Shown here: piece by piece, positions 1 through 64,000 of the stretch
Layout of the letters: every line of letters starts with the position of its first letter
How positions within the stretch are numbered: position 1 is the first letter of the stretch
Source of the DNA: Nitrospirales bacterium
GTDB lineage: Bacteria; Nitrospirota; Nitrospiria; Nitrospirales; UBA8639
Assembly (NCBI GenBank): GCA_031315865.1
Contig: JALDRJ010000002.1
Coordinates: forward strand, 765,147-829,146
Length of the DNA: 64,000 nt
Direction of reading: 5' to 3'
Made by a program: the position numbers and the translations under genes
Notes under the pieces: model-generated
The model's database searches: none
What the model saw: only the letters and a program-made list of their open reading frames with translations
What the model was told of the DNA's origin: nothing

Positions 1-911
1 AATTCCACTGGGAACTCCCGGCCCTGCCTGTCACACGCAACCGTTTCAATGCGTGTGCCGAGGATCGTCGGGGTTTCGGTCTCGAGAAACCGATTCAGTC
101 CCGTGAAATGTGCCTGCCGGTATCGAACCGGAATGATGCAGTCTGACAAGAGTTGTCCGACAGCCTCGTCTCGAGGCAATCCAAACATCACCTCTGCCTG
201 AAAGTTCCAGTCCAGGATCAATCCGTAACTGTCCATGCCGACGACGGCATCCAGGGCCGTATCAATAATCCGTCGATTTTTGGTCTCACTGAGTTTGAGC
301 GCCTGCGACAAACGCGTCACGGCTTTACGGACCAGATACATCGTCAGCAGGATAACCAACAGACTCACCGTCGCCTGCTTCATGATCACGTAATAGGTTT
401 TCTGACGAAGACTCTCCAAGGAAAGCGTCACTCTGATCCACCCCACAAGTTGAGAATTGGCAAGAAGGGGATGAAAAATGACCATGGACTCTCGAGAGCC
501 TTCCTTGCCCTCTTGAATCGAGACACGCACATCAGGATCAGCCTCTCCAAATGTCGGCGGCACAACGGTCTTGCCAATTTTATCCGAGCGATCAGAAGCG
601 ACCACCATATTATCTTTATCGATGACGACCACATCCAAAATTTCGTCATTCGCCTGACTACGGTTCATCAAGGCTTCTTGAACGGGAAACAGATTGTCCA
701 ACACCGCCGCCGCTCCGAGCAGCGACAGTCCTTCGGCCAGAGCCAAGCCATGTTGTTGGGCAGCACTCTCTAACTCCCTATGACGCTCGACAACCTGTAA
801 AAAACCATAGATGCCCATCACGAGCGCAATCACTGTCGAAAGGACAACGATGAGCCATTGTTCGGGCTGCTTCTCGATGAACGTCTGGAAGCGAGACTTA
901 AGAGATTTCAT
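1..911 (-). CDS. Membrane PAS-domain sensor protein, C-terminal part beyond the window
   Basis: The frame is open from an ATG at 911 down to base 1, so about 303 residues are visible and the end is missing. It shows a transmembrane helix at about residues 20-42 (LIVVLSTVIALVMGIYG), a periplasmic stretch of about 110 residues containing VVVIDKDNMVVASDRSDKIG, typical of single-domain extracellular sensors, a second helix at about 170-190 (VSLLVILLTMYLV), and then a PAS domain from about residue 205 (RRIIDTALDAVVGMDSYG; DWNFQAEVMFGLPRDEAVGQ). The output domain lies outside the window and could be a histidine kinase, GGDEF or another PAS. It follows the hybrid kinase gene by 123 bases on the same strand and may belong to its operon. 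The domain reading is confident; the final function is unknown. Confidence 0.75.
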   Translation of the reverse strand, partial: MKSLKSRFQTFIEKQPEQWLIVVLSTVIALVMGIYGFLQVVERHRELESAAQQHGLALAEGLSLLGAAAVLDNLFPVQEALMNRSQANDEILDVVVIDKDNMVVASDRSDKIGKTVVPPTFGEADPDVRVSIQEGKEGSRESMVIFHPLLANSQLVGWIRVTLSLESLRQKTYYVIMKQATVSLLVILLTMYLVRKAVTRLSQALKLSETKNRRIIDTALDAVVGMDSYGLILDWNFQAEVMFGLPRDEAVGQLLSDCIIPVRYRQAHFTGLNRFLETETPTILGTRIETVACDRQGREFPVE

Positions 912-1034
912 ACAGGTCGTTATGGTTCCAGGACTATTCCATTCAAGCCTGACAGTTCAACAGGCACAGGGATGGTTTTCTTCTGAACGCCGAGAAACCG
1001 ATGCCAAATGGCAAACTGATACGTACCCGCACAA

Positions 1035-4010
1035 TCATGATGAGGCATTCCCATCCCCTTGTACTTGTTGAACCATCCTCCCAACACGAGCGAGTTCCTC
1101 CTTAAACTCTTGAACATTGACCGCTTCGGGAGCATCGGAACTCGAATGACAAGCTCTCTCGAGTTGTTCAGCCATCGAAGCGAAGTCCGTCGCCCCAATA
1201 TTTCGGCATATGCCTTTTAATCCATGCGCCGCCTCCGCCAGCGCGGTACGATCGAGACTCGTGACAGCCCGTTCAACTTGATCCACACAGGCCGTTGCAT
1301 CATGGATAAACTGGTCGAGCATCCGCATCACAAACTTGTCTCCCCCCATGGCACGCCACTCGGCCAGGACGCTTTCATCGATAGGAGGCACGTTGACGGA
1401 AAGAGCGGACAGAGGCATGGAAGATTCAGAATTTGCCGCAGACGTTACGCCTTCCTCCATGAGGGCATCCGGCTCATCTTGTCCTTCTCCGAATTCTTCA
1501 CGACCCTCATTTGGGAACCATTTCTCCATGGTCTCGGCAAGCTGTGGAGGCTTAACGGGTTTGGTGATGTAATCGTCCATCCCAGCAGACAAACATTTCT
1601 CCCGATCGCCCTGCATCGCATTGGCGGTCATGGCGATGATTGGGACGCGGTGCAGGCGGTTCATCTCGCCACTCACGTCTGACGCTTCTTCACGACGTCG
1701 GATTTCCCTCGTGGTGTCATACCCATCCATTTCCGGCATTTGACAATCCATCAAAATCAATTGATAGGGAATCCGTGCATAGGCTTCGAGAGCCTCTTGG
1801 CCATTGGCCACAACATCAGCCCGATATCCAAGCCGAGCCAACATTAAAACCGCTAATTCCTGATTCACGCGATGATCATCCACGACCAAGACTCGTCCAA
1901 CTCCCTTTGCTTGCCGCTCCTTGAGACTATGCCGCGTGATGAGGGAAGGTTGAATTTTCCCTAGGGGTTCAATCGTTTCTCCCATTAATATCGCCAAACC
2001 TTCAAAGAGCTGATTTTTTCTGATGGGTTTCGTGAGATACGCCCCAAATCCCGCTTCCCGGGCGTTCGCCCCATCTCCACGTTTTCCGACGGATGTGAGC
2101 AACATCAATTTCAAGTCTGACAGTTGAGAATCACCCTTGATGACTCGAGCCAACGAAAACCCATCCATGCCCTGCATCTGTCCATCGACGATACAGATAT
2201 CGAAAGGATGGCCTTGCGACAGATGTTCATGCAGCAGAGCCAAGCCTTCGTCCGGAGTCGCCGCGATCACACAGTCCATTCCCCAATCTTGCGCGTAGCG
2301 CATGAGAAGATACCGATTCGTGCTGTTATCGTCGATACAACACAGACGCAGCCCTTTGAGCGTAGATCTGGGAATCACGACCGGTTGCGTCGATTGCTTT
2401 CCAAGCTTCAACGTAAACCAAAAAATACTGCCCTTCCCCACCTGACTCGTTACCCCGATCCCTCCGCCCATCAGTTCGACTAATTGTTTACAGATGGCCA
2501 ACCCTAATCCTGTTCCACCATATTTTCTGGTCGTTGAACTATCCGCTTGCGTAAATGACTGAAACAGTTTTCGTTGAGCGTCCGGAGCGATCCCAACTCC
2601 AGTGTCGGACACATGCACACGAATCGTGATTTCATGCTCGGTCTCGTCTTCACGCAGCACCTGGACGCCGACTTCCCCGGATTCCGTGAATTTAATCGCA
2701 TTCCCGATCAAGTTGAGTAGCACCTGTCGAATGCGTCCGGGATCTCCTCGCAGGGAGGTCGGCACGTCATCAAATACGAGACCCGTCAATTCCAACCCTT
2801 TGCGAGACGCTCGTTCGGCCAGTAAATCCAATGTTTCCTCTAGAGCCACCTGCAAGTCGAAATCGATCACCTCGAGTTCGAGTTTACCGGCTTCAATTTT
2901 CGAGAAATCAAGAATGTCATTGATGATCGTCAAGAGGGCATCGGATGAATTGCGAACCGTCTCGGCATAGTAACGTTGCGCATCGGTCAGCGCTGTCTCC
3001 AATAACAATCCGGTCATACCAATGACCCCGTTCATGGGCGTCCGTATTTCATGGCTCATCGTGGCAAGAAATTCGGCTTTCGCACGAGCTGCCTCCAACG
3101 CTTCATCACGCGAAATCCCAAGTTGGAGATTTTTACTCTCGAGGTCGAGCGCCGTCTCTCGTAGCTGAGTTTGAATTCGTTCTCGCTCTTCATTCTCGGA
3201 TCGCAATAATGCGTTGGCCTGAGACAGTTCCTCTGTTCGATGGGCCACTTGCTCTTCGAGCTCTTCTTGATGTTGTGCCAATTGCCGGTCACGTTCCTGA
3301 ATTTGAACAACCATCTCGTTAAAGCCGTCGATGAGCGTTCCCACCTCATCTGACGTATTTTTTTTGACGCGCAAGGAATAGTCTTTTTTCTGAGAAATCC
3401 GTCGAGAGACGGTGGTCAACTCCATGAGAGGATCCGTGATCATCCGTTGTATTCTGGAGGACAGCAGGAACGAGACGACGGCAGAAATAATAAACACCAA
3501 GACCGTGATACCCAGAATTTCCTGCAATCGTGCGCTGACCACGCTGAGACGCACTTGCAGATAGAGGACGCCTAACCGTTCGCCATTCAACGTAATGTCG
3601 CGAATAATCGCGACGGATTGCCAAGAGATTTGACTACTTTCCTCCCCGGCCTCCTGAAGTGTCCAACCCGGTTCGACGGCGTCACCATAGTTCGCAAAGA
3701 CGCTCCCGTGTCGATCGAAAATCGTGACGCGGGTAATATCGGGATGAAAATGTATCGCGCCCAACGTTTCCTTCGCGGCCGCGTTATCGTTGAAAGCCAA
3801 CGCGGCCGTGCTATTCGCTCCGATGACATTGGCCAGGATGGCCAGTTCACGCATCGATGCCTGCCGGAGAAGGTACAGATCGTTGAGGATCAGAATGCCA
3901 TACGATGACAACAAGGCCGTCCCCGTGGTCGCAAGAATCACCAGCAACATCTTGCCTTTTATCGATGTCCTATTGAGACTCTCTCGAATTTTCTGGATCA
4001 GGTTCTTCAT
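1035..4010 (-). CDS. CHASE8-like/HAMP hybrid sensor histidine kinase with two receivers and an Hpt domain
   Basis: The 991-residue product is an inner-membrane phosphorelay protein of BarA-like layout. In order: a transmembrane helix (21-43), a periplasmic sensor (44-165) with the pattern [20 protein letters not shown] and [20 protein letters not shown], which resembles CHASE8, a second helix (167-187), HAMP (about 188-240), a coiled coil (240-310), HisKA with His320 in [13 protein letters not shown], HATPase (N box NLIGNAIKF at 433-441, G boxes around 470-502), receiver 1 with Asp609, receiver 2 with Asp755, and Hpt with His929 in AAHGLKG. All phosphotransfer residues are present. The ATG at 4010 overlaps the stop of the YfiR-family gene by four bases, so the two are probably translationally coupled. 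CHASE8 is the sensor type found in YfiN, the known partner of YfiR; that the periplasmic pair interacts here is inference. Confidence 0.92.
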
Positions 4011-4576
4011 TGTATTCTGATAATTTTGGCGAGCCGGAGCAGCTTTGAGCTCAATCGAATATGCTTCGCCTCCAGGGCATCGGGATTGACGGCAAACCGA
4101 ATTTTATTGTCTTGATGGAAAAATTGAATCATGCCGCCTTGCTCCAGAAACCCACGAGATTCTCCCACGATCAACCCCGTACTTTTCTGCAGAATCTCTT
4201 GCAGTTTTTGAGAGTGTTTGGCTGTTTTCTCATCCACGAATACCACCTGACACGTATGAATTTGTGCGGAGGATACATTGTGATGCACCCGAAACCTTCG
4301 TGATTGCACTAACTTTTCGTCCAATGTTCGTTCAAGAAAATCGATGAATGTTCGTTCGCCAAAATGACAGACATGAATGAATTTGTCCTCGTTCGTCAAA
4401 ACCTCATCAGGCCATTCAGTAAATTGCGAAAAATGATACAGGAAGGCCGATTTAACGTTATATTCCATAGAAGATTCAGCGATCGTGTGACAGGGCCAGC
4501 ACAGGGCGATCACCAGTCCAATTACCATGACAACAGGAGATGCGTGAGGAGAGGGAGTAACTATCGAGAAAGTCAT
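4007..4576 (-). CDS. YfiR-family periplasmic regulator (DUF4154)
   Basis: About 189 residues. The ATG at 4576 is preferred because it leads straight into a signal peptide ([21 protein letters not shown]); the open frame also allows a TTG nine codons earlier. No strong ribosome-binding site is visible for either. The mature part carries the YfiR hallmarks: the N-terminal [34 protein letters not shown] in the middle, CQVVFVD, and the C-terminal block [20 protein letters not shown] followed by [27 protein letters not shown]. In Pseudomonas, YfiR is a periplasmic repressor of the diguanylate cyclase YfiN. Here the downstream, overlapping partner is a hybrid histidine kinase and not a GGDEF protein. 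The gene starts 72 bases after the TonB-dependent receptor, suggesting a shared transcript. Family assignment is confident; the target kinase is inferred from context. Confidence 0.88.
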
Positions 4577-4648
4577 GTGATGTGCTTTAGACGTTGGGCT
4601 CAATCACGCTAGAAATGAACGTTATGGGAGATGCTTCATTTCTGTCGC

Positions 4649-6712
4649 TTAAAAACTCCAAGTGACTTTTCCGTAGATGCTTCGTTGCACTTCCGTCGCC
4701 TGCGTCTGGAGAAAACTGGGGGCCATTTCAGGATGATGTTTATCCAGAAGGTTTTGCCCGACGAGTGCAACTTCAAGCTTCTTCCATGGCTTCCATCCGA
4801 GTCGAAGATCCAGCTCCCAGTAGCCCGGAATCGAAAGACTCGGAAGCGCATCGACATACCGCACCCATGAATCCAGCTCCACGTTATGGGGGAGACTCAT
4901 CAAAGATCGGATCGATACTTGGTGGCTAGGACTGCCCTTTTCATCCGTATCCGGCAGCCCCAACGCCCCGGCCTCAGTATCGACATCCAGATTCAGGTAC
5001 GTGTATGCCCCTCGAATTTGCCATGATTTCAACACTTGAAGGTTGGCCGCCACCTCCACACCATGCGTGCGCGCTTCTTTATTATTCACAAACTGAAAGG
5101 TCGGGAGCGGCGTGACCGCGACACGTTTTGTCGCTAATAGGTTGTCATACAAGTTATAAAACGCCGTGATATCAAGGGTCGCCTCTTGGATTGGAGACAA
5201 TCGATAGCCGACTTCAAAGGCGACCAGACTCTCAACGCCAAGCTGCTGGTTGCCTGTTAGATTCAGAGGGACCGGGAGGGCAGGAGGATTGGGAGGTTGC
5301 ACGACCGCGCCATGGTCAGCCGCACGCGAGGGCACTCTGACCGCGCGCGAGACGGCGACCCACCAGGCATGTTCCGGCACGGGCTGCCACAGGACTCGGC
5401 CGCTAGGCTGAAACTCAAAGCCCGTGAAGTCGTTGTGAGAAACCTTGGTCCCGAACGTGATGCTGACCTCATCATTGAACGCCGTGATTTCGTCTTGAAC
5501 GAACGCATTGATCAGGTTCAACGTTTTCGACCTGGGAATAGGCGCTACGGTGAACCGCCTCCCAAAATCATCAAACCAAATTCGATACCCGAGCCCCCAC
5601 ACGATATCTTGCGCGTACGGCAGTGCGAACCGATGCTGGAAATCGAGGTCCAACGTGTCGATCGTCGTTTTGATCGCTGATTCCTTCCGGTAGAATCGAT
5701 CGTAGAAGAACTGAAGTTCCATGTCCGAGTCTTGTGAAAAGGTCCGCGCCCACCTCAATAGAATGTGTCCCCCCGCCATCTCGACATCTTCATCTCGAAC
5801 CTGCGAGAAGGATGGCGCGACAAGTGTCGGAAGCACCACGCGTTGTCCGGCATTTCCGCGGTAGATTCCCCCCTCGGCCATAAGCCGATTGTCGACATTG
5901 ATATCCCAATCGCTACGAAATCCTCCTCGAACCACTCGCCAATCATCATGGGCTCCGCCTTGAATAAATGCCGTGTCTCGATTCAGGCCTTTGGCAAACA
6001 GACGGTAATGAAGGTCATTGCCAAGCTGTCCGCCATAGCGGACTCCACCGATGGCTTCCTCCGACCCACCTAAGGCCGAGACGAGTCCTCCCTGAGTCGT
6101 TTTGGCGCTTTTCGTCATAATATTGATCACTCCGTTCACCGCATTGACCCCCCAGAGGGTTCCTCCTGGACCTCGAATCACTTCGATGCGGTCGATGTCT
6201 TCAAGCAACGTATCGTTGACCTCCCAGACCGTTCCGGCAAAGAACGGGTTATACACATTCCGGCCATCGATTAAGACCAGCATTTTGTTGCTAAAGCGTC
6301 CGTTGAAGCCTCTCGCGGAAACGGCCCATTTATTATTGTCCAAACGCGCGACATGCATTCCCGGCACCATGCGCAGGGCTTCCGGAATACTGGTCACGCC
6401 AGACCGTCGAATATCTTCTTGGGTAATGACGAACACCGCCGCGGCCGCTCCTGAAAGCTTCTCTTTTTTCTTGGACACGGAAGTGATTTCGATACCCATG
6501 AGCTCTTCCAGACTTAACTGGGTAAAATCTTCGATTGGGATCTCAGTTTCTTCAGGAGATTCGAAAGATTCTCCTCCTACGGCAGAGGGCAAGACGAGAC
6601 CACTGCACAAAAGGACAAGACAGGAGATGGAAATCCGAGCACCGGTACGAACGTACGCAACGAACCAATTCGTAGCGGGCGCTCTTCTTTCCAAACACGG
6701 TGATTGAAGCAT
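4649..6712 (-). CDS. TonB-dependent outer-membrane receptor
   Basis: A 687-residue outer-membrane beta-barrel receptor for TonB-driven import of an unidentified ligand. The frame is open up to 6877, but the ATG at 6712 is chosen because CAGGAG lies eight bases upstream and a signal peptide follows (ISISCLVLLCSGLVLPSAVG). After a short linker with LSLEELMGIEITSVSKKKEK comes the plug domain (FVITQEDIRRSGVTSIPEAL, RGFNGRFSNKMLVLIDGRNV, DRIEVIRGPGGTLWGVNAVN), then the barrel, ending in the aromatic terminus KVTWSF that is usual for BamA substrates. The plug resembles BtuB/CirA-type receptors, but the substrate cannot be read from sequence. No ExbB, ExbD or TonB is nearby. It lies directly upstream of the YfiR-family and hybrid kinase genes, so it may sense as well as transport. 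Confidence 0.92.
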   Translation of the reverse strand: MLQSPCLERRAPATNWFVAYVRTGARISISCLVLLCSGLVLPSAVGGESFESPEETEIPIEDFTQLSLEELMGIEITSVSKKKEKLSGAAAAVFVITQEDIRRSGVTSIPEALRMVPGMHVARLDNNKWAVSARGFNGRFSNKMLVLIDGRNVYNPFFAGTVWEVNDTLLEDIDRIEVIRGPGGTLWGVNAVNGVINIMTKSAKTTQGGLVSALGGSEEAIGGVRYGGQLGNDLHYRLFAKGLNRDTAFIQGGAHDDWRVVRGGFRSDWDINVDNRLMAEGGIYRGNAGQRVVLPTLVAPSFSQVRDEDVEMAGGHILLRWARTFSQDSDMELQFFYDRFYRKESAIKTTIDTLDLDFQHRFALPYAQDIVWGLGYRIWFDDFGRRFTVAPIPRSKTLNLINAFVQDEITAFNDEVSITFGTKVSHNDFTGFEFQPSGRVLWQPVPEHAWWVAVSRAVRVPSRAADHGAVVQPPNPPALPVPLNLTGNQQLGVESLVAFEVGYRLSPIQEATLDITAFYNLYDNLLATKRVAVTPLPTFQFVNNKEARTHGVEVAANLQVLKSWQIRGAYTYLNLDVDTEAGALGLPDTDEKGSPSHQVSIRSLMSLPHNVELDSWVRYVDALPSLSIPGYWELDLRLGWKPWKKLEVALVGQNLLDKHHPEMAPSFLQTQATEVQRSIYGKVTWSF

Positions 6713-6932
6713 GCCGAGTGCTCCTGAACAGGCCTGGAAGCCTGCTTCCTGAAACATCCATAGAAGTTCCATCCCTTCTATGTACGAAGGGTTTTCTATT
6801 TTTTCTATCGGATTCTTAAGAGTGTTTCTGAACCGTTGAAAGTGAGAGGGGGTGAACCGGAGGGCAGCAATGCACAACCCATACAGACAGGGATCTCATC
6901 GGAAAGAAGGCCGCCGTCATCTTGACGATTTC

Positions 6933-7093
6933 GTTATGGCCGTTTCAGTGATGCCGAAACGATACAGTGCGCCCCTGCACGCCTTGGCTCTTCAAAACGT
7001 GAGAGAGACATCCATGTGTGTCAGGACCTCCAAGCGGGCATCACCTTCCGCTTGTGACAACGTCATACCGCGCGGGGTGTGTCGTCTGTATCG
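6933..7093 (-). repeat. Copy A of a diverged ~160-bp sequence of unknown nature
   Basis: This stretch aligns with 11163-11324 over its whole length with one single-base gap. On the minus strand both copies can encode the same peptide core (TPRG, TLSQAEGD, VLT) followed by an in-frame TGA, and many differences fall in third codon positions. Both also keep a hairpin whose arms are CGTTTC and GAAACG. It sits about 30 bases after the stop of the 7127-10846 kinase and upstream of the TonB-dependent receptor. The rest of the 6713-7126 gap shows nothing else I can name. It could be a gene remnant or a structured RNA element. Confidence 0.6.
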
Positions 7094-7126
7094 ATTGGAA
7101 TGTAGTTGGATTCGCGATAATTCTTT

Positions 7127-10100
7127 TCATGAACGTATGTAGGCCTCCAGTGCCTCCTGAGCTCGACGGAATTCTGGCCGTATCCCATCTATCGTATGAA
7201 TAGCGTCATCAATAACACCAGCTTTCGCCAGTCGTTCGGCTTCGGCGGCTATGGCCTGGATTCGTTGCACGCCCAGATTGGCGCATATCCCTTTCAACCC
7301 ATGGGCCGCTTCGATCAACGCTCGTGTATCCCGCTCATCAACCGCCTGAATCACTTCATCCACACAGCATGTCGCGTCCTCGATAAACTGAGCGACCATT
7401 TTGCCGACAAGTTCCCGGCCACCGAGCTCAATGAGCTCATCCATCACGGCAGGATCAATGACCGGAGAATCGGCTGGACAGGCGGTCGCATTTTGTGTTC
7501 TCGCGTTTTGGTCAGTATTGTTCATGACTGGCTCCTTCTTGTTAATCTCGTCAATGGCCATCTTTCGTAACCACTTGTTCAGCAATTCGGATAGTTGAGC
7601 GGAGTGAATAGGTTTCGCCAGATAATCATCCATTCCGGCATCTAAACATTTCTCACGGTCTCCAGCCATGGCATTCGCCGTCATGGCGATGATGGGTAGC
7701 CGGTGCTGCTCACGAATTTCCTGTATCGTCCTGTGCTTGTGACGAGACATCTCAAGCCGCCGAATTTCTCTCGTGGCCTCATAACCATCCATCTCAGGCA
7801 TTTGACAGTCCATCAAAATCAAGTCATAGGGAACGTCTCGTACCGCTTCGACGGCTTCTTTCCCATTGCTCACGACATCAACCCGATGTCCCCAGCCTTC
7901 AAGTCTCAACATCGCGAGTTGTTGGTTGACGTGTTGATCATCCACGACGAGGATACGAGATGCAGGATGCGAGACGTCGGCATCGCCGGGCTTGGCTTGT
8001 TTCATGGAGCGTTCACCTTCATGCCGGGCATTCGTTGGGGCGTGCATCACCGTGGCCAAACATTGCGCGAGCGCCTTCTTCCGGACCGGTTTGCTGAGAT
8101 ACGCTTCTAGCCCCCTTTCAGATGATTTCGTCGAATCTTCTGGTTTTCCTAACGACGACAAGAGAATTAACTTGGTGAACGAGAGTGCCGGATCGCCTTT
8201 AATGGCCCTGGCCAACGTCACCCCATCCATTCCGGGCATGTGAAAATCCAGAATGGCGAGATCAAACGGCTTTCCCCTTGCCACTCCTGCATGTAGAATC
8301 GCGAGCGCTTCAGCCGGAGTGGATGCCGTCACCGCTTCCATACCCCAATCTTGTGCGTATTGGGTCAGCAGGTAACGGTTGGTCGAATGATCATCCACGC
8401 AACAGATTCGCACCCCCTGCAGTTCGTCTTCAAAGGGTTGCTGGGCTTCGAACCTGTGCTCCTGCTTCTCAAGTTTCACGGTAAACCAGAAAAGGCTCCC
8501 TTGTCCTACTCGACTCTCGACGCCGATAGTCCCATTCATCAGTTCGACTAATCGCTTGCAGATCACGAGTCCCAACCCCGTCCCGCCATATTTCCTCGTC
8601 GTCGAGCTATCGGCCTGCGTGAACGCCTGAAACAAGCGATCCTGCACGTCGGGGGCAATTCCAATCCCCGTATCCGACACTTGAACACGGAGCTCAATGT
8701 CTGAATCCGTCTCGTTCAATCGCAACACTTGAATGCCCACTTCGCCGGCATCGGTAAACTTAATCGCGTTGCTCACGAGATTCAGGAGTACTTGCCGCAA
8801 TCGACCAGGGTCACCCCGAACGGCGGTCGTGACATCAGGAAAGACAAACGTCGAAATTTCCAAGTCTTTGGACAGCGCTTTCTCAGTCAACAGGTCGAGC
8901 GTTTCCTCGACAGCAACTTGAAAATCGAAATCGATTGCTTCGAGTTCAAGCTTTCCCGCCTCGATTTTTGAGAAATCAAGAATATCGTTGATGATCGTCA
9001 TCAACGCTTCTCCGGAATTCCTTACCGTTTCAGCATAAAATTTTTGCGAGCGGGTCAGGTCGGTTTCCATCAACAGTCCCGTCATACCGATCACCCCGTT
9101 CATCGGCGTACGTATCTCATGACTCATGGTCGCCAAAAATTCTGACTTTGAACGAGCGGCCGCGACCGCCTCATCCCGTGCTTGAGCCAGCTCTTGATTC
9201 TTCACTTCGAGTTCTTTCGCCACTCTGGCCAACTGCTCTTCTTTTTGCTTCCGTTCGGTCATGTCTCGAACGAGCGCAATCATGCATTCCTTCCCTCCCA
9301 TTTCAATCACGGACGAGGAGATTTCCGCCACCAACCGACGACCAGTCTTCGTCGTACAGGAGAGCTGATCGGTCCATCCATACCCACGCTCGGAAACGGA
9401 TTGACAGAAATCCAACAACGTTTGGCCATCATTGGGATGAATCGCAAAAACCGAAAGGGATGTTAATTCTGCCTCGGAATACTCCAACATATTCGCGGCG
9501 CAGGAGTTGGCTTCGAGGATCGTGTTGGCCTTGAGATCAACGACAAAGATGGCATCATTCGAATGGCTAAAAATCTTTCGAAACCGCTCTTCACTGTCGA
9601 TCAAGGCCTTTTCCGCGCGCTTCCTCATGGAAATATCCTTGAACGTCACGACCGCGCCACTCATCTCATGGTCTTCGCCGCACAATGAGGTCCGGGTAGA
9701 CTCTGCCGGAAACCGGGCTCCATCTTTTCGAAAAAATTCGCTATGATTCAACTCCCCGATGTCTCTCTCTAAGCCCACGTCATCAGCTGACCCTAGAGAG
9801 GCCTTTTGTGAAGACAGCATGATACTCGGGAGAGGTTGAATCAGATGTTCTGGCTTGCCAATGAGTTCATGACCCTCCCAACCGAGCAGTCTCGTGGCCG
9901 TCCTGTTCACGAACGTAATATTCCCCTGTTGGTCCACGCCATAAATACCTTCTCCAGCGGCCTCGAGGATCAGTTCCTGTCGTCTCGCTAATTGTCGGGC
10001 CTCCTCGGTGGCTTCTTGGATACGTTTTTCTAATTCTTCCTGTGATTGCTGAAGTTGCTTGTCTCGTTCTTGAATCTGCTCCAACATATCATTGAACCCA

Positions 10101-10846
10101 TCGATTAACATCCCCACTTCATCATCGGTTTGCTTGTGTAAGCGAAGACTATAGTCCCTCTGTTTCGTGATTCGACGCACGAGTGCCGTCAATTCCGTCA
10201 CTGGCCCGGCAATCGCGCCTTGCAAACGTGAGGACAACACGAACGCGAGCAAGGTCGCGGCAATCAACAGGACTCCGGCGTAACTGGCATATTCTGCAAT
10301 CGTAACGTACAGGGACTTGATGTTGGACTTGAGGTAAAGCGTTCCGATCTTGCGATGATCATGATGAATAAGATGAACAAGCTCGAGACTATGCTTATTA
10401 AAGAGATAACTCCTGTTAGCCCTGACGACTGGTGGAGTAAACCCTTCAGGATGACGAGCATACTGAGCGAACACCAGATCATTGGCATCGTATAAGACGG
10501 CAGCGTTGATACCAATTTGTAAGTGTAGCGTGTGAAGCAATGTCGTTCCCGCGCCCGCATCCCCTTGAAGAAGGGCTGGAACGCTACTGTCCGCGATCAC
10601 ACTGGCTTGGGACGACAGCTCCTGGACCATCGTCTGCCGCAACGTCACTAAATAGGTCACGATAAAGACTTCGAATGCGACAAGAAGGGCGACGCAGGTC
10701 GTCAATGTTGTCAGGGATTTGAGTTTTCTCCTAAGCGGGGCGTTCACAAAACGACGAATGCTCTCCTTCGGACTAATCCGAGATCTTCTCTTTCGAGAGT
10801 TCCCTTGTGTCAACAACAGCTTGCGCAATGAACCAAGTTGTTTCAT
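7127..10846 (-). CDS. CHASE8-like/HAMP/PAS/PAS hybrid sensor histidine kinase with two receivers and an Hpt domain
   Basis: A 1239-residue membrane phosphorelay kinase, paralogous to the one at 1035-4010. It has a cytoplasmic basic N-terminus, a transmembrane helix (49-68), a periplasmic CHASE8-like sensor (70-182; [36 protein letters not shown]), a second helix (188-206), HAMP (207-262), a coiled coil, PAS 1 (290-405; [20 protein letters not shown]), PAS 2 (417-535; [20 protein letters not shown]), HisKA with His576, HATPase (NLVSNAIKF), receiver 1 with Asp867, receiver 2 with Asp1013 and Hpt with His1182. All catalytic positions look intact. Compared with its paralogue it adds two PAS domains. 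The ATG at 10846 has no obvious ribosome-binding site. It stands apart from neighbours by more than 200 bases on each side. The signal and the target regulator are unknown. Confidence 0.93.
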
Positions 10847-11023
10847 AGGAGAATCTTGCTTGACAGCTTCTTGCAGACGGTTTACTACCGGACGTCCCGG
10901 TGGAGTCGCAGCTTCACCGTGATCTCCGCGATAGGGGACACACGTATCTCAAAGTGAACGTGGGAAAAAGAATCGATGCGAGCATCGTCGTTTTTTAAGA
11001 CCTTCTTCTTTCTTTTTCTCATC

Positions 11024-11242
11024 TCAATCGGAATTTTCTGAACGTTTCTTGAGAAGTCGAAGAAGCCAGTCGTTGGAAATCCAGACTAAGGGATCGAGAA
11101 GATCAATAGTCAGCCTGCCCACTGGCATGGTGACAAGAGGTGTCCCGATTGGGCCCGAGGGGGTTATAGCCGTTTCAGCGATACCGAAACGGTACAGCGC
11201 TTCCTTAACACGCCTTTGCGCTTCAAGACGTGAGAAAAACAT
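11024..11242 (-). CDS. Possible 72-residue orphan ORF overlapping repeat copy B (doubtful)
   Basis: An ATG at 11242 (with a TTG just before it) opens a frame of 72 residues starting MFFSRLEAQRRVKEALYRFG and ending in a basic tail (LLRLLKKRSENSD). The first part lies inside repeat copy B; the matching frame in copy A is broken by a one-base gap, so the pair does not support a conserved protein. No ribosome-binding site is clear. Downstream at 10974-10987 is a small hairpin (CGATG/CATCG) followed by a T-rich run on the minus strand, possibly a weak terminator. It could be a real small gene, a decayed gene or chance. The stretch 10847-11023 holds nothing else recognisable. Confidence 0.25.
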   Translation of the reverse strand: MFFSRLEAQRRVKEALYRFGIAETAITPSGPIGTPLVTMPVGRLTIDLLDPLVWISNDWLLRLLKKRSENSD

Positions 11243-11324
11243 CAATGCGTGTCAGGACATCCGAACGGATATCCCCTTCCGCTTGTGACAACGTCCTGCC
11301 ACGCGGGGTTTGTCGTATTTGCCG
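11163..11324 (-). repeat. Copy B of a diverged ~160-bp sequence of unknown nature
   Basis: This is the second copy of the sequence at 6933-7093, starting six bases after the stop of the MshN-like gene. The minus strand keeps TCACAAGCGGAAGG and a stem (CCGTTTC/GAAACGG) around a nine-base loop; in copy A the outermost pair has changed from C-G to T-G, which keeps pairing. The peptide reading QTPRGRTLSQAEGDIRSDVL ends at a TGA shared with copy A. Each copy directly follows a gene end, as expected either for a 3' regulatory element or for remains of a duplicated small gene. Confidence 0.6.
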
Positions 11325-11329
11325 AGAGG

Positions 11330-12898
11330 CTAGGAACTGCCTAGACGTAGCACACGTTCCAAGACTTTTCGTCGAACCGTGTGGTACATCGGCTTGCCTT
11401 CTGTCAACGAGAGGTATTCTTGATAATGTTGATGAGCTAACCTGGCATTCCCTTGATACTCTAAATTATAGGCGAGGTTCAGGTGGACCTCCGGAAGTTT
11501 CGGGGCCAAAAGTTCCGCTTGTCGAAGCGCATCCATCGCTTTGCCGAAATTCCCACGTTGCTGCGCCACCACCGCACGCTGGACCCAAAGATATCCTACG
11601 GAATCGTCCCGGACGAGACCTTCCATAAAAGACTCTTCGGCTTTGTCAAGATTTCCAACTCCCAATTGGGCCGTTCCCATCCAAAACCAGGGTTCCCAAG
11701 AGGCGGGTGGAGGCGTAAACAGCGGTTGTAAAACAGTGATCGCCTCAGCATGGGCATTTTGGCCGATCAGTAATCGCGCCTTCACGAGACGTTGCTGAGA
11801 GGAAAGGGCTTCGTCGGCCGTACCAGCGACTGACGAATTTTTCTGTGGCTCCTCTGCCTGAGGGGAAGTCTGCTGATGACTCGAAGACCGAGTCTCTGAC
11901 GATGTCATGGTGGAATCAGTGGTCTTGACCTGCGAAGAATTTTCCGGGGCGTTGTCATGTGAATGGTGAGTGAAATCGGAGGCGGTACCTGATGCCTCCT
12001 GCTTTGTAGGAATAGGGGCCACGTTCAACCTGTCATTGGGTTTTCTGTATTCTTCTGCTCTAGCTTCGTGACCAGATACCCTCACAATCTCTTGCGTTCC
12101 AGTATCGCCCGAAGAGGAATCGAGTAAAGAAAAATTCGATCGAGGAAGTTCCTCGGTTTTTTGAGAATCATCACCAACCATGGGGCTCTCATTAGCCACG
12201 TCAGCCACGTCAGCCACGGTGGCGGCTACGAGGGCATCAGACCCTGACCGTTGGTTTTGCCCCAGGCCATCGATATTTTCAGGTGTTCGGACGGCTTCTC
12301 GAACCTTCACCTCACGAGTCGAGGATGTTGGGGCCTTTCCTCTCGAGGCAAGGCTTGCGACCGTTACAGGCACAGAATTCTCTTCCAATACTGGTTCTGC
12401 GGAAGCCTCACGCGATAAACTCATGACGAGTTTTTCTTGCGTCTCACCAGAAGGCTTTAACGAATGATCATCCAGTTTAGTGGTTACAACAGATGCTTTG
12501 GGACTTGGGTCGTTCGAGAGAGCCGCAACAGAACGTTCTGCCGTTTGTGGGCGGCTATTGACTGATACAGTCTCATTCATCTGTACATGGGCATTTTTTC
12601 CTGAGGAAGGATTGCCTGTACTTTTTTCGTGAGGAGTTGCCTGCGGGAGGTCTAACACAAGTGATTCGCCCCACCAATAGGCCCCCAGCGCCACAGTCGC
12701 CACAAGGAGAAATCCTCCCAGAGACACGGTCACGAAGCGTGCATCGTGTTTTGGCTTTTCCGTGTCTCCCGATTGTTCCACCTCAACTGACGGCTTCGGC
12801 TCTTCTGCCTTCATGGGAACAGGATCATGTGCGGCCGGGCGTGCGATATCCCCCCGTGCGGACTGAAGACGATTCAATGCATCAGTGATGATACTCAT
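11330..12898 (-). CDS. mshN: MshN-like TPR protein of the MSHA-type pilus locus
   Basis: About 522 residues. The ATG at 12898 gives MSIITDALNRLQSARGD, the N-terminal pattern seen in MshN/GspB-like proteins; a TTG one codon upstream is also in frame. A single transmembrane helix (about 55-75, VTVSLGGFLLVATVALGAYW) is followed by a long, Ser/Thr/Glu-rich, low-complexity linker (about 80-370). The C-terminal 150 residues contain tetratricopeptide repeats (LVKARLLIGQNAHAEAITVL, WEPWFWMGTAQLGVGNLDKA, LPEVHLNLAYNLEYQGNARL). MshN is an accessory assembly protein of MSHA pili and normally follows mshM, as here. The linker is low in conservation and the name rests on position, topology and TPRs. Confidence 0.75.
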   Translation of the reverse strand: MSIITDALNRLQSARGDIARPAAHDPVPMKAEEPKPSVEVEQSGDTEKPKHDARFVTVSLGGFLLVATVALGAYWWGESLVLDLPQATPHEKSTGNPSSGKNAHVQMNETVSVNSRPQTAERSVAALSNDPSPKASVVTTKLDDHSLKPSGETQEKLVMSLSREASAEPVLEENSVPVTVASLASRGKAPTSSTREVKVREAVRTPENIDGLGQNQRSGSDALVAATVADVADVANESPMVGDDSQKTEELPRSNFSLLDSSSGDTGTQEIVRVSGHEARAEEYRKPNDRLNVAPIPTKQEASGTASDFTHHSHDNAPENSSQVKTTDSTMTSSETRSSSHQQTSPQAEEPQKNSSVAGTADEALSSQQRLVKARLLIGQNAHAEAITVLQPLFTPPPASWEPWFWMGTAQLGVGNLDKAEESFMEGLVRDDSVGYLWVQRAVVAQQRGNFGKAMDALRQAELLAPKLPEVHLNLAYNLEYQGNARLAHQHYQEYLSLTEGKPMYHTVRRKVLERVLRLGSS

Positions 12899-12971
12899 CA
12901 ATAGCCCCCATTAAACGTAAGACGGAAAACATAAAACGCTTGGCAATAATCTTTATTCATTAATTCGCGCC

Positions 12972-13793
12972 CTACCCGATTTCTTTCGCCGCTTGCCGCA
13001 CCATCCAGGGACTCACGATCCGTTGTCCTTTGGCGTAGGCGGCAAGAAGCGAACGATCACAAAGTTGATTGATTCGTCTCGGGACTCCTCCACTCATCGC
13101 ATGAATCAGCGCCAAAATGGCGGAATTCACGTGCACACCCTCATCTTTTTTCGCGACCGCCAAACGATGTCGGACATATTTCATCGTTTCAAATAGGGTG
13201 AAAGGCTTCAGGCGATACCGTACGCTGATTCGTTGAGCCAAGGGACGCAATGCCCGTTTCATGAGTTTACTCTCGAGTTCCGGCTGACCGACGAGCAGCA
13301 GGCACATCAACTTTTCTTTTTCGGTATCCAAATTCGAGAGCAGACGCAATCCTTCCAAGACTTTTCCACTCAACCGGTGCGCTTCGTCAACGAGTACGGC
13401 AACCCGCTCACCGCCTTCGGCCAACCGCAGCAGTAAACGCGGCAACTCGCGTTGCAGCGATCCCAATGAGGCGTCCTGGGGGATCGCCCCCGTCAGGTCT
13501 TCATAGATCGAAGCCAGCAGCCCCCCGTACGATTGATCGGGGTTGAGTAAGTAGGCAAATCGCGTTTTTTCGGGTGGGTGCCGAAGCAAATGCCGGCAGA
13601 TGAGCGTCTTCCCGAGCCCCACTTCACCCGTCAGCATCGTGAGATTACCGCTGGCAATCCCAAAACGGAGATGAGTAAGCGCCTCAAGATGCCGGCTTCC
13701 CGGGAAAAAGAAATCCGTATCCGGTGTAATACGAAATGGCGGTTCGATAAAACCAAGGTCCTCATAACACAAGGCTAAATTACCTGAGATCAT
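12972..13793 (-). CDS. mshM: MshM-like AAA ATPase (ExeA/GspA family)
   Basis: A 273-residue cytoplasmic ATPase of the ExeA/MshM type. It starts with the family signature for this group (YEDLGFIEPPFRITPDTDFF), has Walker A GEVGLGKT at about residues 57-64, Walker B VAVLVDEAHRL (about 130-140), a sensor region LLLVGQPELESKL and the C-terminal QRISVRYRLKPF and GGVPRRINQLCDRSLL motifs typical of this family. Such ATPases help secretin assembly or insertion. The ATG overlaps the stop of mshL by four bases, so the two are coupled. The usual C-terminal membrane and peptidoglycan-binding part of ExeA is absent, which matches MshM. Confidence 0.88.
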   Translation of the reverse strand: MISGNLALCYEDLGFIEPPFRITPDTDFFFPGSRHLEALTHLRFGIASGNLTMLTGEVGLGKTLICRHLLRHPPEKTRFAYLLNPDQSYGGLLASIYEDLTGAIPQDASLGSLQRELPRLLLRLAEGGERVAVLVDEAHRLSGKVLEGLRLLSNLDTEKEKLMCLLLVGQPELESKLMKRALRPLAQRISVRYRLKPFTLFETMKYVRHRLAVAKKDEGVHVNSAILALIHAMSGGVPRRINQLCDRSLLAAYAKGQRIVSPWMVRQAAKEIG

Positions 13794-15343
13794 AAACGGC
13801 CCTCCACGATTCGAGGTTGCAGAAAAATCACCAGTTCACTCTTCGCCGTGATTTTATAGGTTCCTTTAAAGAGTCGCCCTAACCAAGGAATGTCTCCCAG
13901 CAGCGGAACCTTCCGCTCGGTTTCGGATACTTCATCTTGAATCAACCCTCCGATGATCACCATCTCCCCATCCTTGAGCCGCACCAATCCAGACGACTGC
14001 TTCACATCAAGAATGGGGGCCGTCGCCGTCTGCTGAGGGGACGTGGCGATTTCACGAAGACGGGAAATTATCGGCGTTACATCCATCATGATCCATCCAT
14101 CGTCCGAGATCTGAGGGGTGACCGAAAGCACGAGCCCGACAGTCACGGAGCGGGCTTGTTCCGTGACGATATTTCCCGTTCCACCCGTTCCTTGCACGAC
14201 CGTTTGGGTGAAAAACGCCTGGTCGGTCGCCACTTTGATCAACGCCGGTTGATTATTGAGCGTCAACAAACGAGGCTGGGAAATCACCTTCAAATCTCCC
14301 TGCTCCTGCAAAGCCTCTATCACCGTCTCAAACGTGCCTTTCGGGAAAGACGTTCTCGTCGTGGTCGTGGCCTGGGCAGTCGCCGCCTTGGCGACGAATC
14401 CGCCAAACGGAGCCGTGATGATATTGGATAAAACAAGGTTACCGGCTACACCATCTAAGGTGATCTGGTCCCAGTTTATTCCCAGGCTATAGCTGTCATT
14501 GAGATTCACTTCATAAATACGGGCCTGTATCTCGACCTGACGGTGGAGAGAACCACTGACCTTGGCAAGATATTGAGCAATGTCGACGACTCGTTGATGC
14601 AGGTCTGTCACCTGGATCGTCCCTGAGAGCCGGTTAAACACGAGCCGGCCTTCTTTTGACATCAAGGATTTCACCTGGGTTTCCAATTCTTCCCAAAACT
14701 TGATCTCGTCCTGTTGATTAACCGTAATTTCTCCTGTTCCTTGTCCGGCGCTCCCGCCACCGCTTGACGAGATATTGGCTTTGTTTTCTCCGGTGCCTCC
14801 CCGGACAAGTCGTATGTAGTCCAGGTTAAAGATTCGCGTTTCGTACTTACGCACCCGAATCAGGTCGCCATCCTGTTCCCAATAGTACCCATGGGCATCC
14901 AGCAATGCTGACATGGCGGCTTTCAACGGCAACGTGTGGAAATTCACGGTGATATTGCCGGTAATGTCCGGTCCCGCCACGATATTGAGTTGATTCGTAT
15001 GGGCAAAGAGTGTCAACGCATCAACCAATGGCATGTCCTGAGCTCGAAAGCTAAAGAGCGGCCCCAGGTCTTCTTCGGTTTGAGCGGCCTCGGCCAGATG
15101 CCCTAAAGGCATTCGATCGGCGACGGATAACACATGCGGCTCAACCATGTCTTGAGCTGGCAGTGACCCTATGAGAGCAGGCGATTGCGGGGCAACGCTC
15201 AAGACAGTTGAATCGTCTTCATCCTGAACAGCGACGGAACGTGGCGCCGTGCTACAACTACTCAGGACAAGAAATGCCGGAATGAGCGCCGTTAAGCAGG
15301 CTCTTTCCCAAAAAACATTGCCTGGAATAGTACGAACATTCAT
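13790..15343 (-). CDS. mshL: MshL-like secretin, outer-membrane pore of the MSHA-type pilus
   Basis: The frame runs from 15625, but the ATG at 15343 is chosen: it yields a lipoprotein signal (LTALIPAFLVLSSCS) and lies 25 bases after the mshK stop. The product is 517 residues. After a linker there is an STN/secretin N domain (FSFRAQDMPLVDALTLFAHT, LNIVAGPDITGNITVNFHTL, and YYWEQDGDLIRVR), an N1-like domain (RLSGTIQVTDLHQRVVDIAQ) and the secretin core with the family signature (LTLNNQPALIKVATDQAFF, MDVTPIISRL, LVRLKDGEMVIIGGLIQDE, VPLLGDIPWLGRLFKGTYK). It forms the multimeric outer-membrane channel for the pilus. A Gly/Ser-rich loop (SSSGGGSAGQG) sits in the middle of the periplasmic region. 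Confidence 0.92.
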   Translation of the reverse strand: MNVRTIPGNVFWERACLTALIPAFLVLSSCSTAPRSVAVQDEDDSTVLSVAPQSPALIGSLPAQDMVEPHVLSVADRMPLGHLAEAAQTEEDLGPLFSFRAQDMPLVDALTLFAHTNQLNIVAGPDITGNITVNFHTLPLKAAMSALLDAHGYYWEQDGDLIRVRKYETRIFNLDYIRLVRGGTGENKANISSSGGGSAGQGTGEITVNQQDEIKFWEELETQVKSLMSKEGRLVFNRLSGTIQVTDLHQRVVDIAQYLAKVSGSLHRQVEIQARIYEVNLNDSYSLGINWDQITLDGVAGNLVLSNIITAPFGGFVAKAATAQATTTTRTSFPKGTFETVIEALQEQGDLKVISQPRLLTLNNQPALIKVATDQAFFTQTVVQGTGGTGNIVTEQARSVTVGLVLSVTPQISDDGWIMMDVTPIISRLREIATSPQQTATAPILDVKQSSGLVRLKDGEMVIIGGLIQDEVSETERKVPLLGDIPWLGRLFKGTYKITAKSELVIFLQPRIVEGRL

Positions 15344-15368
15344 ACGTATCAACTCTTCATCACTCCCA

Positions 15369-16025
15369 TCACGAACAGGCGGAACCTGTAGAACAATCTC
15401 GACCATCCTTGAGAACGGCCTGTGTTTTCGTTCTTCGTTCGTCTCCTCTTGAATCGGACAGTCCAGACTCACGCCTCGTTCGCACCATTTCTTGGCTTCT
15501 CCGTTCCCCTCTGTTGGTAGTACCACTCGAATCTTTAAACCCCACATGATGTCGACCAGAAGGCCCCTGAAGCCACACGCCATCGGCTTCGATTTTTGCG
15601 ACTCGCAGGCCTTCAACCCGATCACCTTCCTCCACGAGTTTTCGGTTGATCATCGCGACTTTCGGCGCCGGTTCCAAGGCGACGGCGCTCAACTCCAGCG
15701 CAGGAAGAACCACACGCGGGGCTGAAACCTCGGCTAATTGCCGTTTCTCTTGATCGGCCGTCTTCTCGGGATTCTTGGACTGCGCCGTCATGGGCGCAAA
15801 CGGATCGCGTTCGAAGGTTGTCGTCCACCCAAATTCCGTGGTATCGGTGATCGAACGTTCATGACTCAATGACTTGAATTCAGCAAGAGGGGAGGAGGCA
15901 AGTGGCAAAGCGCGTGACGGCAAGGCCTGCCGGATGACCTCTTCTTCCGTATTGAAGTAGAAGAGCGCCACCGCTACGACACAGAGTCCAAGAACGACCC
16001 ACGGATTATTCAGGTACTGTCTCAT
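15369..16025 (-). CDS. mshK: MshK-like pilus biogenesis protein
   Basis: About 218 residues starting at the ATG at 16025, which overlaps the mshJ stop by four bases; a longer frame from 16043 is less likely. A transmembrane helix lies at residues 9-25 (WVVLGLCVVAVALFYF). A periplasmic region follows with a PilP/MshK-like core (FERDPFAPM, then VAMINRKLVEEGDRVEGLRV and IEADGVWLQGPSGRHHVGF), which in related systems contacts the secretin. The tail after about residue 165 is unusually long, basic and polar (RRSQEMVRTRRESGL) and ends in cysteines. The assignment relies on the PilP-like core and the gene order. Confidence 0.72.
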   Translation of the reverse strand: MRQYLNNPWVVLGLCVVAVALFYFNTEEEVIRQALPSRALPLASSPLAEFKSLSHERSITDTTEFGWTTTFERDPFAPMTAQSKNPEKTADQEKRQLAEVSAPRVVLPALELSAVALEPAPKVAMINRKLVEEGDRVEGLRVAKIEADGVWLQGPSGRHHVGFKDSSGTTNRGERRSQEMVRTRRESGLSDSRGDERRTKTQAVLKDGRDCSTGSACS

Positions 16026-16591
16026 GCAGCAGCCTTGATCCACACATGCAGCCCCACATTCATATGCGCCGCTCCCGTTCCACCCTGCACCTCTACTTCC
16101 TGAAGATCCATTCGAACCTGATCTTCCGAGAGTTGACGGAGAAACCGCAGGTATTTTTGGTAGGCGCCTTGAAGCATGCTCGGCGTTTCGGGGTACACTT
16201 TTAAATCAACAGGAACCTTTTCGACCTCGGTGAAACCAGGAACAGCAATGCGAGTGGGACGCACGCGATAAGTGACCTGCAACCCCATGGTAGACGCCTG
16301 CGTCTGCAGTTGCTGAAACCAGAGGGCGAGATGATCGAAGTCGCGAAGGAGCATCTGGTCGGCCTTCTGCATGCGTTGTCGTACGTTGTCCGGATGAGCC
16401 TGCGACCACTGCGTACGAAGATCCGCGATTTCATGCGAGAGGTAGTAACTGGCCTGGTTGCTCGAATGAGCCTGTTCAATCATTGACATCTGTGTCAGCA
16501 GAACGAAACCGATAAAGCCCAGCGTAAGCCCGATGGCGAACACCATAATCGAACGGGAATATCCACCAACCTTTTTCAGCAATTCATTCAT
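16022..16591 (-). CDS. mshJ: MshJ-like (PilO-type) pilus assembly protein
   Basis: About 189 residues from the ATG at 16591; a TTG two codons upstream is also possible. The N-terminus is followed by one transmembrane helix (15-37, SIMVFAIGLTLGFIGFVLL), then a coiled coil (ASYYLSHEIADLRTQWSQAH) and a small C-terminal alpha/beta fold of PilO type (LQTQASTMGLQVTYRVRPTR, VEVQGGTGAAHMNVGLHVWI). PilO/MshJ proteins are part of the inner-membrane alignment complex that links the cytoplasmic motor to the secretin. It lies 15 bases after mshI and overlaps mshK, consistent with the conserved I-J-K-L order. Confidence 0.75.
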   Translation of the reverse strand: MNELLKKVGGYSRSIMVFAIGLTLGFIGFVLLTQMSMIEQAHSSNQASYYLSHEIADLRTQWSQAHPDNVRQRMQKADQMLLRDFDHLALWFQQLQTQASTMGLQVTYRVRPTRIAVPGFTEVEKVPVDLKVYPETPSMLQGAYQKYLRFLRQLSEDQVRMDLQEVEVQGGTGAAHMNVGLHVWIKAAA

Positions 16592-16606
16592 CGTCAAAAC
16601 GCGGCA

Positions 16607-18016
16607 TTATCCTTGAATTCTTCCGATCATTGAAAATGTTCGAGGCTGGGCGTCCAGCCCTCTTTGTTGTTTCGTCGAAACCTCCTGAAGCCATGCTCCG
16701 CGCCAATCCCCGACGAAGGAGACTCGGTATGGTCCCTCTCTCAAACGCTCTTCAAGAGTCGCCAAACTTTGCGAGCCAGTGACCAGATCACCAGGCGCCA
16801 GGCCGGTCAGCTCCACTCGCCACTCATTCGATTCATGCGTAATCATGGCCTTGTTCAAAGTCAGTTCCGAAGGCAGGATCGTTCCCAGGTGTCCCAAAAG
16901 CCAACCGGGCAATGGCTGAACCCGTTGGTCTAGAATACGCTCGGCTCTAGCTTTCTGATCGGCCAAATTAGCCAATCGGTCCTTCCAGGTTTTTTTTTGT
17001 TTCAGCAAATCGCTTGATTCGGCTGCGAGGGCCACCGCGAGATTATGCGTTCCATTTAATTGACCTTGAAAAAAGCTGACGAGCCCGACTCCCACGAGCA
17101 AACAGATTACCACCGCTGCAGCCGTGAGTTTCATCATCACGTTTCGCATAGGCCCCAGAATCGCTTCTTTCGATGTAAAATTACTCGGACTTCGAACTGG
17201 CAATGCCAGGCTGACCCAGACCCAATAGGATGGGTCCGGACTCATAGGACTTTGGTTCAACGGCAGACCCACGAAGGGTTGCACCGTTGCCACCGAGACA
17301 TCCGATGATTCTCCGACCATCCAGACTTGCGAGACATTAATCGCATATTGTTGGGCACAAAACAGGATTGATCGTGTGATTTCGCGTCCGATCCGTTCGG
17401 ACGCATTCACGCCCTCACATGTCGGCTCCAAGAAGCGTTCAAATAACGGCGTACCATCGCCCATCGCCACGAGCAACGCGATCTTATCGGCCACGAGCGT
17501 CACCAGGAGCACGACATCATGATTATCGAGGGGAAGCGACCGGACCTGCTCAACGAATGTTGCGGAGAGGGGCGCGATTTGCACTGGCGTTAAGTCCAAT
17601 GCTTGGCTGACTTCGATCACGGAATCCACGACATCTTTGGGCCAAATATCAATCAGAACGCCGATTCTCCCCCGAGCCTCTCGAGTGGTTCGAAACCGCC
17701 ACGTAGTCGGACCATCCCAGGTTTTCATCTCCTCGACAGCATTCTTCAGATATAGACGAAGGTCAGAGGGCTTCATCGCCGGCACTTGAATGTATTGATG
17801 AACAAAGCGTTGATCTTCAATGAGAAAAGAAATTTTTTGGCCAGAAAAGTTAGTGTGTTTGAGGGTTTCTCTGACTGCCGTCCGCAAATCGCCAGAAGAC
17901 TCGACCCGATGCGGATATTCCCATTGCCCCACGACCTGATCCTTCACGACAGCCAGGGCACGAAAGCGGCCGTGAATCAGGCTCACGCCAAGAATCGTTT
18001 TTTTTCGAGGCGTCAT
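16607..18016 (-). CDS. mshI: MshI-like pilus assembly protein (PilM-PilN type)
   Basis: The frame opens at 18106, but an ATG at 18016 with GAGG nine bases upstream gives a start directly at the actin-like core (TPRKKTILGVSLIHGRFRAL), so about 469 residues. Residues 1-280 resemble PilM (VVLLVTLVADKIALLVAMGD; GREITRSILFCAQQYAINVS). A transmembrane helix at about 300-320 (LTAAAVVICLLVGVGLVSFF) and a coiled coil follow, then a PilN-like periplasmic part (PGWLLGHLGTILPSELTLNK; WRVELTGLAPG). MshI thus combines cytoplasmic PilM and membrane PilN functions. It is the first gene of the assembly-machine block and follows the giant prepilin gene after a 240-base gap that shows only a weak hairpin (AGGCAC/GTGCCT, 18218-18240). 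Confidence 0.78.
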   Translation of the reverse strand: MTPRKKTILGVSLIHGRFRALAVVKDQVVGQWEYPHRVESSGDLRTAVRETLKHTNFSGQKISFLIEDQRFVHQYIQVPAMKPSDLRLYLKNAVEEMKTWDGPTTWRFRTTREARGRIGVLIDIWPKDVVDSVIEVSQALDLTPVQIAPLSATFVEQVRSLPLDNHDVVLLVTLVADKIALLVAMGDGTPLFERFLEPTCEGVNASERIGREITRSILFCAQQYAINVSQVWMVGESSDVSVATVQPFVGLPLNQSPMSPDPSYWVWVSLALPVRSPSNFTSKEAILGPMRNVMMKLTAAAVVICLLVGVGLVSFFQGQLNGTHNLAVALAAESSDLLKQKKTWKDRLANLADQKARAERILDQRVQPLPGWLLGHLGTILPSELTLNKAMITHESNEWRVELTGLAPGDLVTGSQSLATLEERLREGPYRVSFVGDWRGAWLQEVSTKQQRGLDAQPRTFSMIGRIQG

Positions 18017-18256
18017 AAAACCTGGCCTCGTGAGAGTGAGATCAATCATCATTCGAAATCGCCGGCCATCCGGCAGGCATGCACAGAGTCCTCCATAGAC
18101 ACTCATGTAGAGTTTCGGAGTTTTCTGTATGATTCTTGATGGTTAGGGAAAATTTCTTTTAAAAACGGATAGCGGTGAACGACAGAGATGCCCGTCGTCA
18201 TTCGCCAGTGTGGTGGGGAGGCACATGAAAACGCCGTGCCTGCGGTTCGCCGTTAT

Positions 18257-21196
18257 TTATGACGTCGTCATCTGGAAGTCGTCAAGATAGAGGAAGGATG
18301 GTCCGTCGGTGTCGATATCCTCAGCGACGCCAAAGTAGATCGTATAGGTCCCCGCACCCGGAAAATTGAAATAGGTCGTTTGGTAGCCGGTCATATTCCC
18401 GCCTGGACCACCAGGAATAAAAGACGACCCCTTGACACTGCCTAAGATCGTGAACTGAACCTCACTGCCGCTCGAATCCGTCACGTAGTAGAACGCGAGG
18501 TCATTGTACGTCCCACCGGGCGTATCCGCCGTTCCAAAGTTCCATTGGAATGACAGTTGGCTACCGTCCCCAACACGCACAGTCTGCTTGATCCCTTCAA
18601 ACTCTTTAATCGATATGCCCGTCTTTGCGTTAAAGGCAGCATTGGTGAATCCAAAGAACGCCTCGAGATTTCCATTATCCTGACCACTGGTTTCGGTATC
18701 GGGAGAATCTGCGAACGTTCGGATTCTGGCCTGATACGTCCCGTCAGGAGGCGTGATACCTAGATCTGACGCTTGCTCCAGCACGAGACTGGATGTCCCG
18801 TCAAAGACCGTGCCGATCGTCCCGGCGTACGTCCACCCGGCAAAATCGAAGTATTCTTCGAAGCTGCCATTTGAGACCCTGTTCAACACGGCCGTCTCCG
18901 CCAGCATAATGCCTCCGAGATTATCCACACCCGCGTCGGTGTAGGTACTCTGCGCGTTCTTCGTCCCCCATACAGTGACCTCGATGCTTCGCGTCCCGAC
19001 GGGAACCTCGACGTACGGAATCGTGAGGTCAGTCCAAGAATAGGCCGTGGCATTGTTGCTGACGGCCGCACTGCCTATCGGATTCCCCCCAGAAACCGCG
19101 TCATAAAAAGTGAGCTGCAAGCTCCCGTAGTCCCGTTTGAGAGCATCCGTCTGTCCATGACCGACTCCCGAGAGCGTCACAACCAATCCGCCAGCATCAA
19201 TATTCACAGAACAAGCGCTGACGGCAATCCGCTGCGAAAGACCAGTTCGATGAGTATTTCCTCCCGTCTCCCCATTTGTTTCGGCGCTGGCAAAATAGGT
19301 CCCGCCAGGCGCACTGGGCATATAATAGGAAGCTGTCGTGGCATTCCATTGATTCACTCCACCTTGGCCAAAGACATCCTCAGTTCGTGTCCAGCCTGTG
19401 AGGTCGCCAGTCTCGAACCCCGGGTTGATAATCGGCAGGAGCCAATTGGAACAAGTCCCGCTCAATGTAATTCCGACCACTGAATCCGATGATGAACTGG
19501 GGATCAGCCCCGCATCACTCCCATCAAACAACATGGTGGCCCTCCCGGCCGACAAGAGTCCTGTTCCCGTCAAATCCAACACAAAGACATCTTCGCTGTT
19601 GACCAGCAGATTGTTGTCACCCACTAACACACCATCCCCCACCGTCGTCGACAAAATCTGTCCGGCTTTTAAGGTCACATCGCCGACCTTCAGCGGGGTC
19701 TCGACCAATTCAAACGAATAGAAATAATCATCGGCATTGTACAAGTCCGTCAAGGTGCCGGCCGTAGTGTTTCCTGCCCAGAATGGAACGAATAATTTGA
19801 TTCCTGAGCGTATCGCCGTCCGCATCAAGAAAGAGCCAGCCTGGATGGTCGTCCCCCCCACTTTCGTCGCCGTTTCCACGAGCGACACCCCTTGCACACG
19901 AGCCCACCCCACATCCGATCCATCGAACAACATGAAAAACGTTCCTGAGGAATAGTCCCCTGGCTTCCAGGGACGAAACACATAGACATCTTTCTCTTCC
20001 ACAAACAATGAATTGTGACTCGTCATCGTGACATCGTGAATATCGGATGCCAGGATATCACCGGCTTTGAGATCGACCGTATTGGCGCCTGTACCAATCG
20101 TTATATCTCGCGACACGAAATGGAGTGACTCAACCACCGACGCTCCAAACTCCTGAAGATCGACCAGAGGCCCGCGGAATGTCCCAGCCGTCGTCCCGGC
20201 TGGCCCCGACTCGAACGTGAGACCTGGCTCGCCATAGGCGATCATCATATCGTTATTCCATGTGCCCACCCCGGATTTCCCGGTGGGAGCCCCCCAGGTC
20301 GTGAGCCAGAACTGCGCAGGCTCACCGCCGCATTCGACGCCTGGCACATGCCATTGTTTTCCCGCCTCACATGCTGGATCGAATTCAAACTCGACATCTG
20401 ACGTCAGGACGACCTGCAATTCCGGAGTCCCAAAGGTATTGGCCTCATCGAAGCTTAGAATCGTCCCGGGAAGATGGTACCGCTCATACGGCGCCAGGGT
20501 CCCACCCGATGAATGTGTCGTCGTTCCTCCAATTTGAAAGCTCCCGCCATTACCGACAGCAGATAAAGAAACTCTCAAAAAGGTGCTGGCCAGGTTTCCC
20601 CGATAGATATGCAATTCCGGATTCACCGATTCGTCCATTGACCACCATGTCGTAAATTCCGTCCCGTTGGAGATGGTCGGAGCCGCGTCAGCCACCCGGT
20701 TCGAAATCAAGAGAAATCGCGCATCGACCAGTGCCGTTTCTGCCAACCCGGTGCCGTTATTGAATCCGCTCATATTGGGATGGAGAACATAGTATCGTGG
20801 GAACAAGCGGTCGTTCCGTAAGAGCTGTGTAGAATCCAATGGCGAGTAACTCGTGTGAGCCGCAAGCGTCGGAGGCCACGTATGCGTACTCCGGAGATAG
20901 GTCGCCGAGCTCGACCCGATATGCTCAAGAATGTCATTTTCTGTCTCGTTGGCCTTCGTATTGAAGCTTGTGACCATATTCGGCAGCAGCGCGGTCGCCA
21001 AAATCACCACAATCGCCAACACTCCCATCATCGCGATGAGAGCAAACCCCTTATCATCAAGCTTTCCGCTCATCTTGTGGATGTTGGCCTTCAACTTTGA
21101 ATGAACCCTCGCTCGTCTTTTGCTCCAGGTCTCTTCTCCCCCGTCTTGCGTTTTGCAGCTCCCGGGAGAGGCGTCACGCGTTCCCCATTCATCCAT
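18257..21196 (-). CDS. Giant modular prepilin-like protein (979 residues) with lectin-like C-terminal modules
   Basis: The longest member of a pilin series. A leader of about 49 residues ends in a prepilin cleavage site (KLDDKG, then FALIAMMGVLAIVVILATAL), with Ala in place of the usual Glu5. The N-terminal block (to about 280) is shared with the 276- and 589-residue neighbours (FPRYYVLHPNMSGFNNGTGL, DARFLLISNRVADAAPTISN, ELHIYRGNLASTFL). Residues ~300-600 carry repeats of a module containing KPGDYSSGTFFMLFDGSDVG and ATMLFDGSDAGL. The last ~370 residues hold two jelly-roll-like modules starting NPGFETGDLTGW and NGSFEEYFDFAGW, typical of extracellular glycan-binding or PEP-CTERM-type ectodomains. 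The start at 21196 overlaps the upstream pilin stop by eight bases; an ATG at 21073 would give a more usual leader. Function as a tip adhesin is inference. Confidence 0.82.
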   Translation of the reverse strand: MDEWGTRDASPGSCKTQDGGEETWSKRRARVHSKLKANIHKMSGKLDDKGFALIAMMGVLAIVVILATALLPNMVTSFNTKANETENDILEHIGSSSATYLRSTHTWPPTLAAHTSYSPLDSTQLLRNDRLFPRYYVLHPNMSGFNNGTGLAETALVDARFLLISNRVADAAPTISNGTEFTTWWSMDESVNPELHIYRGNLASTFLRVSLSAVGNGGSFQIGGTTTHSSGGTLAPYERYHLPGTILSFDEANTFGTPELQVVLTSDVEFEFDPACEAGKQWHVPGVECGGEPAQFWLTTWGAPTGKSGVGTWNNDMMIAYGEPGLTFESGPAGTTAGTFRGPLVDLQEFGASVVESLHFVSRDITIGTGANTVDLKAGDILASDIHDVTMTSHNSLFVEEKDVYVFRPWKPGDYSSGTFFMLFDGSDVGWARVQGVSLVETATKVGGTTIQAGSFLMRTAIRSGIKLFVPFWAGNTTAGTLTDLYNADDYFYSFELVETPLKVGDVTLKAGQILSTTVGDGVLVGDNNLLVNSEDVFVLDLTGTGLLSAGRATMLFDGSDAGLIPSSSSDSVVGITLSGTCSNWLLPIINPGFETGDLTGWTRTEDVFGQGGVNQWNATTASYYMPSAPGGTYFASAETNGETGGNTHRTGLSQRIAVSACSVNIDAGGLVVTLSGVGHGQTDALKRDYGSLQLTFYDAVSGGNPIGSAAVSNNATAYSWTDLTIPYVEVPVGTRSIEVTVWGTKNAQSTYTDAGVDNLGGIMLAETAVLNRVSNGSFEEYFDFAGWTYAGTIGTVFDGTSSLVLEQASDLGITPPDGTYQARIRTFADSPDTETSGQDNGNLEAFFGFTNAAFNAKTGISIKEFEGIKQTVRVGDGSQLSFQWNFGTADTPGGTYNDLAFYYVTDSSGSEVQFTILGSVKGSSFIPGGPGGNMTGYQTTYFNFPGAGTYTIYFGVAEDIDTDGPSFLYLDDFQMTTS

Positions 21197-21884
21197 GCAT
21201 GAGGTAAATCAACATCTCCTTTGTCGTGATGTCATATTTCACACGACCGCGAAGTTGCCGCTCTGTTGCAGTACCGCCAAATCCTTTATCCAGGATCGAA
21301 TCCACGCGTTCAAAGTCTTGAAGCGTAATGTCGGAAAACGAGACATAGACCACGTTGGCCGAAGCCGGGATATCACTATTCGCATCGTCATTAAGATCCC
21401 ATGCACGGTTTGATCCCGTCGTCGCTGTCCCATACGCTTCTGGTGTTCTCGCCGGCATGCGAACCGTCGTGCCAAGTCCCGGAGGAGTCGTCGAAGAGAA
21501 CTTCGCGAGATAAGGCCCCTTGAACTTAACCCAACTATTGTTGCCGGTATTCAAAGGATCGGATTGATCCAGGGTCAATCGCGCAGGAAGTGATCGGCTA
21601 TTATTACTATTTCCGCTGTTTTCCACGGCCGGAACGCCTGAGACGTCTAATGGAAGAAGCGAACCGATGTCCGCATAATAATCAACGACGGCCGTTTCAT
21701 AGGTCTTAACCGCTGCGACCAAGGCATTCGCTTTTGATTCGGCCATAATCTCGAAGACTCTCGGGAGCAAGAGCGCGACAAGAACGGTCATGACAGCCAG
21801 TACGCCGATCATTTCGATCAAGGTAAAGCCGTCGCTCTTCCCTCGTTGTTCGATACTCAAGGTGGTCTGTATAGCTCTTTGCAT
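21189..21884 (-). CDS. MSHA-type prepilin, paralogue of the pilin at 28904-29569
   Basis: About 231 residues from the ATG at 21884 (GAAGGC shortly upstream); the open frame extends to 21938. The leader ends KSDG and cleavage would give FTLIEMIGVLAVMTVLVALL, a complete class III signal with Glu5. The body follows the same pattern as the pilin at 28904-29569: SKANALVAAVKTYETAVVDY, SLPARLTLDQSDPLNTG, KFKGPYLAKF, AWDLNDDANSDIP, and the end RGRVKYDITTKEMLIYLMHG. It is probably a major or minor subunit of the fibre. It lies ten bases after the 589-residue prepilin and overlaps the start of the 979-residue one, so the pilins form an operon. Confidence 0.85.
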   Translation of the reverse strand: MQRAIQTTLSIEQRGKSDGFTLIEMIGVLAVMTVLVALLLPRVFEIMAESKANALVAAVKTYETAVVDYYADIGSLLPLDVSGVPAVENSGNSNNSRSLPARLTLDQSDPLNTGNNSWVKFKGPYLAKFSSTTPPGLGTTVRMPARTPEAYGTATTGSNRAWDLNDDANSDIPASANVVYVSFSDITLQDFERVDSILDKGFGGTATERQLRGRVKYDITTKEMLIYLMHG

Positions 21885-21948
21885 GTTGCCTTCAACTATG
21901 GTTCTTCCGAATCTCATCGGCCGTATTTCGTCTTTCAATTGCTGCTGT

Positions 21949-23718
21949 TCACAGCGTTGGCGCCAGCGAAACCGCTTGTATATTTTCCGACGTCGTATTC
22001 AGTCCAACGTCCGCTCCCTCAAGGAGAAGTGTCGCATTGGCGACGGTTGCCCCCGATCCCATCGTCGTCGCAGAAATATCCAAATAAAATATGTCATATG
22101 GCCCGACATCCAAATCGTTCATGCCAACGTTTGTTTCCGCTTGGCCTAACGTGATGAGGAGATAACCCGGCTGAAGGGTCGTTCCCGCAAACGTCACGGC
22201 CTCTTCGATGACATCGAGGCCGACGACAGCTGTTCCTACACCAATATCAATATCACTGCCGTTTATCAGCGTTGAGGTCGTGCCGCTCGTTGTCCCAAGC
22301 CCCACCCCCATCGGCACAAAATACTGTATATTGTTCTGATTGCCGCCTGCTTCACTGAAAATGAATGTTCCGGCTTGCAAGTTCACGTCACCGACAGTCA
22401 CCGTGCGTTCGATCAACGAGATGCTCGTCGCATTATTCGCAAAGATCCCCCACCCTGTGAAATTATGCAGCAACATCAAAAATGTCCCTGAGGAATAGTC
22501 TCCAGGCTTGTCAGGACGAAAAATAAACAGATCGTTGGAGCCAACGGTCAGAGCGGTATTGCTGACTAACGCTTCAAAAGTGTTCGTTGAGAGCAACAGA
22601 TCCCCGGGCTTGACCTCCATCGTCGTCGTCACGCCGATCGTCATCTGAGTCGTGACGTAATGAATAGCCGAAATGCCGTTCACTCCCCCAAACGAGAATC
22701 CATCAAGAGAGACAGCCGACGAAAGGGTCCCACTCGTCAGTCCTGGCTCCCCCGCTAGATCAGGCATTCCGAATTGCAGCACCTCCCCATTCTGCCAGCT
22801 ATCCAGACACGGCGCGCCGCTAGGCGAAGGCACGTCTGTTGCTGTCGTCATCCATAGGGACCAGCATTCAGGGTTCGACGCCGGCATCGTCCTCCAGCGT
22901 GAACCAGCGGCGTGACAGGGGTCGTATCGATAACTCCTATCTTCCATGAGGGAGAATTGGACTTCTGGTGTGCCATAGGGGGAGACTTCATCGAGGGCAA
23001 TCATGGTTCCAGCGAGATGGTATTTCGTATGAATAAGCGCCGGTTTCGCGCGACAATCCCAATTGGTCGTCACATCCTCAATTCGATAGGCTCCTCTTGC
23101 CCCAGGAGCTTCTAGCGTCAACAAGCTGTACAGATCACTGACTTGACCTCGATGGATTTTGAGGTCCGGCGTGGAGGTTTCGTCTGTATCCCACCACGCG
23201 TCGAACTCCGCGGCGTTTGTAATCGTGGGAGCTGCGTCGTCGATCAGGCTAGAGATAAGAAGATACTGTGCGTCATCAAGCTCGTTCGAAGATAAGCCTG
23301 TCGCATTCGTGAGGCCTCTGACATCGGGATGCACGAAAAAATAACGAGGGAACCCGGCGTCATTCCGCGTCAATTGGAGAATGTCGGTGGGCAGATAATC
23401 AGGACTGAGCGACGCAAGATCTGGAGGCCAGGCGTGGGTTTCCCTGAGGTAGACTTCGATACCTTGCGCGATGCCTTGGAGTGTTGTGATTTCAGCATCG
23501 CGGACAGCCGCCTTGAGATGATTGATCACGGCCGGAGAGATCACCGCGCCAAGGATCGCGATGACCGCGATGACGCCGATAAACTCGAGAAAGGAAAACC
23601 CTCGGTTCGTCAGACGGAACGCATGAGGCGTGTGACGTGAGATGCAGGGAAAAGAACGTGATACGTCAAGCGTGAAGACTCTTATGCGATTGTTGACGAA
23701 ATAGAAAAGACGCCTCAA
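21949..23718 (-). CDS. Large modular prepilin-like protein (589 residues)
   Basis: A TTG start at 23718 is supported by AAGGA eight bases upstream; no in-frame ATG precedes the cleavage site. The leader ends RLTNRG and the mature protein begins FSFLEFIGVIAVIAILGAVI. Residues ~60-290 match the block of the 276-residue pilin (GIAQGIEVYLRETHAWPPDL, GFPRYFFVHPDVRGLTNATG, DAQYLLISSLIDDAAPTITN, DLKIHRGQVSDLYSLL). The C-terminal 300 residues are rich in Thr, Gly and Asp and include KPGDYSSGTFLMLLHNFTGW and NATLLLEGADVGLNT, the module also found in the 979-residue neighbour. It ends without lectin-like modules. It is probably exported and assembled with the pilus as a minor, exposed subunit. Confidence 0.82.
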   Translation of the reverse strand: MRRLFYFVNNRIRVFTLDVSRSFPCISRHTPHAFRLTNRGFSFLEFIGVIAVIAILGAVISPAVINHLKAAVRDAEITTLQGIAQGIEVYLRETHAWPPDLASLSPDYLPTDILQLTRNDAGFPRYFFVHPDVRGLTNATGLSSNELDDAQYLLISSLIDDAAPTITNAAEFDAWWDTDETSTPDLKIHRGQVSDLYSLLTLEAPGARGAYRIEDVTTNWDCRAKPALIHTKYHLAGTMIALDEVSPYGTPEVQFSLMEDRSYRYDPCHAAGSRWRTMPASNPECWSLWMTTATDVPSPSGAPCLDSWQNGEVLQFGMPDLAGEPGLTSGTLSSAVSLDGFSFGGVNGISAIHYVTTQMTIGVTTTMEVKPGDLLLSTNTFEALVSNTALTVGSNDLFIFRPDKPGDYSSGTFLMLLHNFTGWGIFANNATSISLIERTVTVGDVNLQAGTFIFSEAGGNQNNIQYFVPMGVGLGTTSGTTSTLINGSDIDIGVGTAVVGLDVIEEAVTFAGTTLQPGYLLITLGQAETNVGMNDLDVGPYDIFYLDISATTMGSGATVANATLLLEGADVGLNTTSENIQAVSLAPTL

Positions 23719-23733
23719 GGATGATATCCTTCA

Positions 23734-24561
23734 TCATGTCTGACAGGTCGAACCCAGGGCATTCCATCGCGAACCCGCGTAACAATCCGGATTGAATTGA
23801 TAGCCTGCGTCGAAGGTCAGCGTAAAATTCAGTTCTGAATTTCCGTTCGAAAACGTATCCGCTTCATCCAGTTCTATCGGCGTCCCCACCAGATGATAAT
23901 TGCCATAGGACGTTAATCTCCCTCCTCCGGAGTTCGTCGCCGTCCCATCGATTCGGTAACTCCCTCCATCCCCGACTGCACTCACGCTGACCAGATGAAA
24001 CAGCCTGCCCATGTGGCCACGGTAAATTTCGACATCTGGTGTTGTCGTCGTATCGGTATTCCACCAGACATCGAATTGCGCCCCGTTTGTGATCGTTGGA
24101 TTGGCGTCTGCCGCGAGATTGGAGATCAGGAGAAATCGCGCATCTGGCAGATCGCTGCCCGTTATCCCCATCGCATTGTTAAAGCTTCCCATGTCCGGAT
24201 GCACGAAAAAATACCGGGGAAACCCTCGTTCATTCGTCCCGATCCGGGTTGAAGCAATCGGCACATAATCAGGGCTCAAGGATGGAAGGTTGGCAGGCCA
24301 CGAACGGTTTTCTCGCAAATAGACTTCGATGCCTTTGGCGATATCTTCCAAATACATGGCTTCGTGGTCTCGCGCCGCGATATTCAAATGTTTGACGAAT
24401 TGTGGAGCCAGCAGCCCACCCAGGATTGCCAACACGGCTAACACACCGAGCATTTCGATTAACGTAAATCCGTTGTTCGTGTCTCGTCGTCCATTGTTCA
24501 TTGATCGCGAAAGTAACGCCAACACTCCTCTAGCGCGATACTGATCAGCGATGGATAACAT
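23734..24561 (-). CDS. MSHA-type prepilin-like protein (about 275 residues)
   Basis: The start is the ATG at 24561, just after GTG, with GAGGAG a few bases upstream. The leader is long (about 31 residues) and ends RRDTNNG before FTLIEMLGVLAVLAILGGLL, a canonical class III signal with Glu5. The mature domain shows IAKGIEVYLRENRSWPANLP, GFPRYFFVHPDMGSFNNAMG, DARFLLISNLAADANPTITN and DVEIYRGHMGRLFHLVSVSA. This block is the minimal form of the series completed by the 589- and 979-residue proteins. Three cysteines near the C-terminus (NPDCYAGSRW; STCQT) could form a disulfide. First gene of the second pilin operon, facing the PEP-CTERM gene. Confidence 0.83.
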   Translation of the reverse strand: MLSIADQYRARGVLALLSRSMNNGRRDTNNGFTLIEMLGVLAVLAILGGLLAPQFVKHLNIAARDHEAMYLEDIAKGIEVYLRENRSWPANLPSLSPDYVPIASTRIGTNERGFPRYFFVHPDMGSFNNAMGITGSDLPDARFLLISNLAADANPTITNGAQFDVWWNTDTTTTPDVEIYRGHMGRLFHLVSVSAVGDGGSYRIDGTATNSGGGRLTSYGNYHLVGTPIELDEADTFSNGNSELNFTLTFDAGYQFNPDCYAGSRWNALGSTCQT

Positions 24562-24564
24562 CAC

Positions 24565-25071
24565 TCTCCTCTACAAGAAATGGGAAACGGGACACGTTTT
24601 TCGGCCATGAACGCAAACCCTCGTGTCTTCTTTCGACACAATTTCTCTTTTTCTTAACAGTCTCTAACGAATCCTGCACGACTCGCATTCTAATAGTATG
24701 AGCTCTTCTCGCTGGTACCTTCTAAGTGTCGCTCCCCTTTACACATTGTTATCCGAAAATCATGCTCGTCATTTATCTGTTGTGATTCGTTCGTTGAGAT
24801 TGTCCTCAGTTTTTCTTCCTTCTTCGACGCTTTAAGGAATTTCTCAAAGAACAATCGTTTGGTTTTTTGACAGTGCCTTGAAGACCGGCAAAAGAACTCA
24901 TCGTCTTTCGTTTTCGATGAGCATGCATTGGTATCTCGTTCTCTCACATATCTCTCCGTTCCTATCAATTCTTGAGCGGCCATCAACATTGGGACCTTGG
25001 CATCTCAATTGCTCAGACTATGAGAGACATTAAATTTTCTTTCTGTACAACCGAAGTTCTTGCTATCTATC
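24565..25071. other. Divergent intergenic region between a prepilin operon and a PEP-CTERM gene
   Basis: About 500 bases separate the leftward prepilin operon from the rightward gene at 25087, so promoters for both should lie here. The only shared signal I can point to is GCTTTAAGGAATTTC at 24829-24843, which recurs as GCTTTAGGGAATTTC at 29701-29715 upstream of another prepilin gene. A 99-codon leftward frame (24690-24989) shows no family pattern, is very rich in Lys, Glu and Ser and is probably chance. Confidence 0.5.
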
Positions 25072-25078
25072 AAGGAGG
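25072..25078 (+). promoter_or_regulatory. Strong ribosome-binding site AAGGAGG deciding the PEP-CTERM start
   Basis: AAGGAGG lies eight bases before the ATG at 25087. It rules out the upstream in-frame start at 25060 and gives a protein beginning with a proper signal peptide. Confidence 0.85.
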
Positions 25079-25086
25079 TTCGCATT

Positions 25087-25746
25087 ATGAAACGCGTATC
25101 AATTTTCGGTCTTTGCTTGACGGCCATTTTGGCGTGTGGAACGGGAACCACCGCGTTGGCCATGCCCATGGCGGCCAGTTCGTGTAATGATGCCTTTGGG
25201 TCAATAACGGCGACAGGTCGCGGCGACTACGATGCCTGTATCGGTCCCAATTCGGGGAATGAGGGCGCCATGAACTTCGCTGCCCTGTTGGCAGCCATCA
25301 ACGGTGGGGTCTTCGATGGGATCACGAATTGGACGCCTGACGCCAAATATGATTCCGGCACGAGTATGGTCGATGCTGGTCCGAACGCGTCAGACTTTAC
25401 GATGACCGGTCAGCCCGGCAATTCAGGAACGTGGAGTATCGACACTCCAACCACTGATGCTATCGTTCTAACCCTCAAGACCAATACCTTCTGGAGTGCC
25501 TATTACTTCGCGAGTGGTGTAGCTACAAGCGGGGGGAATTGGGATACCCTGGGAGTCTCAATTAATCACGGACAAGGACAAGGAATTTCTCATAGTACGA
25601 TTTCTTTCGCGCCGGGAAACACCCCTCCTCCTCCAGGGGGAGAAGTTCCGGAGCCTTCTACGGTCCTCCTCTTTGGTTCAGGGTTGGCCGGACTCGGGTA
25701 TTGGCGATGGAAGAAAGGAAACCAGAGCGAAGCAGTTTCGTCATAA
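25087..25746 (+). CDS. PEP-CTERM sorting domain protein
   Basis: A 219-residue secreted protein. A signal peptide (MKRVSIFGLCLTAILACGTG, cleavage probably near ALAMP) precedes a ~160-residue ectodomain of no known fold (ASSCNDAFGSITATGRGDYD; TNTFWSAYYFASGVATSGGN). The C-terminus is a textbook PEP-CTERM signal: VPEPST, a hydrophobic helix (VLLFGSGLAGLGYW) and a basic RWKK. Proteins of this type are cut and anchored or released by an exosortase, here not in the window. It is transcribed against the surrounding pilus genes, with its own ribosome-binding site and terminator, so it is a separate unit placed inside the locus. A surface or matrix role together with the pilus is only a guess. Confidence 0.9.
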   Translation: MKRVSIFGLCLTAILACGTGTTALAMPMAASSCNDAFGSITATGRGDYDACIGPNSGNEGAMNFAALLAAINGGVFDGITNWTPDAKYDSGTSMVDAGPNASDFTMTGQPGNSGTWSIDTPTTDAIVLTLKTNTFWSAYYFASGVATSGGNWDTLGVSINHGQGQGISHSTISFAPGNTPPPPGGEVPEPSTVLLFGSGLAGLGYWRWKKGNQSEAVSS

Positions 25747-25768
25747 ATACAGTGCACGATACACAACA

Positions 25769-25806
25769 CAAGGCCTTCGCTTTTCCATAGGCGAAGGCCT
25801 TGTTTC
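25769..25806 (+). terminator. Intrinsic terminator after the PEP-CTERM gene, probably bidirectional
   Basis: An 11-bp perfect stem (AAGGCCTTCGC / GCGAAGGCCTT) around a ten-base loop, followed by TGTTT on the plus strand. It is 23 bases after the stop at 25746 and also faces the end of mshG (25865), which it may terminate on the minus strand. Confidence 0.8.
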
Positions 25807-25864
25807 GTGAAGTGCTAAAGAACGTTTTTCATCCTAACTTTCCTGTGACAGATCACGCGCTCCC

Positions 25865-27070
25865 TCAGCGCATGCCTCCCATCAGGCTCATCATGGGAAG
25901 GAAGATGGACACAGCGACGATACCCACCGTTCCGATCAACCCAACCGTGATCATCGGTTCCATGATGCCAAAGATCTTTTTGACCCGCCGTGGAATTTCT
26001 TCGTTGTAATAATGCGCCACATGCAGCATGGTTTGATCCAGGCGACCAGCCGCCTCACCGACTGAAACCATTTGAATCAAGATTGAAGGAAAGACCGGAT
26101 GGAGCCGGAGCGCATTGCTGATGGTCGCGCCTTCCGATACATCCTGCTCCACTTTCTTGAGGGCCTTGGCGATGACGAGATTGCCGACCAACCGCTGACA
26201 CAAGCTCAGCCCCTGCAGCACAGGAATGCCGGCTTTGTACAGCACTCCAAAGTTATGCGTGAACCGTGAAAGCGCGACCATACTCTTGAGCGGGCCGAAA
26301 ACCGGTATCTTCAGCATCCAGGTGTCCCACAACAAGGCAAAACCCGGGACCCGGGACTTGCTCGCTATTATGCCCACAGGTATGCCGATTAGCAGAATTG
26401 CCCATACCCACCAGGTATTTTCCATAAACTTGCTAAACGCCAGGACCACGACCGTGACGAAGGGAAGCGGAACATTCAGACTTTCAAGGATCGGCGTGAA
26501 GCGGGGAATGACAAAGGTAAACATCAGAATAAAGAGTGCGAGGACAGCCGTCAGGATCGTGGTGGGATAGATGACGGCCTGACGGACTTCTCCTTTCATC
26601 CGTTCTACCCATTCCAGGTATCGCTGCAACTCCACAAACGTCTCAGGCAATGTCCCACTTTCTTCACCAGCCTGCACGAGGTTCACGACGAGTTGAGGAA
26701 AGACGCGGGGATACTGACTCATGGCTGTATGCAGAGGAACGCCTGTCTCAACCGTACGCCACACTCTATCTAAAACGAGGCCAAACTGCGGGGTTGATGC
26801 TTCCTGAGCTAGATTGATCAACGAGGTGAGGACCGGCACACCGGCTTGCGACAGACTCGACATGTGTGTGACAAATTCGAGTATGACCTGCGGTTTCACT
26901 TTGACAGTGCCATGTGACCCTGTCGCCACTTCGCGAGTTTCTTTGGCCTCTATGAGGAGTTTTCCACCCTCCTTCAATCGTCCTCGAAGATCATCGACAT
27001 TCTCGGCCGCCAGGACCCCTTTCTGAGTGCCGCCTTGCTGGTCAACGGCCCGGTATTTATAGTTAGCCAT
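25865..27070 (-). CDS. mshG: MshG-like inner-membrane platform protein (GspF/PilC family)
   Basis: 401 residues with the two duplicated T2SF/GspF domains: the first around 68-190 (FVTHMSSLSQAGVPVLTSLI, then RVFPQLVVNLVQAGEESGTL) and the second around 270-390 (RFTHNFGVLYKAGIPVLQGL, then HPVFPSILIQMVSVGEAAGR). Membrane helices at about 167-190 (IYPTTILTAVLALFILMF), 215-235 and 372-395 (ITVGLIGTVGIVAVSIFLP). The N-terminal YKYRAVDQQGGTQKGVLAAE is the usual family start. It is the inner-membrane platform on which pilins are extracted, working with the ATPase MshE, whose gene it overlaps by eight bases. Confidence 0.93.
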   Translation of the reverse strand: MANYKYRAVDQQGGTQKGVLAAENVDDLRGRLKEGGKLLIEAKETREVATGSHGTVKVKPQVILEFVTHMSSLSQAGVPVLTSLINLAQEASTPQFGLVLDRVWRTVETGVPLHTAMSQYPRVFPQLVVNLVQAGEESGTLPETFVELQRYLEWVERMKGEVRQAVIYPTTILTAVLALFILMFTFVIPRFTPILESLNVPLPFVTVVVLAFSKFMENTWWVWAILLIGIPVGIIASKSRVPGFALLWDTWMLKIPVFGPLKSMVALSRFTHNFGVLYKAGIPVLQGLSLCQRLVGNLVIAKALKKVEQDVSEGATISNALRLHPVFPSILIQMVSVGEAAGRLDQTMLHVAHYYNEEIPRRVKKIFGIMEPMITVGLIGTVGIVAVSIFLPMMSLMGGMR

Positions 27071-28754
27071 CGACCACCCTCAACACTTCTTCAACTGTCG
27101 TCAGTCCTTGAAACGCCTTGGCCAGCCCATCTTCCTTCATCGTAATCATGCCTTCTTTACGGGCAATTCCTCGAATCGCTGGTAAATCCGGTCCTTGTAC
27201 GATCGGCAGATGTACCTGTTCGTTCATGAGAAAGACTTCATAAATACCCTGGCGTCCGCGAAAGCCGGTATTCCCGCATGCGCGGCACCCTTTTCCTTGC
27301 CACAGCCTCGGGGGCTCTCCCTCTGGCGGTTGAATCTTCAGTGCCTTCAAGACTTGCTCCACATCAGTCCGCTCTTCTTTACATCCGTGACAAATGAGCC
27401 GAAGAAGCCGCTGCGCGACAACTCCAGAAAGCGCCGATGCCAACAGATAGGGTTCAACTCCCATATCGATCAAACGAGGGATCGCCCCCACCGCATCGTT
27501 CGTATGTAACGTCGAAAAAACAAGGTGACCGGTCATGGCCGCGCGCATGGCCAAATCCGCCGTTTCGAGATCACGAATCTCTCCAACCATGATCACGTCG
27601 GGATCTTGCCGCAATAAGGCGCGAAGACCCGCGGCGAACGTCATGCCGATGCCTGGATTCACCTGAGTTTGCCTGACCATGGGCATTTGGTATTCCACGG
27701 GATCTTCTAGCGTAAACACGCCCTTCTCCTGCGCATTCACCTCTCGTAAACTGGTGTAGAGCGTGGTCGTTTTTCCACTCCCCGTCGGACCGGTGACCAG
27801 CAATATCCCGTATGGACGCTGCACGACGGATCGCACTCGCTGCTGATTATGCGCGGTAAACCCTAGCGAAGAGAATTCCAGGTTCACGGCGGATTTATCG
27901 AGAATTCGCATAACCACGCTTTCACCGAAATTCGTCGGTAAGGTCGACACACGCAAGTCGACCCGACGGGTGCCGGAAGTAAATGGAATTCGTCCATCCT
28001 GAGGCAACCGTTTTTCAGTCACATTTAACGTCGCCATGAGTTTCAATCGCGCGATAATCGAGGCTTGCAGAATTTTGGGAATGAGAATTTCTCGTCCGAG
28101 CAACCCATCGACTCGGATACGAATCCGCAAATACTGCTCATCTGGTTCGACGTGGATATCTGTGGCTCGAATCTGGATCGCAAAGGTGATGATCTGGTTA
28201 CAGAGCCGAATCATCGGCGCTTCGGTCCCTGATTGTTCCCCCAACGCGCCCAATCCTTGCTTGGCCAATTGGTCAACCAGATTCGTAATGGTCTCGCTCT
28301 GGGCATACAGGCGTTCGATCGCATCGGAGATCGTTTGCGACGGGGCGGCGACCACTTCGACGTTCAATCCCGTGATACGCTCAATGGTATCGACCGCCAT
28401 GACGTTGTACGTATCAGCGAATGCGACTTTTAGCAGATTGCCTTTTCTCTCGATCGGCAGGAGACGGAACTGCGCAGACAACTCATGGGGGACGAGTGCA
28501 AGCACATCGGGAGGAATGAAACAATCGGAGAGATCGAGAACCGTTGCTTGTGACTCGGTCGCCAGATAGGTCGTCAGAACTTCATCCGTGATGAACCCAA
28601 GACTGACGAGGGTTTCACCAAGAAATTTTCCGTTCCGCTTCGATTCTTTAAGGGCCAGATCGAGTTGGTCTTCTGCGAGCAGACCGTCAGCGACGAGTCG
28701 GTCACCAAGACGCTTGGGCTTGGTCGGTGCATGTTCCATGACGGATAAATTCAT
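27063..28754 (-). CDS. mshE: MshE-like pilus assembly ATPase (GspE/PilB family)
   Basis: 563 residues. The N-terminal MshEN domain (RLGDRLVADGLLAEDQLDLA, GKFLGETLVSLGFITDEVL) belongs to a family known to bind cyclic-di-GMP in MshE and PilB homologues. The C-terminal ATPase has Walker A GPTGSGKTTT (about 319-328), an Asp box (GVFTLEDPVEYQMPM), Walker B (RALLRQDPDVIMVGEIRD), a His box (GHLVFSTLHTNDA) and a zinc-binding tetracysteine (CHGC ... CRACG) before GFRGRQGIYEVFLM. It powers pilus extension. No PilT-like retraction ATPase is seen in the window. The start could also be the ATG at 28739 (MEHAPTKPKRLGDRL). c-di-GMP control is known for the family and is not shown by this sequence alone. Confidence 0.93.
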   Translation of the reverse strand: MNLSVMEHAPTKPKRLGDRLVADGLLAEDQLDLALKESKRNGKFLGETLVSLGFITDEVLTTYLATESQATVLDLSDCFIPPDVLALVPHELSAQFRLLPIERKGNLLKVAFADTYNVMAVDTIERITGLNVEVVAAPSQTISDAIERLYAQSETITNLVDQLAKQGLGALGEQSGTEAPMIRLCNQIITFAIQIRATDIHVEPDEQYLRIRIRVDGLLGREILIPKILQASIIARLKLMATLNVTEKRLPQDGRIPFTSGTRRVDLRVSTLPTNFGESVVMRILDKSAVNLEFSSLGFTAHNQQRVRSVVQRPYGILLVTGPTGSGKTTTLYTSLREVNAQEKGVFTLEDPVEYQMPMVRQTQVNPGIGMTFAAGLRALLRQDPDVIMVGEIRDLETADLAMRAAMTGHLVFSTLHTNDAVGAIPRLIDMGVEPYLLASALSGVVAQRLLRLICHGCKEERTDVEQVLKALKIQPPEGEPPRLWQGKGCRACGNTGFRGRQGIYEVFLMNEQVHLPIVQGPDLPAIRGIARKEGMITMKEDGLAKAFQGLTTVEEVLRVVDG

Positions 28755-28903
28755 GTATCGGTACCCATCGGAAAAGACAGCAAAGAAGAAACGCGAAGGA
28801 AGCTCAGAGGATCGAGTAGAAGGTGTCGGCTATAAAATATTCAAGTATGATTAGTCTCGTCTCACGCCTCCTTTTCCCATTGCTCCACCAGGGGGCAAAG
28901 CCC

Positions 28904-29569
28904 TTACCCATGATTGAGGTAAATCATCATTTGGTCAGTAGCCGAATCATATTTCACCCGGCCGCGCAAGACTCGTTGGGCCGTCGTGGTGCCCATACCC
29001 GGATCAATAATCGCGTCGACTTTGTCGAAATCGGAATCGCTGATTCCCGTAAAATAGACATAGACCACATTGGCCCCACTCGGGATATCGCTGTTCCCAT
29101 CATTATTCAGGTCCCACGCGATATTGGAGGCTGTTGTCGCTGTCCCGTAACTCACGGGTGCCGTGGCGGGCATGTATACGCCTGTTCCAAGCCCTGGAGG
29201 CACAGCCGTGACAAATTTGGCTAAATACGGGCCTTTGAACCTGGACCAGCCATTCGCGCCGGTGTTCAACGCATCGGATGAATCCAACGTCAAACGTGCC
29301 GGAAGCGAGACTGCCGTGGCGCTATCGCCGGTTGCCTCCGCGGTCGGGACTCCCGTGGCATCGAGAGGCAGCAACGAACTGATGTCGGAGTAGTAATCCA
29401 CCACGGCCGTTTCATACGTCCGGATAGCTGCAACCAAGGCATTAGCCTTTGATTCCGCCATAATCTCAAACACCTTTGGCAACAGTAATGCGACCAGAAT
29501 AGCGATGACGGCCAATACGCCGATCATTTCGATTAAGGTAAATCCTTGTTCGCGTCGTTCCTTATTCAT
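28904..29569 (-). CDS. MSHA-type major-pilin-like prepilin
   Basis: 221 residues. The start has AAGGG eight to nine bases upstream and a short leader MNKERREQG, cleaved before FTLIEMIGVLAVIAILVALL with Glu5: the most classical prepilin of the set. The globular part reads KANALVAAIRTYETAVVDYY, LPLDATGVPTAEATGDSATA, RFKGPYLAKF, AWDLNNDGNSDIPSGANVVY and ends GRVKYDSATDQMMIYLNHG. It closely resembles the pilin at 21189-21884, suggesting a duplication on either side of the machinery genes. With its short leader, good ribosome-binding site and location at the head of mshE-mshG it is my candidate for the major subunit. Confidence 0.87.
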   Translation of the reverse strand: MNKERREQGFTLIEMIGVLAVIAILVALLLPKVFEIMAESKANALVAAIRTYETAVVDYYSDISSLLPLDATGVPTAEATGDSATAVSLPARLTLDSSDALNTGANGWSRFKGPYLAKFVTAVPPGLGTGVYMPATAPVSYGTATTASNIAWDLNNDGNSDIPSGANVVYVYFTGISDSDFDKVDAIIDPGMGTTTAQRVLRGRVKYDSATDQMMIYLNHG

Positions 29570-29849
29570 AGAGAATTCCCTTCTTGTTCTCGACCAGAGG
29601 CTTAGACATACGTACGCACCGTTTCCCGCTTATAGTCATTATCCTGATAGCATTCTTCCCTTTTTCTTTCTTTGTTTCTCATCGGACATCTGATTCTCAG
29701 GCTTTAGGGAATTTCTGCCTACAACGTGAAAATTGTCTCAGGTCTTTTCATTCGGTGCCTATTTTCCTATTCGATGAATCTGCAAAGCCTGTCTTACACG
29801 AGAAACGAAGGCCAAACGATGACATACGTTTTACTCGGCATTCTCGGTG

Positions 29850-30542
29850 TTATTGATGAGCTAAATAGAGATTCAACGTCATGTCGGTTGAATCGTACTT
29901 GGCCCGCCCTCTGAGGCGTCTTTCTGTCGCGGTTGCCCCGATGTCCGGCTCGATGATCTTATCAACTCGCAGGAATTGCTCGGGCGTCAAGCCGACCACT
30001 CGAAGCATCACCACCGTGGCATTCGTGGGAATATCGTTTTTTCCATCGTCACCCTTGAGGTCCCAGGCATGATTACTCCCTGTCACGCTCACCCCCAGGG
30101 AGAGCGACCGAATGGTGGGCATATACATCGTTTCCCCCAATTCCGGCGGATACCGGGTATCGAATTTTTCGAGATACGGCCCTTGAAATCTGCTCCAAAG
30201 ATTGACCGTCCCAGCCTGCGGCCCACTAGCTGCGAGCGTGAGCCGGGCAGGAAGGGACTTGGGATTCGCACTATTCCCCGCCGGCTCCAGCCGCGGAATC
30301 CCCAGACCGTCTAAAGGCAATACGGTTCCTATGTCGGCATAATATCGACTGATCGCATGTTGATAGACTTTGGTCGACGCCACGAGCGACTCGGCCTTGG
30401 AGTCGGCGATGAGATCATAGACATGCGGGACGGTGATGGCGGCCAATACGGCTCCTATCGAGACCGCGCCGATGGTCTCAAGCAAACTCAAACCACTTTG
30501 GGCTCGAAGATCCATCGCTTCTCGTCTTTTTAAATTTTCCAT
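29850..30542 (-). CDS. Prepilin-like protein with a divergent class III signal
   Basis: 230 residues. The leader ends MDLRAQSG and the mature start is LSLLETIGAVSIGAVLAAIT, which keeps Glu5 but has Leu in place of Phe or Met at position 1. The body is a diverged relative of the two ~220-residue pilins (SLPARLTLAASGPQ, RFQGPYLEKFDTRYPPELGE, AWDLKGDDGKNDIP, RGRAKYDSTDMTLNLYLAHQ). It lies 280 bases upstream of the pilin at 28904-29569 on the same strand. It is probably a minor pilin. No clear ribosome-binding site is seen at the ATG at 30542. Confidence 0.82.
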   Translation of the reverse strand: MENLKRREAMDLRAQSGLSLLETIGAVSIGAVLAAITVPHVYDLIADSKAESLVASTKVYQHAISRYYADIGTVLPLDGLGIPRLEPAGNSANPKSLPARLTLAASGPQAGTVNLWSRFQGPYLEKFDTRYPPELGETMYMPTIRSLSLGVSVTGSNHAWDLKGDDGKNDIPTNATVVMLRVVGLTPEQFLRVDKIIEPDIGATATERRLRGRAKYDSTDMTLNLYLAHQ

Positions 30543-30889
30543 TGATCTAATCAGCTTTTCTCACCTCGTATTTTCGGTTCTTTTCCAGATGATCTAGAGT
30601 TGTAGTTTAGAATTCAGACCGGTGAACTAACATTTAACGATTATCTAAGCAGAGACTAGCGTGTTACATACGTATAAATATTTACATCTAGTCTATTCAC
30701 GTACACCAGACATCGATGACCTCGCTCTCAGTAAAAATTAGTATTTTGTACGTATATTGCTTTTTAGTGATTTGTGCATTACCATCCACAATCCCAAAAG
30801 TTTCTGTAGGCAGTTATTATTAACCGCAGTTATTTATATTCTCTTCGGCCTTTGCTATACCCCTCATACACTAAAGGCCAAGAGTGCAG
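30543..30889. other. AT-rich divergent intergenic region upstream of the VPLPSA-type gene
   Basis: About 350 bases that are visibly more A+T-rich than the flanking genes, with runs such as ACGTATAAATATTTACAT near 30669-30686 and GTACGTATATTG near 30747. Promoters for the pilin at 30542 (minus) and the gene at 30904 (plus) should be here. I cannot assign exact -35/-10 boxes. No RNA gene or repeat recognised. Confidence 0.4.
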
Positions 30890-30903
30890 AAGGAGGTTGT
30901 GAG

Positions 30904-31677
30904 ATGAGGATTAACTCAAAGGTAGCAATACCTGTTTTACTAGGTTCATTTTTAGCCTTAACAGTTAGCACGAGTTGGGCAGCGCTATTTGATCTCTCGT
31001 CTGCCCCTTCATCAGCCACTATCAATGGAGCAATGTTCGAAACGTCTGATACCAATACGGGAGCCGGTTCAGGGCACATTCAATCGTTCCTTCGAACACA
31101 AAAAAACGGCTCTGAAGCAGGGTTTAACACAGATGCTAGACCTTTTAACCTAGATCAAGTTACCGGAAACTTCACTCGTTCCCTCATGCTTAGCGATCTG
31201 GCCGTTGTTGATGTGGGCGGCACAGACTATTTTGAATTACGGTTGGACATTAATGAGCCGGGTGGCGCTCAGTCCTTGATCACACTGCAGGAGTTAGAAT
31301 TATGGGTTCACACCACTCCTGATGATAACGATTATAGCGACGGATTGGGCACAAAAGTTTATGACCTAGGAGGAAACACAGTCCTCATGGACAACGGGGT
31401 CGGAGGAAGTGCCGGTAGTGGTGACTTTGATTACGATGTCTTATTCCCTACCGCAATCTTGAGCGGTTTTAGCCCTGACAACTTTCTCTATCTCTACAAT
31501 GTCTTCGGTGATACAGACATGATGAGCGAACCTTCGCAAGCCGGGTTTGAGGAGTGGGCCGCCGTAACGAACGGCCCCACACCTGTTCCTGTTCCATCAG
31601 CCGTCTGGCTATTTGGTACCGGACTCATCGGACTCATCGGCATCACCCGACGAAAAAACTTCCTTCAGAATAAGTAA
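30904..31677 (+). CDS. VPLPSA-type PEP-CTERM sorting domain protein
   Basis: 257 residues. AAGGAGG at 30890-30896, seven bases before the ATG at 30904, decides the start against the longer frame from 30757. A signal peptide (IPVLLGSFLALTVSTSWA) is followed by a ~190-residue ectodomain without a recognised family (TNTGAGSGHIQSFLRTQKNG; VVDVGGTDYFELRLDINEPG; LQELELWVH), and a C-terminal sorting signal with VPVPSAVWLFGTGLIGLIG followed by basic ITRRK. This is the VPLPSA variant of PEP-CTERM, processed by exosortase. Codons end in A or T more often than in neighbouring genes, a hint of recent transfer or a different expression class. It stands alone, with its own terminator. Confidence 0.88.
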   Translation: MRINSKVAIPVLLGSFLALTVSTSWAALFDLSSAPSSATINGAMFETSDTNTGAGSGHIQSFLRTQKNGSEAGFNTDARPFNLDQVTGNFTRSLMLSDLAVVDVGGTDYFELRLDINEPGGAQSLITLQELELWVHTTPDDNDYSDGLGTKVYDLGGNTVLMDNGVGGSAGSGDFDYDVLFPTAILSGFSPDNFLYLYNVFGDTDMMSEPSQAGFEEWAAVTNGPTPVPVPSAVWLFGTGLIGLIGITRRKNFLQNK

Positions 31678-31705
31678 CATAATTCTCTAGAGGATTATAA
31701 AATAA

Positions 31706-31742
31706 AGAGCCCCAGCCGTTAGAAAGCTGGGGCTTTTTTGTT
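31706..31742 (+). terminator. Intrinsic terminator after the VPLPSA-type gene
   Basis: A perfect nine-base stem (AGCCCCAGC / GCTGGGGCT) with a nine-base loop followed directly by a run of T residues, 30 bases after the stop codon at 31677. Confidence 0.9.
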
Positions 31743-31807
31743 TTTATGATTTATCGAAACTCTAGTCGAAGATTTGAATGGATGGTAATCGTCTTCCAAA
31801 AATTACG

Positions 31808-32506
31808 TCACTGATGAGTTTTCAGCCCTGTTAGCGCAATTTTCGCGAATGGATCGCCTTGCTTGGAAGCGCGAGCGTACAATCGCTTGGCTTTTTCGAT
31901 ATTCCGATGGGCTGGCTCTCCATCAGCATAGAGAGACCCCAGGTGAACTAAGGCCGACGGATTATCCGGTTGCAGCTCAAGAGCCTGCTCGTAAGCCTCA
32001 ATAGCTTCCGTGACCTTGTTTTGCATTCTGAGCGCACTTCCGAGTCCTACATACGCTTCGACAAACGTGGGGTTCTGACGAATCGCCTGCCGATAAGACG
32101 CGATCGCTCCTTGGGAGTTTCCCCCAACCAGCAATGACCATCCTAATTCAGTATGCCACCGCTCATCATGATCTTGATTCAAGGATTCTCCCGGTTCCGG
32201 TACGTGGACTGGAGTTTCGGGGAGCTGCGCATTGAGAGGCAACGGAGGCGCCACGAGCGCGAGGGGAGTGACGTGGGTCAGCGGTTGCTGGATTCGCTTG
32301 GCTGTTTGAAAGATCGTAGCATCCCGCAGGCTATCGTGAATGGCGACGCCCGTAAACTGCCCATGCCGTGCAGACTGCTGGTCCATCTGGAGTGACGAGT
32401 GCATCACGTCAGCTTTCGGGCTTGCTGAACATCCCAGGACCAGTGAAAAACCGATAATGATAGACACGCAGACCGTTGGTCTTTGCTGTTTGTTGTCACC
32501 ATGCAT
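31808..32506 (-). CDS. TPR-repeat lipoprotein
   Basis: About 232 residues from the ATG at 32506, chosen because it gives a lipoprotein signal (VCVSIIIGFSLVLGCSAS, with Cys as the expected lipid anchor). The longer open frame from 32767 has no such signal. The upstream sequence is a run of eight G, which could act as a purine-rich ribosome-binding site. The C-terminal half contains tetratricopeptide repeats (WHTELGWSLLVGGNSQGAIA, PTFVEAYVGLGSALRMQNKV, AIEAYEQALELQPDNPSALV) and ends with a Sel1-like segment (AKRLYARASKQGDPFAKIAL). It is probably attached to the outer membrane facing the periplasm and may serve as a scaffold. It resembles PilF-type lipoproteins in layout, but a pilus link is unproven. 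Confidence 0.75.
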   Translation of the reverse strand: MHGDNKQQRPTVCVSIIIGFSLVLGCSASPKADVMHSSLQMDQQSARHGQFTGVAIHDSLRDATIFQTAKRIQQPLTHVTPLALVAPPLPLNAQLPETPVHVPEPGESLNQDHDERWHTELGWSLLVGGNSQGAIASYRQAIRQNPTFVEAYVGLGSALRMQNKVTEAIEAYEQALELQPDNPSALVHLGSLYADGEPAHRNIEKAKRLYARASKQGDPFAKIALTGLKTHQ

Positions 32507-32953
32507 GATATGCCCCCCCCGCTGAATTCCGAGACGCATTGCTCGTCCCCCTAGCCATTCGCGTCTCGTACAAGAACTGGTTTTCGGCGTATCGTAGAGT
32601 TGACGAGTCACGAAAACGCCTCTTGATGGATTTCCTACCCTATCGGGCTCTGCACCAATTGCTTGACGCAAAGGGAAAAAGCAAGAATGATCAGCGTGAA
32701 GAAAGTAACACAAGCGGTATGAAAAGGGGGGTTGGGTGCAGTATATGAAAAGAATATCGGGGAACAAGATTCAACGGCTACAATTTCAGAGCATCGCTCG
32801 ACTCTTTTTACGAACAAACAGCACAATCAGCTATGGGGTCAGAAAGCACGAAGCCCGCCAAAAAGCGGCGGGCTTGAGCAAGAGCCATCCTCAATGGAAA
32901 TGGCTTAATGGAAAGGCCTTGATGGAAAGACTTAAAGTCAGGTGTGGGAACGT
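32507..32953. other. Intergenic region with one terminator-like hairpin
   Basis: About 450 bases between a glutaredoxin gene and a TPR lipoprotein gene, both leftward. Apart from the hairpin at 32851-32875 and the G-run near the lipoprotein start I see no gene, repeat or RNA. It must hold the promoter of the lipoprotein gene. Confidence 0.5.
32851..32875 (-). terminator. Terminator-like hairpin after the bolA-grxD pair
   Basis: A nine-base perfect stem (AAGCCCGCC / GGCGGGCTT) with a seven-base loop containing an A-run on the plus strand. It lies about 80 bases downstream of the glutaredoxin stop. The following minus-strand sequence is only weakly T-rich, so termination efficiency is uncertain. 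Confidence 0.6.
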
Positions 32954-33280
32954 TTATTCACTCTTAAACGCTTCGTCCAACAGGGGTTGAAGCTCTCCCT
33001 TTTGTTCCATTGGTCCCAGCACATCCGTATCGCCATAGAACGTTCCGTTGATAAACACTTTTGGCAAGGTTGGCCAATTGGTCATTTTATTCAGAAACTC
33101 CCGCTTTTCCGGGTTGGTCAAGACGTTAATGAGTTCGTACGGATGGCCAAATTTATTGAAGAATTCCATCGTCTCGACGGTAAACCCGCATTGTGGCGCG
33201 GTCTTCGTGCCCTTACCATAGATCAGTATCTTATGTTCTTTGATTTCACGCTGCACTTCTTCTTCGATAGGGTTAGACAT
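32954..33280 (-). CDS. grxD: Monothiol glutaredoxin (Grx4/GrxD type)
   Basis: 108 residues from the ATG at 33280, which has AAGGAG about ten bases upstream; a longer frame from 33346 overlaps bolA and lacks support. It has the monothiol Grx4 layout: EEVQREIKEHKILIYGKGTK, the active site PQCGFT, WPTLPKVFINGTFYGDTDVL (TVP-like and GG-like glutathione sites, here TLP and GDTD). The active site is CGFT where the family usually has CGFS. Such proteins bind a [2Fe-2S] cluster with glutathione and, with BolA, take part in iron-sulfur trafficking. The gene starts 14 bases after the bolA stop, a very common pairing. Confidence 0.92.
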   Translation of the reverse strand: MSNPIEEEVQREIKEHKILIYGKGTKTAPQCGFTVETMEFFNKFGHPYELINVLTNPEKREFLNKMTNWPTLPKVFINGTFYGDTDVLGPMEQKGELQPLLDEAFKSE

Positions 33281-33293
33281 TTTTCTTCTCTCC

Positions 33294-33533
33294 TTATGTT
33301 TCGTCTGGGGTTTTTGCCTGGAGTTCCACCGCATGGATACGGCCATCTTTCATGGGCTCGTCGAGGGCTTGATAGATCATACGATGACGATCTAAAAGAT
33401 TTTTCCCTTCAAACATACCTGACACGACTTCCACGTTAAAATGATCCATCGTGCCCGTTCGATCGACGACAGCGACCTTAGCGTCGCTCATGGATCGTTG
33501 TATGTATATGGTAAGGTCTTCTTTACTGATCAT
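33294..33533 (-). CDS. BolA family protein
   Basis: 79 residues with the BolA fold signature: DLTIYIQRSMSDAKVAVVDR, DHFNVEVVSGMFEGKNLLDR, the conserved HRMIYQALDEPM and the end DGRIHAVELQAKTP. The invariant His in the HRMIYQAL segment is present, and there is no Cys in the loop, as in YrbA/BolA2-type proteins. BolA proteins form heterodimers with monothiol glutaredoxins and help in iron-sulfur handling. The grxD gene follows 14 bases downstream, so the two are almost certainly co-transcribed. Confidence 0.93.
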   Translation of the reverse strand: MISKEDLTIYIQRSMSDAKVAVVDRTGTMDHFNVEVVSGMFEGKNLLDRHRMIYQALDEPMKDGRIHAVELQAKTPDET

Positions 33534-33628
33534 GATTCATCACGCTCCAATGTATGATTTCCGTGCCTGATCTCTTGCTCCTCAATATAGCCAACCTTCT
33601 CATCGTTGTGCAATTCTTCTTCCTCATG

Positions 33629-34373
33629 TCATCTTTCCCGTTTCGATCCATTTGCAGGGTGGGATAGGGCTCCAGTGATAAAGGGTCCCAGGTTGGCGAG
33701 CACATTCATGGGAATCTCATGTCCTCCCCGGAACTCATGCCAGTCGACTGAAAGACCTTCGTGTCTCAGCATATCGCAAAGCTGTTTCGCCACATCGGGC
33801 GAGAGGATTGGATCATCCGTTCCATGGCTCTGAAAAACCGGAATCCCTTTCCGGCGACACGCCAATGGCGCCCATTCATCTCGAGCGATCAGGGAGCCTG
33901 ACATCATGACTAAACCGGCAAATGGATCATCTGTTCGCAACACGACGTCACAGGCCAGCATGGCCCCTTGGGAGAATCCACCGAGGAGCAATTCGCTCGA
34001 ATCCACTCGGAAATCTTCTCTGATCACTCCCAACAGTTCAACAACCGCCTCACGCGCCCTGTCCAAACCAGCCGGCACTTCTTTCGTCAACTGCTCCCAG
34101 TTACCCTGTGCGCGTTCACGGGCCAGACGCTCCATATCCAACATCCACCAGGCCCTTGATTCGCCAAACCCCATCATGAGCGACAACGGCGCGGCCGGGA
34201 ACACAAACCTGGTATCTTCTGGAACGTCTAGCACTCGCCAAAGCGGCGACAAGATCATCTCCTGGCGCCCCAAATCCATGGAGTAACACGACTACCGGGC
34301 CTGTGCCGCCTCCTTCGCGATCATTCCCGCCGGCGATGCGAACCTGTAACCCAGCGATCGTGCGTTCTTTCAT
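33629..34373 (-). pseudogene. Phospholipase/carboxylesterase-family hydrolase interrupted by a frameshift
   Basis: The N-terminal part is in one frame (from the ATG at 34373: MKERTIAGLQVRIAGG, then GPVVVLLHGFGAPGDDLV), and the rest in another (LWRVLDVPEDTRFVFPAAPL to the stop at 33629). The reading frames meet at about 34243-34252, where one extra base in the run coding DDLV-LWRVLD would explain the break. The catalytic set is complete across the two frames: oxyanion HGFG, nucleophile GGFSQGAM, Asp in SHGTDDPILS and His in GGHEIPM. This is the alpha/beta-hydrolase family of YpfH/esterase II. If the base is real the gene is dead or needs frameshifting; a single sequencing error is equally likely. 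Confidence 0.8.
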
Positions 34374-34477
34374 ACCGATGCCCCGAAATCGAAAATCATG
34401 AAACCTTCACCTTAATAATGCAGTGCCTGACGATACAGAAAATGCTATAGACGAGAGGCGAACAAGGAGCGACGAGT

Positions 34478-34657
34478 TCAATGCCCCATTTTGGGGGACC
34501 CGGCATTGGCACCTTGAGTGATCAATGGTATCCTGAGGGTTTGCTTGCAGTGCGTGCAATTGATTTTCATCGTGTTAGGATCAGGATAGACGATGTCCTG
34601 TTCTTTGATCCAGAACAACAGGCTGCATTTGGGACACTTTCTCACGAGCATCGGCAT
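34478..34657 (-). CDS. Small zinc-ribbon protein
   Basis: 59 residues from the ATG at 34657 (GGAG nine bases upstream; a further ATG at 34678 is in frame). Two CxxC knuckles (VRKCPKCSLLFW and INCTHCKQTLRIP) spaced by about 20 residues form a minimal zinc ribbon similar to MJ0042-type fingers. Nothing else in the protein is recognisable. Leftward, upstream of the frameshifted hydrolase by about 100 bases. Role unknown. Confidence 0.65.
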   Translation of the reverse strand: MPMLVRKCPKCSLLFWIKEQDIVYPDPNTMKINCTHCKQTLRIPLITQGANAGSPKMGH

Positions 34658-34731
34658 AAGGCATTCTCCATCGATCACTAGTTTTTTAGTAGCCGTTTAG
34701 TGTAATACAGAGCAGCCTGTAATCTCCAGCC

Positions 34732-35139
34732 ATGGTCACATTTTCCGAATCGAAAGATTTTCCTCCTGAGCTCCTGATCGTCTTATTTAATCAGACCCAG
34801 TGGTCGCAAGGACGAACCGTTCACGATACCTTGACCATGCTCGCTCAGAGCGACCTCGTGATATCTGCCTGGGACAGCAACCGCTTGATTGGATTTGGCC
34901 GCGTTCTGACGGATTATGTGTTTCGGGCCTCGATCTGGGACGTCATTGTCGACCGGCAGTATCAAGGGCGGGATATTGGCACACAGGTGATGCGCCGCAT
35001 CCTCGATCACCCATCCTTAAAAAACGTGGAACTGTTCTGGCTCTGCACTCGTGACAAACAAGCCTTCTATGCGACCCTGGGCTTCTCGGATCGGGAACAG
35101 ACGGGCATGGTGTGGGACCGCAAGAAACATGGTTCATGA
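34732..35139 (+). CDS. GNAT-family N-acetyltransferase
   Basis: 135 residues covering the core GNAT fold: VISAWDSNRLIGFGRVLTDY (strand 2-3 region), RASIWDVIVDRQYQGRDIGT, where QYQGRDIGTQVM is the acetyl-CoA pyrophosphate-binding motif A, and the end FYATLGFSDREQTGMVWDR. This is the short bacterial GNAT type. The substrate is unknown. It ends 74 bases before the start chosen for anmK; the two could share a transcript. Confidence 0.85.
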   Translation: MVTFSESKDFPPELLIVLFNQTQWSQGRTVHDTLTMLAQSDLVISAWDSNRLIGFGRVLTDYVFRASIWDVIVDRQYQGRDIGTQVMRRILDHPSLKNVELFWLCTRDKQAFYATLGFSDREQTGMVWDRKKHGS

Positions 35140-35213
35140 ACGCCTGTCTTTATTCGTGCGCCTCGACATTCTATGAATCTTTCCGGCACTCGTTCAGTCA
35201 TAGGATCCCCACG

Positions 35214-36416
35214 ATGATTGTCGTCGGCCTCATGTCCGGTACATCGGCGGATGGAATCGACGTGGCCATCGTCAAGATTCGAAATACAACCCATCGCCTA
35301 TCCATTAAACTTATCTCCTTTGAATCCGTTCCGTACTCGCGATCTCTCCGCAAACGATTGTTACAGGCCGCGGAACATGCGCATGTCGCTGAAATTTGTC
35401 ACTTGCATGCTTTGATGGGAGAGATGTTCGCCAAAGCAACGCTCAACGCTCTGACCCACGCCAATCTCTCCGCACACAGGGTACAACTCATCGGATCTCA
35501 TGGTCAGACGATTCATCACCTTCCCCAGCCCAGACGAGAACCGGGCGTCGGACCGATCAGATCGACGCTTCAAATTGGCGACCCTTCGATCATCGCCGAA
35601 CGAACAGGGATTGCCACCATCGCCGATTTTCGCGCTCGCGATATGGCAGCTGGCGGAGAAGGCGCGCCATTCGCCCCGTATGCTCACCATTTGCTCTTTG
35701 GCCATCACTCACGATCACGGTTGGTCGTGAACTTGGGAGGCATCGCCAATGTGACGGTGCTGCCGGCCCGTGCAAAGCTGACGCAGGTTCGCGCCTTTGA
35801 TACCGGTCCATGCAACATGCTGCTTGACGCGATCGTTTCCGAATTGTCCAGCGGTCGCCGGTCCATGGACCGTGGTGGGCGACTCGCGAAAAACGGACGG
35901 GTGGATGAGACGATTCTTCGATTCCTGCTCTCACACCGTTACCTTCGAAAGAAACCCCCGAAATCTACAGGGAGGGAAGAGTTCGGGCATGACTATGTTC
36001 GTCAAATCCTGACAAAGACCCGACAACGTCATCTCTCACTAGCCGATATTCTGGCCACATGTTGCCGTTTTCTCGCACGATCTATTCATGATTCTGGCCG
36101 CTGGATCAAAGAGGATATTCACGAAGTCATCATTGGAGGAGGTGGAATCTACAATGCCTCTCTGGTTGAAGAATTGAAAAAGGCTTTCACTCCCGTTCCG
36201 GTTCGGACCATGGACGACTGTGGCACGCATAGCAAAGCGTTCGAGGCCATGGCGTTCGCGATTCTCGCCTACCAGAGTTATCATGGGGTCTGCGCCAATA
36301 TTCCGTCCGTCACCGGCGCGCGACATCCCGTCGTGCTAGGCACGATGGCTCCTGGGAGAACCAATGTGACGCGAACTCAGGCCAGAATCACGGGAAGCAT
36401 GGCGCGAAACGCTTGA
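35214..36416 (+). CDS. anmK: Anhydro-N-acetylmuramic acid kinase
   Basis: 400 residues. The ATG at 35214 is preferred (AGGA eight bases upstream) since the protein then begins with the family motif VGLMSGTSADGIDVAIVKI; the longer frame from 35112 adds an unsupported leader. Other hallmarks: LIGSHGQTIHHLPQP, STLQIGDPSIIAERTGIATI, DFRARDMAAGGEGAPFAPYA, LVVNLGGIANVTVLP, FDTGPCNMLLDAIV, EVIIGGGGIYNASLVE, AFEAMAFAILAYQ. The enzyme phosphorylates 1,6-anhydro-MurNAc from cell-wall turnover to MurNAc-6-phosphate. The 3' end overlaps the convergent gene at 36377-36985 by 40 bases. Confidence 0.92.
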   Translation: MIVVGLMSGTSADGIDVAIVKIRNTTHRLSIKLISFESVPYSRSLRKRLLQAAEHAHVAEICHLHALMGEMFAKATLNALTHANLSAHRVQLIGSHGQTIHHLPQPRREPGVGPIRSTLQIGDPSIIAERTGIATIADFRARDMAAGGEGAPFAPYAHHLLFGHHSRSRLVVNLGGIANVTVLPARAKLTQVRAFDTGPCNMLLDAIVSELSSGRRSMDRGGRLAKNGRVDETILRFLLSHRYLRKKPPKSTGREEFGHDYVRQILTKTRQRHLSLADILATCCRFLARSIHDSGRWIKEDIHEVIIGGGGIYNASLVEELKKAFTPVPVRTMDDCGTHSKAFEAMAFAILAYQSYHGVCANIPSVTGARHPVVLGTMAPGRTNVTRTQARITGSMARNA

Positions 36417-36985
36417 TGACCCGCATGCGCCATCACGCCGGATTGGACGATGGGATCGCTTAGCGGGACGAAACGAGCGAGCTTTACGAATGATCGATTC
36501 GCCAAGACTGCCGCCGTTTGCGACTTGCGATCCTGCGTGAGTTCCATCGTGTAACCGGCTCCATGTTTCCACTCCCATAACGAAGCGCTCAAACACAGAC
36601 AAATCGAGTGACCGGCAATCTCAGAAAAATGGTTTATGAGATTTTCTTTGTATTGACGTACATGAGGGCCTTCGAGGATCAAGGCAAACACGACGTGATG
36701 CCCCCACCAAAAAAGCGAGCGAAAGGCAAATTTTTCAGTCCTCGTATAGTGCCGGGGAAAGTCCAGATATTGATAGGGGAAGTCTTCAAGATGTTCGCCC
36801 TTCACGAATTGGACGGCCTCCGGATTAAAGCGTTGAGGCACGATCAAATCTCGTCCTTCCATCTCGGATTGAATGTTCCCATGCAGTTCCTCAAGGATGT
36901 GACGAACCTTGACAGTGATTTGCGCTTTGGTTCGAAAGAAGTCCCTGTCGGCAAAACAGTCAATTTCTTCTTGGGAAAATGTCAA
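36377..36985 (-). CDS. Conserved-looking protein of unknown function (202 residues)
   Basis: A 202-residue, soluble protein with no motif I can assign. It is rich in aromatic residues and His (FAFRSLFWWGHHVVFALILE; HSICLCLSASLWEWKHGAGY) and has no signal peptide or membrane helix. The body reads like real protein, with a start MTFSQEEIDCFADRDFFRTK, and the opposite strand has no better candidate. It converges with anmK and overlaps its last 40 bases. Function unknown. Confidence 0.7.
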   Translation of the reverse strand: MTFSQEEIDCFADRDFFRTKAQITVKVRHILEELHGNIQSEMEGRDLIVPQRFNPEAVQFVKGEHLEDFPYQYLDFPRHYTRTEKFAFRSLFWWGHHVVFALILEGPHVRQYKENLINHFSEIAGHSICLCLSASLWEWKHGAGYTMELTQDRKSQTAAVLANRSFVKLARFVPLSDPIVQSGVMAHAGHQAFRAMLPVILA

Positions 36986-37100
36986 TATTTGACTCCTTGA
37001 AGGCTTATCGGAAATACTCGTGCTTGAACGCTCGTCAATGGTCTCTCGTGTCGGAGACGGGCATTACTCGTTCTTTCTCGATCGATGTGTTTCTATCCTC

Positions 37101-37880
37101 ATGAAAATCGCCACGTTTAACGTCAATTCCATCCGCAAACGCCTTCCTATCGTGTTGCAATGGCTGAAGAAAAACAAGCCTGACGTGCTTTGCTTGCAGG
37201 AAACGAAGGTTCAGGATACAGAGTTTCCAGCAGAAGCCTTCTCAGAAACCGGATATCACCTGACGTTTCGAGGCATGAAATCCTACAACGGGGTCGCCAT
37301 CTTGAGTCAAAGTCCACCTGATGTCGTATCGTCGGGGTTTGAGGATCAGGACGAACATCAAGACGATCCAATGCGTCTCATGCGAGTGGTCATCCAAGGA
37401 ATTTCCATCCTGAATACGTATATCCCTCAGGGATTTTCGATCGACTCTCCAAAGTATCAGTACAAGTTGAATTGGTTCAAACGGCTGACGCGCTACTTTC
37501 AACGCCATTTATCTCCTCAAAAACCTGCTATCTGGTGCGGTGATATGAATGTCGCGCCAGAGCCGATCGATGTACACAGCCCGGAGAAACATCTCAAGCA
37601 CGTCTGCTTTCATGAAGATGTTCGGCATGCCTATCACCAGACGGTTGCCTGGGGATTCGTGGATGTCTTTCGGGCCCGGTATCCCAAACGACAGCAATTC
37701 ACATTTTGGGATTATCGACAACCAAGCGCGCTCGACGCGAATCGAGGGTGGAGAATCGATCATATTCTGGCGACGCCCACCCTGGCCCGGGCATGCAGGA
37801 AAGTCGCCGTTGATCTTGGACCTCGACGGGCAGAACAGCCGTCGGACCACACAGTGTTATGGGCAGATTTTGATAGTTGA
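37101..37880 (+). CDS. xthA: Exodeoxyribonuclease III
   Basis: 259 residues from the ATG at 37101, where the family N-terminus begins (MKIATFNVNSIRKRLPIVLQ). Catalytic and metal residues are visible: Asn in FNVNSIR, Glu in CLQETKVQD, Tyr in NTYIPQG, Asp and Asn in WCGDMNVAP, Asp in WRIDHILAT and His in QPSDHTVLWADF. The enzyme removes nucleotides from 3' ends and cleaves abasic sites in base-excision repair. No Shine-Dalgarno sequence is clear; an in-frame upstream start at 37020 would add a leader that does not match the family. Confidence 0.93.
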   Translation: MKIATFNVNSIRKRLPIVLQWLKKNKPDVLCLQETKVQDTEFPAEAFSETGYHLTFRGMKSYNGVAILSQSPPDVVSSGFEDQDEHQDDPMRLMRVVIQGISILNTYIPQGFSIDSPKYQYKLNWFKRLTRYFQRHLSPQKPAIWCGDMNVAPEPIDVHSPEKHLKHVCFHEDVRHAYHQTVAWGFVDVFRARYPKRQQFTFWDYRQPSALDANRGWRIDHILATPTLARACRKVAVDLGPRRAEQPSDHTVLWADFDS

Positions 37881-37937
37881 GAGGGCTGAAATGGAGAGCA
37901 TGCTCACGACGAAACCAACTCATCTATGGACACGGTA

Positions 37938-38540
37938 TTATCTGGTTGATTTCTTTTTCCTCGTCGTCTTTGCCTTGTCAATCAGATGGACGTTTTCCAG
38001 GGGAATAAACACCGCGCAGGCAACGACGGTCGTCCAGAGGTTCGGCTTGCCGATGGCCGATTGGGTAATATTTTGAGTCCGTACGATTTTTCCGCCCATC
38101 TTGAAAACCTGTTCTCGTTCTTTCCAGGCGACATCCGGGTCGAAATCAATGCCGAGCGTCGTCGCCAGCATCTGAGCAGCTAAATCTTCAGTGTACTCCC
38201 CAGCCTCTTCGTCCGTTTCGCCATAGGCATGATGCTCTGATAAATATCCGTAATGAGACCTTCGCCCGGTGGGAATCGCCAATCCTATCGAGGATGAAAT
38301 CAAGCGATTTCGCTCATTGGTCTCTGATCGAGCCATTACGCAAAAGGTGATTTCTCCTGGGTTTAAGAGTTTCTCTCCTCGCTTCCGAGGAATGATTTTA
38401 CAATCTGGCGGAAAGATCGAAGAAACGCTCACCAAGTTGCACGAAGCTATTCCCGCGCTGCGTAAGGCTTCCTCAAAAGAAGTCAGCTTTTCCCGATGAA
38501 CGCCGACCCCACGAGTCAAAAACATATGTGTTGGTACCAT
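37938..38540 (-). CDS. pdaD: Pyruvoyl-dependent arginine decarboxylase
   Basis: 200 residues with GAGGAGG upstream of the ATG at 38540. The family pattern is clear: [20 protein letters not shown], then [20 protein letters not shown]. The Ser-Ser in VSVSSIFPP is where the proenzyme cuts itself to form the pyruvoyl cofactor. Also [35 protein letters not shown]. It makes agmatine from arginine, the first step of putrescine and polyamine synthesis. The C-terminal tail ([20 protein letters not shown]) is basic. A deoxyhypusine-synthase-like gene three kilobases away may use the resulting polyamines. Confidence 0.92.
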
Positions 38541-38801
38541 GGCTCCTCCTCTTTTCTCGTGACTCTACCCCTTGTCCTTGCCGATTTTCTTGAACAATGT
38601 TCAACCGCACAACCCCCTAGCTCTTCCGATAACCACCAGATTATTGAATTGTGAGTGGATTAAGAAAAGAATGGATGATGAAGGATCGTTGGATTATTGC
38701 TCAACACGAAGCCTTTTTACCAAGAGTCGCGGGTCAGGTGCAAGAATGAACTGGCCGGAAACTTGTGACGTTTTACGTGGGAAACCAATTCATCTGTCCT
38801 T

Positions 38802-40262
38802 TTACTGCTCTCTCTCAAGCCGATCGGGCACGTTCACGATGAGTAATTTTGGCTCTGTGAGTTCCTGAATCGCATACTTGACACCTTCTCGTCCCAGCCC
38901 CGAATCCTTCACTCCCCCATACGGCATGTGATCGGCTCTAAACGTAGGAATCTCATTGATCAACACCGCTCCGACGTCAAGGTGCTCATACGCTCGATGC
39001 ATGTTCTGAATATTCTGGGTAAAAATTCCCGCTTGAAGGCCGTACGACGAATGATTGAGAAGTGCCAAGGCATCGTCAAAGTCTTGATAAGGCGTCACGG
39101 TAATGACTGGGCCAAATACCTCTTCACACGAGACTTTCATTTTGGCATCGACATCGGTCAACACGGTGGGATGCATGACTGAACCATCACGCGTTCCGCC
39201 TGTTCGAACCCTGGCTCCCTGTTTCTCTGCCTCCTGCACCCATGCTTCTACTCGCCGGGCAGCCCTTTCATCGATAAGCGGGCCTACCACCGTTTCAGTT
39301 TTCCCGGGATCCCCGACCTCTACCTGACGGACTCGTTCAACCAACTTCCCGACCACCCCTTCATAGATCGTCTCCTGAACATACATTCGTTGAACGGAAA
39401 TACAGGTTTGCCCGGAATATCCCATTCCCCCAACCACACACCGCTGAACCGCGGTCTCTATATCAGCATCTGGCTCAATGATCACACCCGCATTGCCTCC
39501 GAGCTCCAACAACACCCGTTTCCTTCCGGCTTTGGCCTTGAGCATCCATCCCACCGCCACACTTCCCGTGAAACTCACGGCGCGAAAACGATCATCCAGA
39601 ACAAGCGTTTCCGCCATCTGATTGTCACAGGGTATGACATCCATGGAACCTGGCGGGAGATCCGTCTCACGTATGACTTCCCCAAGCAGGAGAGCCGTGA
39701 GCGGAGTTTGCGGGGCGGGCTTTATCACGATAGGGTTGCCTGCCGCCAAACACGGAGCTACTTTATGCGCGACCAGATTAAGCGGGAAGTTAAACGGCGT
39801 GATACCCAGCACCGGGCCGATGGGAAACCGTTGGAGCACGGCCGAAAAGGCTTCCATCCCCGGCATACGATCCATCGGAATAGTCTCGCCCGAAATTCTC
39901 GTCGACTCCTCGCTTGCGATTAAAAAGGTCTGTATCGCACGATCAACTTCTCGCCCTGAATCCGTGATGGGCTTTCCGGCTTCTGCGCAGATGGTTTTGG
40001 CAAATTCCTCTCGACGCCGCTGAAGGGTATCCGCAATCTGCCGTAGAGCTCTGGCCCTCGCGTACGCGGGCACTTTTTTCAAGGCCGAGAAGGCATCTGT
40101 CGTGGACTGGAGAACGCTGGAAATTTCAGGCTGCCCGGCCACACACACATGGGCAAAAACCTGTTGGGTATAAGGATTGAGAACCGGTTGTACGTGTGGA
40201 GTATGAACCCATTCTGATCCGATCAGAAAAGGCTTGGGAGTTTCTAAGGACTGAGTCGTCAT
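38802..40262 (-). CDS. NAD(P)-dependent aldehyde dehydrogenase
   Basis: 486 residues of the aldehyde dehydrogenase superfamily. Visible: GPVLGITPFNFPLNLVAHKV (cofactor site), KPAPQTPLTALLLGEV, FTGSVAVGW (GxGxxxG-like turn), catalytic Glu in LLELGGNAGVIIEPDADIE and catalytic Cys in GYSGQTCISVQRMYV, then EEVFGPVITVTPY. The sequence is closest in style to the glyceraldehyde-3-phosphate/lactaldehyde/succinate-semialdehyde group, so the substrate cannot be fixed. The ATG overlaps the stop of the small zinc-ribbon gene by four bases. Confidence 0.88.
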   Translation of the reverse strand: MTTQSLETPKPFLIGSEWVHTPHVQPVLNPYTQQVFAHVCVAGQPEISSVLQSTTDAFSALKKVPAYARARALRQIADTLQRRREEFAKTICAEAGKPITDSGREVDRAIQTFLIASEESTRISGETIPMDRMPGMEAFSAVLQRFPIGPVLGITPFNFPLNLVAHKVAPCLAAGNPIVIKPAPQTPLTALLLGEVIRETDLPPGSMDVIPCDNQMAETLVLDDRFRAVSFTGSVAVGWMLKAKAGRKRVLLELGGNAGVIIEPDADIETAVQRCVVGGMGYSGQTCISVQRMYVQETIYEGVVGKLVERVRQVEVGDPGKTETVVGPLIDERAARRVEAWVQEAEKQGARVRTGGTRDGSVMHPTVLTDVDAKMKVSCEEVFGPVITVTPYQDFDDALALLNHSSYGLQAGIFTQNIQNMHRAYEHLDVGAVLINEIPTFRADHMPYGGVKDSGLGREGVKYAIQELTEPKLLIVNVPDRLEREQ

Positions 40263-40561
40263 GTCGATTCAGCGGAGTGAGGCGCGTCATTCGAAGACGA
40301 TGAATCTACCGGAGGCGTTGATGGCTGGGATTGCGGCTGGGCTCCTAGGGATTGAGCTTTGGCCAGCAGTTCAGGGGTGGCCCAATCTTGCAAGGACTCA
40401 AGGGTAAAGGCCTCGAACATTGAGACAGCTCCACAACCTGGACACCCTTCAACGGGAAGCTTGGCTCGAAACACTTCGCCGAGACAATCCATGCACACGA
40501 AGAGATCCGGTTCACCTGGAGAACATTCCATTGACCAAAAAGTAGAAGAGTCGGACATCAT
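40259..40561 (-). CDS. Small zinc-ribbon protein coupled to the aldehyde dehydrogenase
   Basis: About 100 residues. An AAAGGA sits nine bases before the ATG at 40561, which I prefer over 40567. An N-terminal half with two knuckles (LFVCMDCLGEVFRAKLPVEG, then CPGCGAVSMFEAF) looks like a rubredoxin- or rubrerythrin-type zinc ribbon, while the C-terminal third is a Ser/Pro-rich tail (QSQPSTPPVDSSSSNDAPHS). The stop overlaps the ATG of the aldehyde dehydrogenase, so the two are translated together. No specific function known. Confidence 0.72.
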   Translation of the reverse strand: MMSDSSTFWSMECSPGEPDLFVCMDCLGEVFRAKLPVEGCPGCGAVSMFEAFTLESLQDWATPELLAKAQSLGAQPQSQPSTPPVDSSSSNDAPHSAEST

Positions 40562-40669
40562 CCCCATGATTCCTTTACGAGTTAAAACGGTGAGAGCACC
40601 ACGCCGTACGATGCGGAGAGAAGGACTTGGCCCTATGTTGATTCTCCGGTACCTGTTTCCAACACGAAA

Positions 40670-41407
40670 TTAGGAGTCGATACCTTGACCTTGAGGAACC
40701 GGAATCGCCGACGTCGATGGATGCTCCAAGGTTTGGTCAGCAGGCACAGCTTTGAGAACTTTTTCAATCTCTTTCTGAAAGACATCGTAGGGAAATGCTC
40801 CGGGAATCATGACCATCTCTCCATCCTCCGGCAAGGAGGTGATGAAAATGACGAAGCCTGGCGTTCCCCGGACTCCCAGAGTCCCACCTTCGATCCGATC
40901 CTGATAAATTTCCTTGACATACTTCTCGCTCAACAGACATTCGGAAAACTTCATGTCGTCAAGGCCCAGTTTTTTCGCATAACCACGAAGTTGTTCCACT
41001 GAAAACTGTTGATCGCTATTGAACAGAAGGTCATGCATGGGCCAGTACGAACCCTGTTCTCCTGCGCAACGAGCCGCCATGGAGGCACGAAGCCCTGGTC
41101 CTCCCGGAGAACGAGGGAAATCCCGGTACACAAAGCGTACCTTTCCTGTATCGACATATTCGGAGAGCAACCGTGGGAAGGTATCATGAAAGAACTTCTC
41201 ACAAAATCCGCACGTAAAGTCTGAATATTCCAACACGGTGACAGGTGCGTTCGGATTCCCTCGCACAAAATCGGAATCTCGCACTAAAAAGTCTGTCGAA
41301 GGCTCAGCTGATACGAGAGAGACGACAGAAAGAACCAACACACAAAGGGTGACAACAAAAACACGCTTGCCTCCCCAACGCTCGTTGATCGTCTGTTGAA
41401 TAGGCAT
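40670..41407 (-). CDS. DsbA-family thiol:disulfide oxidoreductase, exported
   Basis: About 245 residues from the ATG at 41407 (another ATG at 41413). A signal peptide (VFVVTLCVLVLSVVSLVSAE) leads to a DsbA/BdbD-type thioredoxin fold: GNPNAPVTVLEYSDFTCGFC (active site CGFC), DTFPRLLSEYVDTGKVRFVY, RDFPRSPGGPGLRASMAARC, the cis-Pro loop VRGTPGFVIF. It is expected to oxidise or shuffle disulfides in periplasmic proteins; the pilus subunits with cysteines could be clients, which is inference. No DsbB partner is seen. A Pro-rich tail follows the fold. It starts about 100 bases downstream of the deoxyhypusine-synthase-like gene on the same strand. Confidence 0.85.
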   Translation of the reverse strand: MPIQQTINERWGGKRVFVVTLCVLVLSVVSLVSAEPSTDFLVRDSDFVRGNPNAPVTVLEYSDFTCGFCEKFFHDTFPRLLSEYVDTGKVRFVYRDFPRSPGGPGLRASMAARCAGEQGSYWPMHDLLFNSDQQFSVEQLRGYAKKLGLDDMKFSECLLSEKYVKEIYQDRIEGGTLGVRGTPGFVIFITSLPEDGEMVMIPGAFPYDVFQKEIEKVLKAVPADQTLEHPSTSAIPVPQGQGIDS

Positions 41408-41508
41408 GAACATCCGCTTTCGTAGAATGTTAACGGTTTCGCTTACGGCAAGTGAACGCATCTTGAATGCGTATTGTGTCATCCTTCGCGAGTCATTGTC
41501 GAGACTGA

Positions 41509-42615
41509 CTAGGTTGCGGACTGCCTGGACATTCGACGTTCAAGAAGCCCCATCATCAGCAGGGGCCAGACAACCGTCGCGTCGCTCAATACTTCTGAAA
41601 ACTGCCCACCTTCCTGTTGAGGAACAAATTTGCCCCAAGACATCCCTTCCTGGTAGGTACACCCGCTCAATCCTCCCCAATAATCGGGTTCAGGGCATAT
41701 CCGCACGCCATAGTGAAATCGAGGCGGCTTCAAATTTGTCCCGAGACGGAGGTTTAAAATTTCAATATACGGCGGCGTTTGCTGAGCCCAATTTCTGGGC
41801 ACGCCTCCTCCGATCGTGAAAATACCCAATCGCTTCGCGGCGAGTAACTGTTCCGCATAACTGTTGAGGTCCAGGAATGGATTAAACGACGGGCGATGTT
41901 GACGAAGTTTTTCCCAATTATCCGTGTCAGACTCCTTCTCCGAAGGCAGGGCATATCCCTTTCGGTAATGTTCCCCCATGGCCCAAATCGAGACGTCCAG
42001 TCCGAGTTCAGAATCCGTGAACGCGGGAATATACACAGGCACATTTTTCTGGTACGCGCTCTTGAGAATCGCCGCTCCTTCATACTTTTCATCTAGCGTC
42101 CGCCCTAACTCTCGGTTGAGCAGTTCAGACGACAAGGGTTGATCCGGCGAGAGCCTTTTTAAGGTTTCACCGACGACTTCTTCCACATGATTCAGGTTCA
42201 ACTCCATTTCTAACGTGTCATAGACCCGGTTGTATCCTTTCTCGAATAGCTCAGGGTCACTCATCGTCGGCTGGTACTTATAGTGCGTGGCTCCGACGGC
42301 CTCACTCATACCATGAGCCATCAGAGCCCCGGTCGATACGATGGCATGAACCATTTCATGATCGATCATGGCACTGATGATTTTGCCCATTTTGGCGATC
42401 GTCATGGCTCCGGACAGGGTCATCACCACCTTGCAGTCCGGGTCCTCGATCATGTTGGTTAAGATGTCGAAGGCTTCCCCCAGACGTCGTCCACCAAAGG
42501 CCGTTTTTCGCATAGCGATCAGCAAATCAGAAAATGAGTGGATCGCGCCTGGATCGAGCGACTCGAGCGCTTCTAATCCATCTTCTTTTCCATCATGAAA
42601 ATGTCGAGTGCTCAT
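41509..42615 (-). CDS. Deoxyhypusine-synthase-like protein
   Basis: 368 residues of the deoxyhypusine synthase fold. Conserved stretches: VVMTLSGAMTIAKMGKIISA (NAD-binding), VHAIVSTGALMAHGMSEAVG, NVPVYIPAFTDSELGLDVSI, LGIFTIGGGVPRNWAQQTPP and SWGKFVPQ. The Lys in SWGK matches the catalytic Lys of deoxyhypusine synthase. Bacteria lack eIF5A, so this group probably transfers the aminobutyl group of spermidine to another amine, as in homospermidine synthesis, but some members have unknown substrates. The nearby arginine decarboxylase (37938-38540) supports a polyamine pathway. Confidence 0.88.
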   Translation of the reverse strand: MSTRHFHDGKEDGLEALESLDPGAIHSFSDLLIAMRKTAFGGRRLGEAFDILTNMIEDPDCKVVMTLSGAMTIAKMGKIISAMIDHEMVHAIVSTGALMAHGMSEAVGATHYKYQPTMSDPELFEKGYNRVYDTLEMELNLNHVEEVVGETLKRLSPDQPLSSELLNRELGRTLDEKYEGAAILKSAYQKNVPVYIPAFTDSELGLDVSIWAMGEHYRKGYALPSEKESDTDNWEKLRQHRPSFNPFLDLNSYAEQLLAAKRLGIFTIGGGVPRNWAQQTPPYIEILNLRLGTNLKPPRFHYGVRICPEPDYWGGLSGCTYQEGMSWGKFVPQQEGGQFSEVLSDATVVWPLLMMGLLERRMSRQSAT

Positions 42616-42698
42616 ACAGGTCCAATCGTTCGAATTTTATCATTCATCATGAATAGCGGTTGAGTCTAGCAGTGAGAGGGAAGTGATTCTGATGAAGG

Positions 42699-42776
42699 TG
42701 GTGGTCCCAACGGGATTTGAACCCGTGTCTACACCTTGAGAGGGTGCCGTCCTAGACCAAACTAGACGATGGGACC
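42699..42776 (-). tRNA. tRNA-Glu (anticodon CUC) with encoded CCA
   Basis: The minus strand folds as a complete cloverleaf: acceptor GGTCCCA (42776 side) with TGGGACC, D arm with TCTAG...CTAGG, anticodon stem GCACC/GGTGT around loop CTCTCAA (anticodon CTC), T arm ACGGG-TTCAAAT-CCCGT, discriminator A and an encoded CCA at 42699-42701. The mature body is 42702-42776. It reads GAG codons. It is a lone tRNA; tRNA 3' ends are common integration sites, but I see no integrase nearby. Confidence 0.97.
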
Positions 42777-42946
42777 AGCTTCCTCAACGTCTGCCCATTA
42801 CTTTCAAATATCAGGTCTTTCGTTGAACATTTCAGAGGAGATCGACTCTACCATAGGGGGAATCATGGCGCAATGACATCGCAATCCATGAAACGCCACT
42901 CCCTCTATAAAGTAGTACGTCTCAGTATTTGCGGCAACCCTCTTTT

Positions 42947-43348
42947 TTAAATATCCGAGGATTGGATGTTTCGACTGCTTCCCCGTATCGTGAAAACCCC
43001 TCGCATGAACGGATGAATACCGCAGTGATAGGCATACTCGCCTGGCGGAAGGTCCGGAACGACAAAATTGCCTCCCGGCTCAATCATTCGTGAATTAAAA
43101 GAACAGCGAACTCTTCCCAGGCAATCATCCGCACGAATCGTATGAACTTCATGGGTGCGATTTTCCCACTGGATGATCGCACCCGCGACCATTGAGACCG
43201 GCGAGGGAGAAAAAAATGGAGGACGCGGGTCAATCTGGATTGAAACGGTTGGCGAGAGCGCGAAGACCGTTAGCGAGAATGTCAAGATGAGGAGCCCTAC
43301 GGTCACGAACGAGAGACTTTTGATTGGTCGTGTTTTCTTCTGTAACAT
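42947..43348 (-). CDS. Exported cupredoxin-like protein
   Basis: About 133 residues from the ATG at 43348 (GGGAAAC just upstream); the frame extends to 43453 but that part lies in an intergenic repeat. After an N-terminal membrane or signal segment (SLSFVTVGLLILTFSLTVFA) comes a blue-copper fold with VSMVAGAIIQWENRTHEVHT and the metal-binding cluster YHCGIHPFMRGVF. The His in EVHT, Cys and His in HCGIH and Met in FMR match the type 1 copper ligands of plastocyanin/amicyanin. A Cys pair (DDCLGRVRCSF) may form a disulfide. It could carry electrons in the periplasm; partner unknown. Confidence 0.85.
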   Translation of the reverse strand: MLQKKTRPIKSLSFVTVGLLILTFSLTVFALSPTVSIQIDPRPPFFSPSPVSMVAGAIIQWENRTHEVHTIRADDCLGRVRCSFNSRMIEPGGNFVVPDLPPGEYAYHCGIHPFMRGVFTIRGSSRNIQSSDI

Positions 43349-43367
43349 GTTTCCCAAAATGGGTCCG

Positions 43368-43645
43368 TTGAAAAAAGCCGCTAGCTTCGTTCTCGGCCTC
43401 TCGCCGCTTGAACCCCATGTGGTGAACGAGCAGGATTTCAGTGCGAGGATCATTATACAACAGTTGTAAGCATGGTCCCGATTCGCGAGAGTGCCGTGCT
43501 CACGTAATGCTAGTACGCTCCGCGCGTCAAAATGCCTGCGGCCTTGCTAAACGGACCTTTTTGAACGGGGCCCCTGAAGCTTCAGGCTCACAACGTCTTT
43601 CTTGCGAAATATGACCTTTGATTACTTCATGATTCAACACTTCCT
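43368..43645. repeat. Copy 1 of an intergenic repeat element flanking htrA
   Basis: Begins GTTGAAAAAAGCCGC and ends GATTCAACACTTCC, filling the space between the cupredoxin start and the htrA stop. It shares GTGCTCACGTA, GTACGCTCCGCGCGTC, AAAATGCCTGCGGCCTTGCT and TTTTTGAAC with the copy at 45269-45540, in the same order and orientation. It also contains a 14-base perfect palindrome (CCTGAAGCTTCAGG, 43574-43587). The ends carry short inverted GTTGAA/TTCAAC, as in non-autonomous mobile elements. No coding potential is evident. Confidence 0.7.
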
Positions 43646-43675
43646 ACATTGAAAATTTCTGAGGCGTGACCGCGG

Positions 43676-45211
43676 CTACGGTTTGATCGTCAGAAAAATG
43701 GTGCGTTTTCCTCGCTTCAATAGGACGAGCACCGCTGACTCTTCATCCAATTGTCCGGCAATAGCCGTAAAATCTTCGATATTCCGTAAGGATTTTCGGT
43801 TGACTTCCAGGAGAATATCGCCATTGCGAAGACCTGCCTGACCTGCTGAGGAATCTGGGGCCACACGAGTGATCAAGACTCCACGTCCATCATCGGCTTT
43901 TTGAGGAGGAAGCGGTTCCACCGTGATGCCTGACAGCACATGGTTACCCGTCGATTCGACATCAGGCTGGCTCGATAATTCCGCGACATCTTTTGGCATT
44001 TCTCCTATATCGACTTGCAAGTCAAGACTGTTTCCATCCCGCCACACGGACATAGTGACTTCTGAATTCGGAGGAGTCTCGGCCACCAACGCCCGTAACT
44101 GCGTGGGATCTCTGACGGGTTTGCCGTTAAAGTTTCGAATGATATCCCCTCGCTGGACCCCAGCGCGTCCTGCTGGACTGTCTGAGAACACGTCGCCAAC
44201 TAAAGCCCCCGCCGTATCAGGCACGTCGAATTGATTAGCCAAATCAGATGTCAGCTCTTGAATGGACACGCCAAGCCAGCCGCGAATGACTTTTCCATGA
44301 CCGATCAAGCTTTCCATGACGTTTTTGACCATCCGGCTGGGAATGGCGAACCCTATTCCCATGTATCCGCCCGTTCTTGAAAAAATCGCGGTATTGATGC
44401 CAATGAGCTGGCCCGAAAGGTTTACCAGTGCGCCTCCGGAATTTCCTGGATTGATGGCTGCATCCGTTTGAATGAAGTTTTCATAATCCACGATCCCGAC
44501 ATTCGCCCGTCCCACGGCGCTGATGATACCCATCGTGACCGTTTGATTTAGTCCGAATGGGTTCCCCACCGCGAGCACCATTTCTCCTACCTGCAAGGCA
44601 TTCGAATCTCCCCACGGCAAGGTTGGCAAATCGGTCGCGTCAACCTTAATCACCGCCAGATCCGTCTTGGGATCAGTCCCGATTAACTTGGCCGGAAATT
44701 TCCGTTTATCGCTAAATAAGACTGTCAATTCGTCTGCTTTCTCAACCACATGATTGTTGGTCACGATATAGCCATCAGGCCGGACAATCACCCCTGATCC
44801 CAATCCCTGCTCCTTCTTCCTTTTGGGCTGCTCAAACTGCCGTTCAAACTCCTCGCCAAAAAACCGGCGAAAAAACGGATCATCGAAGAACGGCGATCGC
44901 GGCGACTGCCCCGATTGAGCCACGTTACGGCTGGATGCAATATTCACGACAGACGCCATGGCTTCCTTGGAAACTTTAATGAATGTGTCGTTCGAAGGAA
45001 GGGAGACCGAGGCGACGTTCATGGGCTGGGGCTCGACATTGGATATCAGAGTCGAAGCGGTCGCCTCGGCTACGGGATCGGCATTGCCGGGCACCTCAGA
45101 ACATTGCACGAAAGCACTGAATGTCCATAGGGCCAAGAGCCCCCATAAACCAAGTTTTGGCAAGTTCATAACATGTAGAACGGGACGAGACCGAGATAAC
45201 AACCGCTGCAT
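43676..45211 (-). CDS. HtrA/DegQ-type periplasmic serine protease
   Basis: 511 residues with AAAGGAG six bases before the ATG at 45211. A signal peptide (LGLWGLLALWTFSAFVQC) is followed by a linker, the trypsin-like domain with catalytic His154 (YIVTNNHVV), Asp184 (DPKTDLAVIKV) and Ser258 (AAINPGNSGGALV), and two PDZ domains (GDVFSDSPAGRAGVQRGDII; VAPDSSAGQAGLRNGDILLE). It degrades or refolds damaged periplasmic and outer-membrane proteins under stress. The exact paralogue (DegP, DegQ or MucD) cannot be told. It is flanked on both sides by copies of the same intergenic repeat, so it forms its own unit. Confidence 0.93.
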   Translation of the reverse strand: MQRLLSRSRPVLHVMNLPKLGLWGLLALWTFSAFVQCSEVPGNADPVAEATASTLISNVEPQPMNVASVSLPSNDTFIKVSKEAMASVVNIASSRNVAQSGQSPRSPFFDDPFFRRFFGEEFERQFEQPKRKKEQGLGSGVIVRPDGYIVTNNHVVEKADELTVLFSDKRKFPAKLIGTDPKTDLAVIKVDATDLPTLPWGDSNALQVGEMVLAVGNPFGLNQTVTMGIISAVGRANVGIVDYENFIQTDAAINPGNSGGALVNLSGQLIGINTAIFSRTGGYMGIGFAIPSRMVKNVMESLIGHGKVIRGWLGVSIQELTSDLANQFDVPDTAGALVGDVFSDSPAGRAGVQRGDIIRNFNGKPVRDPTQLRALVAETPPNSEVTMSVWRDGNSLDLQVDIGEMPKDVAELSSQPDVESTGNHVLSGITVEPLPPQKADDGRGVLITRVAPDSSAGQAGLRNGDILLEVNRKSLRNIEDFTAIAGQLDEESAVLVLLKRGKRTIFLTIKP

Positions 45212-45268
45212 GCACGACTCCTTTCACCCAATCAACAGATTCACAGAGCGACCTTCCTTACGGGGCAT

Positions 45269-45540
45269 GTTGAAAAAAGCCGCCAGCGGCGTTCTCGGCA
45301 TTTTGTCGTGCTCACGTAGTACCAGTACGCTCCGCGCGTCAAAATACCTGTGGCCTTGCTGCTTGGCTCGCATTGCTCATGATCATTGCCAATGGCCCCT
45401 ACCCTCGCATGATGAAGTGTTCAACATGACTGAAGCACGGAAGATGAGCCAAGACTTTTTTGAACCGCCCCGAAGCTGCTGAGGTACAACATCTTTCTGG
45501 CGGCATATGGCCGTTGATAACTTCCTTATTCAACACTCCC
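45269..45540. repeat. Copy 2 of the intergenic repeat element flanking htrA
   Basis: Begins GTTGAAAAAAGCCGCC and ends TTATTCAACACTCCC, lying between rpiA and the htrA start, in the same orientation as copy 1 at 43368-43645. The central portions differ (an extra stretch near 45360-45445), while the ends and the block GTACGCTCCGCGCGTCAAAA are shared. It covers most of the upstream region of htrA, so that promoter may lie within or next to the element. The rest of 45541-45718 shows nothing recognisable. Confidence 0.7.
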
Positions 45541-45718
45541 TTACGGCATATTCTACACAATCCACTCAATTATCATACCATTTCGGCCATTTGGGGTATA
45601 TTATGGGAATGGTGAAAAAAGCCCCTATGTGGAAGCGTTTGAAAGGCGGGTCTCAACCGGACTGTGATGAATAAAGGGGAATCGCTGATTGCCAACCGAA
45701 ATGATCCGCAAATGAACT

Positions 45719-46423
45719 CTACTCGGCAGGAGAGCGACGCACGCTAATCCCTTGCGGTGAAGCGACAACCAGGGCGGAAGTTAACCCCACAAACAGACCG
45801 TTCTCCACAACCCCGGGAATGGCATTCAATTGCTGCGTCAGCCCCCAAGGATTGGAAATAGTGCCCCCATGCAGATCCAGTATGTAATTCTGATTATCTG
45901 TCACAAAAAGTTTCCCATCGCGCTGACGAGGAGAAGCTTGATAGCCCAGATGTTCAATCTGCCTGACCGTGTTGGGCCATCCAAACGGGGTTACTTCCAC
46001 CGGTAAGGGAAAAGAGGAACCCAAGACGGTGACGAGCTTGGCATGATCGACGATGACGACGAACTTTTTCGCCGTCGATGCGATAATTTTTTCGCGAAGT
46101 AACGCCCCTCCTCCTCCTTTTATCAGGTTGAAATGAGGGTCGACTTCGTCGGCCCCGTCAATCGCCACATCAATGTCCCATGCTTCATCATCTGACAGGA
46201 TTGGAATGTGGAGTTCCGTCGCCAGCGCAGCGGTGGAGCGCGATGTCGGCACGCCTTGAATGCGCAACCCCTCTTTCACTCTCACGGCCAAGGCTTCCAG
46301 CAGGTACCGAACGGTCGTACCGGTCCCCAAGCCCACGATGTTTCCATCTTGAATAAATTCAAGGGATTTTTCGGCAGCGGCTCGTTTCAGGGTTGCCGTC
46401 TCAGTCGTCAATTCGAGTGACAC
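45719..46423 (-). CDS. rpiA: Ribose-5-phosphate isomerase A
   Basis: 234 residues with all RpiA signatures: IVGLGTGTTVRYLLEALAVR (phosphate loop), GVPTSRSTAALATELHIPI, DVAIDGADEVDPHFNLIKGG, GGALLREKIIASTAKKFVVI (catalytic Glu and Lys), VEVTPFGWPNTVRQI. It converts ribose 5-phosphate and ribulose 5-phosphate in the pentose phosphate pathway. The stop is followed by the repeat region upstream of htrA; the glucokinase gene lies 55 bases upstream on the same strand, so a sugar-phosphate operon is plausible. Confidence 0.95.
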   Translation of the reverse strand: MSLELTTETATLKRAAAEKSLEFIQDGNIVGLGTGTTVRYLLEALAVRVKEGLRIQGVPTSRSTAALATELHIPILSDDEAWDIDVAIDGADEVDPHFNLIKGGGGALLREKIIASTAKKFVVIVDHAKLVTVLGSSFPLPVEVTPFGWPNTVRQIEHLGYQASPRQRDGKLFVTDNQNYILDLHGGTISNPWGLTQQLNAIPGVVENGLFVGLTSALVVASPQGISVRRSPAE

Positions 46424-46477
46424 TCCTTCGCGTTGAAATCTCTTCTTCTTGACCTTTCCGCTTGTACGTCTTCCCCG

Positions 46478-47554
46478 TCACGCCTTATTCGCCAATTGCG
46501 CGGCCAGGGACGCTGCACCAAGAAGCGCGGCCTGTGGATTAAGGATGACTTGAACAGGAATTTTCGACAATAATCGTTTGTATCGCCCCTTGGCCATGAA
46601 GGCTTTCATAAAGACGCCGTCTCGAAGGAAAGGAAGAATCTTAGGAGCAATGCCCCCACCCAAATAGACGCCACCATACGATAGCGTTTTGAGCGCCATA
46701 TTCGAAGCCTCGGCTCCATAGATTGAAACAAAGAGCTTTAACGCATCCACGCAGATTTCCGGCTTCCCCGCTAACGCCGCCTCGGAGATCAAGGCAGAAG
46801 GATTGCCAGTCGGCAATTTCTCGGCAAACCACGTTGGCTCATTTTTTTGCGTGTCGCGAAGAAATTGATAAATCGTGTGTAGGCCGGGGCCTGATAGAAC
46901 TCGTTCATAGCTGACATGGAGATAACTGGTTCGAAGATACCGAAGCAGCTCTATTTCCCGATCGCTATTCGGCCCAAAATCCGTATGACCTCCTTCCGAT
47001 GGACACATATGATAACGGATCCCATCCCAGAACAATGTGACTTCCCCTAGCCCGCTTCCTGCAGCAAGCAATGAACGGGTCCCTGTTTCCATGCGGGGAA
47101 TCGTAGGAGTCAGGGATTCGAGTTCATCCGGACGTAAAACCAACAATCCATGTCCCGTGGCTTCGAGATCGTTGACCAAACGAACGGTTTTTACCTGCAA
47201 ATGCTCGGCTAACGTCTCACCCTTAAGAAGCCAAGGCAGGTTCGTGGTCTTACAGGCATTGTCAATCACAGGACCAGGCACGCCGAAGCAGGCGGTGGTG
47301 AGCGAGGCTCGTATCTCCGAACCTGAAAGGCGTGGAGAGGAAACAGGAGAGTCTTGGGAATTTGCTCCATCCTCTTCCAATTCCGGAGGAACAGCCATTT
47401 CATCTTGATCAAGAAATTCACTGAGAATGTCTTCGAGGGACTCATAATCCTGACTCCAAAATGAGTCCTCTCTGATCGGCTCAACCCGTTCATCTGTCCA
47501 GTCGAATAACGCCAGCAACGTTTTTGTTGCACCAATGTCTCCAGCAAGAATCAT
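46478..47554 (-). CDS. glk: Glucokinase (ROK-unrelated, Glk family)
   Basis: 358 residues. The ATP-binding start MILAGDIGATKTLLALFDWT, the sugar-binding NLPWLLKGETLAEHLQVKTV and LVNDLEATGHGL, the motif LAAGSGLGEVTLFWDG, and SEGGHTDFGPNSDREIELLR are those of the bacterial Glk family (E. coli type). The loop with YGGVYLGGGIAPKILPFLRD is typical of its C-terminal domain. It phosphorylates glucose to glucose 6-phosphate. An acidic insertion (about 45-75, EFLDQDEMAVPPELEEDGAN) is longer than in E. coli. It is followed by rpiA. Confidence 0.92.
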   Translation of the reverse strand: MILAGDIGATKTLLALFDWTDERVEPIREDSFWSQDYESLEDILSEFLDQDEMAVPPELEEDGANSQDSPVSSPRLSGSEIRASLTTACFGVPGPVIDNACKTTNLPWLLKGETLAEHLQVKTVRLVNDLEATGHGLLVLRPDELESLTPTIPRMETGTRSLLAAGSGLGEVTLFWDGIRYHMCPSEGGHTDFGPNSDREIELLRYLRTSYLHVSYERVLSGPGLHTIYQFLRDTQKNEPTWFAEKLPTGNPSALISEAALAGKPEICVDALKLFVSIYGAEASNMALKTLSYGGVYLGGGIAPKILPFLRDGVFMKAFMAKGRYKRLLSKIPVQVILNPQAALLGAASLAAQLANKA

Positions 47555-47749
47555 GACAACGCACTCATTAAATTTAGTCGTGAAAGAAACTCTGTTCTAT
47601 CGATTTTCACTACACCCTTAGCAACCTATCAGGCTGGCAAGAACCATAACGAATCTATGGACAGGGTGCAAGGCGTGATGGAGAAAACCTGGCTTGCCAT
47701 TCACCAGAAACCATCAGTTGACACGAAATACGAATCATGGAAACCATCA

Positions 47750-48328
47750 TCAGTGTAAATATGACCACTTGGAAAACGTGGCGGCTTGTCCACACTGGAA
47801 GCCTCCCGCGTCCATGACGTTCCACACGATCGCGGCCTCCACGAGAAACCTCTTACCCGTTCTAGAAATACGGACACCTCGATAATCGTCAATATACCCT
47901 CGAGATCGAGCCCTACGTAGCATTTCGGCACGTTCAGTTTGGTTGACAGGTTCCGCCGTCAAACGAGACGGCGTCTGTCTGAACTGGTCCCAATCCATTT
48001 CCCATAGTAGTAAGGCCGCATGATTGCCATAGTTCAAAATCGGATTATCTTCGATTCCATGAGACACGACAATATCCAGACATTCAAAGACCCGCCGCGC
48101 CTGCTCGACCGTTGTTCCATGCCTTTCAATGAGATCAGCCCCCAGCCAATGTCGGTAGCTGTCTAAGAGCAACTGAGTCCAATGGACCACATGGGATTGT
48201 TGCCAAACTGACGCTTGTGAACATGGTTGTTCTGGTGGTGTCATGGGTAAAACGAAGACGGCCAAATCTGTCATTCTTAATAGTCTGGGACCAAATTCGC
48301 CGCCTCCGACCATAAAAAGTTTATTCAA
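47750..48328 (-). CDS. MEKHLA domain-containing protein
   Basis: Up to 192 residues. Residues ~36-180 match the MEKHLA domain pattern: SHVVHWTQLLLDSYRHWLGA, VVSHGIEDNPILNYGNHAAL, LLLWEMDWDQFRQTPSRLTA, EMLRRARSRGYIDDYRGVRI, AAIVWNVMDAGG. This PAS-like domain is found alone in cyanobacteria and other bacteria and at the end of plant HD-ZIP III factors; its ligand is unknown. The TTG at 48328, three bases after the aroK stop, implies coupling; an ATG at 48244 just before the domain is another possible start. The 195 bases beyond the stop show no feature. Confidence 0.8.
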   Translation of the reverse strand: MNKLFMVGGGEFGPRLLRMTDLAVFVLPMTPPEQPCSQASVWQQSHVVHWTQLLLDSYRHWLGADLIERHGTTVEQARRVFECLDIVVSHGIEDNPILNYGNHAALLLWEMDWDQFRQTPSRLTAEPVNQTERAEMLRRARSRGYIDDYRGVRISRTGKRFLVEAAIVWNVMDAGGFQCGQAATFSKWSYLH

Positions 48329-48331
48329 CGA

Positions 48332-48847
48332 TCAACTGCACGAGTCTGAGAGAAGGGCAAAGATAGAGGCCGTTACCCGTTCCGGCGAGGCATGATCAGT
48401 TGCAATACTGTGGTCGGCGGCAGCCTGGTATTTTGGCGTGCGTTCTTTGAGAATTTCTTCAATTTCCTCAACGAAGGATTTAGTCCCAGACAACGACGGT
48501 CGTTGAGTATCCCCCCCGATTCGTGAAGCGATGGTAGGCACCTCAGCCGTCAACCAAAACACAGTTCCATTCGTCTTGAATGCCGTGACGTTTTGGCCCT
48601 TCAAAATCGCCCCGCCACCGGTGTCGATGACGAGACCATCTTGGCGACCTATTGTTTGACAGACCTCGGTTTCTAATCCTCGAAAATGATCCCATCCAAA
48701 TCGTTCAACGATTTCCGGGATCGTCATTTTAGCCCTGGCGACAACTTCAGCATCGGTGGACATGACTCTCCGTCCCAGTCGTTGCCCCAAGAGTTTCGCC
48801 ACCGTACTTTTCCCCGTGCCGCGGTACCCGATTAAGACAATATTCAC
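48332..48847 (-). CDS. aroK: Shikimate kinase
   Basis: 171 residues: Walker A GYRGTGKSTVAKLLGQRLGR at the N-terminus, the shikimate-binding Asp in MSTDAEVV, FRGLETEVCQTIG, the Walker B-like VIDTGGGAIL, and the lid RPSLSGTKSFVEEIEEILKE. It catalyses the fifth step of the shikimate pathway. The ATG overlaps the stop of aroE by four bases, so the two genes of consecutive steps are coupled. Confidence 0.95.
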   Translation of the reverse strand: MNIVLIGYRGTGKSTVAKLLGQRLGRRVMSTDAEVVARAKMTIPEIVERFGWDHFRGLETEVCQTIGRQDGLVIDTGGGAILKGQNVTAFKTNGTVFWLTAEVPTIASRIGGDTQRPSLSGTKSFVEEIEEILKERTPKYQAAADHSIATDHASPERVTASIFALLSDSCS

Positions 48848-49701
48848 CGAAAATGTTCCTCCAAAACCTTACGCATGACATCAACCGGAGCGGCTTGTCC
48901 CGTCCACTTCTCGAATTGACCGACGGCTTGATTCACGAACATTTCGACTCCTCGAATCGTACGGCAACCAGCCTCGCGTGCCTCTCTCAAGAGTCGGGTT
49001 TCCAAAGGGTTATACACAATATCCATAACGGTGAGATCGCGACGGAAGAAATCTTTCTTCACGCAACTTGCATTGACTGCTGGATGCATCCCGATAGGCG
49101 TACAGTGAACCAGGACCTGAGAAACCGCCATTGCGCTCTTGAGCGCTTCCTCTGTCAGATGAGCATCCGCCACAGTCAGAGATGTTCGTTCACGTATGTC
49201 TTGCGCCAACGCCCTTCTCTCGACATCGTCAATACCTAAAATCGTTAAATCCTTGACCTTGCCTTCGACTGCCAGGCCAAACGCAATGGCTCGGGCCGCT
49301 CCCCCGGACCCGAGCATCAACACCCTTTGCCCTTCGAGCGAAGTTCCATCCTGCTCAAGAGCCAGGAGCGCCCCCGTGGCATCCGTGTTGTACCCAACGA
49401 GTCGACCCTGGTCTTTGACGATGGTATTGACGGATCCAATGTGCCTGGCGGTCGGATCTATCTCATCCAAATAGGGCATGACGGCCACTTTATGAGGGAT
49501 CGTAACGCTAAATCCTCGAAGATTGCCAAGAGCTCGAATGCCGCGAAGCGCCCCTTCCACGTCCTCCTTGAGCGGCAATGCAAGATAGACGTAATTCAGC
49601 CCAAGATGTTGAAAGGCTGCGTTATGAATAGCTGGAGACAGGGAATGATGGACTGGATTCCCCAGCACCCCGCACAGTTGTGTTTGCGTTGTGATCGTCA
49701 T
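48844..49701 (-). CDS. aroE: Shikimate dehydrogenase
   Basis: About 285 residues; the ATG at 49701 has AAGGAG 11 bases upstream and is preferred over a GTG at 49713 that lies too close to it. Substrate-binding N-terminus GNPVHHSLSPAIHNAAFQHL, catalytic Lys in GFSVTIPHKVAVM, NTDATGALLALE, NADP-binding VLMLGSGGAARAIAFGLAVE and MDIVYNPLETRLLREAREAG. It reduces 3-dehydroshikimate with NADPH. Followed by aroK and the MEKHLA gene in an apparent three-gene operon. Confidence 0.95.
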   Translation of the reverse strand: MTITTQTQLCGVLGNPVHHSLSPAIHNAAFQHLGLNYVYLALPLKEDVEGALRGIRALGNLRGFSVTIPHKVAVMPYLDEIDPTARHIGSVNTIVKDQGRLVGYNTDATGALLALEQDGTSLEGQRVLMLGSGGAARAIAFGLAVEGKVKDLTILGIDDVERRALAQDIRERTSLTVADAHLTEEALKSAMAVSQVLVHCTPIGMHPAVNASCVKKDFFRRDLTVMDIVYNPLETRLLREAREAGCRTIRGVEMFVNQAVGQFEKWTGQAAPVDVMRKVLEEHFR

Positions 49702-49888
49702 GCTCTCAACCACTCCTTACCGAATCCTGGATTTTCCGCCGATCAATGCGAATACGAATGTGGCTTGAGTTATCACATACTCATGAGGGAAAACTCAACT
49801 TATGGAGGTTCTACAGAGTTTGAGGAAAGTTACTTTGAAGAGGAATGGCAGGAACAAAGGAACAATGTTTCGAAGCGGGGCAAAAATA

Positions 49889-49921
49889 CGCCGGGGAGGG
49901 TCTTGGCGCCACTCCCCGGCT
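49889..49921 (-). terminator. Intrinsic terminator after the 28-residue basic peptide gene
   Basis: A nine-base perfect stem (GCCGGGGAG / CTCCCCGGC) followed on the minus strand by GTATTTTTG, 28 bases after the stop at 49948. It closes a very short transcription unit. Confidence 0.85.
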
Positions 49922-49947
49922 AGGTTATGAAGAAATGACTCCTCGAA

Positions 49948-50034
49948 TTATCGAGAGGTCTTTTTGCGGCTCGAAGATTTCTTCGAACGCACGGCGGCTT
50001 TCTTTACTGGCTTTTTCTTGACCACTTTGGCCAT
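49948..50034 (-). CDS. 28-residue Lys/Arg-rich peptide
   Basis: An ATG at 50034 preceded by AAGGGGGTG at good distance opens a frame of 28 codons: MAKVVKKKPVKKAAVRSKKS, then SRKKTSR and stop. Sixteen or so residues are basic and none acidic, like the tails of bacterial histone-H1-like proteins or small nucleic-acid-binding peptides. A ribosome-binding site, an ATG and an intrinsic terminator just downstream make a real gene likely in spite of its size. It could bind DNA or RNA; function unknown. Confidence 0.72.
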   Translation of the reverse strand: MAKVVKKKPVKKAAVRSKKSSSRKKTSR

Positions 50035-50245
50035 GAGCTCACCCCCTTTCCTATTCAGTCTTATCGGGCGTTATCGGCACGTTTTCTGGAACACTAAAGT
50101 CTTTTTTCTAGGAAAAGACTACTTCGTTTCGCCCCTCACCAGTCAGGCCTCGTTTGACGAAAACACAAGCGTCAGGACGCCGATGTTGGCGGTACTGAAT
50201 ACAGGAAGAGGAAACACTCTTGTCGAATGTTCCAGAATCGGAAGG

Positions 50246-51628
50246 TTAAAACAGAAGACGCAGAGTAAAGGCTCCAACATGCAGCGTGGAATCCCACTCA
50301 CCGTTAATCAAGGCTCCATTGATATTGTTGCTGATTCCACGTGTTTGTCGAAGCAAGACCTGATACGCTAAATCTACCCCTATGGCCTTGAGGCCAAGAC
50401 CATCACAACTCACAACACCAAGAAAATGCCCCCCTGGACCGCACAGGAATCCAAACCCGACAGAGGGAGCTTGATAGGTCGCATCAGGAACGCCTGGTTC
50501 GAACGTGGAGCTTGGGATCGGACTTTCCGAATACACGTAGCCTCCTCGCAGGGCCACTTCCCAATGAGGAAGCACGGCGGGGCGGAGCCATCGATGCTCC
50601 GTGCCCAGCATCACGATAAAGGCATCATTATAATTGCGCTGGAAAGGGACCGTCAGACCGTTTGAAAGGTTGAGATTGAGGTTTTTGAATTCTTTCCAGT
50701 CCTCATAGTCGACATCGACTTCGATTTTCCATTCCCGAAATTCATCCCGCACAGGCCAGAAGGCGATTCCAAAAGAGTAAATATCGGGAAGTTCAACGGT
50801 GGTCGATGAATCAGCGACCACGGCTCCACCGGCTAGAAACTGCCCCTTGAGGTTGAGATCGGCGCCACCGCGAAACACGAATCCTACATTCACGATAGGT
50901 TTGCCATCCTCGTTACGCCATGGCGTCCATAACAGACTGGCATTAAACCCCACGGCTGTATCCGTTCCATTGGCCTCCAACACAGTGCCAGCCGGTAGTC
51001 CAAATGGATTCCCTGGGGCCGCAACCTGCTTGAACTCTCCCTGTCCCTCACCCAGGAAACTGCTAAAGGTGAAGATATCGATACCGGCCCCGAGCGAAAT
51101 ATACTCATTGACCTTCAATGCGACCGTGGGTTTGATATCGATAAGCGGTAGCTCTACGCTCATCACAACCGGAGCCACTTGACTCGATGCCGGGTATTCA
51201 ACGCTAATCCCAAACGGATTGGTCAGGCCTACACCCACTGTCCAGTCCTTGAGCCATTCACTCCCCAAATCGCCAAGATGCGCAGTCAAGTACAAATGAG
51301 TAGGAAGCGGGAATGCCACGGTCCCACCAAACCCTCCGTTGACTTTGGCTCCGGTGACACTGTCATAGTCGATGTCTGCTCCGACGAGCAGAGCGCCACC
51401 GGAAAATTGAACACCTCGGAGTTGAGTCATGCCAGCGGGATTAAAGTGTATGGCCGATGGATCATCGGCTTGAGCAAGAAAGGCCGTTCCCTGTCCGGTC
51501 GCCGATGCGCTTTGGTCCAAGATTCGAAATCCGGCACCGAGTGCCGCCGAGTGAAAAGTCATGACCGACAGTCCTGCGATGACTACACTCATGAGAAACC
51601 GTTGATAGAACGAGAGACCGTTTTGCAT
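50246..51628 (-). CDS. FadL/TodX-family outer-membrane transport protein
   Basis: About 460 residues from the ATG at 51628 (AGGGA upstream), followed by a signal peptide (FLMSVVIAGLSVMTFHSAAL, cleaved near LGA). The mature start GFRILDQSASATGQGTAFLA and ADDPSAIHFNPAGMTQLRGV are the hallmarks of the OMPP1/FadL family, with the NPAG box. Beta strands alternate throughout (VGVGLTNPFGISVEYPASSQ; WKIEVDVDYEDWKEFKNLNL) and the protein ends in Phe (LRLLF). It forms a barrel that lets hydrophobic compounds such as fatty acids or hydrocarbons across the outer membrane. Substrate unknown. Confidence 0.92.
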   Translation of the reverse strand: MQNGLSFYQRFLMSVVIAGLSVMTFHSAALGAGFRILDQSASATGQGTAFLAQADDPSAIHFNPAGMTQLRGVQFSGGALLVGADIDYDSVTGAKVNGGFGGTVAFPLPTHLYLTAHLGDLGSEWLKDWTVGVGLTNPFGISVEYPASSQVAPVVMSVELPLIDIKPTVALKVNEYISLGAGIDIFTFSSFLGEGQGEFKQVAAPGNPFGLPAGTVLEANGTDTAVGFNASLLWTPWRNEDGKPIVNVGFVFRGGADLNLKGQFLAGGAVVADSSTTVELPDIYSFGIAFWPVRDEFREWKIEVDVDYEDWKEFKNLNLNLSNGLTVPFQRNYNDAFIVMLGTEHRWLRPAVLPHWEVALRGGYVYSESPIPSSTFEPGVPDATYQAPSVGFGFLCGPGGHFLGVVSCDGLGLKAIGVDLAYQVLLRQTRGISNNINGALINGEWDSTLHVGAFTLRLLF

Positions 51629-51856
51629 AGTGTGTGTCCCTATCTGTGGAGAGGGAGTGTTGTGTGGTACGGAGAGCTGAAACGTAAGGGCAATCCCTAA
51701 TGATAGCATATCTGTAGGAGTTGGATAGACTCGTTGAATGTCTGGAATAGCACGTCGCAGCGCATCCTCCTTTTTAGGGTTGTCACTCCTTCGTTTCTTG
51801 TTGGAACCGGTCTCGATCGTTAGAATAGAGCGTTAGGACGTGAAAGGAGGAAGGGC

Positions 51857-52255
51857 ATGAATATTACGAAACTACTTCATACTCGGATGCGGGTGAGTGA
51901 CATGTCGCAAACAATCGCCTTCTACCGGGATGTCTTAGGATTAGAAGTCATCGAGGAAAAAGTCTCGCCTCGGGGATCGCATTTGGCATTCTTGGCAGTC
52001 CCTAATAGCGACGAACTCATCGAATTATGCAGTTTTCCTGCCAGTGGCCCCGTGAAGGTCCAAGAGGACCTCGTCCACTTGGCATTCCAAGTCCCAAACC
52101 TAGACGACACCATACGAGAATTGAATGAGAAGGACATCCCGATTACGGATGGCCCCACTACTTCTTCTTCCGGAAGCCGTTTCATCTTCGTGGATGCCCC
52201 TGATGGCTACGAAATCGAATTCATTGAACGCCCGCCCGGGGTCACAATCGTCTAG
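51857..52255 (+). CDS. gloA: Glyoxalase I-like (VOC family) lactoylglutathione lyase
   Basis: 132 residues with AAAGGAGG upstream. Pattern of GloA: LLHTRMRVSDMSQTIAFYRD, VLGLEVIEEKVSPRGSHLAF, VHLAFQVPNLDDTIRELNEK, FIFVDAPDGYEIEFIERP. The four expected metal ligands are present: His in LLHTRM, Glu in ELIELC, His in LVHLAF and Glu in YEIEFIE. It would convert the methylglyoxal-glutathione hemithioacetal to lactoylglutathione, or act on a related thiol. The uvrC gene follows 20 bases downstream. Confidence 0.88.
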   Translation: MNITKLLHTRMRVSDMSQTIAFYRDVLGLEVIEEKVSPRGSHLAFLAVPNSDELIELCSFPASGPVKVQEDLVHLAFQVPNLDDTIRELNEKDIPITDGPTTSSSGSRFIFVDAPDGYEIEFIERPPGVTIV

Positions 52256-52275
52256 GTTCGTTCTGTTTTTAACGC

Positions 52276-54054
52276 ATGCATACTGACTATCCGCGCGACC
52301 ATGATCACGATACGGACGCACCGCCGGTCGATCTCGATCAAAAACTCCGCATCCTTCCGAGCCAGCCCGGCGTGTATCTCTTCAAGAATGCCAAAGATGA
52401 GATCCTGTACATCGGAAAGGCTGCGGTCTTATCGGATCGTGTGCGATCGTATTTTCAAACGAGGGCAGACTTCTCACCAAAAATCTCCGTATTAAGTTCC
52501 CTCATCCGGGACATCGAGACCATTGTCACGCAATCCGAGCTCGAAGCGCTGCTCCTCGAAAGCAACCTGATCAAACGGCATCGCCCACGGTTCAATGTTG
52601 TCCTGCGAGACGACAAACAATATCCCTATCTTCGATTGCCCATCAAAGAGGATTTTCCTCGGCTGTCGATCGTCCGACGAGTCAAACGGGATCATGCGCT
52701 ATATTTCGGCCCTTACGTTCCCACTGGAGCCATGCGGGAAACGATAAAAATTATTCGCAAGGTCTTTCCTCTGGCAACCTGCGCCATCGATATCGATGGC
52801 ACCGCGGACCGAGCATGTTTAGAATTCGAGATCAAACGCTGCATGGCCCCCTGCACGGGCAATCAGAGCAAAGAGGAATATCATCGCATCGTCAAACACG
52901 TCTGCCTGTTCTTGGAGGGTCGCGATCGCGAACTCGTCGACTCTCTCCGTTCGGACATGTACGCGGCCGCGGATCGAGAAGAGTTCGAAACAGCCGCTCG
53001 ATTACGGGATCGCATCGCTCGTGTTGAAAAGACGCTTGAAAAGCAACGTATTACGCAGGTCGGCGCCATTGATCAAGATGTATTCGGCATCGCTCGATCT
53101 GGATCCGCCATTGACCTGCAATTGCTGTTCGTTCGAGGGGGCTTGCTCATCGGCCGGAAGGACTTTTTCTGGAATGATGGCCAGGACGCGACTGACGCGG
53201 AACTGATCCGATCGACGATTGAACAGTTCTACAACAAAGACATGCTGCCACCCAAGGAACTCTTGGTCCCCACCAGGTTCGCCGACCAAGATCTCGTGAA
53301 AACATGGTTGAGCGAGAAAAAAGGTCAACCGGTAAGAATTCTGGTTCCGGCGCGGGGTGCGAAACATGATCTGATTACATTGGCCCGAGAAAATGCGACC
53401 GTGGCACTCGACCATCATTTGCACAAGCAAAACAAAGAACAAATTGCACGTCGAGAGCTACAAGGCCTGCTCCACCTTCCCCAAGAACCCATGCGAATCG
53501 AGGGATTTGACATTTCCAATACCATGGGGACGAATTCCGTCGCCTCCATGGTCGTCTGGGAAGACGGCAAGATGAACAAGTCTGACTACCGACGCTTCAA
53601 GATTCAGACTGTCGAAGGGGCCAATGATTTTGCCAGTATCGAGGAGGTGATTACACGTCGCTACGGCGGGACTCTGGCAGAGAAGAGCGACAAAGCCCTG
53701 CCATTGCCTGATGTCATCCTCATTGACGGGGGACAAGGACAGCTGAACGCCGCAGTCAGGGCTCTACAAAAACTCCAACTTTCACGAACGCCTGTATTCG
53801 GCTTGGCCAAAGCGAAAGGTCAGAAAGAGGAACGCATATACCGCCCAGGCGACTCCTCCCCTATTGTGTTACCTCGAGATTCACAAATCAGCCGCCTAGT
53901 ACAAACTATTCGTGACGAAGCGCACCGATTTGCTATCCGCTATCATCGTCGACTTCGTTCTCAATCCATCATCCCCCTTCAATCGACACGACGCCGGAAC
54001 GTTTCGCGCCAACGAACCGGAACAACAGAGCAAGGGTCGGAAGACAAACGATGA
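52276..54054 (+). CDS. uvrC: UvrC excinuclease subunit lacking the usual C-terminal HhH domain
   Basis: 592 residues. N-terminal GIY-YIG nuclease domain (LPSQPGVYLFKNAKDEILYI, then GKAAVLSDRVRSYF), the Cys cluster region (CLEFEIKRCMAPCTG), a UVR domain (YAAADREEFETAARLRDRIA) and the RNase-H-like C-terminal nuclease (IEGFDISNTMGTNSVASMVV, VILIDGGQGQLNAAVRALQK, QTIRDEAHRFAIRYHRRL). After this the family normally has a helix-hairpin-helix pair of about 55 residues; here there is only a basic tail of about 35 residues (RRRNVSRQRTGTTEQGSEDK). It makes the dual incisions in nucleotide-excision repair. Whether the missing domain affects damage choice is unknown. Confidence 0.93.
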   Translation: MHTDYPRDHDHDTDAPPVDLDQKLRILPSQPGVYLFKNAKDEILYIGKAAVLSDRVRSYFQTRADFSPKISVLSSLIRDIETIVTQSELEALLLESNLIKRHRPRFNVVLRDDKQYPYLRLPIKEDFPRLSIVRRVKRDHALYFGPYVPTGAMRETIKIIRKVFPLATCAIDIDGTADRACLEFEIKRCMAPCTGNQSKEEYHRIVKHVCLFLEGRDRELVDSLRSDMYAAADREEFETAARLRDRIARVEKTLEKQRITQVGAIDQDVFGIARSGSAIDLQLLFVRGGLLIGRKDFFWNDGQDATDAELIRSTIEQFYNKDMLPPKELLVPTRFADQDLVKTWLSEKKGQPVRILVPARGAKHDLITLARENATVALDHHLHKQNKEQIARRELQGLLHLPQEPMRIEGFDISNTMGTNSVASMVVWEDGKMNKSDYRRFKIQTVEGANDFASIEEVITRRYGGTLAEKSDKALPLPDVILIDGGQGQLNAAVRALQKLQLSRTPVFGLAKAKGQKEERIYRPGDSSPIVLPRDSQISRLVQTIRDEAHRFAIRYHRRLRSQSIIPLQSTRRRNVSRQRTGTTEQGSEDKR

Positions 54055-54199
54055 TTATCGTGAGTCGTGAGGTCACAACAATTTCCGCCATACACATTTT
54101 TTATTTTTCACGGTCTGCGGCGGCGTCTATTGACTCCTTACCCCTACACTCCTTACGTTTCACTCATCTAGAAGTGAGATCGACCACCTCTTTAATATT

Positions 54200-54457
54200 A
54201 TGCTAACCAACCATCCTCTCCTAGCGTGGACAATCAGCATTTTGTTTTCCCTCTTGGCGATCTCCTTCGTCATTCAATTGGTCGATGATGCCGGGGATCC
54301 AATCGTGTTGGATCCAAATCACAAACTCGAACTTCCTCCCCCTCCACAATCCATGTACCAAATAGGAAAAGAGTCCCAACGCCCACCAACACGGACTGAT
54401 CAAAAGACATCCCCCTCCATAAAACAACACCCAGAAAAGAACGCCATCAATCCGTAA
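54200..54457 (+). CDS. Small membrane-anchored protein of unknown function
   Basis: 85 residues. One N-terminal transmembrane helix (TISILFSLLAISFVIQLV) precedes a polar, Pro-rich tail (LELPPPPQSMYQIGKESQRP, QKTSPSIKQHPEKN) that should be flexible. No family recognised and no clear ribosome-binding site. It lies 145 bases after uvrC on the same strand. It may be a real small protein or a chance frame; the balanced start and membrane helix tip slightly to real. Confidence 0.45.
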   Translation: MLTNHPLLAWTISILFSLLAISFVIQLVDDAGDPIVLDPNHKLELPPPPQSMYQIGKESQRPPTRTDQKTSPSIKQHPEKNAINP

Positions 54458-54788
54458 CGAACCACGATCTCATCCCCTTGACGGTTTCTAAACTCTCTAA
54501 TCCAGCGCACCTTAAGAAATTCAGGCTATATCCCGACAAAGACGACAATACGTCTCCAAAGCTTGAGCCGTGACTCTCGACAGGACGTTACCCCACAAGA
54601 GCCATAAGCGATGGGCTGTGAATGAGTCTTTTGATAGCCATCAATACATTGTTTCTTGCGCACATCAAACTTCTGGTCCACCTAATTCTAAACCGGATCA
54701 ATTGAAACCCTCTTCATGTTTGAGGCAGACAATCTTGAACCATTCGTAGCGTCCATCGCGCCACTCATGGAAATCCCATTCAACGCTC
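54458..54788. other. Intergenic region upstream of the cytoplasmic hybrid kinase
   Basis: About 330 bases before the large hybrid kinase. I see no gene, strong hairpin or repeat. The kinase promoter presumably lies here; I cannot place its boxes. Confidence 0.4.
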
Positions 54789-57700
54789 ATGAGTGATCAT
54801 CATCCCAACTTCACCCAATATCAATCGTTTGATTACCTGCCTGACGGGATCTGCATTATCCAAAAGAATTGGCTTATCAGATATTGGAATCTTACGCTTC
54901 AAGAATGGACCGGGCTTTCTAAGGCATCCGTCGAAAACAAGTCACTCCCATCGCTATTCCCTCATTTAGTCAGGACGCAATGGATTTCTCGGCTGAGTCC
55001 CTTGTTTCAAGGTGGCTCTCCCGTCACATTTGAACCTGGACTCGCCCCTCCCATTTTCCCATCCCTGCTTTCTGGAGGCCAACCTCGCATTCAACACACG
55101 ATCGCCAAGGCCATACGAACTTCAGATGACCAGGAGTGGGAGATATTGATCACGACGCGAGATGTGTCAGGCTTGCCGGAAAATCTTTACGGGGGAGACA
55201 AGTCTCAAACGCGCACCCTTCAGAAAATTGACCTACCTTCAGAATCGCAAGGCAGTCGGTCGACTCATGAAAATTGGCTGGCTATCGTTGCGAACAATAT
55301 CCCGGCACTGATCGCGTATTTTGACTCGACATGTCGCTATCAATTTGCCAATCAACGCTATTTGGATTTTTTCCAGTTGACAGAAGATCAAATAATCGGA
55401 AAACACGCTCGAGACATTCTTCCGGAAGACGTGTACGAACAGACGGTCAAAAACCAGGTAGATCGAGCTACAGATAGAAAACAGACCAGATTTCAAATCA
55501 AAATAAAGGATGGCGTAGGTCGCCAACGCTGGATAGAGCTAACCTATGGACCATATCATGATCTCCATGGGCGATTTCTGGGATTCTTTGCCGTCATGCT
55601 GGACATTCATGAACGAAAATGTGCTGAAGAAGAATTGCGCAACTTATCAGATCGTCTACAGCTGGCCACCCAATCAGCTCATATAGGTATTTGGGAGTGG
55701 GACATTCATTCGAATGTTCTTACCTGGGATGAACAGATGTTCAGGATATTCGCGGTAGATAGAAAAGCGGTAGATAGAAAACACGTTAACGGCTGCTATA
55801 ACTACTGGCGTCAAACCGTGGTCCCGGAGGATCTCCCAGCGGTCGAGGCGATAATCCAATCGGCATTACAGGACCGAACAGCGTTTCAGACAGAATTTCG
55901 CATTAGATGGCCGGATCAATCGATTCACTATATCCAGGCTTACGGCATCATTCAATACGATCACCAACATGAACCTGTTCGCCTGATCGGGGTCAACTGG
56001 GATATTACCCGGGATAAAAAAGTGGATGAACAGTTCCGCCTAGTCGTCGAAGCCGCGCCCAGTGGAATGCTGATGGTCGACAACAAGGGCAACATAGTCT
56101 TGGCGAATCAACAGATTGAAACCATTTTTGGGTATACGCGGGAAGAACTCATGGGACAGTCTGTCGAAATGTTGATACCCAAGCGTTTTCAACGACATCA
56201 TAAGACATACCGAGAGGGATTTTTCATCAAACCACAGACTCGTAGCATGCGATCAGGCGACGGGATACTTGGTCTTCGAAAGAATGGAACGGAATTTTCA
56301 GCAGAAATTGGGCTGAGTCCACTCGTGACAAATCAAGGCACGTTCGTACTTGCCGCGATCTTCGATATCTCTGAACGGAAAAAAATCGAATATCGCATAA
56401 AAGCTGAACACGACATCGCCAAAGCATTGACCGAAGCTTCCTCATTGGATGAGGCAGCTCTTCCTCTTCTCCAAGCCATTTGCGTCAATCTTCAATGGGA
56501 AGTTGGGGCGTTCTGGAAACCTCTTGAACGTGATGAAGAGCTTTTTTGTGTCGGCATGTTTGAAATGACTCCCGATTCTCATCCCACGTTTCGAAAGGAA
56601 ACCTTCAACACGACATTTGCCCCGGGCATTGGCCTGCCAGGCCGTGTCTGGCAGAACGGTAAGCCAGCATGGATCAAAGATGTGACGACAGATATGAATT
56701 TTCCTCGTGCACCGTTCGCAGAGGCCGAAAACCTCCATACGGCAATCGCGTTTCCCATTGAAATGGATGGATATCTATACGGAGTCATGGAATTCTTCTG
56801 TTCAGAGCTCCTTAGTCCAAACACGGACATTTTGGCGATGATGAAAAACATCGGTCGTCACGTTGGTCAATTTGCCAAACGAAGAGACGCCGAACTGAGG
56901 GTCGCGACCAGCGCACATATTTTGGAGCAGCAAAATCGCGATCTTGCCCATGCACGAGATGAAGCGCTTTCAGCGGTCAAGGCGAAATCCGACTTTCTTG
57001 CCACGATGAGTCATGAGATCCGCACGCCCATGAATGGCATCATCGGGATGACTGACTTATTACTGAACACCTCATTAGACGATGAACAATTGGATTTAGC
57101 CAAGACCGTCAAGTCTTCAGGAGAACTTTTACTGAAGATTATCAATGACATCTTGGACTTCTCCAAGACAGAAGCCGGGAAATTAAATCTAGAATCCATT
57201 CCATTTGACCTCCGCTCCTGTATTGAAGAAGTCCTGGATTTGCTCGCGGAACGCGCAGAGGCGAAAGGTCTTGAGCTGATCAGTATCGTCTACGCATCCA
57301 CCCCCACGGCCCTTATCGGAGATCCAGGGAGAATTCGTCAGATCGTGATGAACCTGGTAGGCAATGCTATTAAATTCACTGAAAAAGGCGAAATCGTCTT
57401 GCGGGTTTCCGCCCCTCAGCAACAGGAAGAGTTCGTGCACATTCGAATGGAAGTATCCGACACAGGCATTGGAATGTCCGAGGAGGTCCAAAGCCGTCTC
57501 TTTCAATCCTTTACACAAGCCGACAGTTCAACAACGCGCAAATATGGAGGAACCGGACTTGGGTTGGCCATATGCAAAAAACTCGTGACTCTCATGGGTG
57601 GTGAAATCGGCGTGGACACTTCGCTGGATCAGGGAAGTACATTTTGGTTTACGATTCCTTTGAAACAACAGGACCATGAAACATCAACGTCTGTTGCACC

Positions 57701-59027
57701 TCCCAGCTTTCTTCGGAACATTCGAATCTGCCTCGCCGAAAGTAACGATACGGTCAGATTCCTTATTCGACACTATGTGCAGGATTGGGGATCGGTTTGT
57801 ACAGCCACGGCGACAGGAGCTGAGACAATCGCCAGATTACAAGAAGGTATCACAAGACACGAGCCTTACGAATTGACGATCATCGGACGCCAACTTGACG
57901 ACATGGATGGCATTGAACTCGCCCATTTCATCAAATCCGATCCACGTATCGCCAGTACTCGAATGGTCCTCCTGTCCTCTCTTGGGCAACGGGGAGAGGC
58001 CCGTTCCGCTCAAGATGCCGGATTTTCAGCGTACCTCACAAAACCCGTCAAACAGGAGCAATTGTATAAGTGTTTGACGATGGTCATGGGGAAAACGCAA
58101 TCCGCCACGGATCAAGTGGAAGCCACGACAACATCTCTGATCACCAGACACACACTGATGGAAGATGAAAACCGAAAAAAGATTCGGGTCTTATTAGCTG
58201 AAGACAACGTGGTCAATCAAAAAGTCGCTGGAAAAATGCTCAATAAACTGGGCTATCGCGTCGACATCGTCACAAATGGGAGAGAAGCCATTGAGGCCCT
58301 GGCTCAAGCTTCGTATGACCTCATTTTCATGGATTGTCAGATGCCTGAGATGGATGGGTGGGAAGCCACAAGAAGAATCCGTGCAGTGGAACACGAACAG
58401 CTGAATACGGATGAGGAGTCTGTGTCTCAGGCCTCACGCGTCACATCTCACGTGCCAATTATCGCCATGACGGCGAATGCCATGAAAGGTGACCGGGAAA
58501 AGTGTCTAAATGCGGGCATGGACGATTTCATCTCTAAACCCGTGAAGCTTGAACAATTAGAGGAAACCTTACAGCGATGGACCACTCGAAGCACAGAATC
58601 AGAAGAACGCTCGAATGTCCTGAGTCAAAACCTTTCGTCACCAGCTCCATGCATAGCTCAAGAAGTTCCTCCGTTGGACATGAACGTTCTGGATGAACTT
58701 CGTGCATTGGGAGGGGAGGAAGACCCTGAATTTTTCTCTTCAGTGATCGATCAATTTCTGGAAGACATCCCTCCCCATCTCGATGCGATTCGTCAAGCCA
58801 TCGAACAACATGATGCCGATTCCCTGATGAAAGCCGCACACGGGTTTAAAGGGAGTTGCCGGTACATCGGCGCCAAGCCATTGGCCGATCTCTGCTTTAG
58901 CCTTGAACAGCTGGGGAGGCAAGGGACGACGGAGGGAACCGATTCTCTTCTTGAACAGTTTGACGCCGAACTTTTTCGCGTCCAACGAGCATTACAATCG
59001 GAACACCAAATTCAGATTCGTTCCTAA
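54789..59027 (+). CDS. Soluble PAS(4)-GAF hybrid histidine kinase with a degenerate and an intact receiver and Hpt
   Basis: 1412 residues with no membrane helix. Order: PAS 1 (10-125; [20 protein letters not shown]), PAS 2 (160-280; [20 protein letters not shown]), PAS 3 (285-412; [20 protein letters not shown]), PAS 4 (417-530; [20 protein letters not shown]), GAF (540-700; [20 protein letters not shown]), HisKA with His742, HATPase (NLVGNAIKF, 854-862), receiver 1 (978-1095), receiver 2 with Asp1182, and Hpt with His1351. Receiver 1 has Gly1033 where the phosphoacceptor Asp belongs ([12 protein letters not shown]) and Ala-Glu where the acidic pocket has Asp-Asp (CLAESND). The relay therefore probably runs His742-Asp1182-His1351. 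PAS 3 carries a five-residue tandem duplication ([10 protein letters not shown]). Signal unknown; it should sense cytoplasmic ligands or redox. Confidence 0.93.
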
Positions 59028-59105
59028 CTTGTACTCTCGCAACTGGACACCATTTTCCCTCTACCTTTGATCTGTCGATTCAAACTCTCTAAATCTGAGC
59101 GAACT

Positions 59106-59237
59106 ACTAATCCGCTGAGCCATGAGATGACAACCATACCCTGGCTCAGCCACGCAATTCGACGATCCGTGTCTGCTGGAACCTGGCTGAGGTCATGTGA
59201 GTTACTGAACAGACCTGTTGTTTGTTAGCGGATTAGT
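59106..59237. repeat. Nested inverted repeats in an intergenic region
   Basis: Two perfect inverted repeats lie between the kinase stop and panC: ACTAATCCGCT (59106-59116) with AGCGGATTAGT (59227-59237), and GCTGAGCCA (59114-59122) with TGGCTCAGC (59142-59150). They overlap by three bases at the left arm, so the two stems cannot form together. It may be the outer ends of a small mobile element, a terminator pair for the convergent genes or an RNA switch. No T-run follows either stem. Confidence 0.45.
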
Positions 59238-59258
59238 CGACCGCATGACTCATCCGGA

Positions 59259-60110
59259 TTATCTGGAGATCTGGACGAGCAGGTTATCAAGCAATCGCAC
59301 CTTTCCAAGGCGAATAGCTCCAAGCAAGACCATCTTTCCTTGCGCATGCTTGAGCGGTTCAAGGGTGTCAGCATGGCACACGGCTAAATAATCGACCTTG
59401 GCATGCGACTCGTCCTCGACCACCCTCCTCATGAGTGCCTCAATCCGGGAAACGGACGCCGCACCTCGTTGAATCGCCGACTTCCCTGCCTGAAGAGCCT
59501 GGTAGAGAAGGGGAGCCCGTTGACGTGCGTGTTCCGACAAGTATTTATTCCGAGAACTTAGGGCTAATCCGTCCGCTTCGCGTATTGTGGGACAACGCAC
59601 AATTTGCACATCGTGGTTCAAATCTTCGACCATACGCCGGACAATACAGAGTTGTTGATAATCTTTTTGACCGAAGTAGGCACAATCCGGTTTCACCAGA
59701 TGAAACAGCTTTGTCACCACGGTCGTGACCCCTTGGAAATGCGTGTTGCGTTGAGCGCCTTCCCAGCGTTGCCCCAAATGATTGACCGTGACGAATGTTT
59801 GAAAATCCGATGAATAGAGGTCTTGGCGCTTGGGAATAAAGACGGCGTCTATCCTCTCGTTCCGACATATGGCGATGTCCGCTCGTCGAGGACGGGGATA
59901 CTCATCCAGATCTTCCGTCGGACTGAATTGCAATGGATTGACGAAGATACTGACCACCACATTCTGGCACGAACGTCTGGCTCGCTTCATAAGAGACCGG
60001 TGCCCTGCATGCAATGCCCCCATCGTTGGGACAAAACCAAGAAGCGCGTCCTCCACATGGCGTTGTTTCCGCCATCGACGAAGAGCGTTGACTGACCGGA
60101 GTATTTTCAT
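59259..60110 (-). CDS. panC: Pantothenate synthetase (pantoate-beta-alanine ligase)
   Basis: 283 residues from the ATG at 60110, overlapping the folK stop by four bases; the longer frame from 60137 is a run-on. Hallmarks: VPTMGALHAGHRSLMKRARR (ATP site HAGH), VVVSIFVNPLQFSPTEDLDE, YPRPRRADI, FQGVTTVVTKLFHLVKPDCA, YFGQKDYQQLCIVRRMVEDL and DGLALSSRNKYLS. It joins pantoate and beta-alanine to pantothenate on the way to coenzyme A. Coupled to folK, which is common in some lineages. Confidence 0.95.
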   Translation of the reverse strand: MKILRSVNALRRWRKQRHVEDALLGFVPTMGALHAGHRSLMKRARRSCQNVVVSIFVNPLQFSPTEDLDEYPRPRRADIAICRNERIDAVFIPKRQDLYSSDFQTFVTVNHLGQRWEGAQRNTHFQGVTTVVTKLFHLVKPDCAYFGQKDYQQLCIVRRMVEDLNHDVQIVRCPTIREADGLALSSRNKYLSEHARQRAPLLYQALQAGKSAIQRGAASVSRIEALMRRVVEDESHAKVDYLAVCHADTLEPLKHAQGKMVLLGAIRLGKVRLLDNLLVQISR

Positions 60111-60664
60111 GCCGTACGCGGAGGGGGAGAAACGCAAGACGGGCGATTCCCATAACGTGAGCCGGGAACCAGGTCTAAACGCCGAACATCCGACGAATCA
60201 TCGACTGCGCGGAGAAGATCCAGCGTTGATTGATTGAGAAGTGGATGATTCCACTCTGGGTCGATTTCGACTAACGGTTCCAACACGAATCGGCGGAGAT
60301 GAAGTCGTGGATGAGGAATCGTGAGGCCTGGTTCATCGATTATCTTCCGACCATAAAACAGAATATCTAGATCCATGGTCCGTGGACCGTTCCGGTTCTC
60401 TTGATCACGCCCGAGCGCTCTTTCGGTCTCCTGGCAAATTTCGAAGAGCCTCTGAACAGAAAGCCCAGTCTCGACTGTCACCACGCCATTGTAAAACCAG
60501 GTTTGGCCCAGCCGACCTTCCGAATCTACCGGTTGCGTTTCGTAGTATGACGACACGCCGACTAACTGAGACTGTGGTAGCAATCCCATGAGCGCGATGG
60601 CCCGATCGCAAAACTCTTGTCGATCGCCGACGTTAGAGCCAAATCCAATGAACGCCGTTTCCAT
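60107..60664 (-). CDS. folK: HPPK, folate pathway pyrophosphokinase
   Basis: 185 residues from the ATG at 60664 (the family begins TAFIGFGSNVGDRQEFCDRA); three codons upstream another ATG is in frame. It has GVSSYYETQPVDSEGRLGQT, WFYNGVVTVETGLSVQRLFE and the signature ALGRDQENRNGPRTMDLDIL with the Asp-x-Asp magnesium site, then IPHPRLHLRRFVLEPLVEID. It pyrophosphorylates 6-hydroxymethyl-7,8-dihydropterin with ATP in folate synthesis. The stop overlaps panC. The C-terminal tail of about 30 residues after the core has no match I recognise. Confidence 0.95.
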   Translation of the reverse strand: METAFIGFGSNVGDRQEFCDRAIALMGLLPQSQLVGVSSYYETQPVDSEGRLGQTWFYNGVVTVETGLSVQRLFEICQETERALGRDQENRNGPRTMDLDILFYGRKIIDEPGLTIPHPRLHLRRFVLEPLVEIDPEWNHPLLNQSTLDLLRAVDDSSDVRRLDLVPGSRYGNRPSCVSPPPRTA

Positions 60665-60724
60665 AGACCACACACAATACTGGAGAGAAACGAGGCAGGA
60701 AAGCCTGACACCTTCTTCTAGTAG

Positions 60725-61900
60725 TTACCAGCCTATCTTCTGCATCCGATCGACGGCTTCCGCCAGCCGTTCTTTCGGCGTGGTCACCGTCATACGAATA
60801 TACCCTTCACCAGGATCTCCAAACCCGTTACCCGGAGTCGTTACGATACCAGCCTTTTCGATTAAATGAGCGGTAAATGAGGCCGATGTGAACCCTTTCG
60901 GGACCTCAATCCACACATAAAACGCCGCCGCAGGATTATTGAGAGTCAATCCAAGACGTTGTAGGCCTGGGACGAGAACATCACGTCGCTCCTGATAAAT
61001 CTTTCGAAGGCCGTCAGTCAGTTGGTCATCAGATTCTAGAGCCGTAATACCAGCCTCCTGAATCGCCTGGAAAACCCCTGAGTCAATATTGGTTTTAACT
61101 TTCCCTAGGCCGGCGATGACATCTTTGTTTCCGACCGCAAACCCGATTCGCCATCCAGTCATATTAAAGGTCTTCGACAATGAATGAAATTCGATACCCA
61201 CATCCATCGCGCCTTCGGCTTCGAGAAAGCTGGGCGGCCGTTTCCCATCATAATAAATCTCCGTGTAGGCCGCATCATGGCAGACAATGATGTGATGCTC
61301 CTGGGCAAACTCCACAACACGTCGAAAGAAGCCTTTCTCGTACACGACGGACGTCGGATTATTCGGAGAATTTAAAAACATCATTTTGGCCTTTCGGGCC
61401 ACGTCCTTGGGAATCGCATCCAAATCCGGGAGAAATCCATTCTGCTTCACGAGTGGCATGATGTGGGCAATGCCTCCGGCAAAACTCGTGGCCACTGGAT
61501 ACACTGGATACCCTGGGCTGGGAATTAAGACGACATCTCCAGGATTGATGAACGCCATGGGAACATGGCCAATCCCTTCTTTTGACCCGATCAAAGTGAC
61601 GATTTCAGACTTTGGATCAGCATTCACCCCAAATCGCTGCTTGTACCAGCCGGCAACAGCTGTACGAAACGATATCATGCCGTCGTAGGAAGGATATTGA
61701 TGGTGTTTGGGGTCTTCTGCAGCTTGTTTAAGGCGCTCGATAATCGGAGCCGGCGTCGGCAAATCGGGATCCCCTATGCCCAAATTGATGATATCCATCC
61801 CCCTTTCAATCGCCCGTCGTTTCATCTCATCAATCGCCGCGAATAAGTACGGCGGTAAGGTTCGAATACGATCGGCGTACGTGATAGGAAATCCGCCCAT
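60725..61900 (-). CDS. dapL: LL-diaminopimelate aminotransferase
   Basis: 391 residues. AAAGGAG about 11 bases upstream decides the ATG at 61900; the longer frame to 61987 has no support. Sequence of the class I/II PLP aminotransferases of DapL type: YADRIRTLPPYLFAAIDEMK, IINLGIGDPDLPTPAPIIER, YPSYDGMISFRTAVAGWYKQ, NSPNNPTSVVYEKGFFRRVV, CHDAAYTEIYYDGKRPPSFL, and PLP Lys in SLSKTFNMTGWRIGFAVGN. DapL turns tetrahydrodipicolinate into LL-diaminopimelate in one step and marks the aminotransferase variant of lysine and peptidoglycan synthesis. A general aminotransferase is the main alternative. Confidence 0.88.
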   Translation of the reverse strand: MGGFPITYADRIRTLPPYLFAAIDEMKRRAIERGMDIINLGIGDPDLPTPAPIIERLKQAAEDPKHHQYPSYDGMISFRTAVAGWYKQRFGVNADPKSEIVTLIGSKEGIGHVPMAFINPGDVVLIPSPGYPVYPVATSFAGGIAHIMPLVKQNGFLPDLDAIPKDVARKAKMMFLNSPNNPTSVVYEKGFFRRVVEFAQEHHIIVCHDAAYTEIYYDGKRPPSFLEAEGAMDVGIEFHSLSKTFNMTGWRIGFAVGNKDVIAGLGKVKTNIDSGVFQAIQEAGITALESDDQLTDGLRKIYQERRDVLVPGLQRLGLTLNNPAAAFYVWIEVPKGFTSASFTAHLIEKAGIVTTPGNGFGDPGEGYIRMTVTTPKERLAEAVDRMQKIGW

Positions 61901-62082
61901 GAATGCACACTCCTTTCTTATCCTTGGAAGTACCGTAACGTGTATCTCGTCACACACAATCCCGTTTCGCCTGTTCGTCCCGATCAACGAGGCGATGCAG
62001 GCCTATGCACGTTACTCCAGGAACAAGGGCCTAATCAAGAAGCTCAGGGTAAACGGCTCGGGGACTATGTAAGAAAACCCTC

Positions 62083-62769
62083 TTAAAGAGACGCTGACGT
62101 TAAGTGTGTGATCAATCGATCGGCGCAGGCATGCAGTTGAGGAAATGCTGGCAGGGCGCGTGACATTATCGCTTCTGGAGAAAGACCGCTGCGCGTCACA
62201 TCGTCTGGACATTGTTGACAGAGTTCCTGGACACCCGTCGCATCCAGCTCAAGGTGAAATAACAACGCATAGACGCTGGTGCCATAGCGATATGCCTGCA
62301 CGGGATCGCGTTCGGATCCAGCAAGATGTACCGTGTTAGGAGGAAGCTCAAATCCTTCTCCGTGCCATTGGAATACATCAAATTTCCGAGGCATCGTCTT
62401 GAAGACAGGGTCTTCTTGCCCTTCTTCACTCAATATGATCGGCATCATGCCAATCTCAAAATGGTCACGAGGCGTGACGGGATTGCCCATTGCCTGTGTC
62501 AGCAATTGCGACCCCAAACATACACCCACGATTGGAATATTTTTTGACAGAGCCGCTTGTACGTACACGAGCTCTTCTGACAACCATGGATCTGAATCAT
62601 TCACCGACATGGGCCCGCCCATGAGCAATAAAAAGTCACCCAGCTCGGGAGGAAGCCCGTGTTCTGGAACAAGTTGCCGTAAGACTTGATAGCCCTGCCG
62701 CTCCAGCGAAGCCTGAAAGACTCCAGGACCTTCAAAGGGCACATGCATGAGACAATGTGCGGTCTTCAT
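62083..62769 (-). CDS. Class I glutamine amidotransferase-like protein
   Basis: About 228 residues from the ATG at 62769 (the frame goes back to 62826; no clear ribosome-binding site). A triad-type amidotransferase fold: LLLMGGPMSVNDSDPWLSEE, nucleophile Cys in IVGVCLGSQLLTQAMG and His-Glu in FQWHGEGFELPPNTVHLAGS, AYRYGTSVYALLFHLELDAT. It is a stand-alone domain of the GMP-synthase/YfeJ-like group and could hydrolyse gamma-glutamyl bonds or donate ammonia to an unknown partner. It lies between dapL and a methyltransferase without obvious operon links. Confidence 0.85.
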   Translation of the reverse strand: MKTAHCLMHVPFEGPGVFQASLERQGYQVLRQLVPEHGLPPELGDFLLLMGGPMSVNDSDPWLSEELVYVQAALSKNIPIVGVCLGSQLLTQAMGNPVTPRDHFEIGMMPIILSEEGQEDPVFKTMPRKFDVFQWHGEGFELPPNTVHLAGSERDPVQAYRYGTSVYALLFHLELDATGVQELCQQCPDDVTRSGLSPEAIMSRALPAFPQLHACADRLITHLTSASL

Positions 62770-62904
62770 GAATACAACGTTGAACAATTCCCGGCACGAA
62801 GCGCGTAGGACGAGAGTTCCATCCAATAAAGTGTTCAGACCGACAATGTGTTTAGGTACAGTCGGTTTGAACGGAACCAGGCAAAGTGTGGAGTGTGAAG
62901 CAGG

Positions 62905-63555
62905 TCACTTGACGGAGACAGCCGGCATTGCATGGCCATTTTTTTGATTGACGCATTCCACCAGATGCCAAAAGCGAAGAGGGTTTACTTTCTTTTTTCT
63001 TTCTACGACAAGGGTGGTCCCTTCTAAGACGGTATTGAGGGATAAGTCGGTTCGAAATCCAATGTGTTTACAGAGTGGGGAGATCATTTTTTCAACCGCG
63101 GCGATGACTTTGTTGCCATTGCTGAAGTGATTCAGCATCACAATGCGACCGCCAGGCTTACAGACGCGGATCATCTCTCGCACAACTCTCCGATAATCCG
63201 GAACGGCCGTGACGACATATGCCGCCATGACGATGTCGAACGAATCACTCTCAAGGTCCATATGAGCCGCATCCATTCGTCGCAAGCTTACATTCGTGAG
63301 GCGATGGGTTTGAATCCGTTCTTTAGCTTTCTCTAACATCCCTTCCGAAAAATCTATACCAAGAATTTCACAATAATTTGGGTACAAGGGAAGCGCCTCT
63401 CCGGTCCCGATTCCAACTTCCAAGACCCGGTCCCCTGGCTGGATCGGTAATCCTCGGACGGCCGACTCTCGTGATTGCTGAAAGACACGGCCAAAGGTTT
63501 GGTCATACATACCGGCATAATTTGTATACACCTTTTCAACTTTGTCGAGGTCCAT
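62905..63555 (-). CDS. Class I SAM-dependent methyltransferase, PmtA-like
   Basis: 216 residues from the ATG at 63555 (GGAGG just upstream); a start at 63597 would add 14 residues. SAM-binding motifs: VLEVGIGTGEALPLYP (motif I), ILGIDFSEGMLEKAKERIQT (motif II), DSFDIVMAAYVVTAVPDYRR (motif IV) and VCKPGGRIVMLNHFSN. The pattern around YTNYAGMYDQTFGRVFQQSR and the C-terminal PLCKHIGFRTDL resemble phosphatidylethanolamine N-methyltransferases of the Rhodobacter PmtA type, so a lipid substrate is plausible but not shown. Confidence 0.82.
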   Translation of the reverse strand: MDLDKVEKVYTNYAGMYDQTFGRVFQQSRESAVRGLPIQPGDRVLEVGIGTGEALPLYPNYCEILGIDFSEGMLEKAKERIQTHRLTNVSLRRMDAAHMDLESDSFDIVMAAYVVTAVPDYRRVVREMIRVCKPGGRIVMLNHFSNGNKVIAAVEKMISPLCKHIGFRTDLSLNTVLEGTTLVVERKKKVNPLRFWHLVECVNQKNGHAMPAVSVK

Positions 63556-63597
63556 ATACCCTCCAAGAGACGCTTTCACTGATTCGTTCACACGCAT

Positions 63598-63969
63598 TGA
63601 GTGAATTGAATATCAATCACATTAATAATGAAACATGAATAAGAAATCTGGTTGGGGATCGTTCAGTTAGGCGGGATACCCGGATGTTGGCGCCGTAGTC
63701 GGGACGGCCCACCTCCGCATGACGTTGGCATAATCTACCCAACTTTCAAGGTAGAGTCAACAGATAAGACCACAACTTTCTTCTCGATGAGAAAACAGGA
63801 ATCAATCACGAGTAATCCTGAAACCTGGGGATATCTCCACTACGACCGATAAACAGGGATTGCAATGCGATCACCTGGTTTCCTACAATCTGAACCTTCA
63901 TTCCATACGGTATGATAACCTCATCTATATTTCAGGTAAAAAGAAGACTCGGCGAAAGGAAGAATCATA
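63598..63969. other. Intergenic region at the right edge
   Basis: About 370 bases upstream of the rightward gene at 63970 and the leftward methyltransferase. No gene, repeat or RNA recognised; a 66-codon frame at 63652 has no family features and is probably chance. Confidence 0.4.
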
Positions 63970-64000
63970 ATGCCATTACGCAATCATTTTTTCCCCCTCT
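63970..64000 (+). CDS. Start of a gene cut by the right edge
   Basis: An ATG at 63970 preceded by GAAAGGAAG at normal spacing opens a frame with ten codons before the edge (MPLRNHFFPL). The opening is similar to that of a group of uncharacterised proteins starting MPLRDHF, but this is too short to name. Confidence 0.5.
   Translation, partial: MPLRNHFFPL

Follow-up and report, generated by a model that had tools for sequence, protein, structure and literature searches.

Gene content of the pilus locus

The window (the whole 64,000-nt stretch of Nitrospirales DNA analyzed here) carried a putative MSHA-like type IV pilus locus, whose variable pilin cassette included three related prepilin genes, designated S, M, and L. 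The features were as follows:

11330–12901, minus strand: MshN-like gene (position, profiles, synteny)
12972–13793, minus strand: MshM-like gene (position, profiles, synteny)
13790–15625, minus strand: secretin, best match MshL (profile)
15369–16043, minus strand: MshK-like gene (position, profiles, synteny)
16022–16597, minus strand: MshJ-like gene (position, profiles, synteny)
16607–18106, minus strand: MshI-like protein, edge of the variable pilin cassette (position, relatives)
18257–21196, minus strand: L, 979-aa prepilin without Glu5, proposed tip subunit (ORF list, alignment)
18260–18892, minus strand: L module JR2, with a homologue in relative G006 (sequence search)
18893–19450, minus strand: L module JR1, predicted beta sandwich of carbohydrate-binding-module/galactose-binding-like fold (model, fold search)
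19451–20320, minus strand: L module RPT, a repeat region predicted to fold like a beta-propeller and sharing homology with the tail of M (sequence search, model)
20324–21046, minus strand: mature pilin block of L, 240 profile positions (profile alignment)
21032–21034, minus strand: GCG codon (Ala) of L mature residue 5, versus Glu in S and M (alignment)
21189–21938, minus strand: GPIL copy, a 249-aa GspG-like prepilin from a pilin family different from that of S, M, and L
21949–23718, minus strand: M, 589-aa prepilin with Glu5 (ORF list, alignment)
21952–22878, minus strand: M tail, propeller-like repeat
22876–23598, minus strand: M block
23734–24564, minus strand: S, bare-block prepilin, 276 aa (ORF list, alignment)
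25865–27070, minus strand: platform protein of GspF/MshG/PilC type (sequence, synteny)
27063–28754, minus strand: assembly ATPase of GspE/MshE/PilB type (sequence; adjoining pilins in relatives too)
28904–29569, minus strand: GPIL, GspG-like, with Glu5, probable major pilin (profile, synteny)
29850–30542, minus strand: GPIL paralogue, 230 aa, with Glu5 (LSLLE) (sequence)

The mshI-J-K-L-M-N order together with the ATPase and platform genes fitted an MSHA locus and was kept in relatives, but only the secretin scored near its MSHA cut-off (MshL profile TIGR02519, 243.6 bits against a cut-off of 250.2, versus 171 bits for GspD). The ATPase gave a pilT-family profile match (176 bits), the MshK-position protein had a weak GspC profile match (38 bits, cut-off 150), and the MshI-like protein matched no Pfam or NCBIfam family above cut-off. 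A PF05567 (PilY1) search of 49 genomes of the family returned zero matches, with the controls equally silent. Gene order within the cassette varied among genera, L being last in some only. The GPIL copy, 67% identical to the GPIL at 28904, lay between M and L in the window, and thus S, M, and L were not the three adjacent genes of the preliminary description. Our literature search on Nitrospira met the MSHA pilus in passing mentions only; genome papers were silent on pili, and no paper on the pili of these organisms was found. Cultured members exist among the marine Nitrospirales (PMC10579370).

Shared block and modules of S, M, and L

The sizes of 276, 589, and 979 aa were those of the longest ORFs, with uncertain starts for M (TTG) and for L, which had an in-frame ATG eight codons upstream of the cleavage glycine; S likely started at the ATG at 24561, preceded by AGAGGAG. 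The class III signal previously ascribed to the whole trio held for the G^F cleavage site and hydrophobic helix, both found in S, M, and L, but not for Glu5: the mature N-termini were FTLIEMLGVL in S and FSFLEFIG in M, each with Glu5 (FTLIE and FSFLE), versus FALIAMMG in L, with Ala5 (FALIA). The Pfam N_methyl cut-off of 21.2 was passed by S, whereas M (15.7) and L (16.8) fell short of it. The absence of Glu5 from L alone, the most telling feature of the trio, had been missed in the preliminary description.

The modular layout proposed earlier was borne out. A block of about 240 residues was common to all three proteins (47% identity for M versus S and likewise for L versus S), with matches far beyond chance in a whole-genome search (E 1.9e-75 and 2.5e-69). 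S continued for only 2 aa after the block, while M had a tail of 309 residues; M and L further shared a repeat region of about 290 aa (E 6e-33), and L alone added two modules, JR1 (residues 583–768) and JR2 (residues 769–979).

Searches of Pfam and NCBIfam with S, M, L, and the window's tails recognized the pilin N-terminus only. PDB sequence searches gave matches confined to the pilin helix region for the block profile, one chance match for the RPT profile, and zero matches for JR1 plus JR2. The pilin globular domain was modeled at medium confidence (mean pLDDT about 60), and the S model (pLDDT 60) had a weak pilin match, TcpA (Z 3.6), as its sole hit in the fold search. The JR1 model resembled the carbohydrate-binding-module/galactose-binding-like fold class, with matches to the Fbs1 sugar-binding domain (Z 10.7), CBM61 (Z 9.9), and CBM16 (Z 8.8), and the tails may have carbohydrate ligands. 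JR2 matched a G006 protein with a PEP-CTERM-type C-terminus (E 7e-10). The RPT tree left the direction of repeat transfer between M and L undecided. A G006 protein of 407 aa, carrying RPT plus JR1 without the pilin block, was considered as a free-standing module donor and rejected, as the protein is cut by a contig end; it probably represents the remainder of a pilin.

Distribution and Glu5 pattern

The block family occurred in 30 of 236 genomes, all from Nitrospirales. Glu5 and tail counts comprised 28 L, 29 S, and 6 M sequences; the L sequences came from 27 genomes having both S and L, with one L copy per genome except for G029, which had two on separate contigs. Glu5 was present in 35/35 S and M sequences and 0/28 L sequences, in which residue 5 was A, V, G, or T; because the S/M and L classes were themselves assigned by residue 5, this count alone is circular as a class test, and independent support was therefore taken from a tree built without the first 30 residues (the N-terminal helix). 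In that tree, the 28 Glu5-less sequences made up one side of a branch (support 87/43), this grouping recurred in 84% of bootstraps, and class labels clustered better than in 500/500 shuffles; support for the L branch was 93/90 in the all-column tree. The L-exclusive branch had modest support after removal of the helix.

In the tree, M grouped with S and was limited to two genera, while L was present wherever S was completely sampled. Judged from these sequence relationships, the ancient pair is S and L, found in nearly every genome having the block family, and M arose by a later duplication on the side of S.

Tail diversity and probable tail exchange on L

Tails longer than 100 aa were carried by 15/28 L, 0/29 S, and 6/6 M. 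L tails ranged from none, as in about half of L proteins, up to 690 aa, and were of the following kinds: Laminin_G_3 (7.7e-22), CBM96 (4.4e-8), a MAM/reelin-like sandwich, RPT, RPT plus JR1, RPT plus two copies of JR1, RPT plus JR1 plus JR2, and no tail. One clade whose S proteins were 83–88% identical had three unrelated tails on L, and the L tree called for at least six changes of tail kind. Additive architectures were seen only within the window's genus, with RPT plus JR1 and then either JR1 twice (G001) or JR1 plus JR2 (window). For the most part, L tails have been replaced, not lengthened. The LamG and CBM96 tails of relatives, the CBM-like fold of JR1, and the homology of JR2 to a protein with a PEP-CTERM-type end indicated C-terminal modules that are not specific to pili, as in modular type IV pilins. 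An adhesin-presenting modular family at an MSHA-like locus, as first suggested, is consistent with these modules and folds, and the tails may well act as adhesins.

Synonymous divergence was highest at L or the L tail in several genome pairs, giving a recombination signal: (i) in G064/G069, dS was 0.29–0.48 for gspE, gspF, and mshI, 0.73 for S, and 2.89 for L; (ii) in G062/G071, it was 0.24 for S and 0.17 for mshI versus 1.40 for L; and (iii) in G003/G004, the L tail had dS 0.94 with the L block saturated. In G002/G004, the L block stood at 83% and RPT at 46%. Wherever dS was estimable, dN/dS was 0.08–0.20 (0.12–0.19 for the L block), so these genes were under purifying selection; L blocks were more diverged than S blocks. 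A shufflon-like switch was rejected, as 18000–25500 contained no inverted repeats of at least 20 nt and a genome search with the L tail region found no copy besides M, leaving no silent tail cassettes.

Proposed role of L and alternative readings

We favor, at a probability of about 0.6, the reading in which L, lacking Glu5 like GspK, forms the tip of an MSHA-like pilus and presents adhesin tails that can be exchanged. S, M, and L would be minor pilins of this pilus, and Glu5 would be the residue by which a pilin docks under the subunit already in the fiber. Having lost Glu5, L could enter only as the first (tip) subunit, and since nothing would lie above it in the fiber, its C-terminus would be free for large cargo. 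L would present varied lectin-like or repeat modules, or none, with bare S just below or beside it, and in the window's genus the S-side copy, M, would also have acquired the repeat region. Recombination of the gspF–mshI cassette across species would exchange whole L alleles or L tails and so alter pilus binding. The homology, the Glu5 pattern, the diversity of tails, the tree, and the recombination signal were observed directly; from them we infer the tip position of L, its assembly into pili, adhesion, and carbohydrate ligands. Glu5 is likewise missing from GspK and Streptococcus sanguinis PilA, both of which are assigned to the first position, at the tip, and large size together with the absence of this residue has been proposed as the hallmark of an initial subunit (PMC5207764, PMC9934059). 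L scored 12.7 bits against the GspK profile (cut-off 130), with the match covering the pilin helix only, and its extra modules were C-terminal; by sequence, L does not belong to GspK. Because about half of L proteins were tail-less, L must have a job beyond adhesin carriage.

Were S, M, and L all low-frequency shaft pilins with tails pointing sideways, the absence of Glu5 would be incidental. M, with Glu5 and its long tail, could enter the shaft, and a shaft position has been left possible for modular pilins with flexible linkers (PMC8179133), but Glu5 was gone from every L and retained in every S and M, and substitutions at position 5 of TcpB spare pilus initiation while impairing functions that have been ascribed to entry into the growing fiber (PMC5207764); we consider this arrangement unlikely. 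A secretion pseudopilus, in which a GspK-like L would stall or cap a short fiber and the tails would hold secreted substrates instead of surfaces, is quite unlikely: GspK is also the largest pseudopilin and without Glu5 (PMC5207764), and the weak GspC match at the MshK position points the same way, yet the secretin fitted MshL better than GspD, gene order was of the mshI-N type, and lectin-like tails varying between close relatives suit surface binding better.

The loss of Glu5, which reduces docking (PMC5207764), could also mark retirement of L from the fiber to become a membrane-anchored surface protein with a pilin-type leader, in keeping with the tail-less cases and the greater divergence of L blocks; this is very improbable, given that L keeps the cleavage glycine and hydrophobic helix, that its block shows constrained dN/dS, and that a single Glu5-less copy kept per genome in the pilus operon is the known pattern for tip subunits. 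Just as improbable is the graded series first envisaged, in which S plus the repeat gave M and M plus jelly rolls gave L. The additive L architectures of the window's genus and the RPT common to M and L agree with it, but L is older than M, which sat on the S side in two genera, and the L of other genera was tail-less or had unrelated tails, so stepwise domain gain is largely refuted.

Comparison with known systems

The proposed tip subunit L was compared with known modular or Glu5-less pilins. S. sanguinis PilB and PilC similarly join a pilin module to a grafted C-terminal adhesive module (vWA or ConA-like lectin), and a small Glu5-less subunit thought to initiate the fiber is paired with them (PMC8179133, PMC9934059); however, the Glu5-less PilA is bare and the modular subunits are described with Glu5, whereas here Glu5-less L was the carrier and S was bare, and sequence relation of PilB/PilC to S, M, and L was limited to the pilin helix. 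Like L, GspK is bigger than the major pilin and alone among its set of minor pilins in lacking Glu5 (PMC5207764), but its pilin domain is interrupted by an alpha-helical one, in contrast to the C-terminal beta modules of L. PilV of IncI plasmids also combines a constant N-terminal pilin part with an exchangeable C-terminal adhesin part, but it is switched within the cell by a site-specific recombinase (PMC9045228), whereas exchange here was between lineages. In the Kil/Tad system of Myxococcus, large minor pilins that vary in their C-terminal domains have been proposed to occupy the tip and govern target choice (PMC12075869); it is a Tad pilus with four paralogous tip sets in one genome, unlike the single L per genome with allelic differences. 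Vibrio MSHA resembled the present locus in its MshL-type secretin, mshI-N-like order, and a large locus protein suspected to be an adhesin (putative MshQ) (PMC7096442), but in the genomes searched the block family was confined to Nitrospirales, and MshQ is likened by description.

Implications

Modular pilins were already known, and what appears new is that the Glu5-less subunit itself is the one whose tails are exchanged. The broader proposal, to which we give an even chance, is that the Glu5-less first subunit serves as an evolvable adhesin platform, with each genome having a single orthologous tip pilin, the C-terminal binding module of which is repeatedly replaced via interspecies recombination while the remaining machine is unchanged, yielding in nitrite-oxidizing bacteria a natural series of alleles that differ in pilus specificity. 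How type IV pili choose what they bind is an open question for most environmental bacteria; here, a single bacterial family offers one tip-type pilin base with at least six tail versions, together with the bare partner S as a built-in control. A sequence rule is also suggested, namely, a Glu5-less pilin plus a tail, which would find tip adhesins that domain databases miss, since Pfam was blank on the window's tails. These nitrite-oxidizing bacteria seem to re-tool pilus binding by swapping the tip.

Pilus locus of the window

The pilus locus spanned positions 30542 to 11330 of the window on the minus strand, within a genome of 3.78 Mb in 2 contigs, and comprised the following ORFs.

Features of the pilus locus
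29850-30542, minus: GspG-like prepilin
28904-29569, minus: GspG-like prepilin, probable major pilin (GPIL, the name also covering its paralogues)
27063-28754, minus: assembly ATPase
25865-27070, minus: platform protein
24564 down to 18257, minus: prepilin gene block
after the prepilin block, down to 11330, minus: genes in mshI-J-K-L-M-N order

The secretin had MshL as its top profile match (243.6 bits, slightly below the cut-off of 250.2), and genes for a PilT-type ATPase and a prepilin peptidase were present elsewhere in the same genome. A PEP-CTERM protein gene (25060-25746, plus strand; 1e-6) interrupted the pilus gene run between the platform gene and S, and a simple motif scan saw no PEP-CTERM-like ORFs in the relatives' fetched loci; a second PEP-CTERM-like protein (30757-31677, plus strand; 306 aa), again encoded opposite to the pilus genes, lay immediately past the pilin genes at their other end. 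Past the mshN-like gene was a large hybrid sensor kinase (7127-10846, minus strand) with PAS, kinase, receiver, and Hpt regions recognized by eye.

The prepilins S, M, and L (276, 589, and 979 residues) had 240 residues in common (the pilin block), with 47% identity of S to M or L, and a whole-genome search found three full block copies, exactly these. The preliminary description called them adjacent, which was inexact: a fourth prepilin of another family (21189-21938), which shares 67% identity with the probable major pilin, lay between M and L. M and L shared about 290 further residues beyond the block (E 6e-33), apparently three imperfect repeats with KPGDYSSGTF and DGSDVGL motifs as judged by eye (repeat module RPT), and L carried two more modules.

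Further modules of L
residues 583-768: JR1, after the M/L shared region
residues 769-979: JR2, C-terminal of JR1

Predicted structures

The L model, built on a 19-sequence alignment, displayed a 53-residue N-terminal helix followed by a beta-rich pilin domain; RPT was well predicted (pLDDT mostly 75-93), JR1 was fair, and JR2 lay outside the modelled part. The S and L models were similar in element order over the first 200 residues, which with medium confidence fits the common N-terminal domain expected in the preliminary description. RPT matched beta-propellers such as nidogen (Z 8.8) and levanase (Z 8.9), in a range of Z 8-9 that is close to the tool's warning level for a mere common arrangement. 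JR1 matched sugar-binding beta sandwiches (Fbs1, Z 10.7; CBM61, Z 9.9, 18% identity; CBM16, Z 8.8), with phage tailspike and other sandwich domains scoring in the same range; these model-based matches suggest fold likeness and are not proof of ligand.

Residue 5 of the mature prepilins

The mature N-termini were FTLIEMLG in S, FSFLEFIG in M, and FALIAMMG in L, and this difference at residue 5, read from sequence, changes how the family is understood. The glutamate at this position (Glu5) is believed to neutralize the N-terminus of the next subunit up. Among GspHIJK subunits, GspK alone lacks Glu5; most T2S and T4a systems have one minor pilin with a hydrophobic residue at position 5, and such features may label the subunit with which the fibre starts (PMC5207764; PMC9934059). 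Position 5 was A, V, G, or T in 28/28 full-length L rows and Glu in all 35 S and M rows, counts that are circular by themselves because L rows were sorted by residue 5. The tree served as the check on these classes: with all columns, a single branch (93/90) separated L from S and M, and the M sequences formed one clade within the S part (100/98). When the first 30 residues were removed, one branch still set L apart (87/43; recovered in 84% of bootstraps), and none of 500 label shuffles on this shortened tree was as clustered.

Distribution of the block family

In block profile searches, 30 of the 236 Nitrospirales genomes carried the family: 29 of the 49 from the window's family and one from another family of the order. 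Among 396 evenly sampled Nitrospirota genomes, it was absent outside the window's family. Both an S and an L occurred in 27 genomes, while M was confined to the window's genus and G015. In g4, a genus of the window's family with small genomes (1.9-3.0 Mb; G007, G014, G017, G020, and others), the block family was found in 0/14 sampled genomes, for which habitat could be the reason. Named block relatives were MAGs deposited as Nitrospirales, except one labelled Nitrospinota: Nitrospinota bacterium B18T1B5 (JACZVJ010000146.1; loci L022/L030) carried the block family and was here placed in the window's own family, which suggests a mislabelled deposit or a mixed bin. The S gene of G065 (L049 1021-1918) was split into two frames by a stop, being a broken gene or an assembly error.

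Tails and their exchange

In each of the 29 S rows, the protein ended 0-3 residues past the block; L extended 0 to 690 residues past it (>100 in 15/28 rows), with the following tails.

Tails of L in the window and related genomes
most of genus g9: tail-less, 267 aa
G016: Laminin_G_3 lectin domain, 7.7e-22
G066: Laminin_G_3, by similarity (79% identity)
G067: CBM96, 4.4e-8
G031, G062, G070, G071, G048: MAM/reelin-like sandwich, below Pfam cut-off
G015, G006: RPT (G006 copy ends at contig end)
G002-G004: RPT+JR1
G001: RPT+JR1+JR1
window: RPT+JR1+JR2

G068 had a partial copy with yet another tail. A block copy of G009 cut by the contig start (L034 1-690) bore a tail of about 67 residues, nearly all Asp, Lys, and Glu. 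The L tree required at least six changes of tail kind (nine in a finer scheme), and G016, G066, G067, and G031 had S proteins 83-88% identical, yet L tails of three unrelated kinds.

Block and RPT of L disagreed in identity, which points to recombination: (i) 83% and only 46%, respectively, for G002 versus G004; and (ii) 66% and 77% for G003 versus G004. Synonymous divergence (dS) agreed with this mismatch, the G003/G004 pair having dS 0.94 in the L tail and saturation in the block. In G064/G069, dS was 0.29-0.48 for gspE, gspF, and mshI, 0.73 for S, and 2.89 for L; in G062/G071, it was 0.24 for S, 0.17 for mshI, and 1.40 for L, and the exchanged stretch may be larger than L there because gspE and gspF were also high (0.84-1.15). 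G019/G021, G019/G033, and G012/G035, in which every L was tail-less, had no dS peak at L; between the window and its nearest relative, dS was saturated. Wherever dS was estimable, dN/dS was 0.08-0.20 and selection was purifying.

Gene order in the cassette (the variable pilin genes between gspF and mshI) was S-M-GPIL-L in the window, G001, and G003 and S-L-M-GPIL in G002 and G004. Extra GspG-like major-type copies within it (window 21189-21938; L027 6412-9032; L028 9388-11744), a possible second layer of pilin variation, numbered one each in the window and G001 and three each in G003 and G002, the latter with an additional 80-aa fragment.

Comparison with known systems and proposed assembly

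Modular pilins are reported to be widespread (over 1,200 proteins, 264 architectures; PMC8179133), so the combination of a large pilin and a lectin tail has precedents. Exchangeable tip pilins are likewise known from the PilV shufflon (PMC9045228) and Tad tips (PMC12075869), but by different means from the L tails. In Streptococcus sanguinis, it is the subunits with Glu5 that bear tails, and PilA, which lacks Glu5, is bare (PMC9934059; PMC8179133); the S/L pair is the reverse, with tails on Glu5-less L and Glu5-bearing S bare. The open-licence papers searched contained no account of the S/M/L block family or of a subunit without Glu5 that exchanges its tail.

From the homology, the Glu5 pattern, and the variety and exchange of tails, we infer an assembly order in which L would begin the fibre at the inner membrane, where it would not need Glu5 because no subunit lies above it. 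S, plus M where present, would come next with Glu5, joining L to the major pilin. L would exit first via the secretin and display its tail at the fibre tip, where it may act in adhesion, putatively to sugar ligands.

What the first reader, a model, noticed from the sequence alone, without database searches (positions are those of the whole stretch)
18257..20100. Pilin with two C-terminal carbohydrate-binding-like modules
The last ~370 residues of the 979-residue prepilin hold two stretches beginning NPGFETGDLTGW and NGSFEEYFDFAGW, a start typical of extracellular jelly-roll domains seen in glycan-binding and PEP-CTERM proteins. Fusion of such modules to a pilin N-terminus would put a glycan-binding head on a retractable or static fibre. 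Pos5 is Ala not Glu, which in other systems marks tip-initiating minor pilins (GspK/PilX class).
Basis: partly seen in the sequence, partly recalled or inferred. Interest (0 to 1): 0.7.

Follow-up and report, generated by a model that had tools for sequence, protein, structure and literature searches.

The report
Pilus tip protein with swappable sugar-binders
A gene in a nitrite-oxidiser-type bacterium encodes a pilus subunit that looks built to sit at the fibre's tip and carry sugar-binding-like domains, and its counterparts in relatives carry different such domains at the same place.

Summary
P0001 (979 codons, 18257-21196, minus strand, one open frame) is a prepilin with Ala at mature position 5 and two C-terminal modules (18905-19462; 18260-18883). 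Module 1 is a CBM-like jelly roll: its model matches TmCBM61, CBM16, a porphyran-binding CBM and glycan-binding F-box proteins at Z 12-15. Module 2's fold is untested; it matches a cyanobacterial PEP-CTERM protein over 99% of its length.

The gene lies in an MSHA-like pilus operon; its head domain is shared with two neighbouring Glu5 pilins. Of 28 family genomes with this head, 25 have a head pilin lacking Glu5; the other 3 are cut at contig ends. The 33 other full heads and 16 of 16 major-type pilins have Glu5. Only Glu5-less pilins carry lectin/CBM-like modules, and these differ: LamG, CBM96, an unassigned domain, module 1, or none. Two heads 74% identical carry LamG and CBM96. A genome of another family repeats the pattern.

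Best reading: a Glu5-less tip pilin carrying exchangeable glycan-binding heads. Modular pilins and Glu5-less tip subunits are known separately; their union in one swappable slot is a new variant. Tip location and glycan binding are inferred.

The parts
18257..21196 (-). P0001: Glu5-less modular prepilin, 979 codons; likely start 21073 (codon 42)
21047..21073 (-). Leader peptide MSGKLDDKG; cleavage expected before F51
   Evidence: sequence; N_methyl PF07963 16.8 bits, below its cut-off of 21.2
20327..21046 (-). Pilin N-terminal helix and head (residues 51-290), shared with P0002 and P0003; position 5 is Ala
19457..20146 (-). Beta-repeat region (residues about 351-580), about three units
18905..19462 (-). 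Module 1: CBM-like jelly roll (residues 579-764)
18260..18883 (-). Module 2: PEP-CTERM-protein-type domain (residues 772-979); fold not determined
21189..21938 (-). P0004: Glu5 pilin of the 213-residue type, candidate shaft subunit
21949..23718 (-). P0002: Glu5 pilin with the same head and the repeats
23734..24564 (-). P0003: Glu5 pilin with the same head only
25865..27070 (-). Platform protein (GspF/MshG-like)
   Evidence: PF00482 181.8 bits; TIGR02120 311.8 vs cut-off 424
27063..28754 (-). Extension ATPase with MshEN/c-di-GMP domain
   Evidence: PF00437 434.5, PF05157 58.5 > 23.1; NF053729 56.3 > 38
28904..29569 (-). Glu5 pilin of the 213-residue type
   Evidence: PF07963 29 > 21.2
29850..30542 (-). 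Pilin-like gene upstream
   Evidence: PF07963 16.7, below cut-off; tblastn similarity to 213-type pilins in relatives
16607..18106 (-). PilM/PilN-like (GspL-like) protein, named by position
   Evidence: no family over cut-off; conserved position
16022..16597 (-). PilO/GspM-like protein, named by position
   Evidence: no family over cut-off; conserved position
15369..16043 (-). PilP/GspC-like protein
   Evidence: NF041515 38 vs cut-off 150
13790..15625 (-). Secretin, MshL-like
   Evidence: PF00263 152.7 > 27.5; TIGR02519 243.6 vs cut-off 250.2
12972..13793 (-). AAA ATPase, MshM-like by position
   Evidence: PF13401 77.6 > 27; TIGR03015 190.8 vs cut-off 324.5
11330..12901 (-). TPR protein, MshN-like by position
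   Evidence: PF07719 42.4 > 27

Best explanation
P0001 is a modular minor pilin of an MSHA-like type 4 pilus whose motor carries a c-di-GMP-binding domain. It lacks Glu5, so it could not neutralise the N-terminus of a subunit above it. It is therefore expected to be the first, topmost subunit, probably stacked on its Glu5 sisters P0002 and P0003, with the 213-residue pilins forming the shaft. Its C-terminus extends through a beta-repeat stalk to two carbohydrate-binding-like modules, so the fibre presents a glycan-binding head to surfaces, biofilm matrix or other cells. In relatives the same Glu5-less position carries other lectin-like domains or none, so the slot works as a carrier whose head is exchanged to suit the ligand. 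Shown here: sequence, domain homology, the fold model of module 1, conservation of the Glu5-less slot, and the differing modules. Inferred: tip location, stacking order, glycan binding, ligand.
For: Module 1 model: VIA Z 14.2 to K2-2 tail spike, 13.8 to TmCBM61, 13.1 to CBM16, 12.4 to a porphyran CBM, 14.6 to Skp1-FBG3. Module 2: full-length homology to a cyanobacterial PEP-CTERM protein. Glu5-less head pilin in 25 of 28 family genomes; all 33 other full heads and 16 of 16 major-type pilins have Glu5. 11 of 26 Glu5-less pilins carry lectin/CBM-like or other extra C-terminal domains, 0 of 33 Glu5 head pilins do. In sisters the extra domain is Laminin_G_3 (78.9 > 27.6) or CBM96 (33.6 > 26). Independent repeat in G331, another family. 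Published rule that the tip complex is capped by a subunit lacking Glu5 (PMC10191384, passages). MshEN/c-di-GMP domain in the operon's ATPase.
Against: No direct evidence of tip location or sugar binding. The module 1 fold is also that of Stig cyclases and a Cry toxin domain. The PDB profile match to module 1 leans on viral rows: without them E is 3.3. Module 2's fold is unresolved. Twelve of 26 Glu5-less pilins carry no extra domain at all, so a lectin is not needed for the slot. Without the N-terminal helix the tree needs two changes of Glu5.
Confidence: 0.55

Rival explanations
1. Adhesin pilin as above, but the modules bind proteins, minerals or the cell's own extracellular matrix (exopolysaccharide with PEP-CTERM proteins) rather than foreign glycans; the pilus then serves aggregation and biofilm building.
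For: Module 2 is of the PEP-CTERM-protein type. PEP-CTERM proteins flank the operon (window 25060-25746 and 30757-31677). Jelly rolls bind many kinds of ligand.
Against: LamG and CBM96 in the same slot of sisters and CBM61-like similarity point to sugars, though not to foreign ones.
Confidence: 0.2
2. The modular pilin is spread along the fibre rather than sitting at the tip.
For: Location was not tested. System-specific minor pilins can be spread along the fibre (PMC10191384, passages).
Against: Lack of Glu5 is conserved in 25 of 28 genomes against Glu5 in all its sister heads, which fits the published tip rule. A mature subunit of about 929 residues would be hard to fit into a shaft (inference).
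Confidence: 0.12
3. The system is a T2SS-like secretion machine and the modules recognise secreted cargo rather than external sugars.
For: The ATPase scores slightly higher with GspE (577.6) than PilB (569.8), the platform is best matched by GspF, and the PilP-like protein by GspC, all below cut-off.
Against: The secretin's best model is MshL, nearly at its cut-off; the ATPase has an MshEN/c-di-GMP domain; there are many copies of a 213-residue pilin; the head-pilin genes hold no GspK domain.
Confidence: 0.1

Closest known systems
Streptococcus sanguinis PilC (modular lectin pilin) with PilA and PilB
   Same: A pilin with a lectin grafted at its C-terminus, in a set that also has a Glu5-less pilin (PMC9934059, passages)
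   Different: In S. sanguinis the lectin pilin keeps Glu5 and a plain pilin (PilA) lacks it; here one chain both lacks Glu5 and carries the modules. Its lectin is ConA-like; here CBM61-like and PEP-CTERM-type.
GspK/PilK, cap of the HIJK tip complex
   Same: Lacks Glu5 (stated in PMC9934059, passages)
   Different: No T2SSK domain in P0001; the head is a different domain shared with its sisters; the C-terminal modules are added.
PilC/PilY1 tip adhesin
   Same: A tip carrier plus variable adhesive modules (PMC8179133, passages)
   Different: PilY1 is not a pilin. Here carrier and effector would be one pilin chain.
MSHA pilus of Vibrio cholerae
   Same: MshL-like secretin, MshEN ATPase, MshM/MshN-like genes, no prepilin peptidase in the locus (PMC6668835, passages)
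   Different: Outside the groups in which that survey reported MSH; the pilins and the modular tip candidate are not Msh proteins by any model used here.
CBM61 (TmCBM61) and related jelly-roll CBMs
   Same: Fold of module 1, Z 13.8 and 21% identity
   Different: No Pfam or NCBIfam family reached cut-off for module 1; ligand residues not compared.
NF038132 / cyanobacterial PEP-CTERM proteins
   Same: Module 2 is homologous over its length
   Different: Here the domain sits on a pilin and has no PEP-CTERM tail.

Membership tests
Modular type 4 pilins | Class III signal peptide (leader ending in Gly, then a hydrophobic stretch) | tested here: met
   Leader MSGKLDDKG then FALIAMMGVLAIVVILATALL; Pfam N_methyl 16.8, below its cut-off of 21.2, while sister P0003 with the same head passes (28.3)
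Modular type 4 pilins | Extra domain not specific to pilus biology | tested here: met
   Module 1 fold and module 2 homology
HIJK K subunit (GspK/PilK) | No Glu5 | tested here: met
   Ala5; conserved in the slot
HIJK K subunit (GspK/PilK) | T2SSK domain | tested here: not met
   No PF03934 match in P0001; genome hits lie outside the window
HIJK K subunit (GspK/PilK) | Caps a complex at the tip | not testable with these tools
   No complex prediction or imaging here
MSHA (MSH) pilus | MshE-like ATPase, MshG-like platform, MshL and MshM present together | tested here: inconclusive
   All four positions filled; MshEN domain over cut-off, but MshL 243.6 vs 250.2 and the ATPase/TPR models below cut-off
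MSHA (MSH) pilus | No prepilin peptidase in the locus | tested here: met
   PF01478 only at C2:1603114 and C2:2180643; window is C2:765147-829146
MSHA (MSH) pilus | Groups with MSH in a tree of type 4 filaments | not tested
   No such tree was built
CBM61 | Jelly-roll fold like TmCBM61 | tested here: met
   Z 13.8, rmsd 2.6, 140 residues
CBM61 | Galactan-binding residues | not tested
   Coordinates of 2xom not available to the tools
NF038132 PEP-CTERM proteins | Score over the curated cut-off and a PEP-CTERM tail | tested here: not met
   22.1 vs 90; no such tail in the sequence

The most novel reading that the evidence does not exclude
Nitrospirales have an MSHA-like pilus with a dedicated Glu5-less tip position, older than the sampled family, whose occupant is both the capping pilin and the receptor-binding head. 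Unrelated lectin folds (CBM61-like and PEP-CTERM-type in the window, LamG, CBM96 and others in sisters) have been swapped onto one conserved pilin carrier, so ligand specificity evolves by domain replacement, as in phage receptor-binding proteins.
Probability: 0.4. Interest if true: 0.72.

Novelty: new variant of a known kind. Interest (0 to 1): 0.56.

Why it matters
The tip of MSHA-type pili is poorly characterised; a 2023 review leaves MSHA out of its component table for that reason (PMC10191384, passages). A natural series of related carriers with different lectin heads would make two questions directly testable: whether lack of Glu5 fixes a pilin at the tip, and whether the tip module sets what a pilus sticks to. 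It also suggests how nitrite-oxidising bacteria may choose partners or surfaces in biofilms and flocs (inference).

Tried and rejected
1. Frameshift or separate C-terminal protein: rejected; one open frame, and the close relative G024 also has two modules in one frame.

2. Module 2 as a decayed copy of module 1: not supported. The profiles align only over 48 N-terminal columns (probability 79), and module 2 matches PEP-CTERM ectodomains over its whole length.

3. Module 2 in other Nitrospirota: 1 of 295 genomes, the window's own; the P0001 search of the family had also found a PEP-CTERM relative in G020 (E 4.3e-8). NF038132 in the order: 1 of 196, G020, below cut-off. Module 1: 4 of 295. No module 2 relative in IMG/VR.

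4. Beta-propeller for the repeats: Foldseek best E 7e-3 and Z 8.7 at most, which the tool's own notes call middling; three repeats would not close a propeller (inference).

5. Absence of PilY1: the search was silent but so were its controls, so nothing is claimed.

6. The unassigned 'VRDEF' module: best PDB profile hit reelin, E 0.0019, the others weaker.

7. Literature: Nitrospirota + pilin + adhesin gave 0 papers. Nitrospira + MSHA + type IV pili gave 2: passages of PMC6668835 read, the other seen in the listing only. The Nitrospirales comparative paper PMC12342949 has no hit for pili, pilus, MSHA, pilin or adhesi. Modular pilin + Glu5 gave 4 papers: passages read of two, listing only of PMC6916266 and PMC10628169. 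Only openly licensed PMC papers are covered.

Full report
OBSERVATION. The ORF at 18257-21196 (minus strand) is open over 979 codons. ATG codon 42 (21073) gives a nine-residue leader, MSGKLDDKG, before F51, so the mature chain is about 929 residues and begins F-A-L-I-A. Position 5 is Ala. GC and GC3 show no break at the module boundaries.

OPERON. On the minus strand the order is: two upstream pilin-like genes; an extension ATPase with an MshEN/c-di-GMP domain (NF053729 56.3 > 38; PF05157 58.5 > 23.1); a platform protein; pilins P0003, P0002, P0004 and P0001; PilMN-, PilO- and PilP-like genes; a secretin whose best model is MshL (243.6 bits against a cut-off of 250.2); an AAA ATPase; and a TPR protein. 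Several of these names rest on position and synteny. The window holds no prepilin peptidase; the genome's two lie elsewhere, as the published survey says of MSH loci (PMC6668835, passages). A PilT over its cut-off lies elsewhere in the genome, so retraction is possible in principle. I call the system MSHA-like and do not file it as MSHA.

ORGANISM. Its same-genus relative G024 has a contig of the same length (449683) as the record JAJDBM010000024.1, titled a Nitrospirales bacterium MAG, so the window is from Nitrospirales (inference).

SHARED HEAD. Residues 51-290 of P0001 recur in P0002 and P0003 (36-48% identity to P0001 in alignment A7). P0002 also has the beta-repeat region; P0003 ends after the head.

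MODULE 1. A profile that includes rows from IMG/VR contigs matches, in the PDB, 8xmz (8e-6; titled a porphyran-binding CBM), Klebsiella-phage K2 tail spikes (3e-5) and TmCBM61 (3e-4). Without those rows the profile gives one hit at E 3.3, so the signal leans on the viral rows. The AF2 model has pLDDT mostly 70-96 over module 1, with a low stretch at model residues 33-67. Foldseek gives 71 PDB matches at E <= 0.001. VIA gives Z 14.6 to Skp1-FBG3, 14.2 to K2-2 tail spike, 13.8 to TmCBM61 (21% identity), 13.1 to CBM16 and 12.4 to the porphyran CBM; it also gives 13.5 to Stig cyclases and 11.9 to a Cry toxin domain. A shared fold shows no function. The CBM-like jelly roll is well supported; sugar binding is not shown.

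MODULE 2. tblastn finds a Gloeothece PEP-CTERM protein over 99% of the module (32.5%, E 1e-9) and further cyanobacterial relatives, two of them behind a different N-terminal domain. NF038132 scores 22.1 against a cut-off of 90. Profiles of modules 1 and 2 align only over the opening 48 columns.

REPEATS. Between head and modules lie about three related units: repeat 1 against 3 scores 109, with a shuffle maximum of 46 in 500; repeats 1-2 and 2-3 are weak (9 and 3 of 500 shuffles as high). The model is beta-rich and the best structural neighbours are propellers at Z 8.7 or less, which is not decisive.

THE GLU5-LESS SLOT. P0001 matched 28 of 48 family genomes. I took stretches of those genomes and read the open frames with a head model. 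In 25 of the 28 a head pilin lacks Glu5 (A, V, G or T). In the other three (G017, G030, G042) the second copy is cut by, or absent next to, a contig end. Full-length heads number 59: 26 without Glu5 and 33 with it. G046 has two Glu5-less copies on separate contigs. In G035 the Glu5 copy is broken, so it is not among the 59. All 16 major-type pilins that the model touched have Glu5. In a tree of N-terminus plus head, the Glu5-less rows are one side of one branch (93/92, 93% of bootstraps). With the N-terminal helix left out, two changes are needed and 15% of bootstraps show one group, yet one group is not rejected (p-AU 0.535). A single old origin is therefore likely but not proven.

EXCHANGE OF MODULES. 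Of the 26 Glu5-less pilins, 11 carry an extra C-terminal domain beyond head and repeats, with the start in view: module 1 in G021, G022 and G023; two copies in G024; modules 1 and 2 in the window; Laminin_G_3 in G038 (78.9 > 27.6); CBM96 in G039 (33.6 > 26; DNRLRE 62.7 > 34 in NCBIfam); and an unassigned domain in G031, G040, G044 and G045. Twelve are bare (241-242 aa), one has 282 aa, G027 has only the repeats, and G020 runs off its contig. G020's module 1 sits on another contig with its N-terminus missing, so it was not counted. Of 33 Glu5 head pilins none carries such a domain: 27 are 243-246 aa and six have the repeats only. The G038 and G039 heads are 74.3% identical but carry LamG and CBM96. 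After this rule was formed, the head model found one genome outside the family, G331: one Glu5 and one Gly5 head pilin in the same operon order, the Gly5 one with the unassigned module. The head was found in 10 of 395 phylum and 29 of 196 order genomes.

MECHANISM. Glu5 of one subunit pairs with the N-terminus of the subunit above, fibres grow tip first, and the tip complex is capped by a subunit lacking Glu5 (PMC10191384, passages). P0001 fits the cap. Its Glu5 sisters with the same head would fit directly below. The repeats would be a stalk and the modules the sticky end. In S. sanguinis the modular lectin pilin PilC keeps Glu5 and a plain pilin lacks it (PMC9934059, passages); here one chain has both traits. 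More than 1,200 modular pilins in 264 architectures had already been counted, some with carbohydrate-binding domains (PMC8179133, passages), so the general kind is known.

VERDICT. The novelty is a new variant of a known kind. Tip location, glycan binding and ligand remain inferences.

Noticed in passing
window 25060-25746 (+) and 30757-31677 (+): Two PEP-CTERM-type secreted proteins on the opposite strand, one between the platform gene and the pilins, one beyond the upstream pilins.
   Followed up: no
window 1035-10846 (-): Two hybrid histidine kinases, a YfiR-like periplasmic protein and a TonB-dependent receptor (TOL_0244 family) lie beside the pilus operon; a possible signalling input.
   Followed up: no
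window 21189-21938, 28904-29569, 29850-30542; L034, L035: The 213-residue Glu5 pilins occur in several copies per operon, three downstream copies in G021 and in G022.
   Followed up: partly
L057-L068: Twelve IMG/VR contigs encode relatives of module 1, and its PDB profile hits include phage tail spikes.
   Followed up: partly
L038 8640-10190 (G027): A separate ORF between the pilins and the PilMN-like gene that reads like an HDOD plus GGDEF protein (recalled motifs; translation).
   Followed up: no
L120 (G331): A genome of another family in the order has the same pilin pair and operon order.
   Followed up: yes
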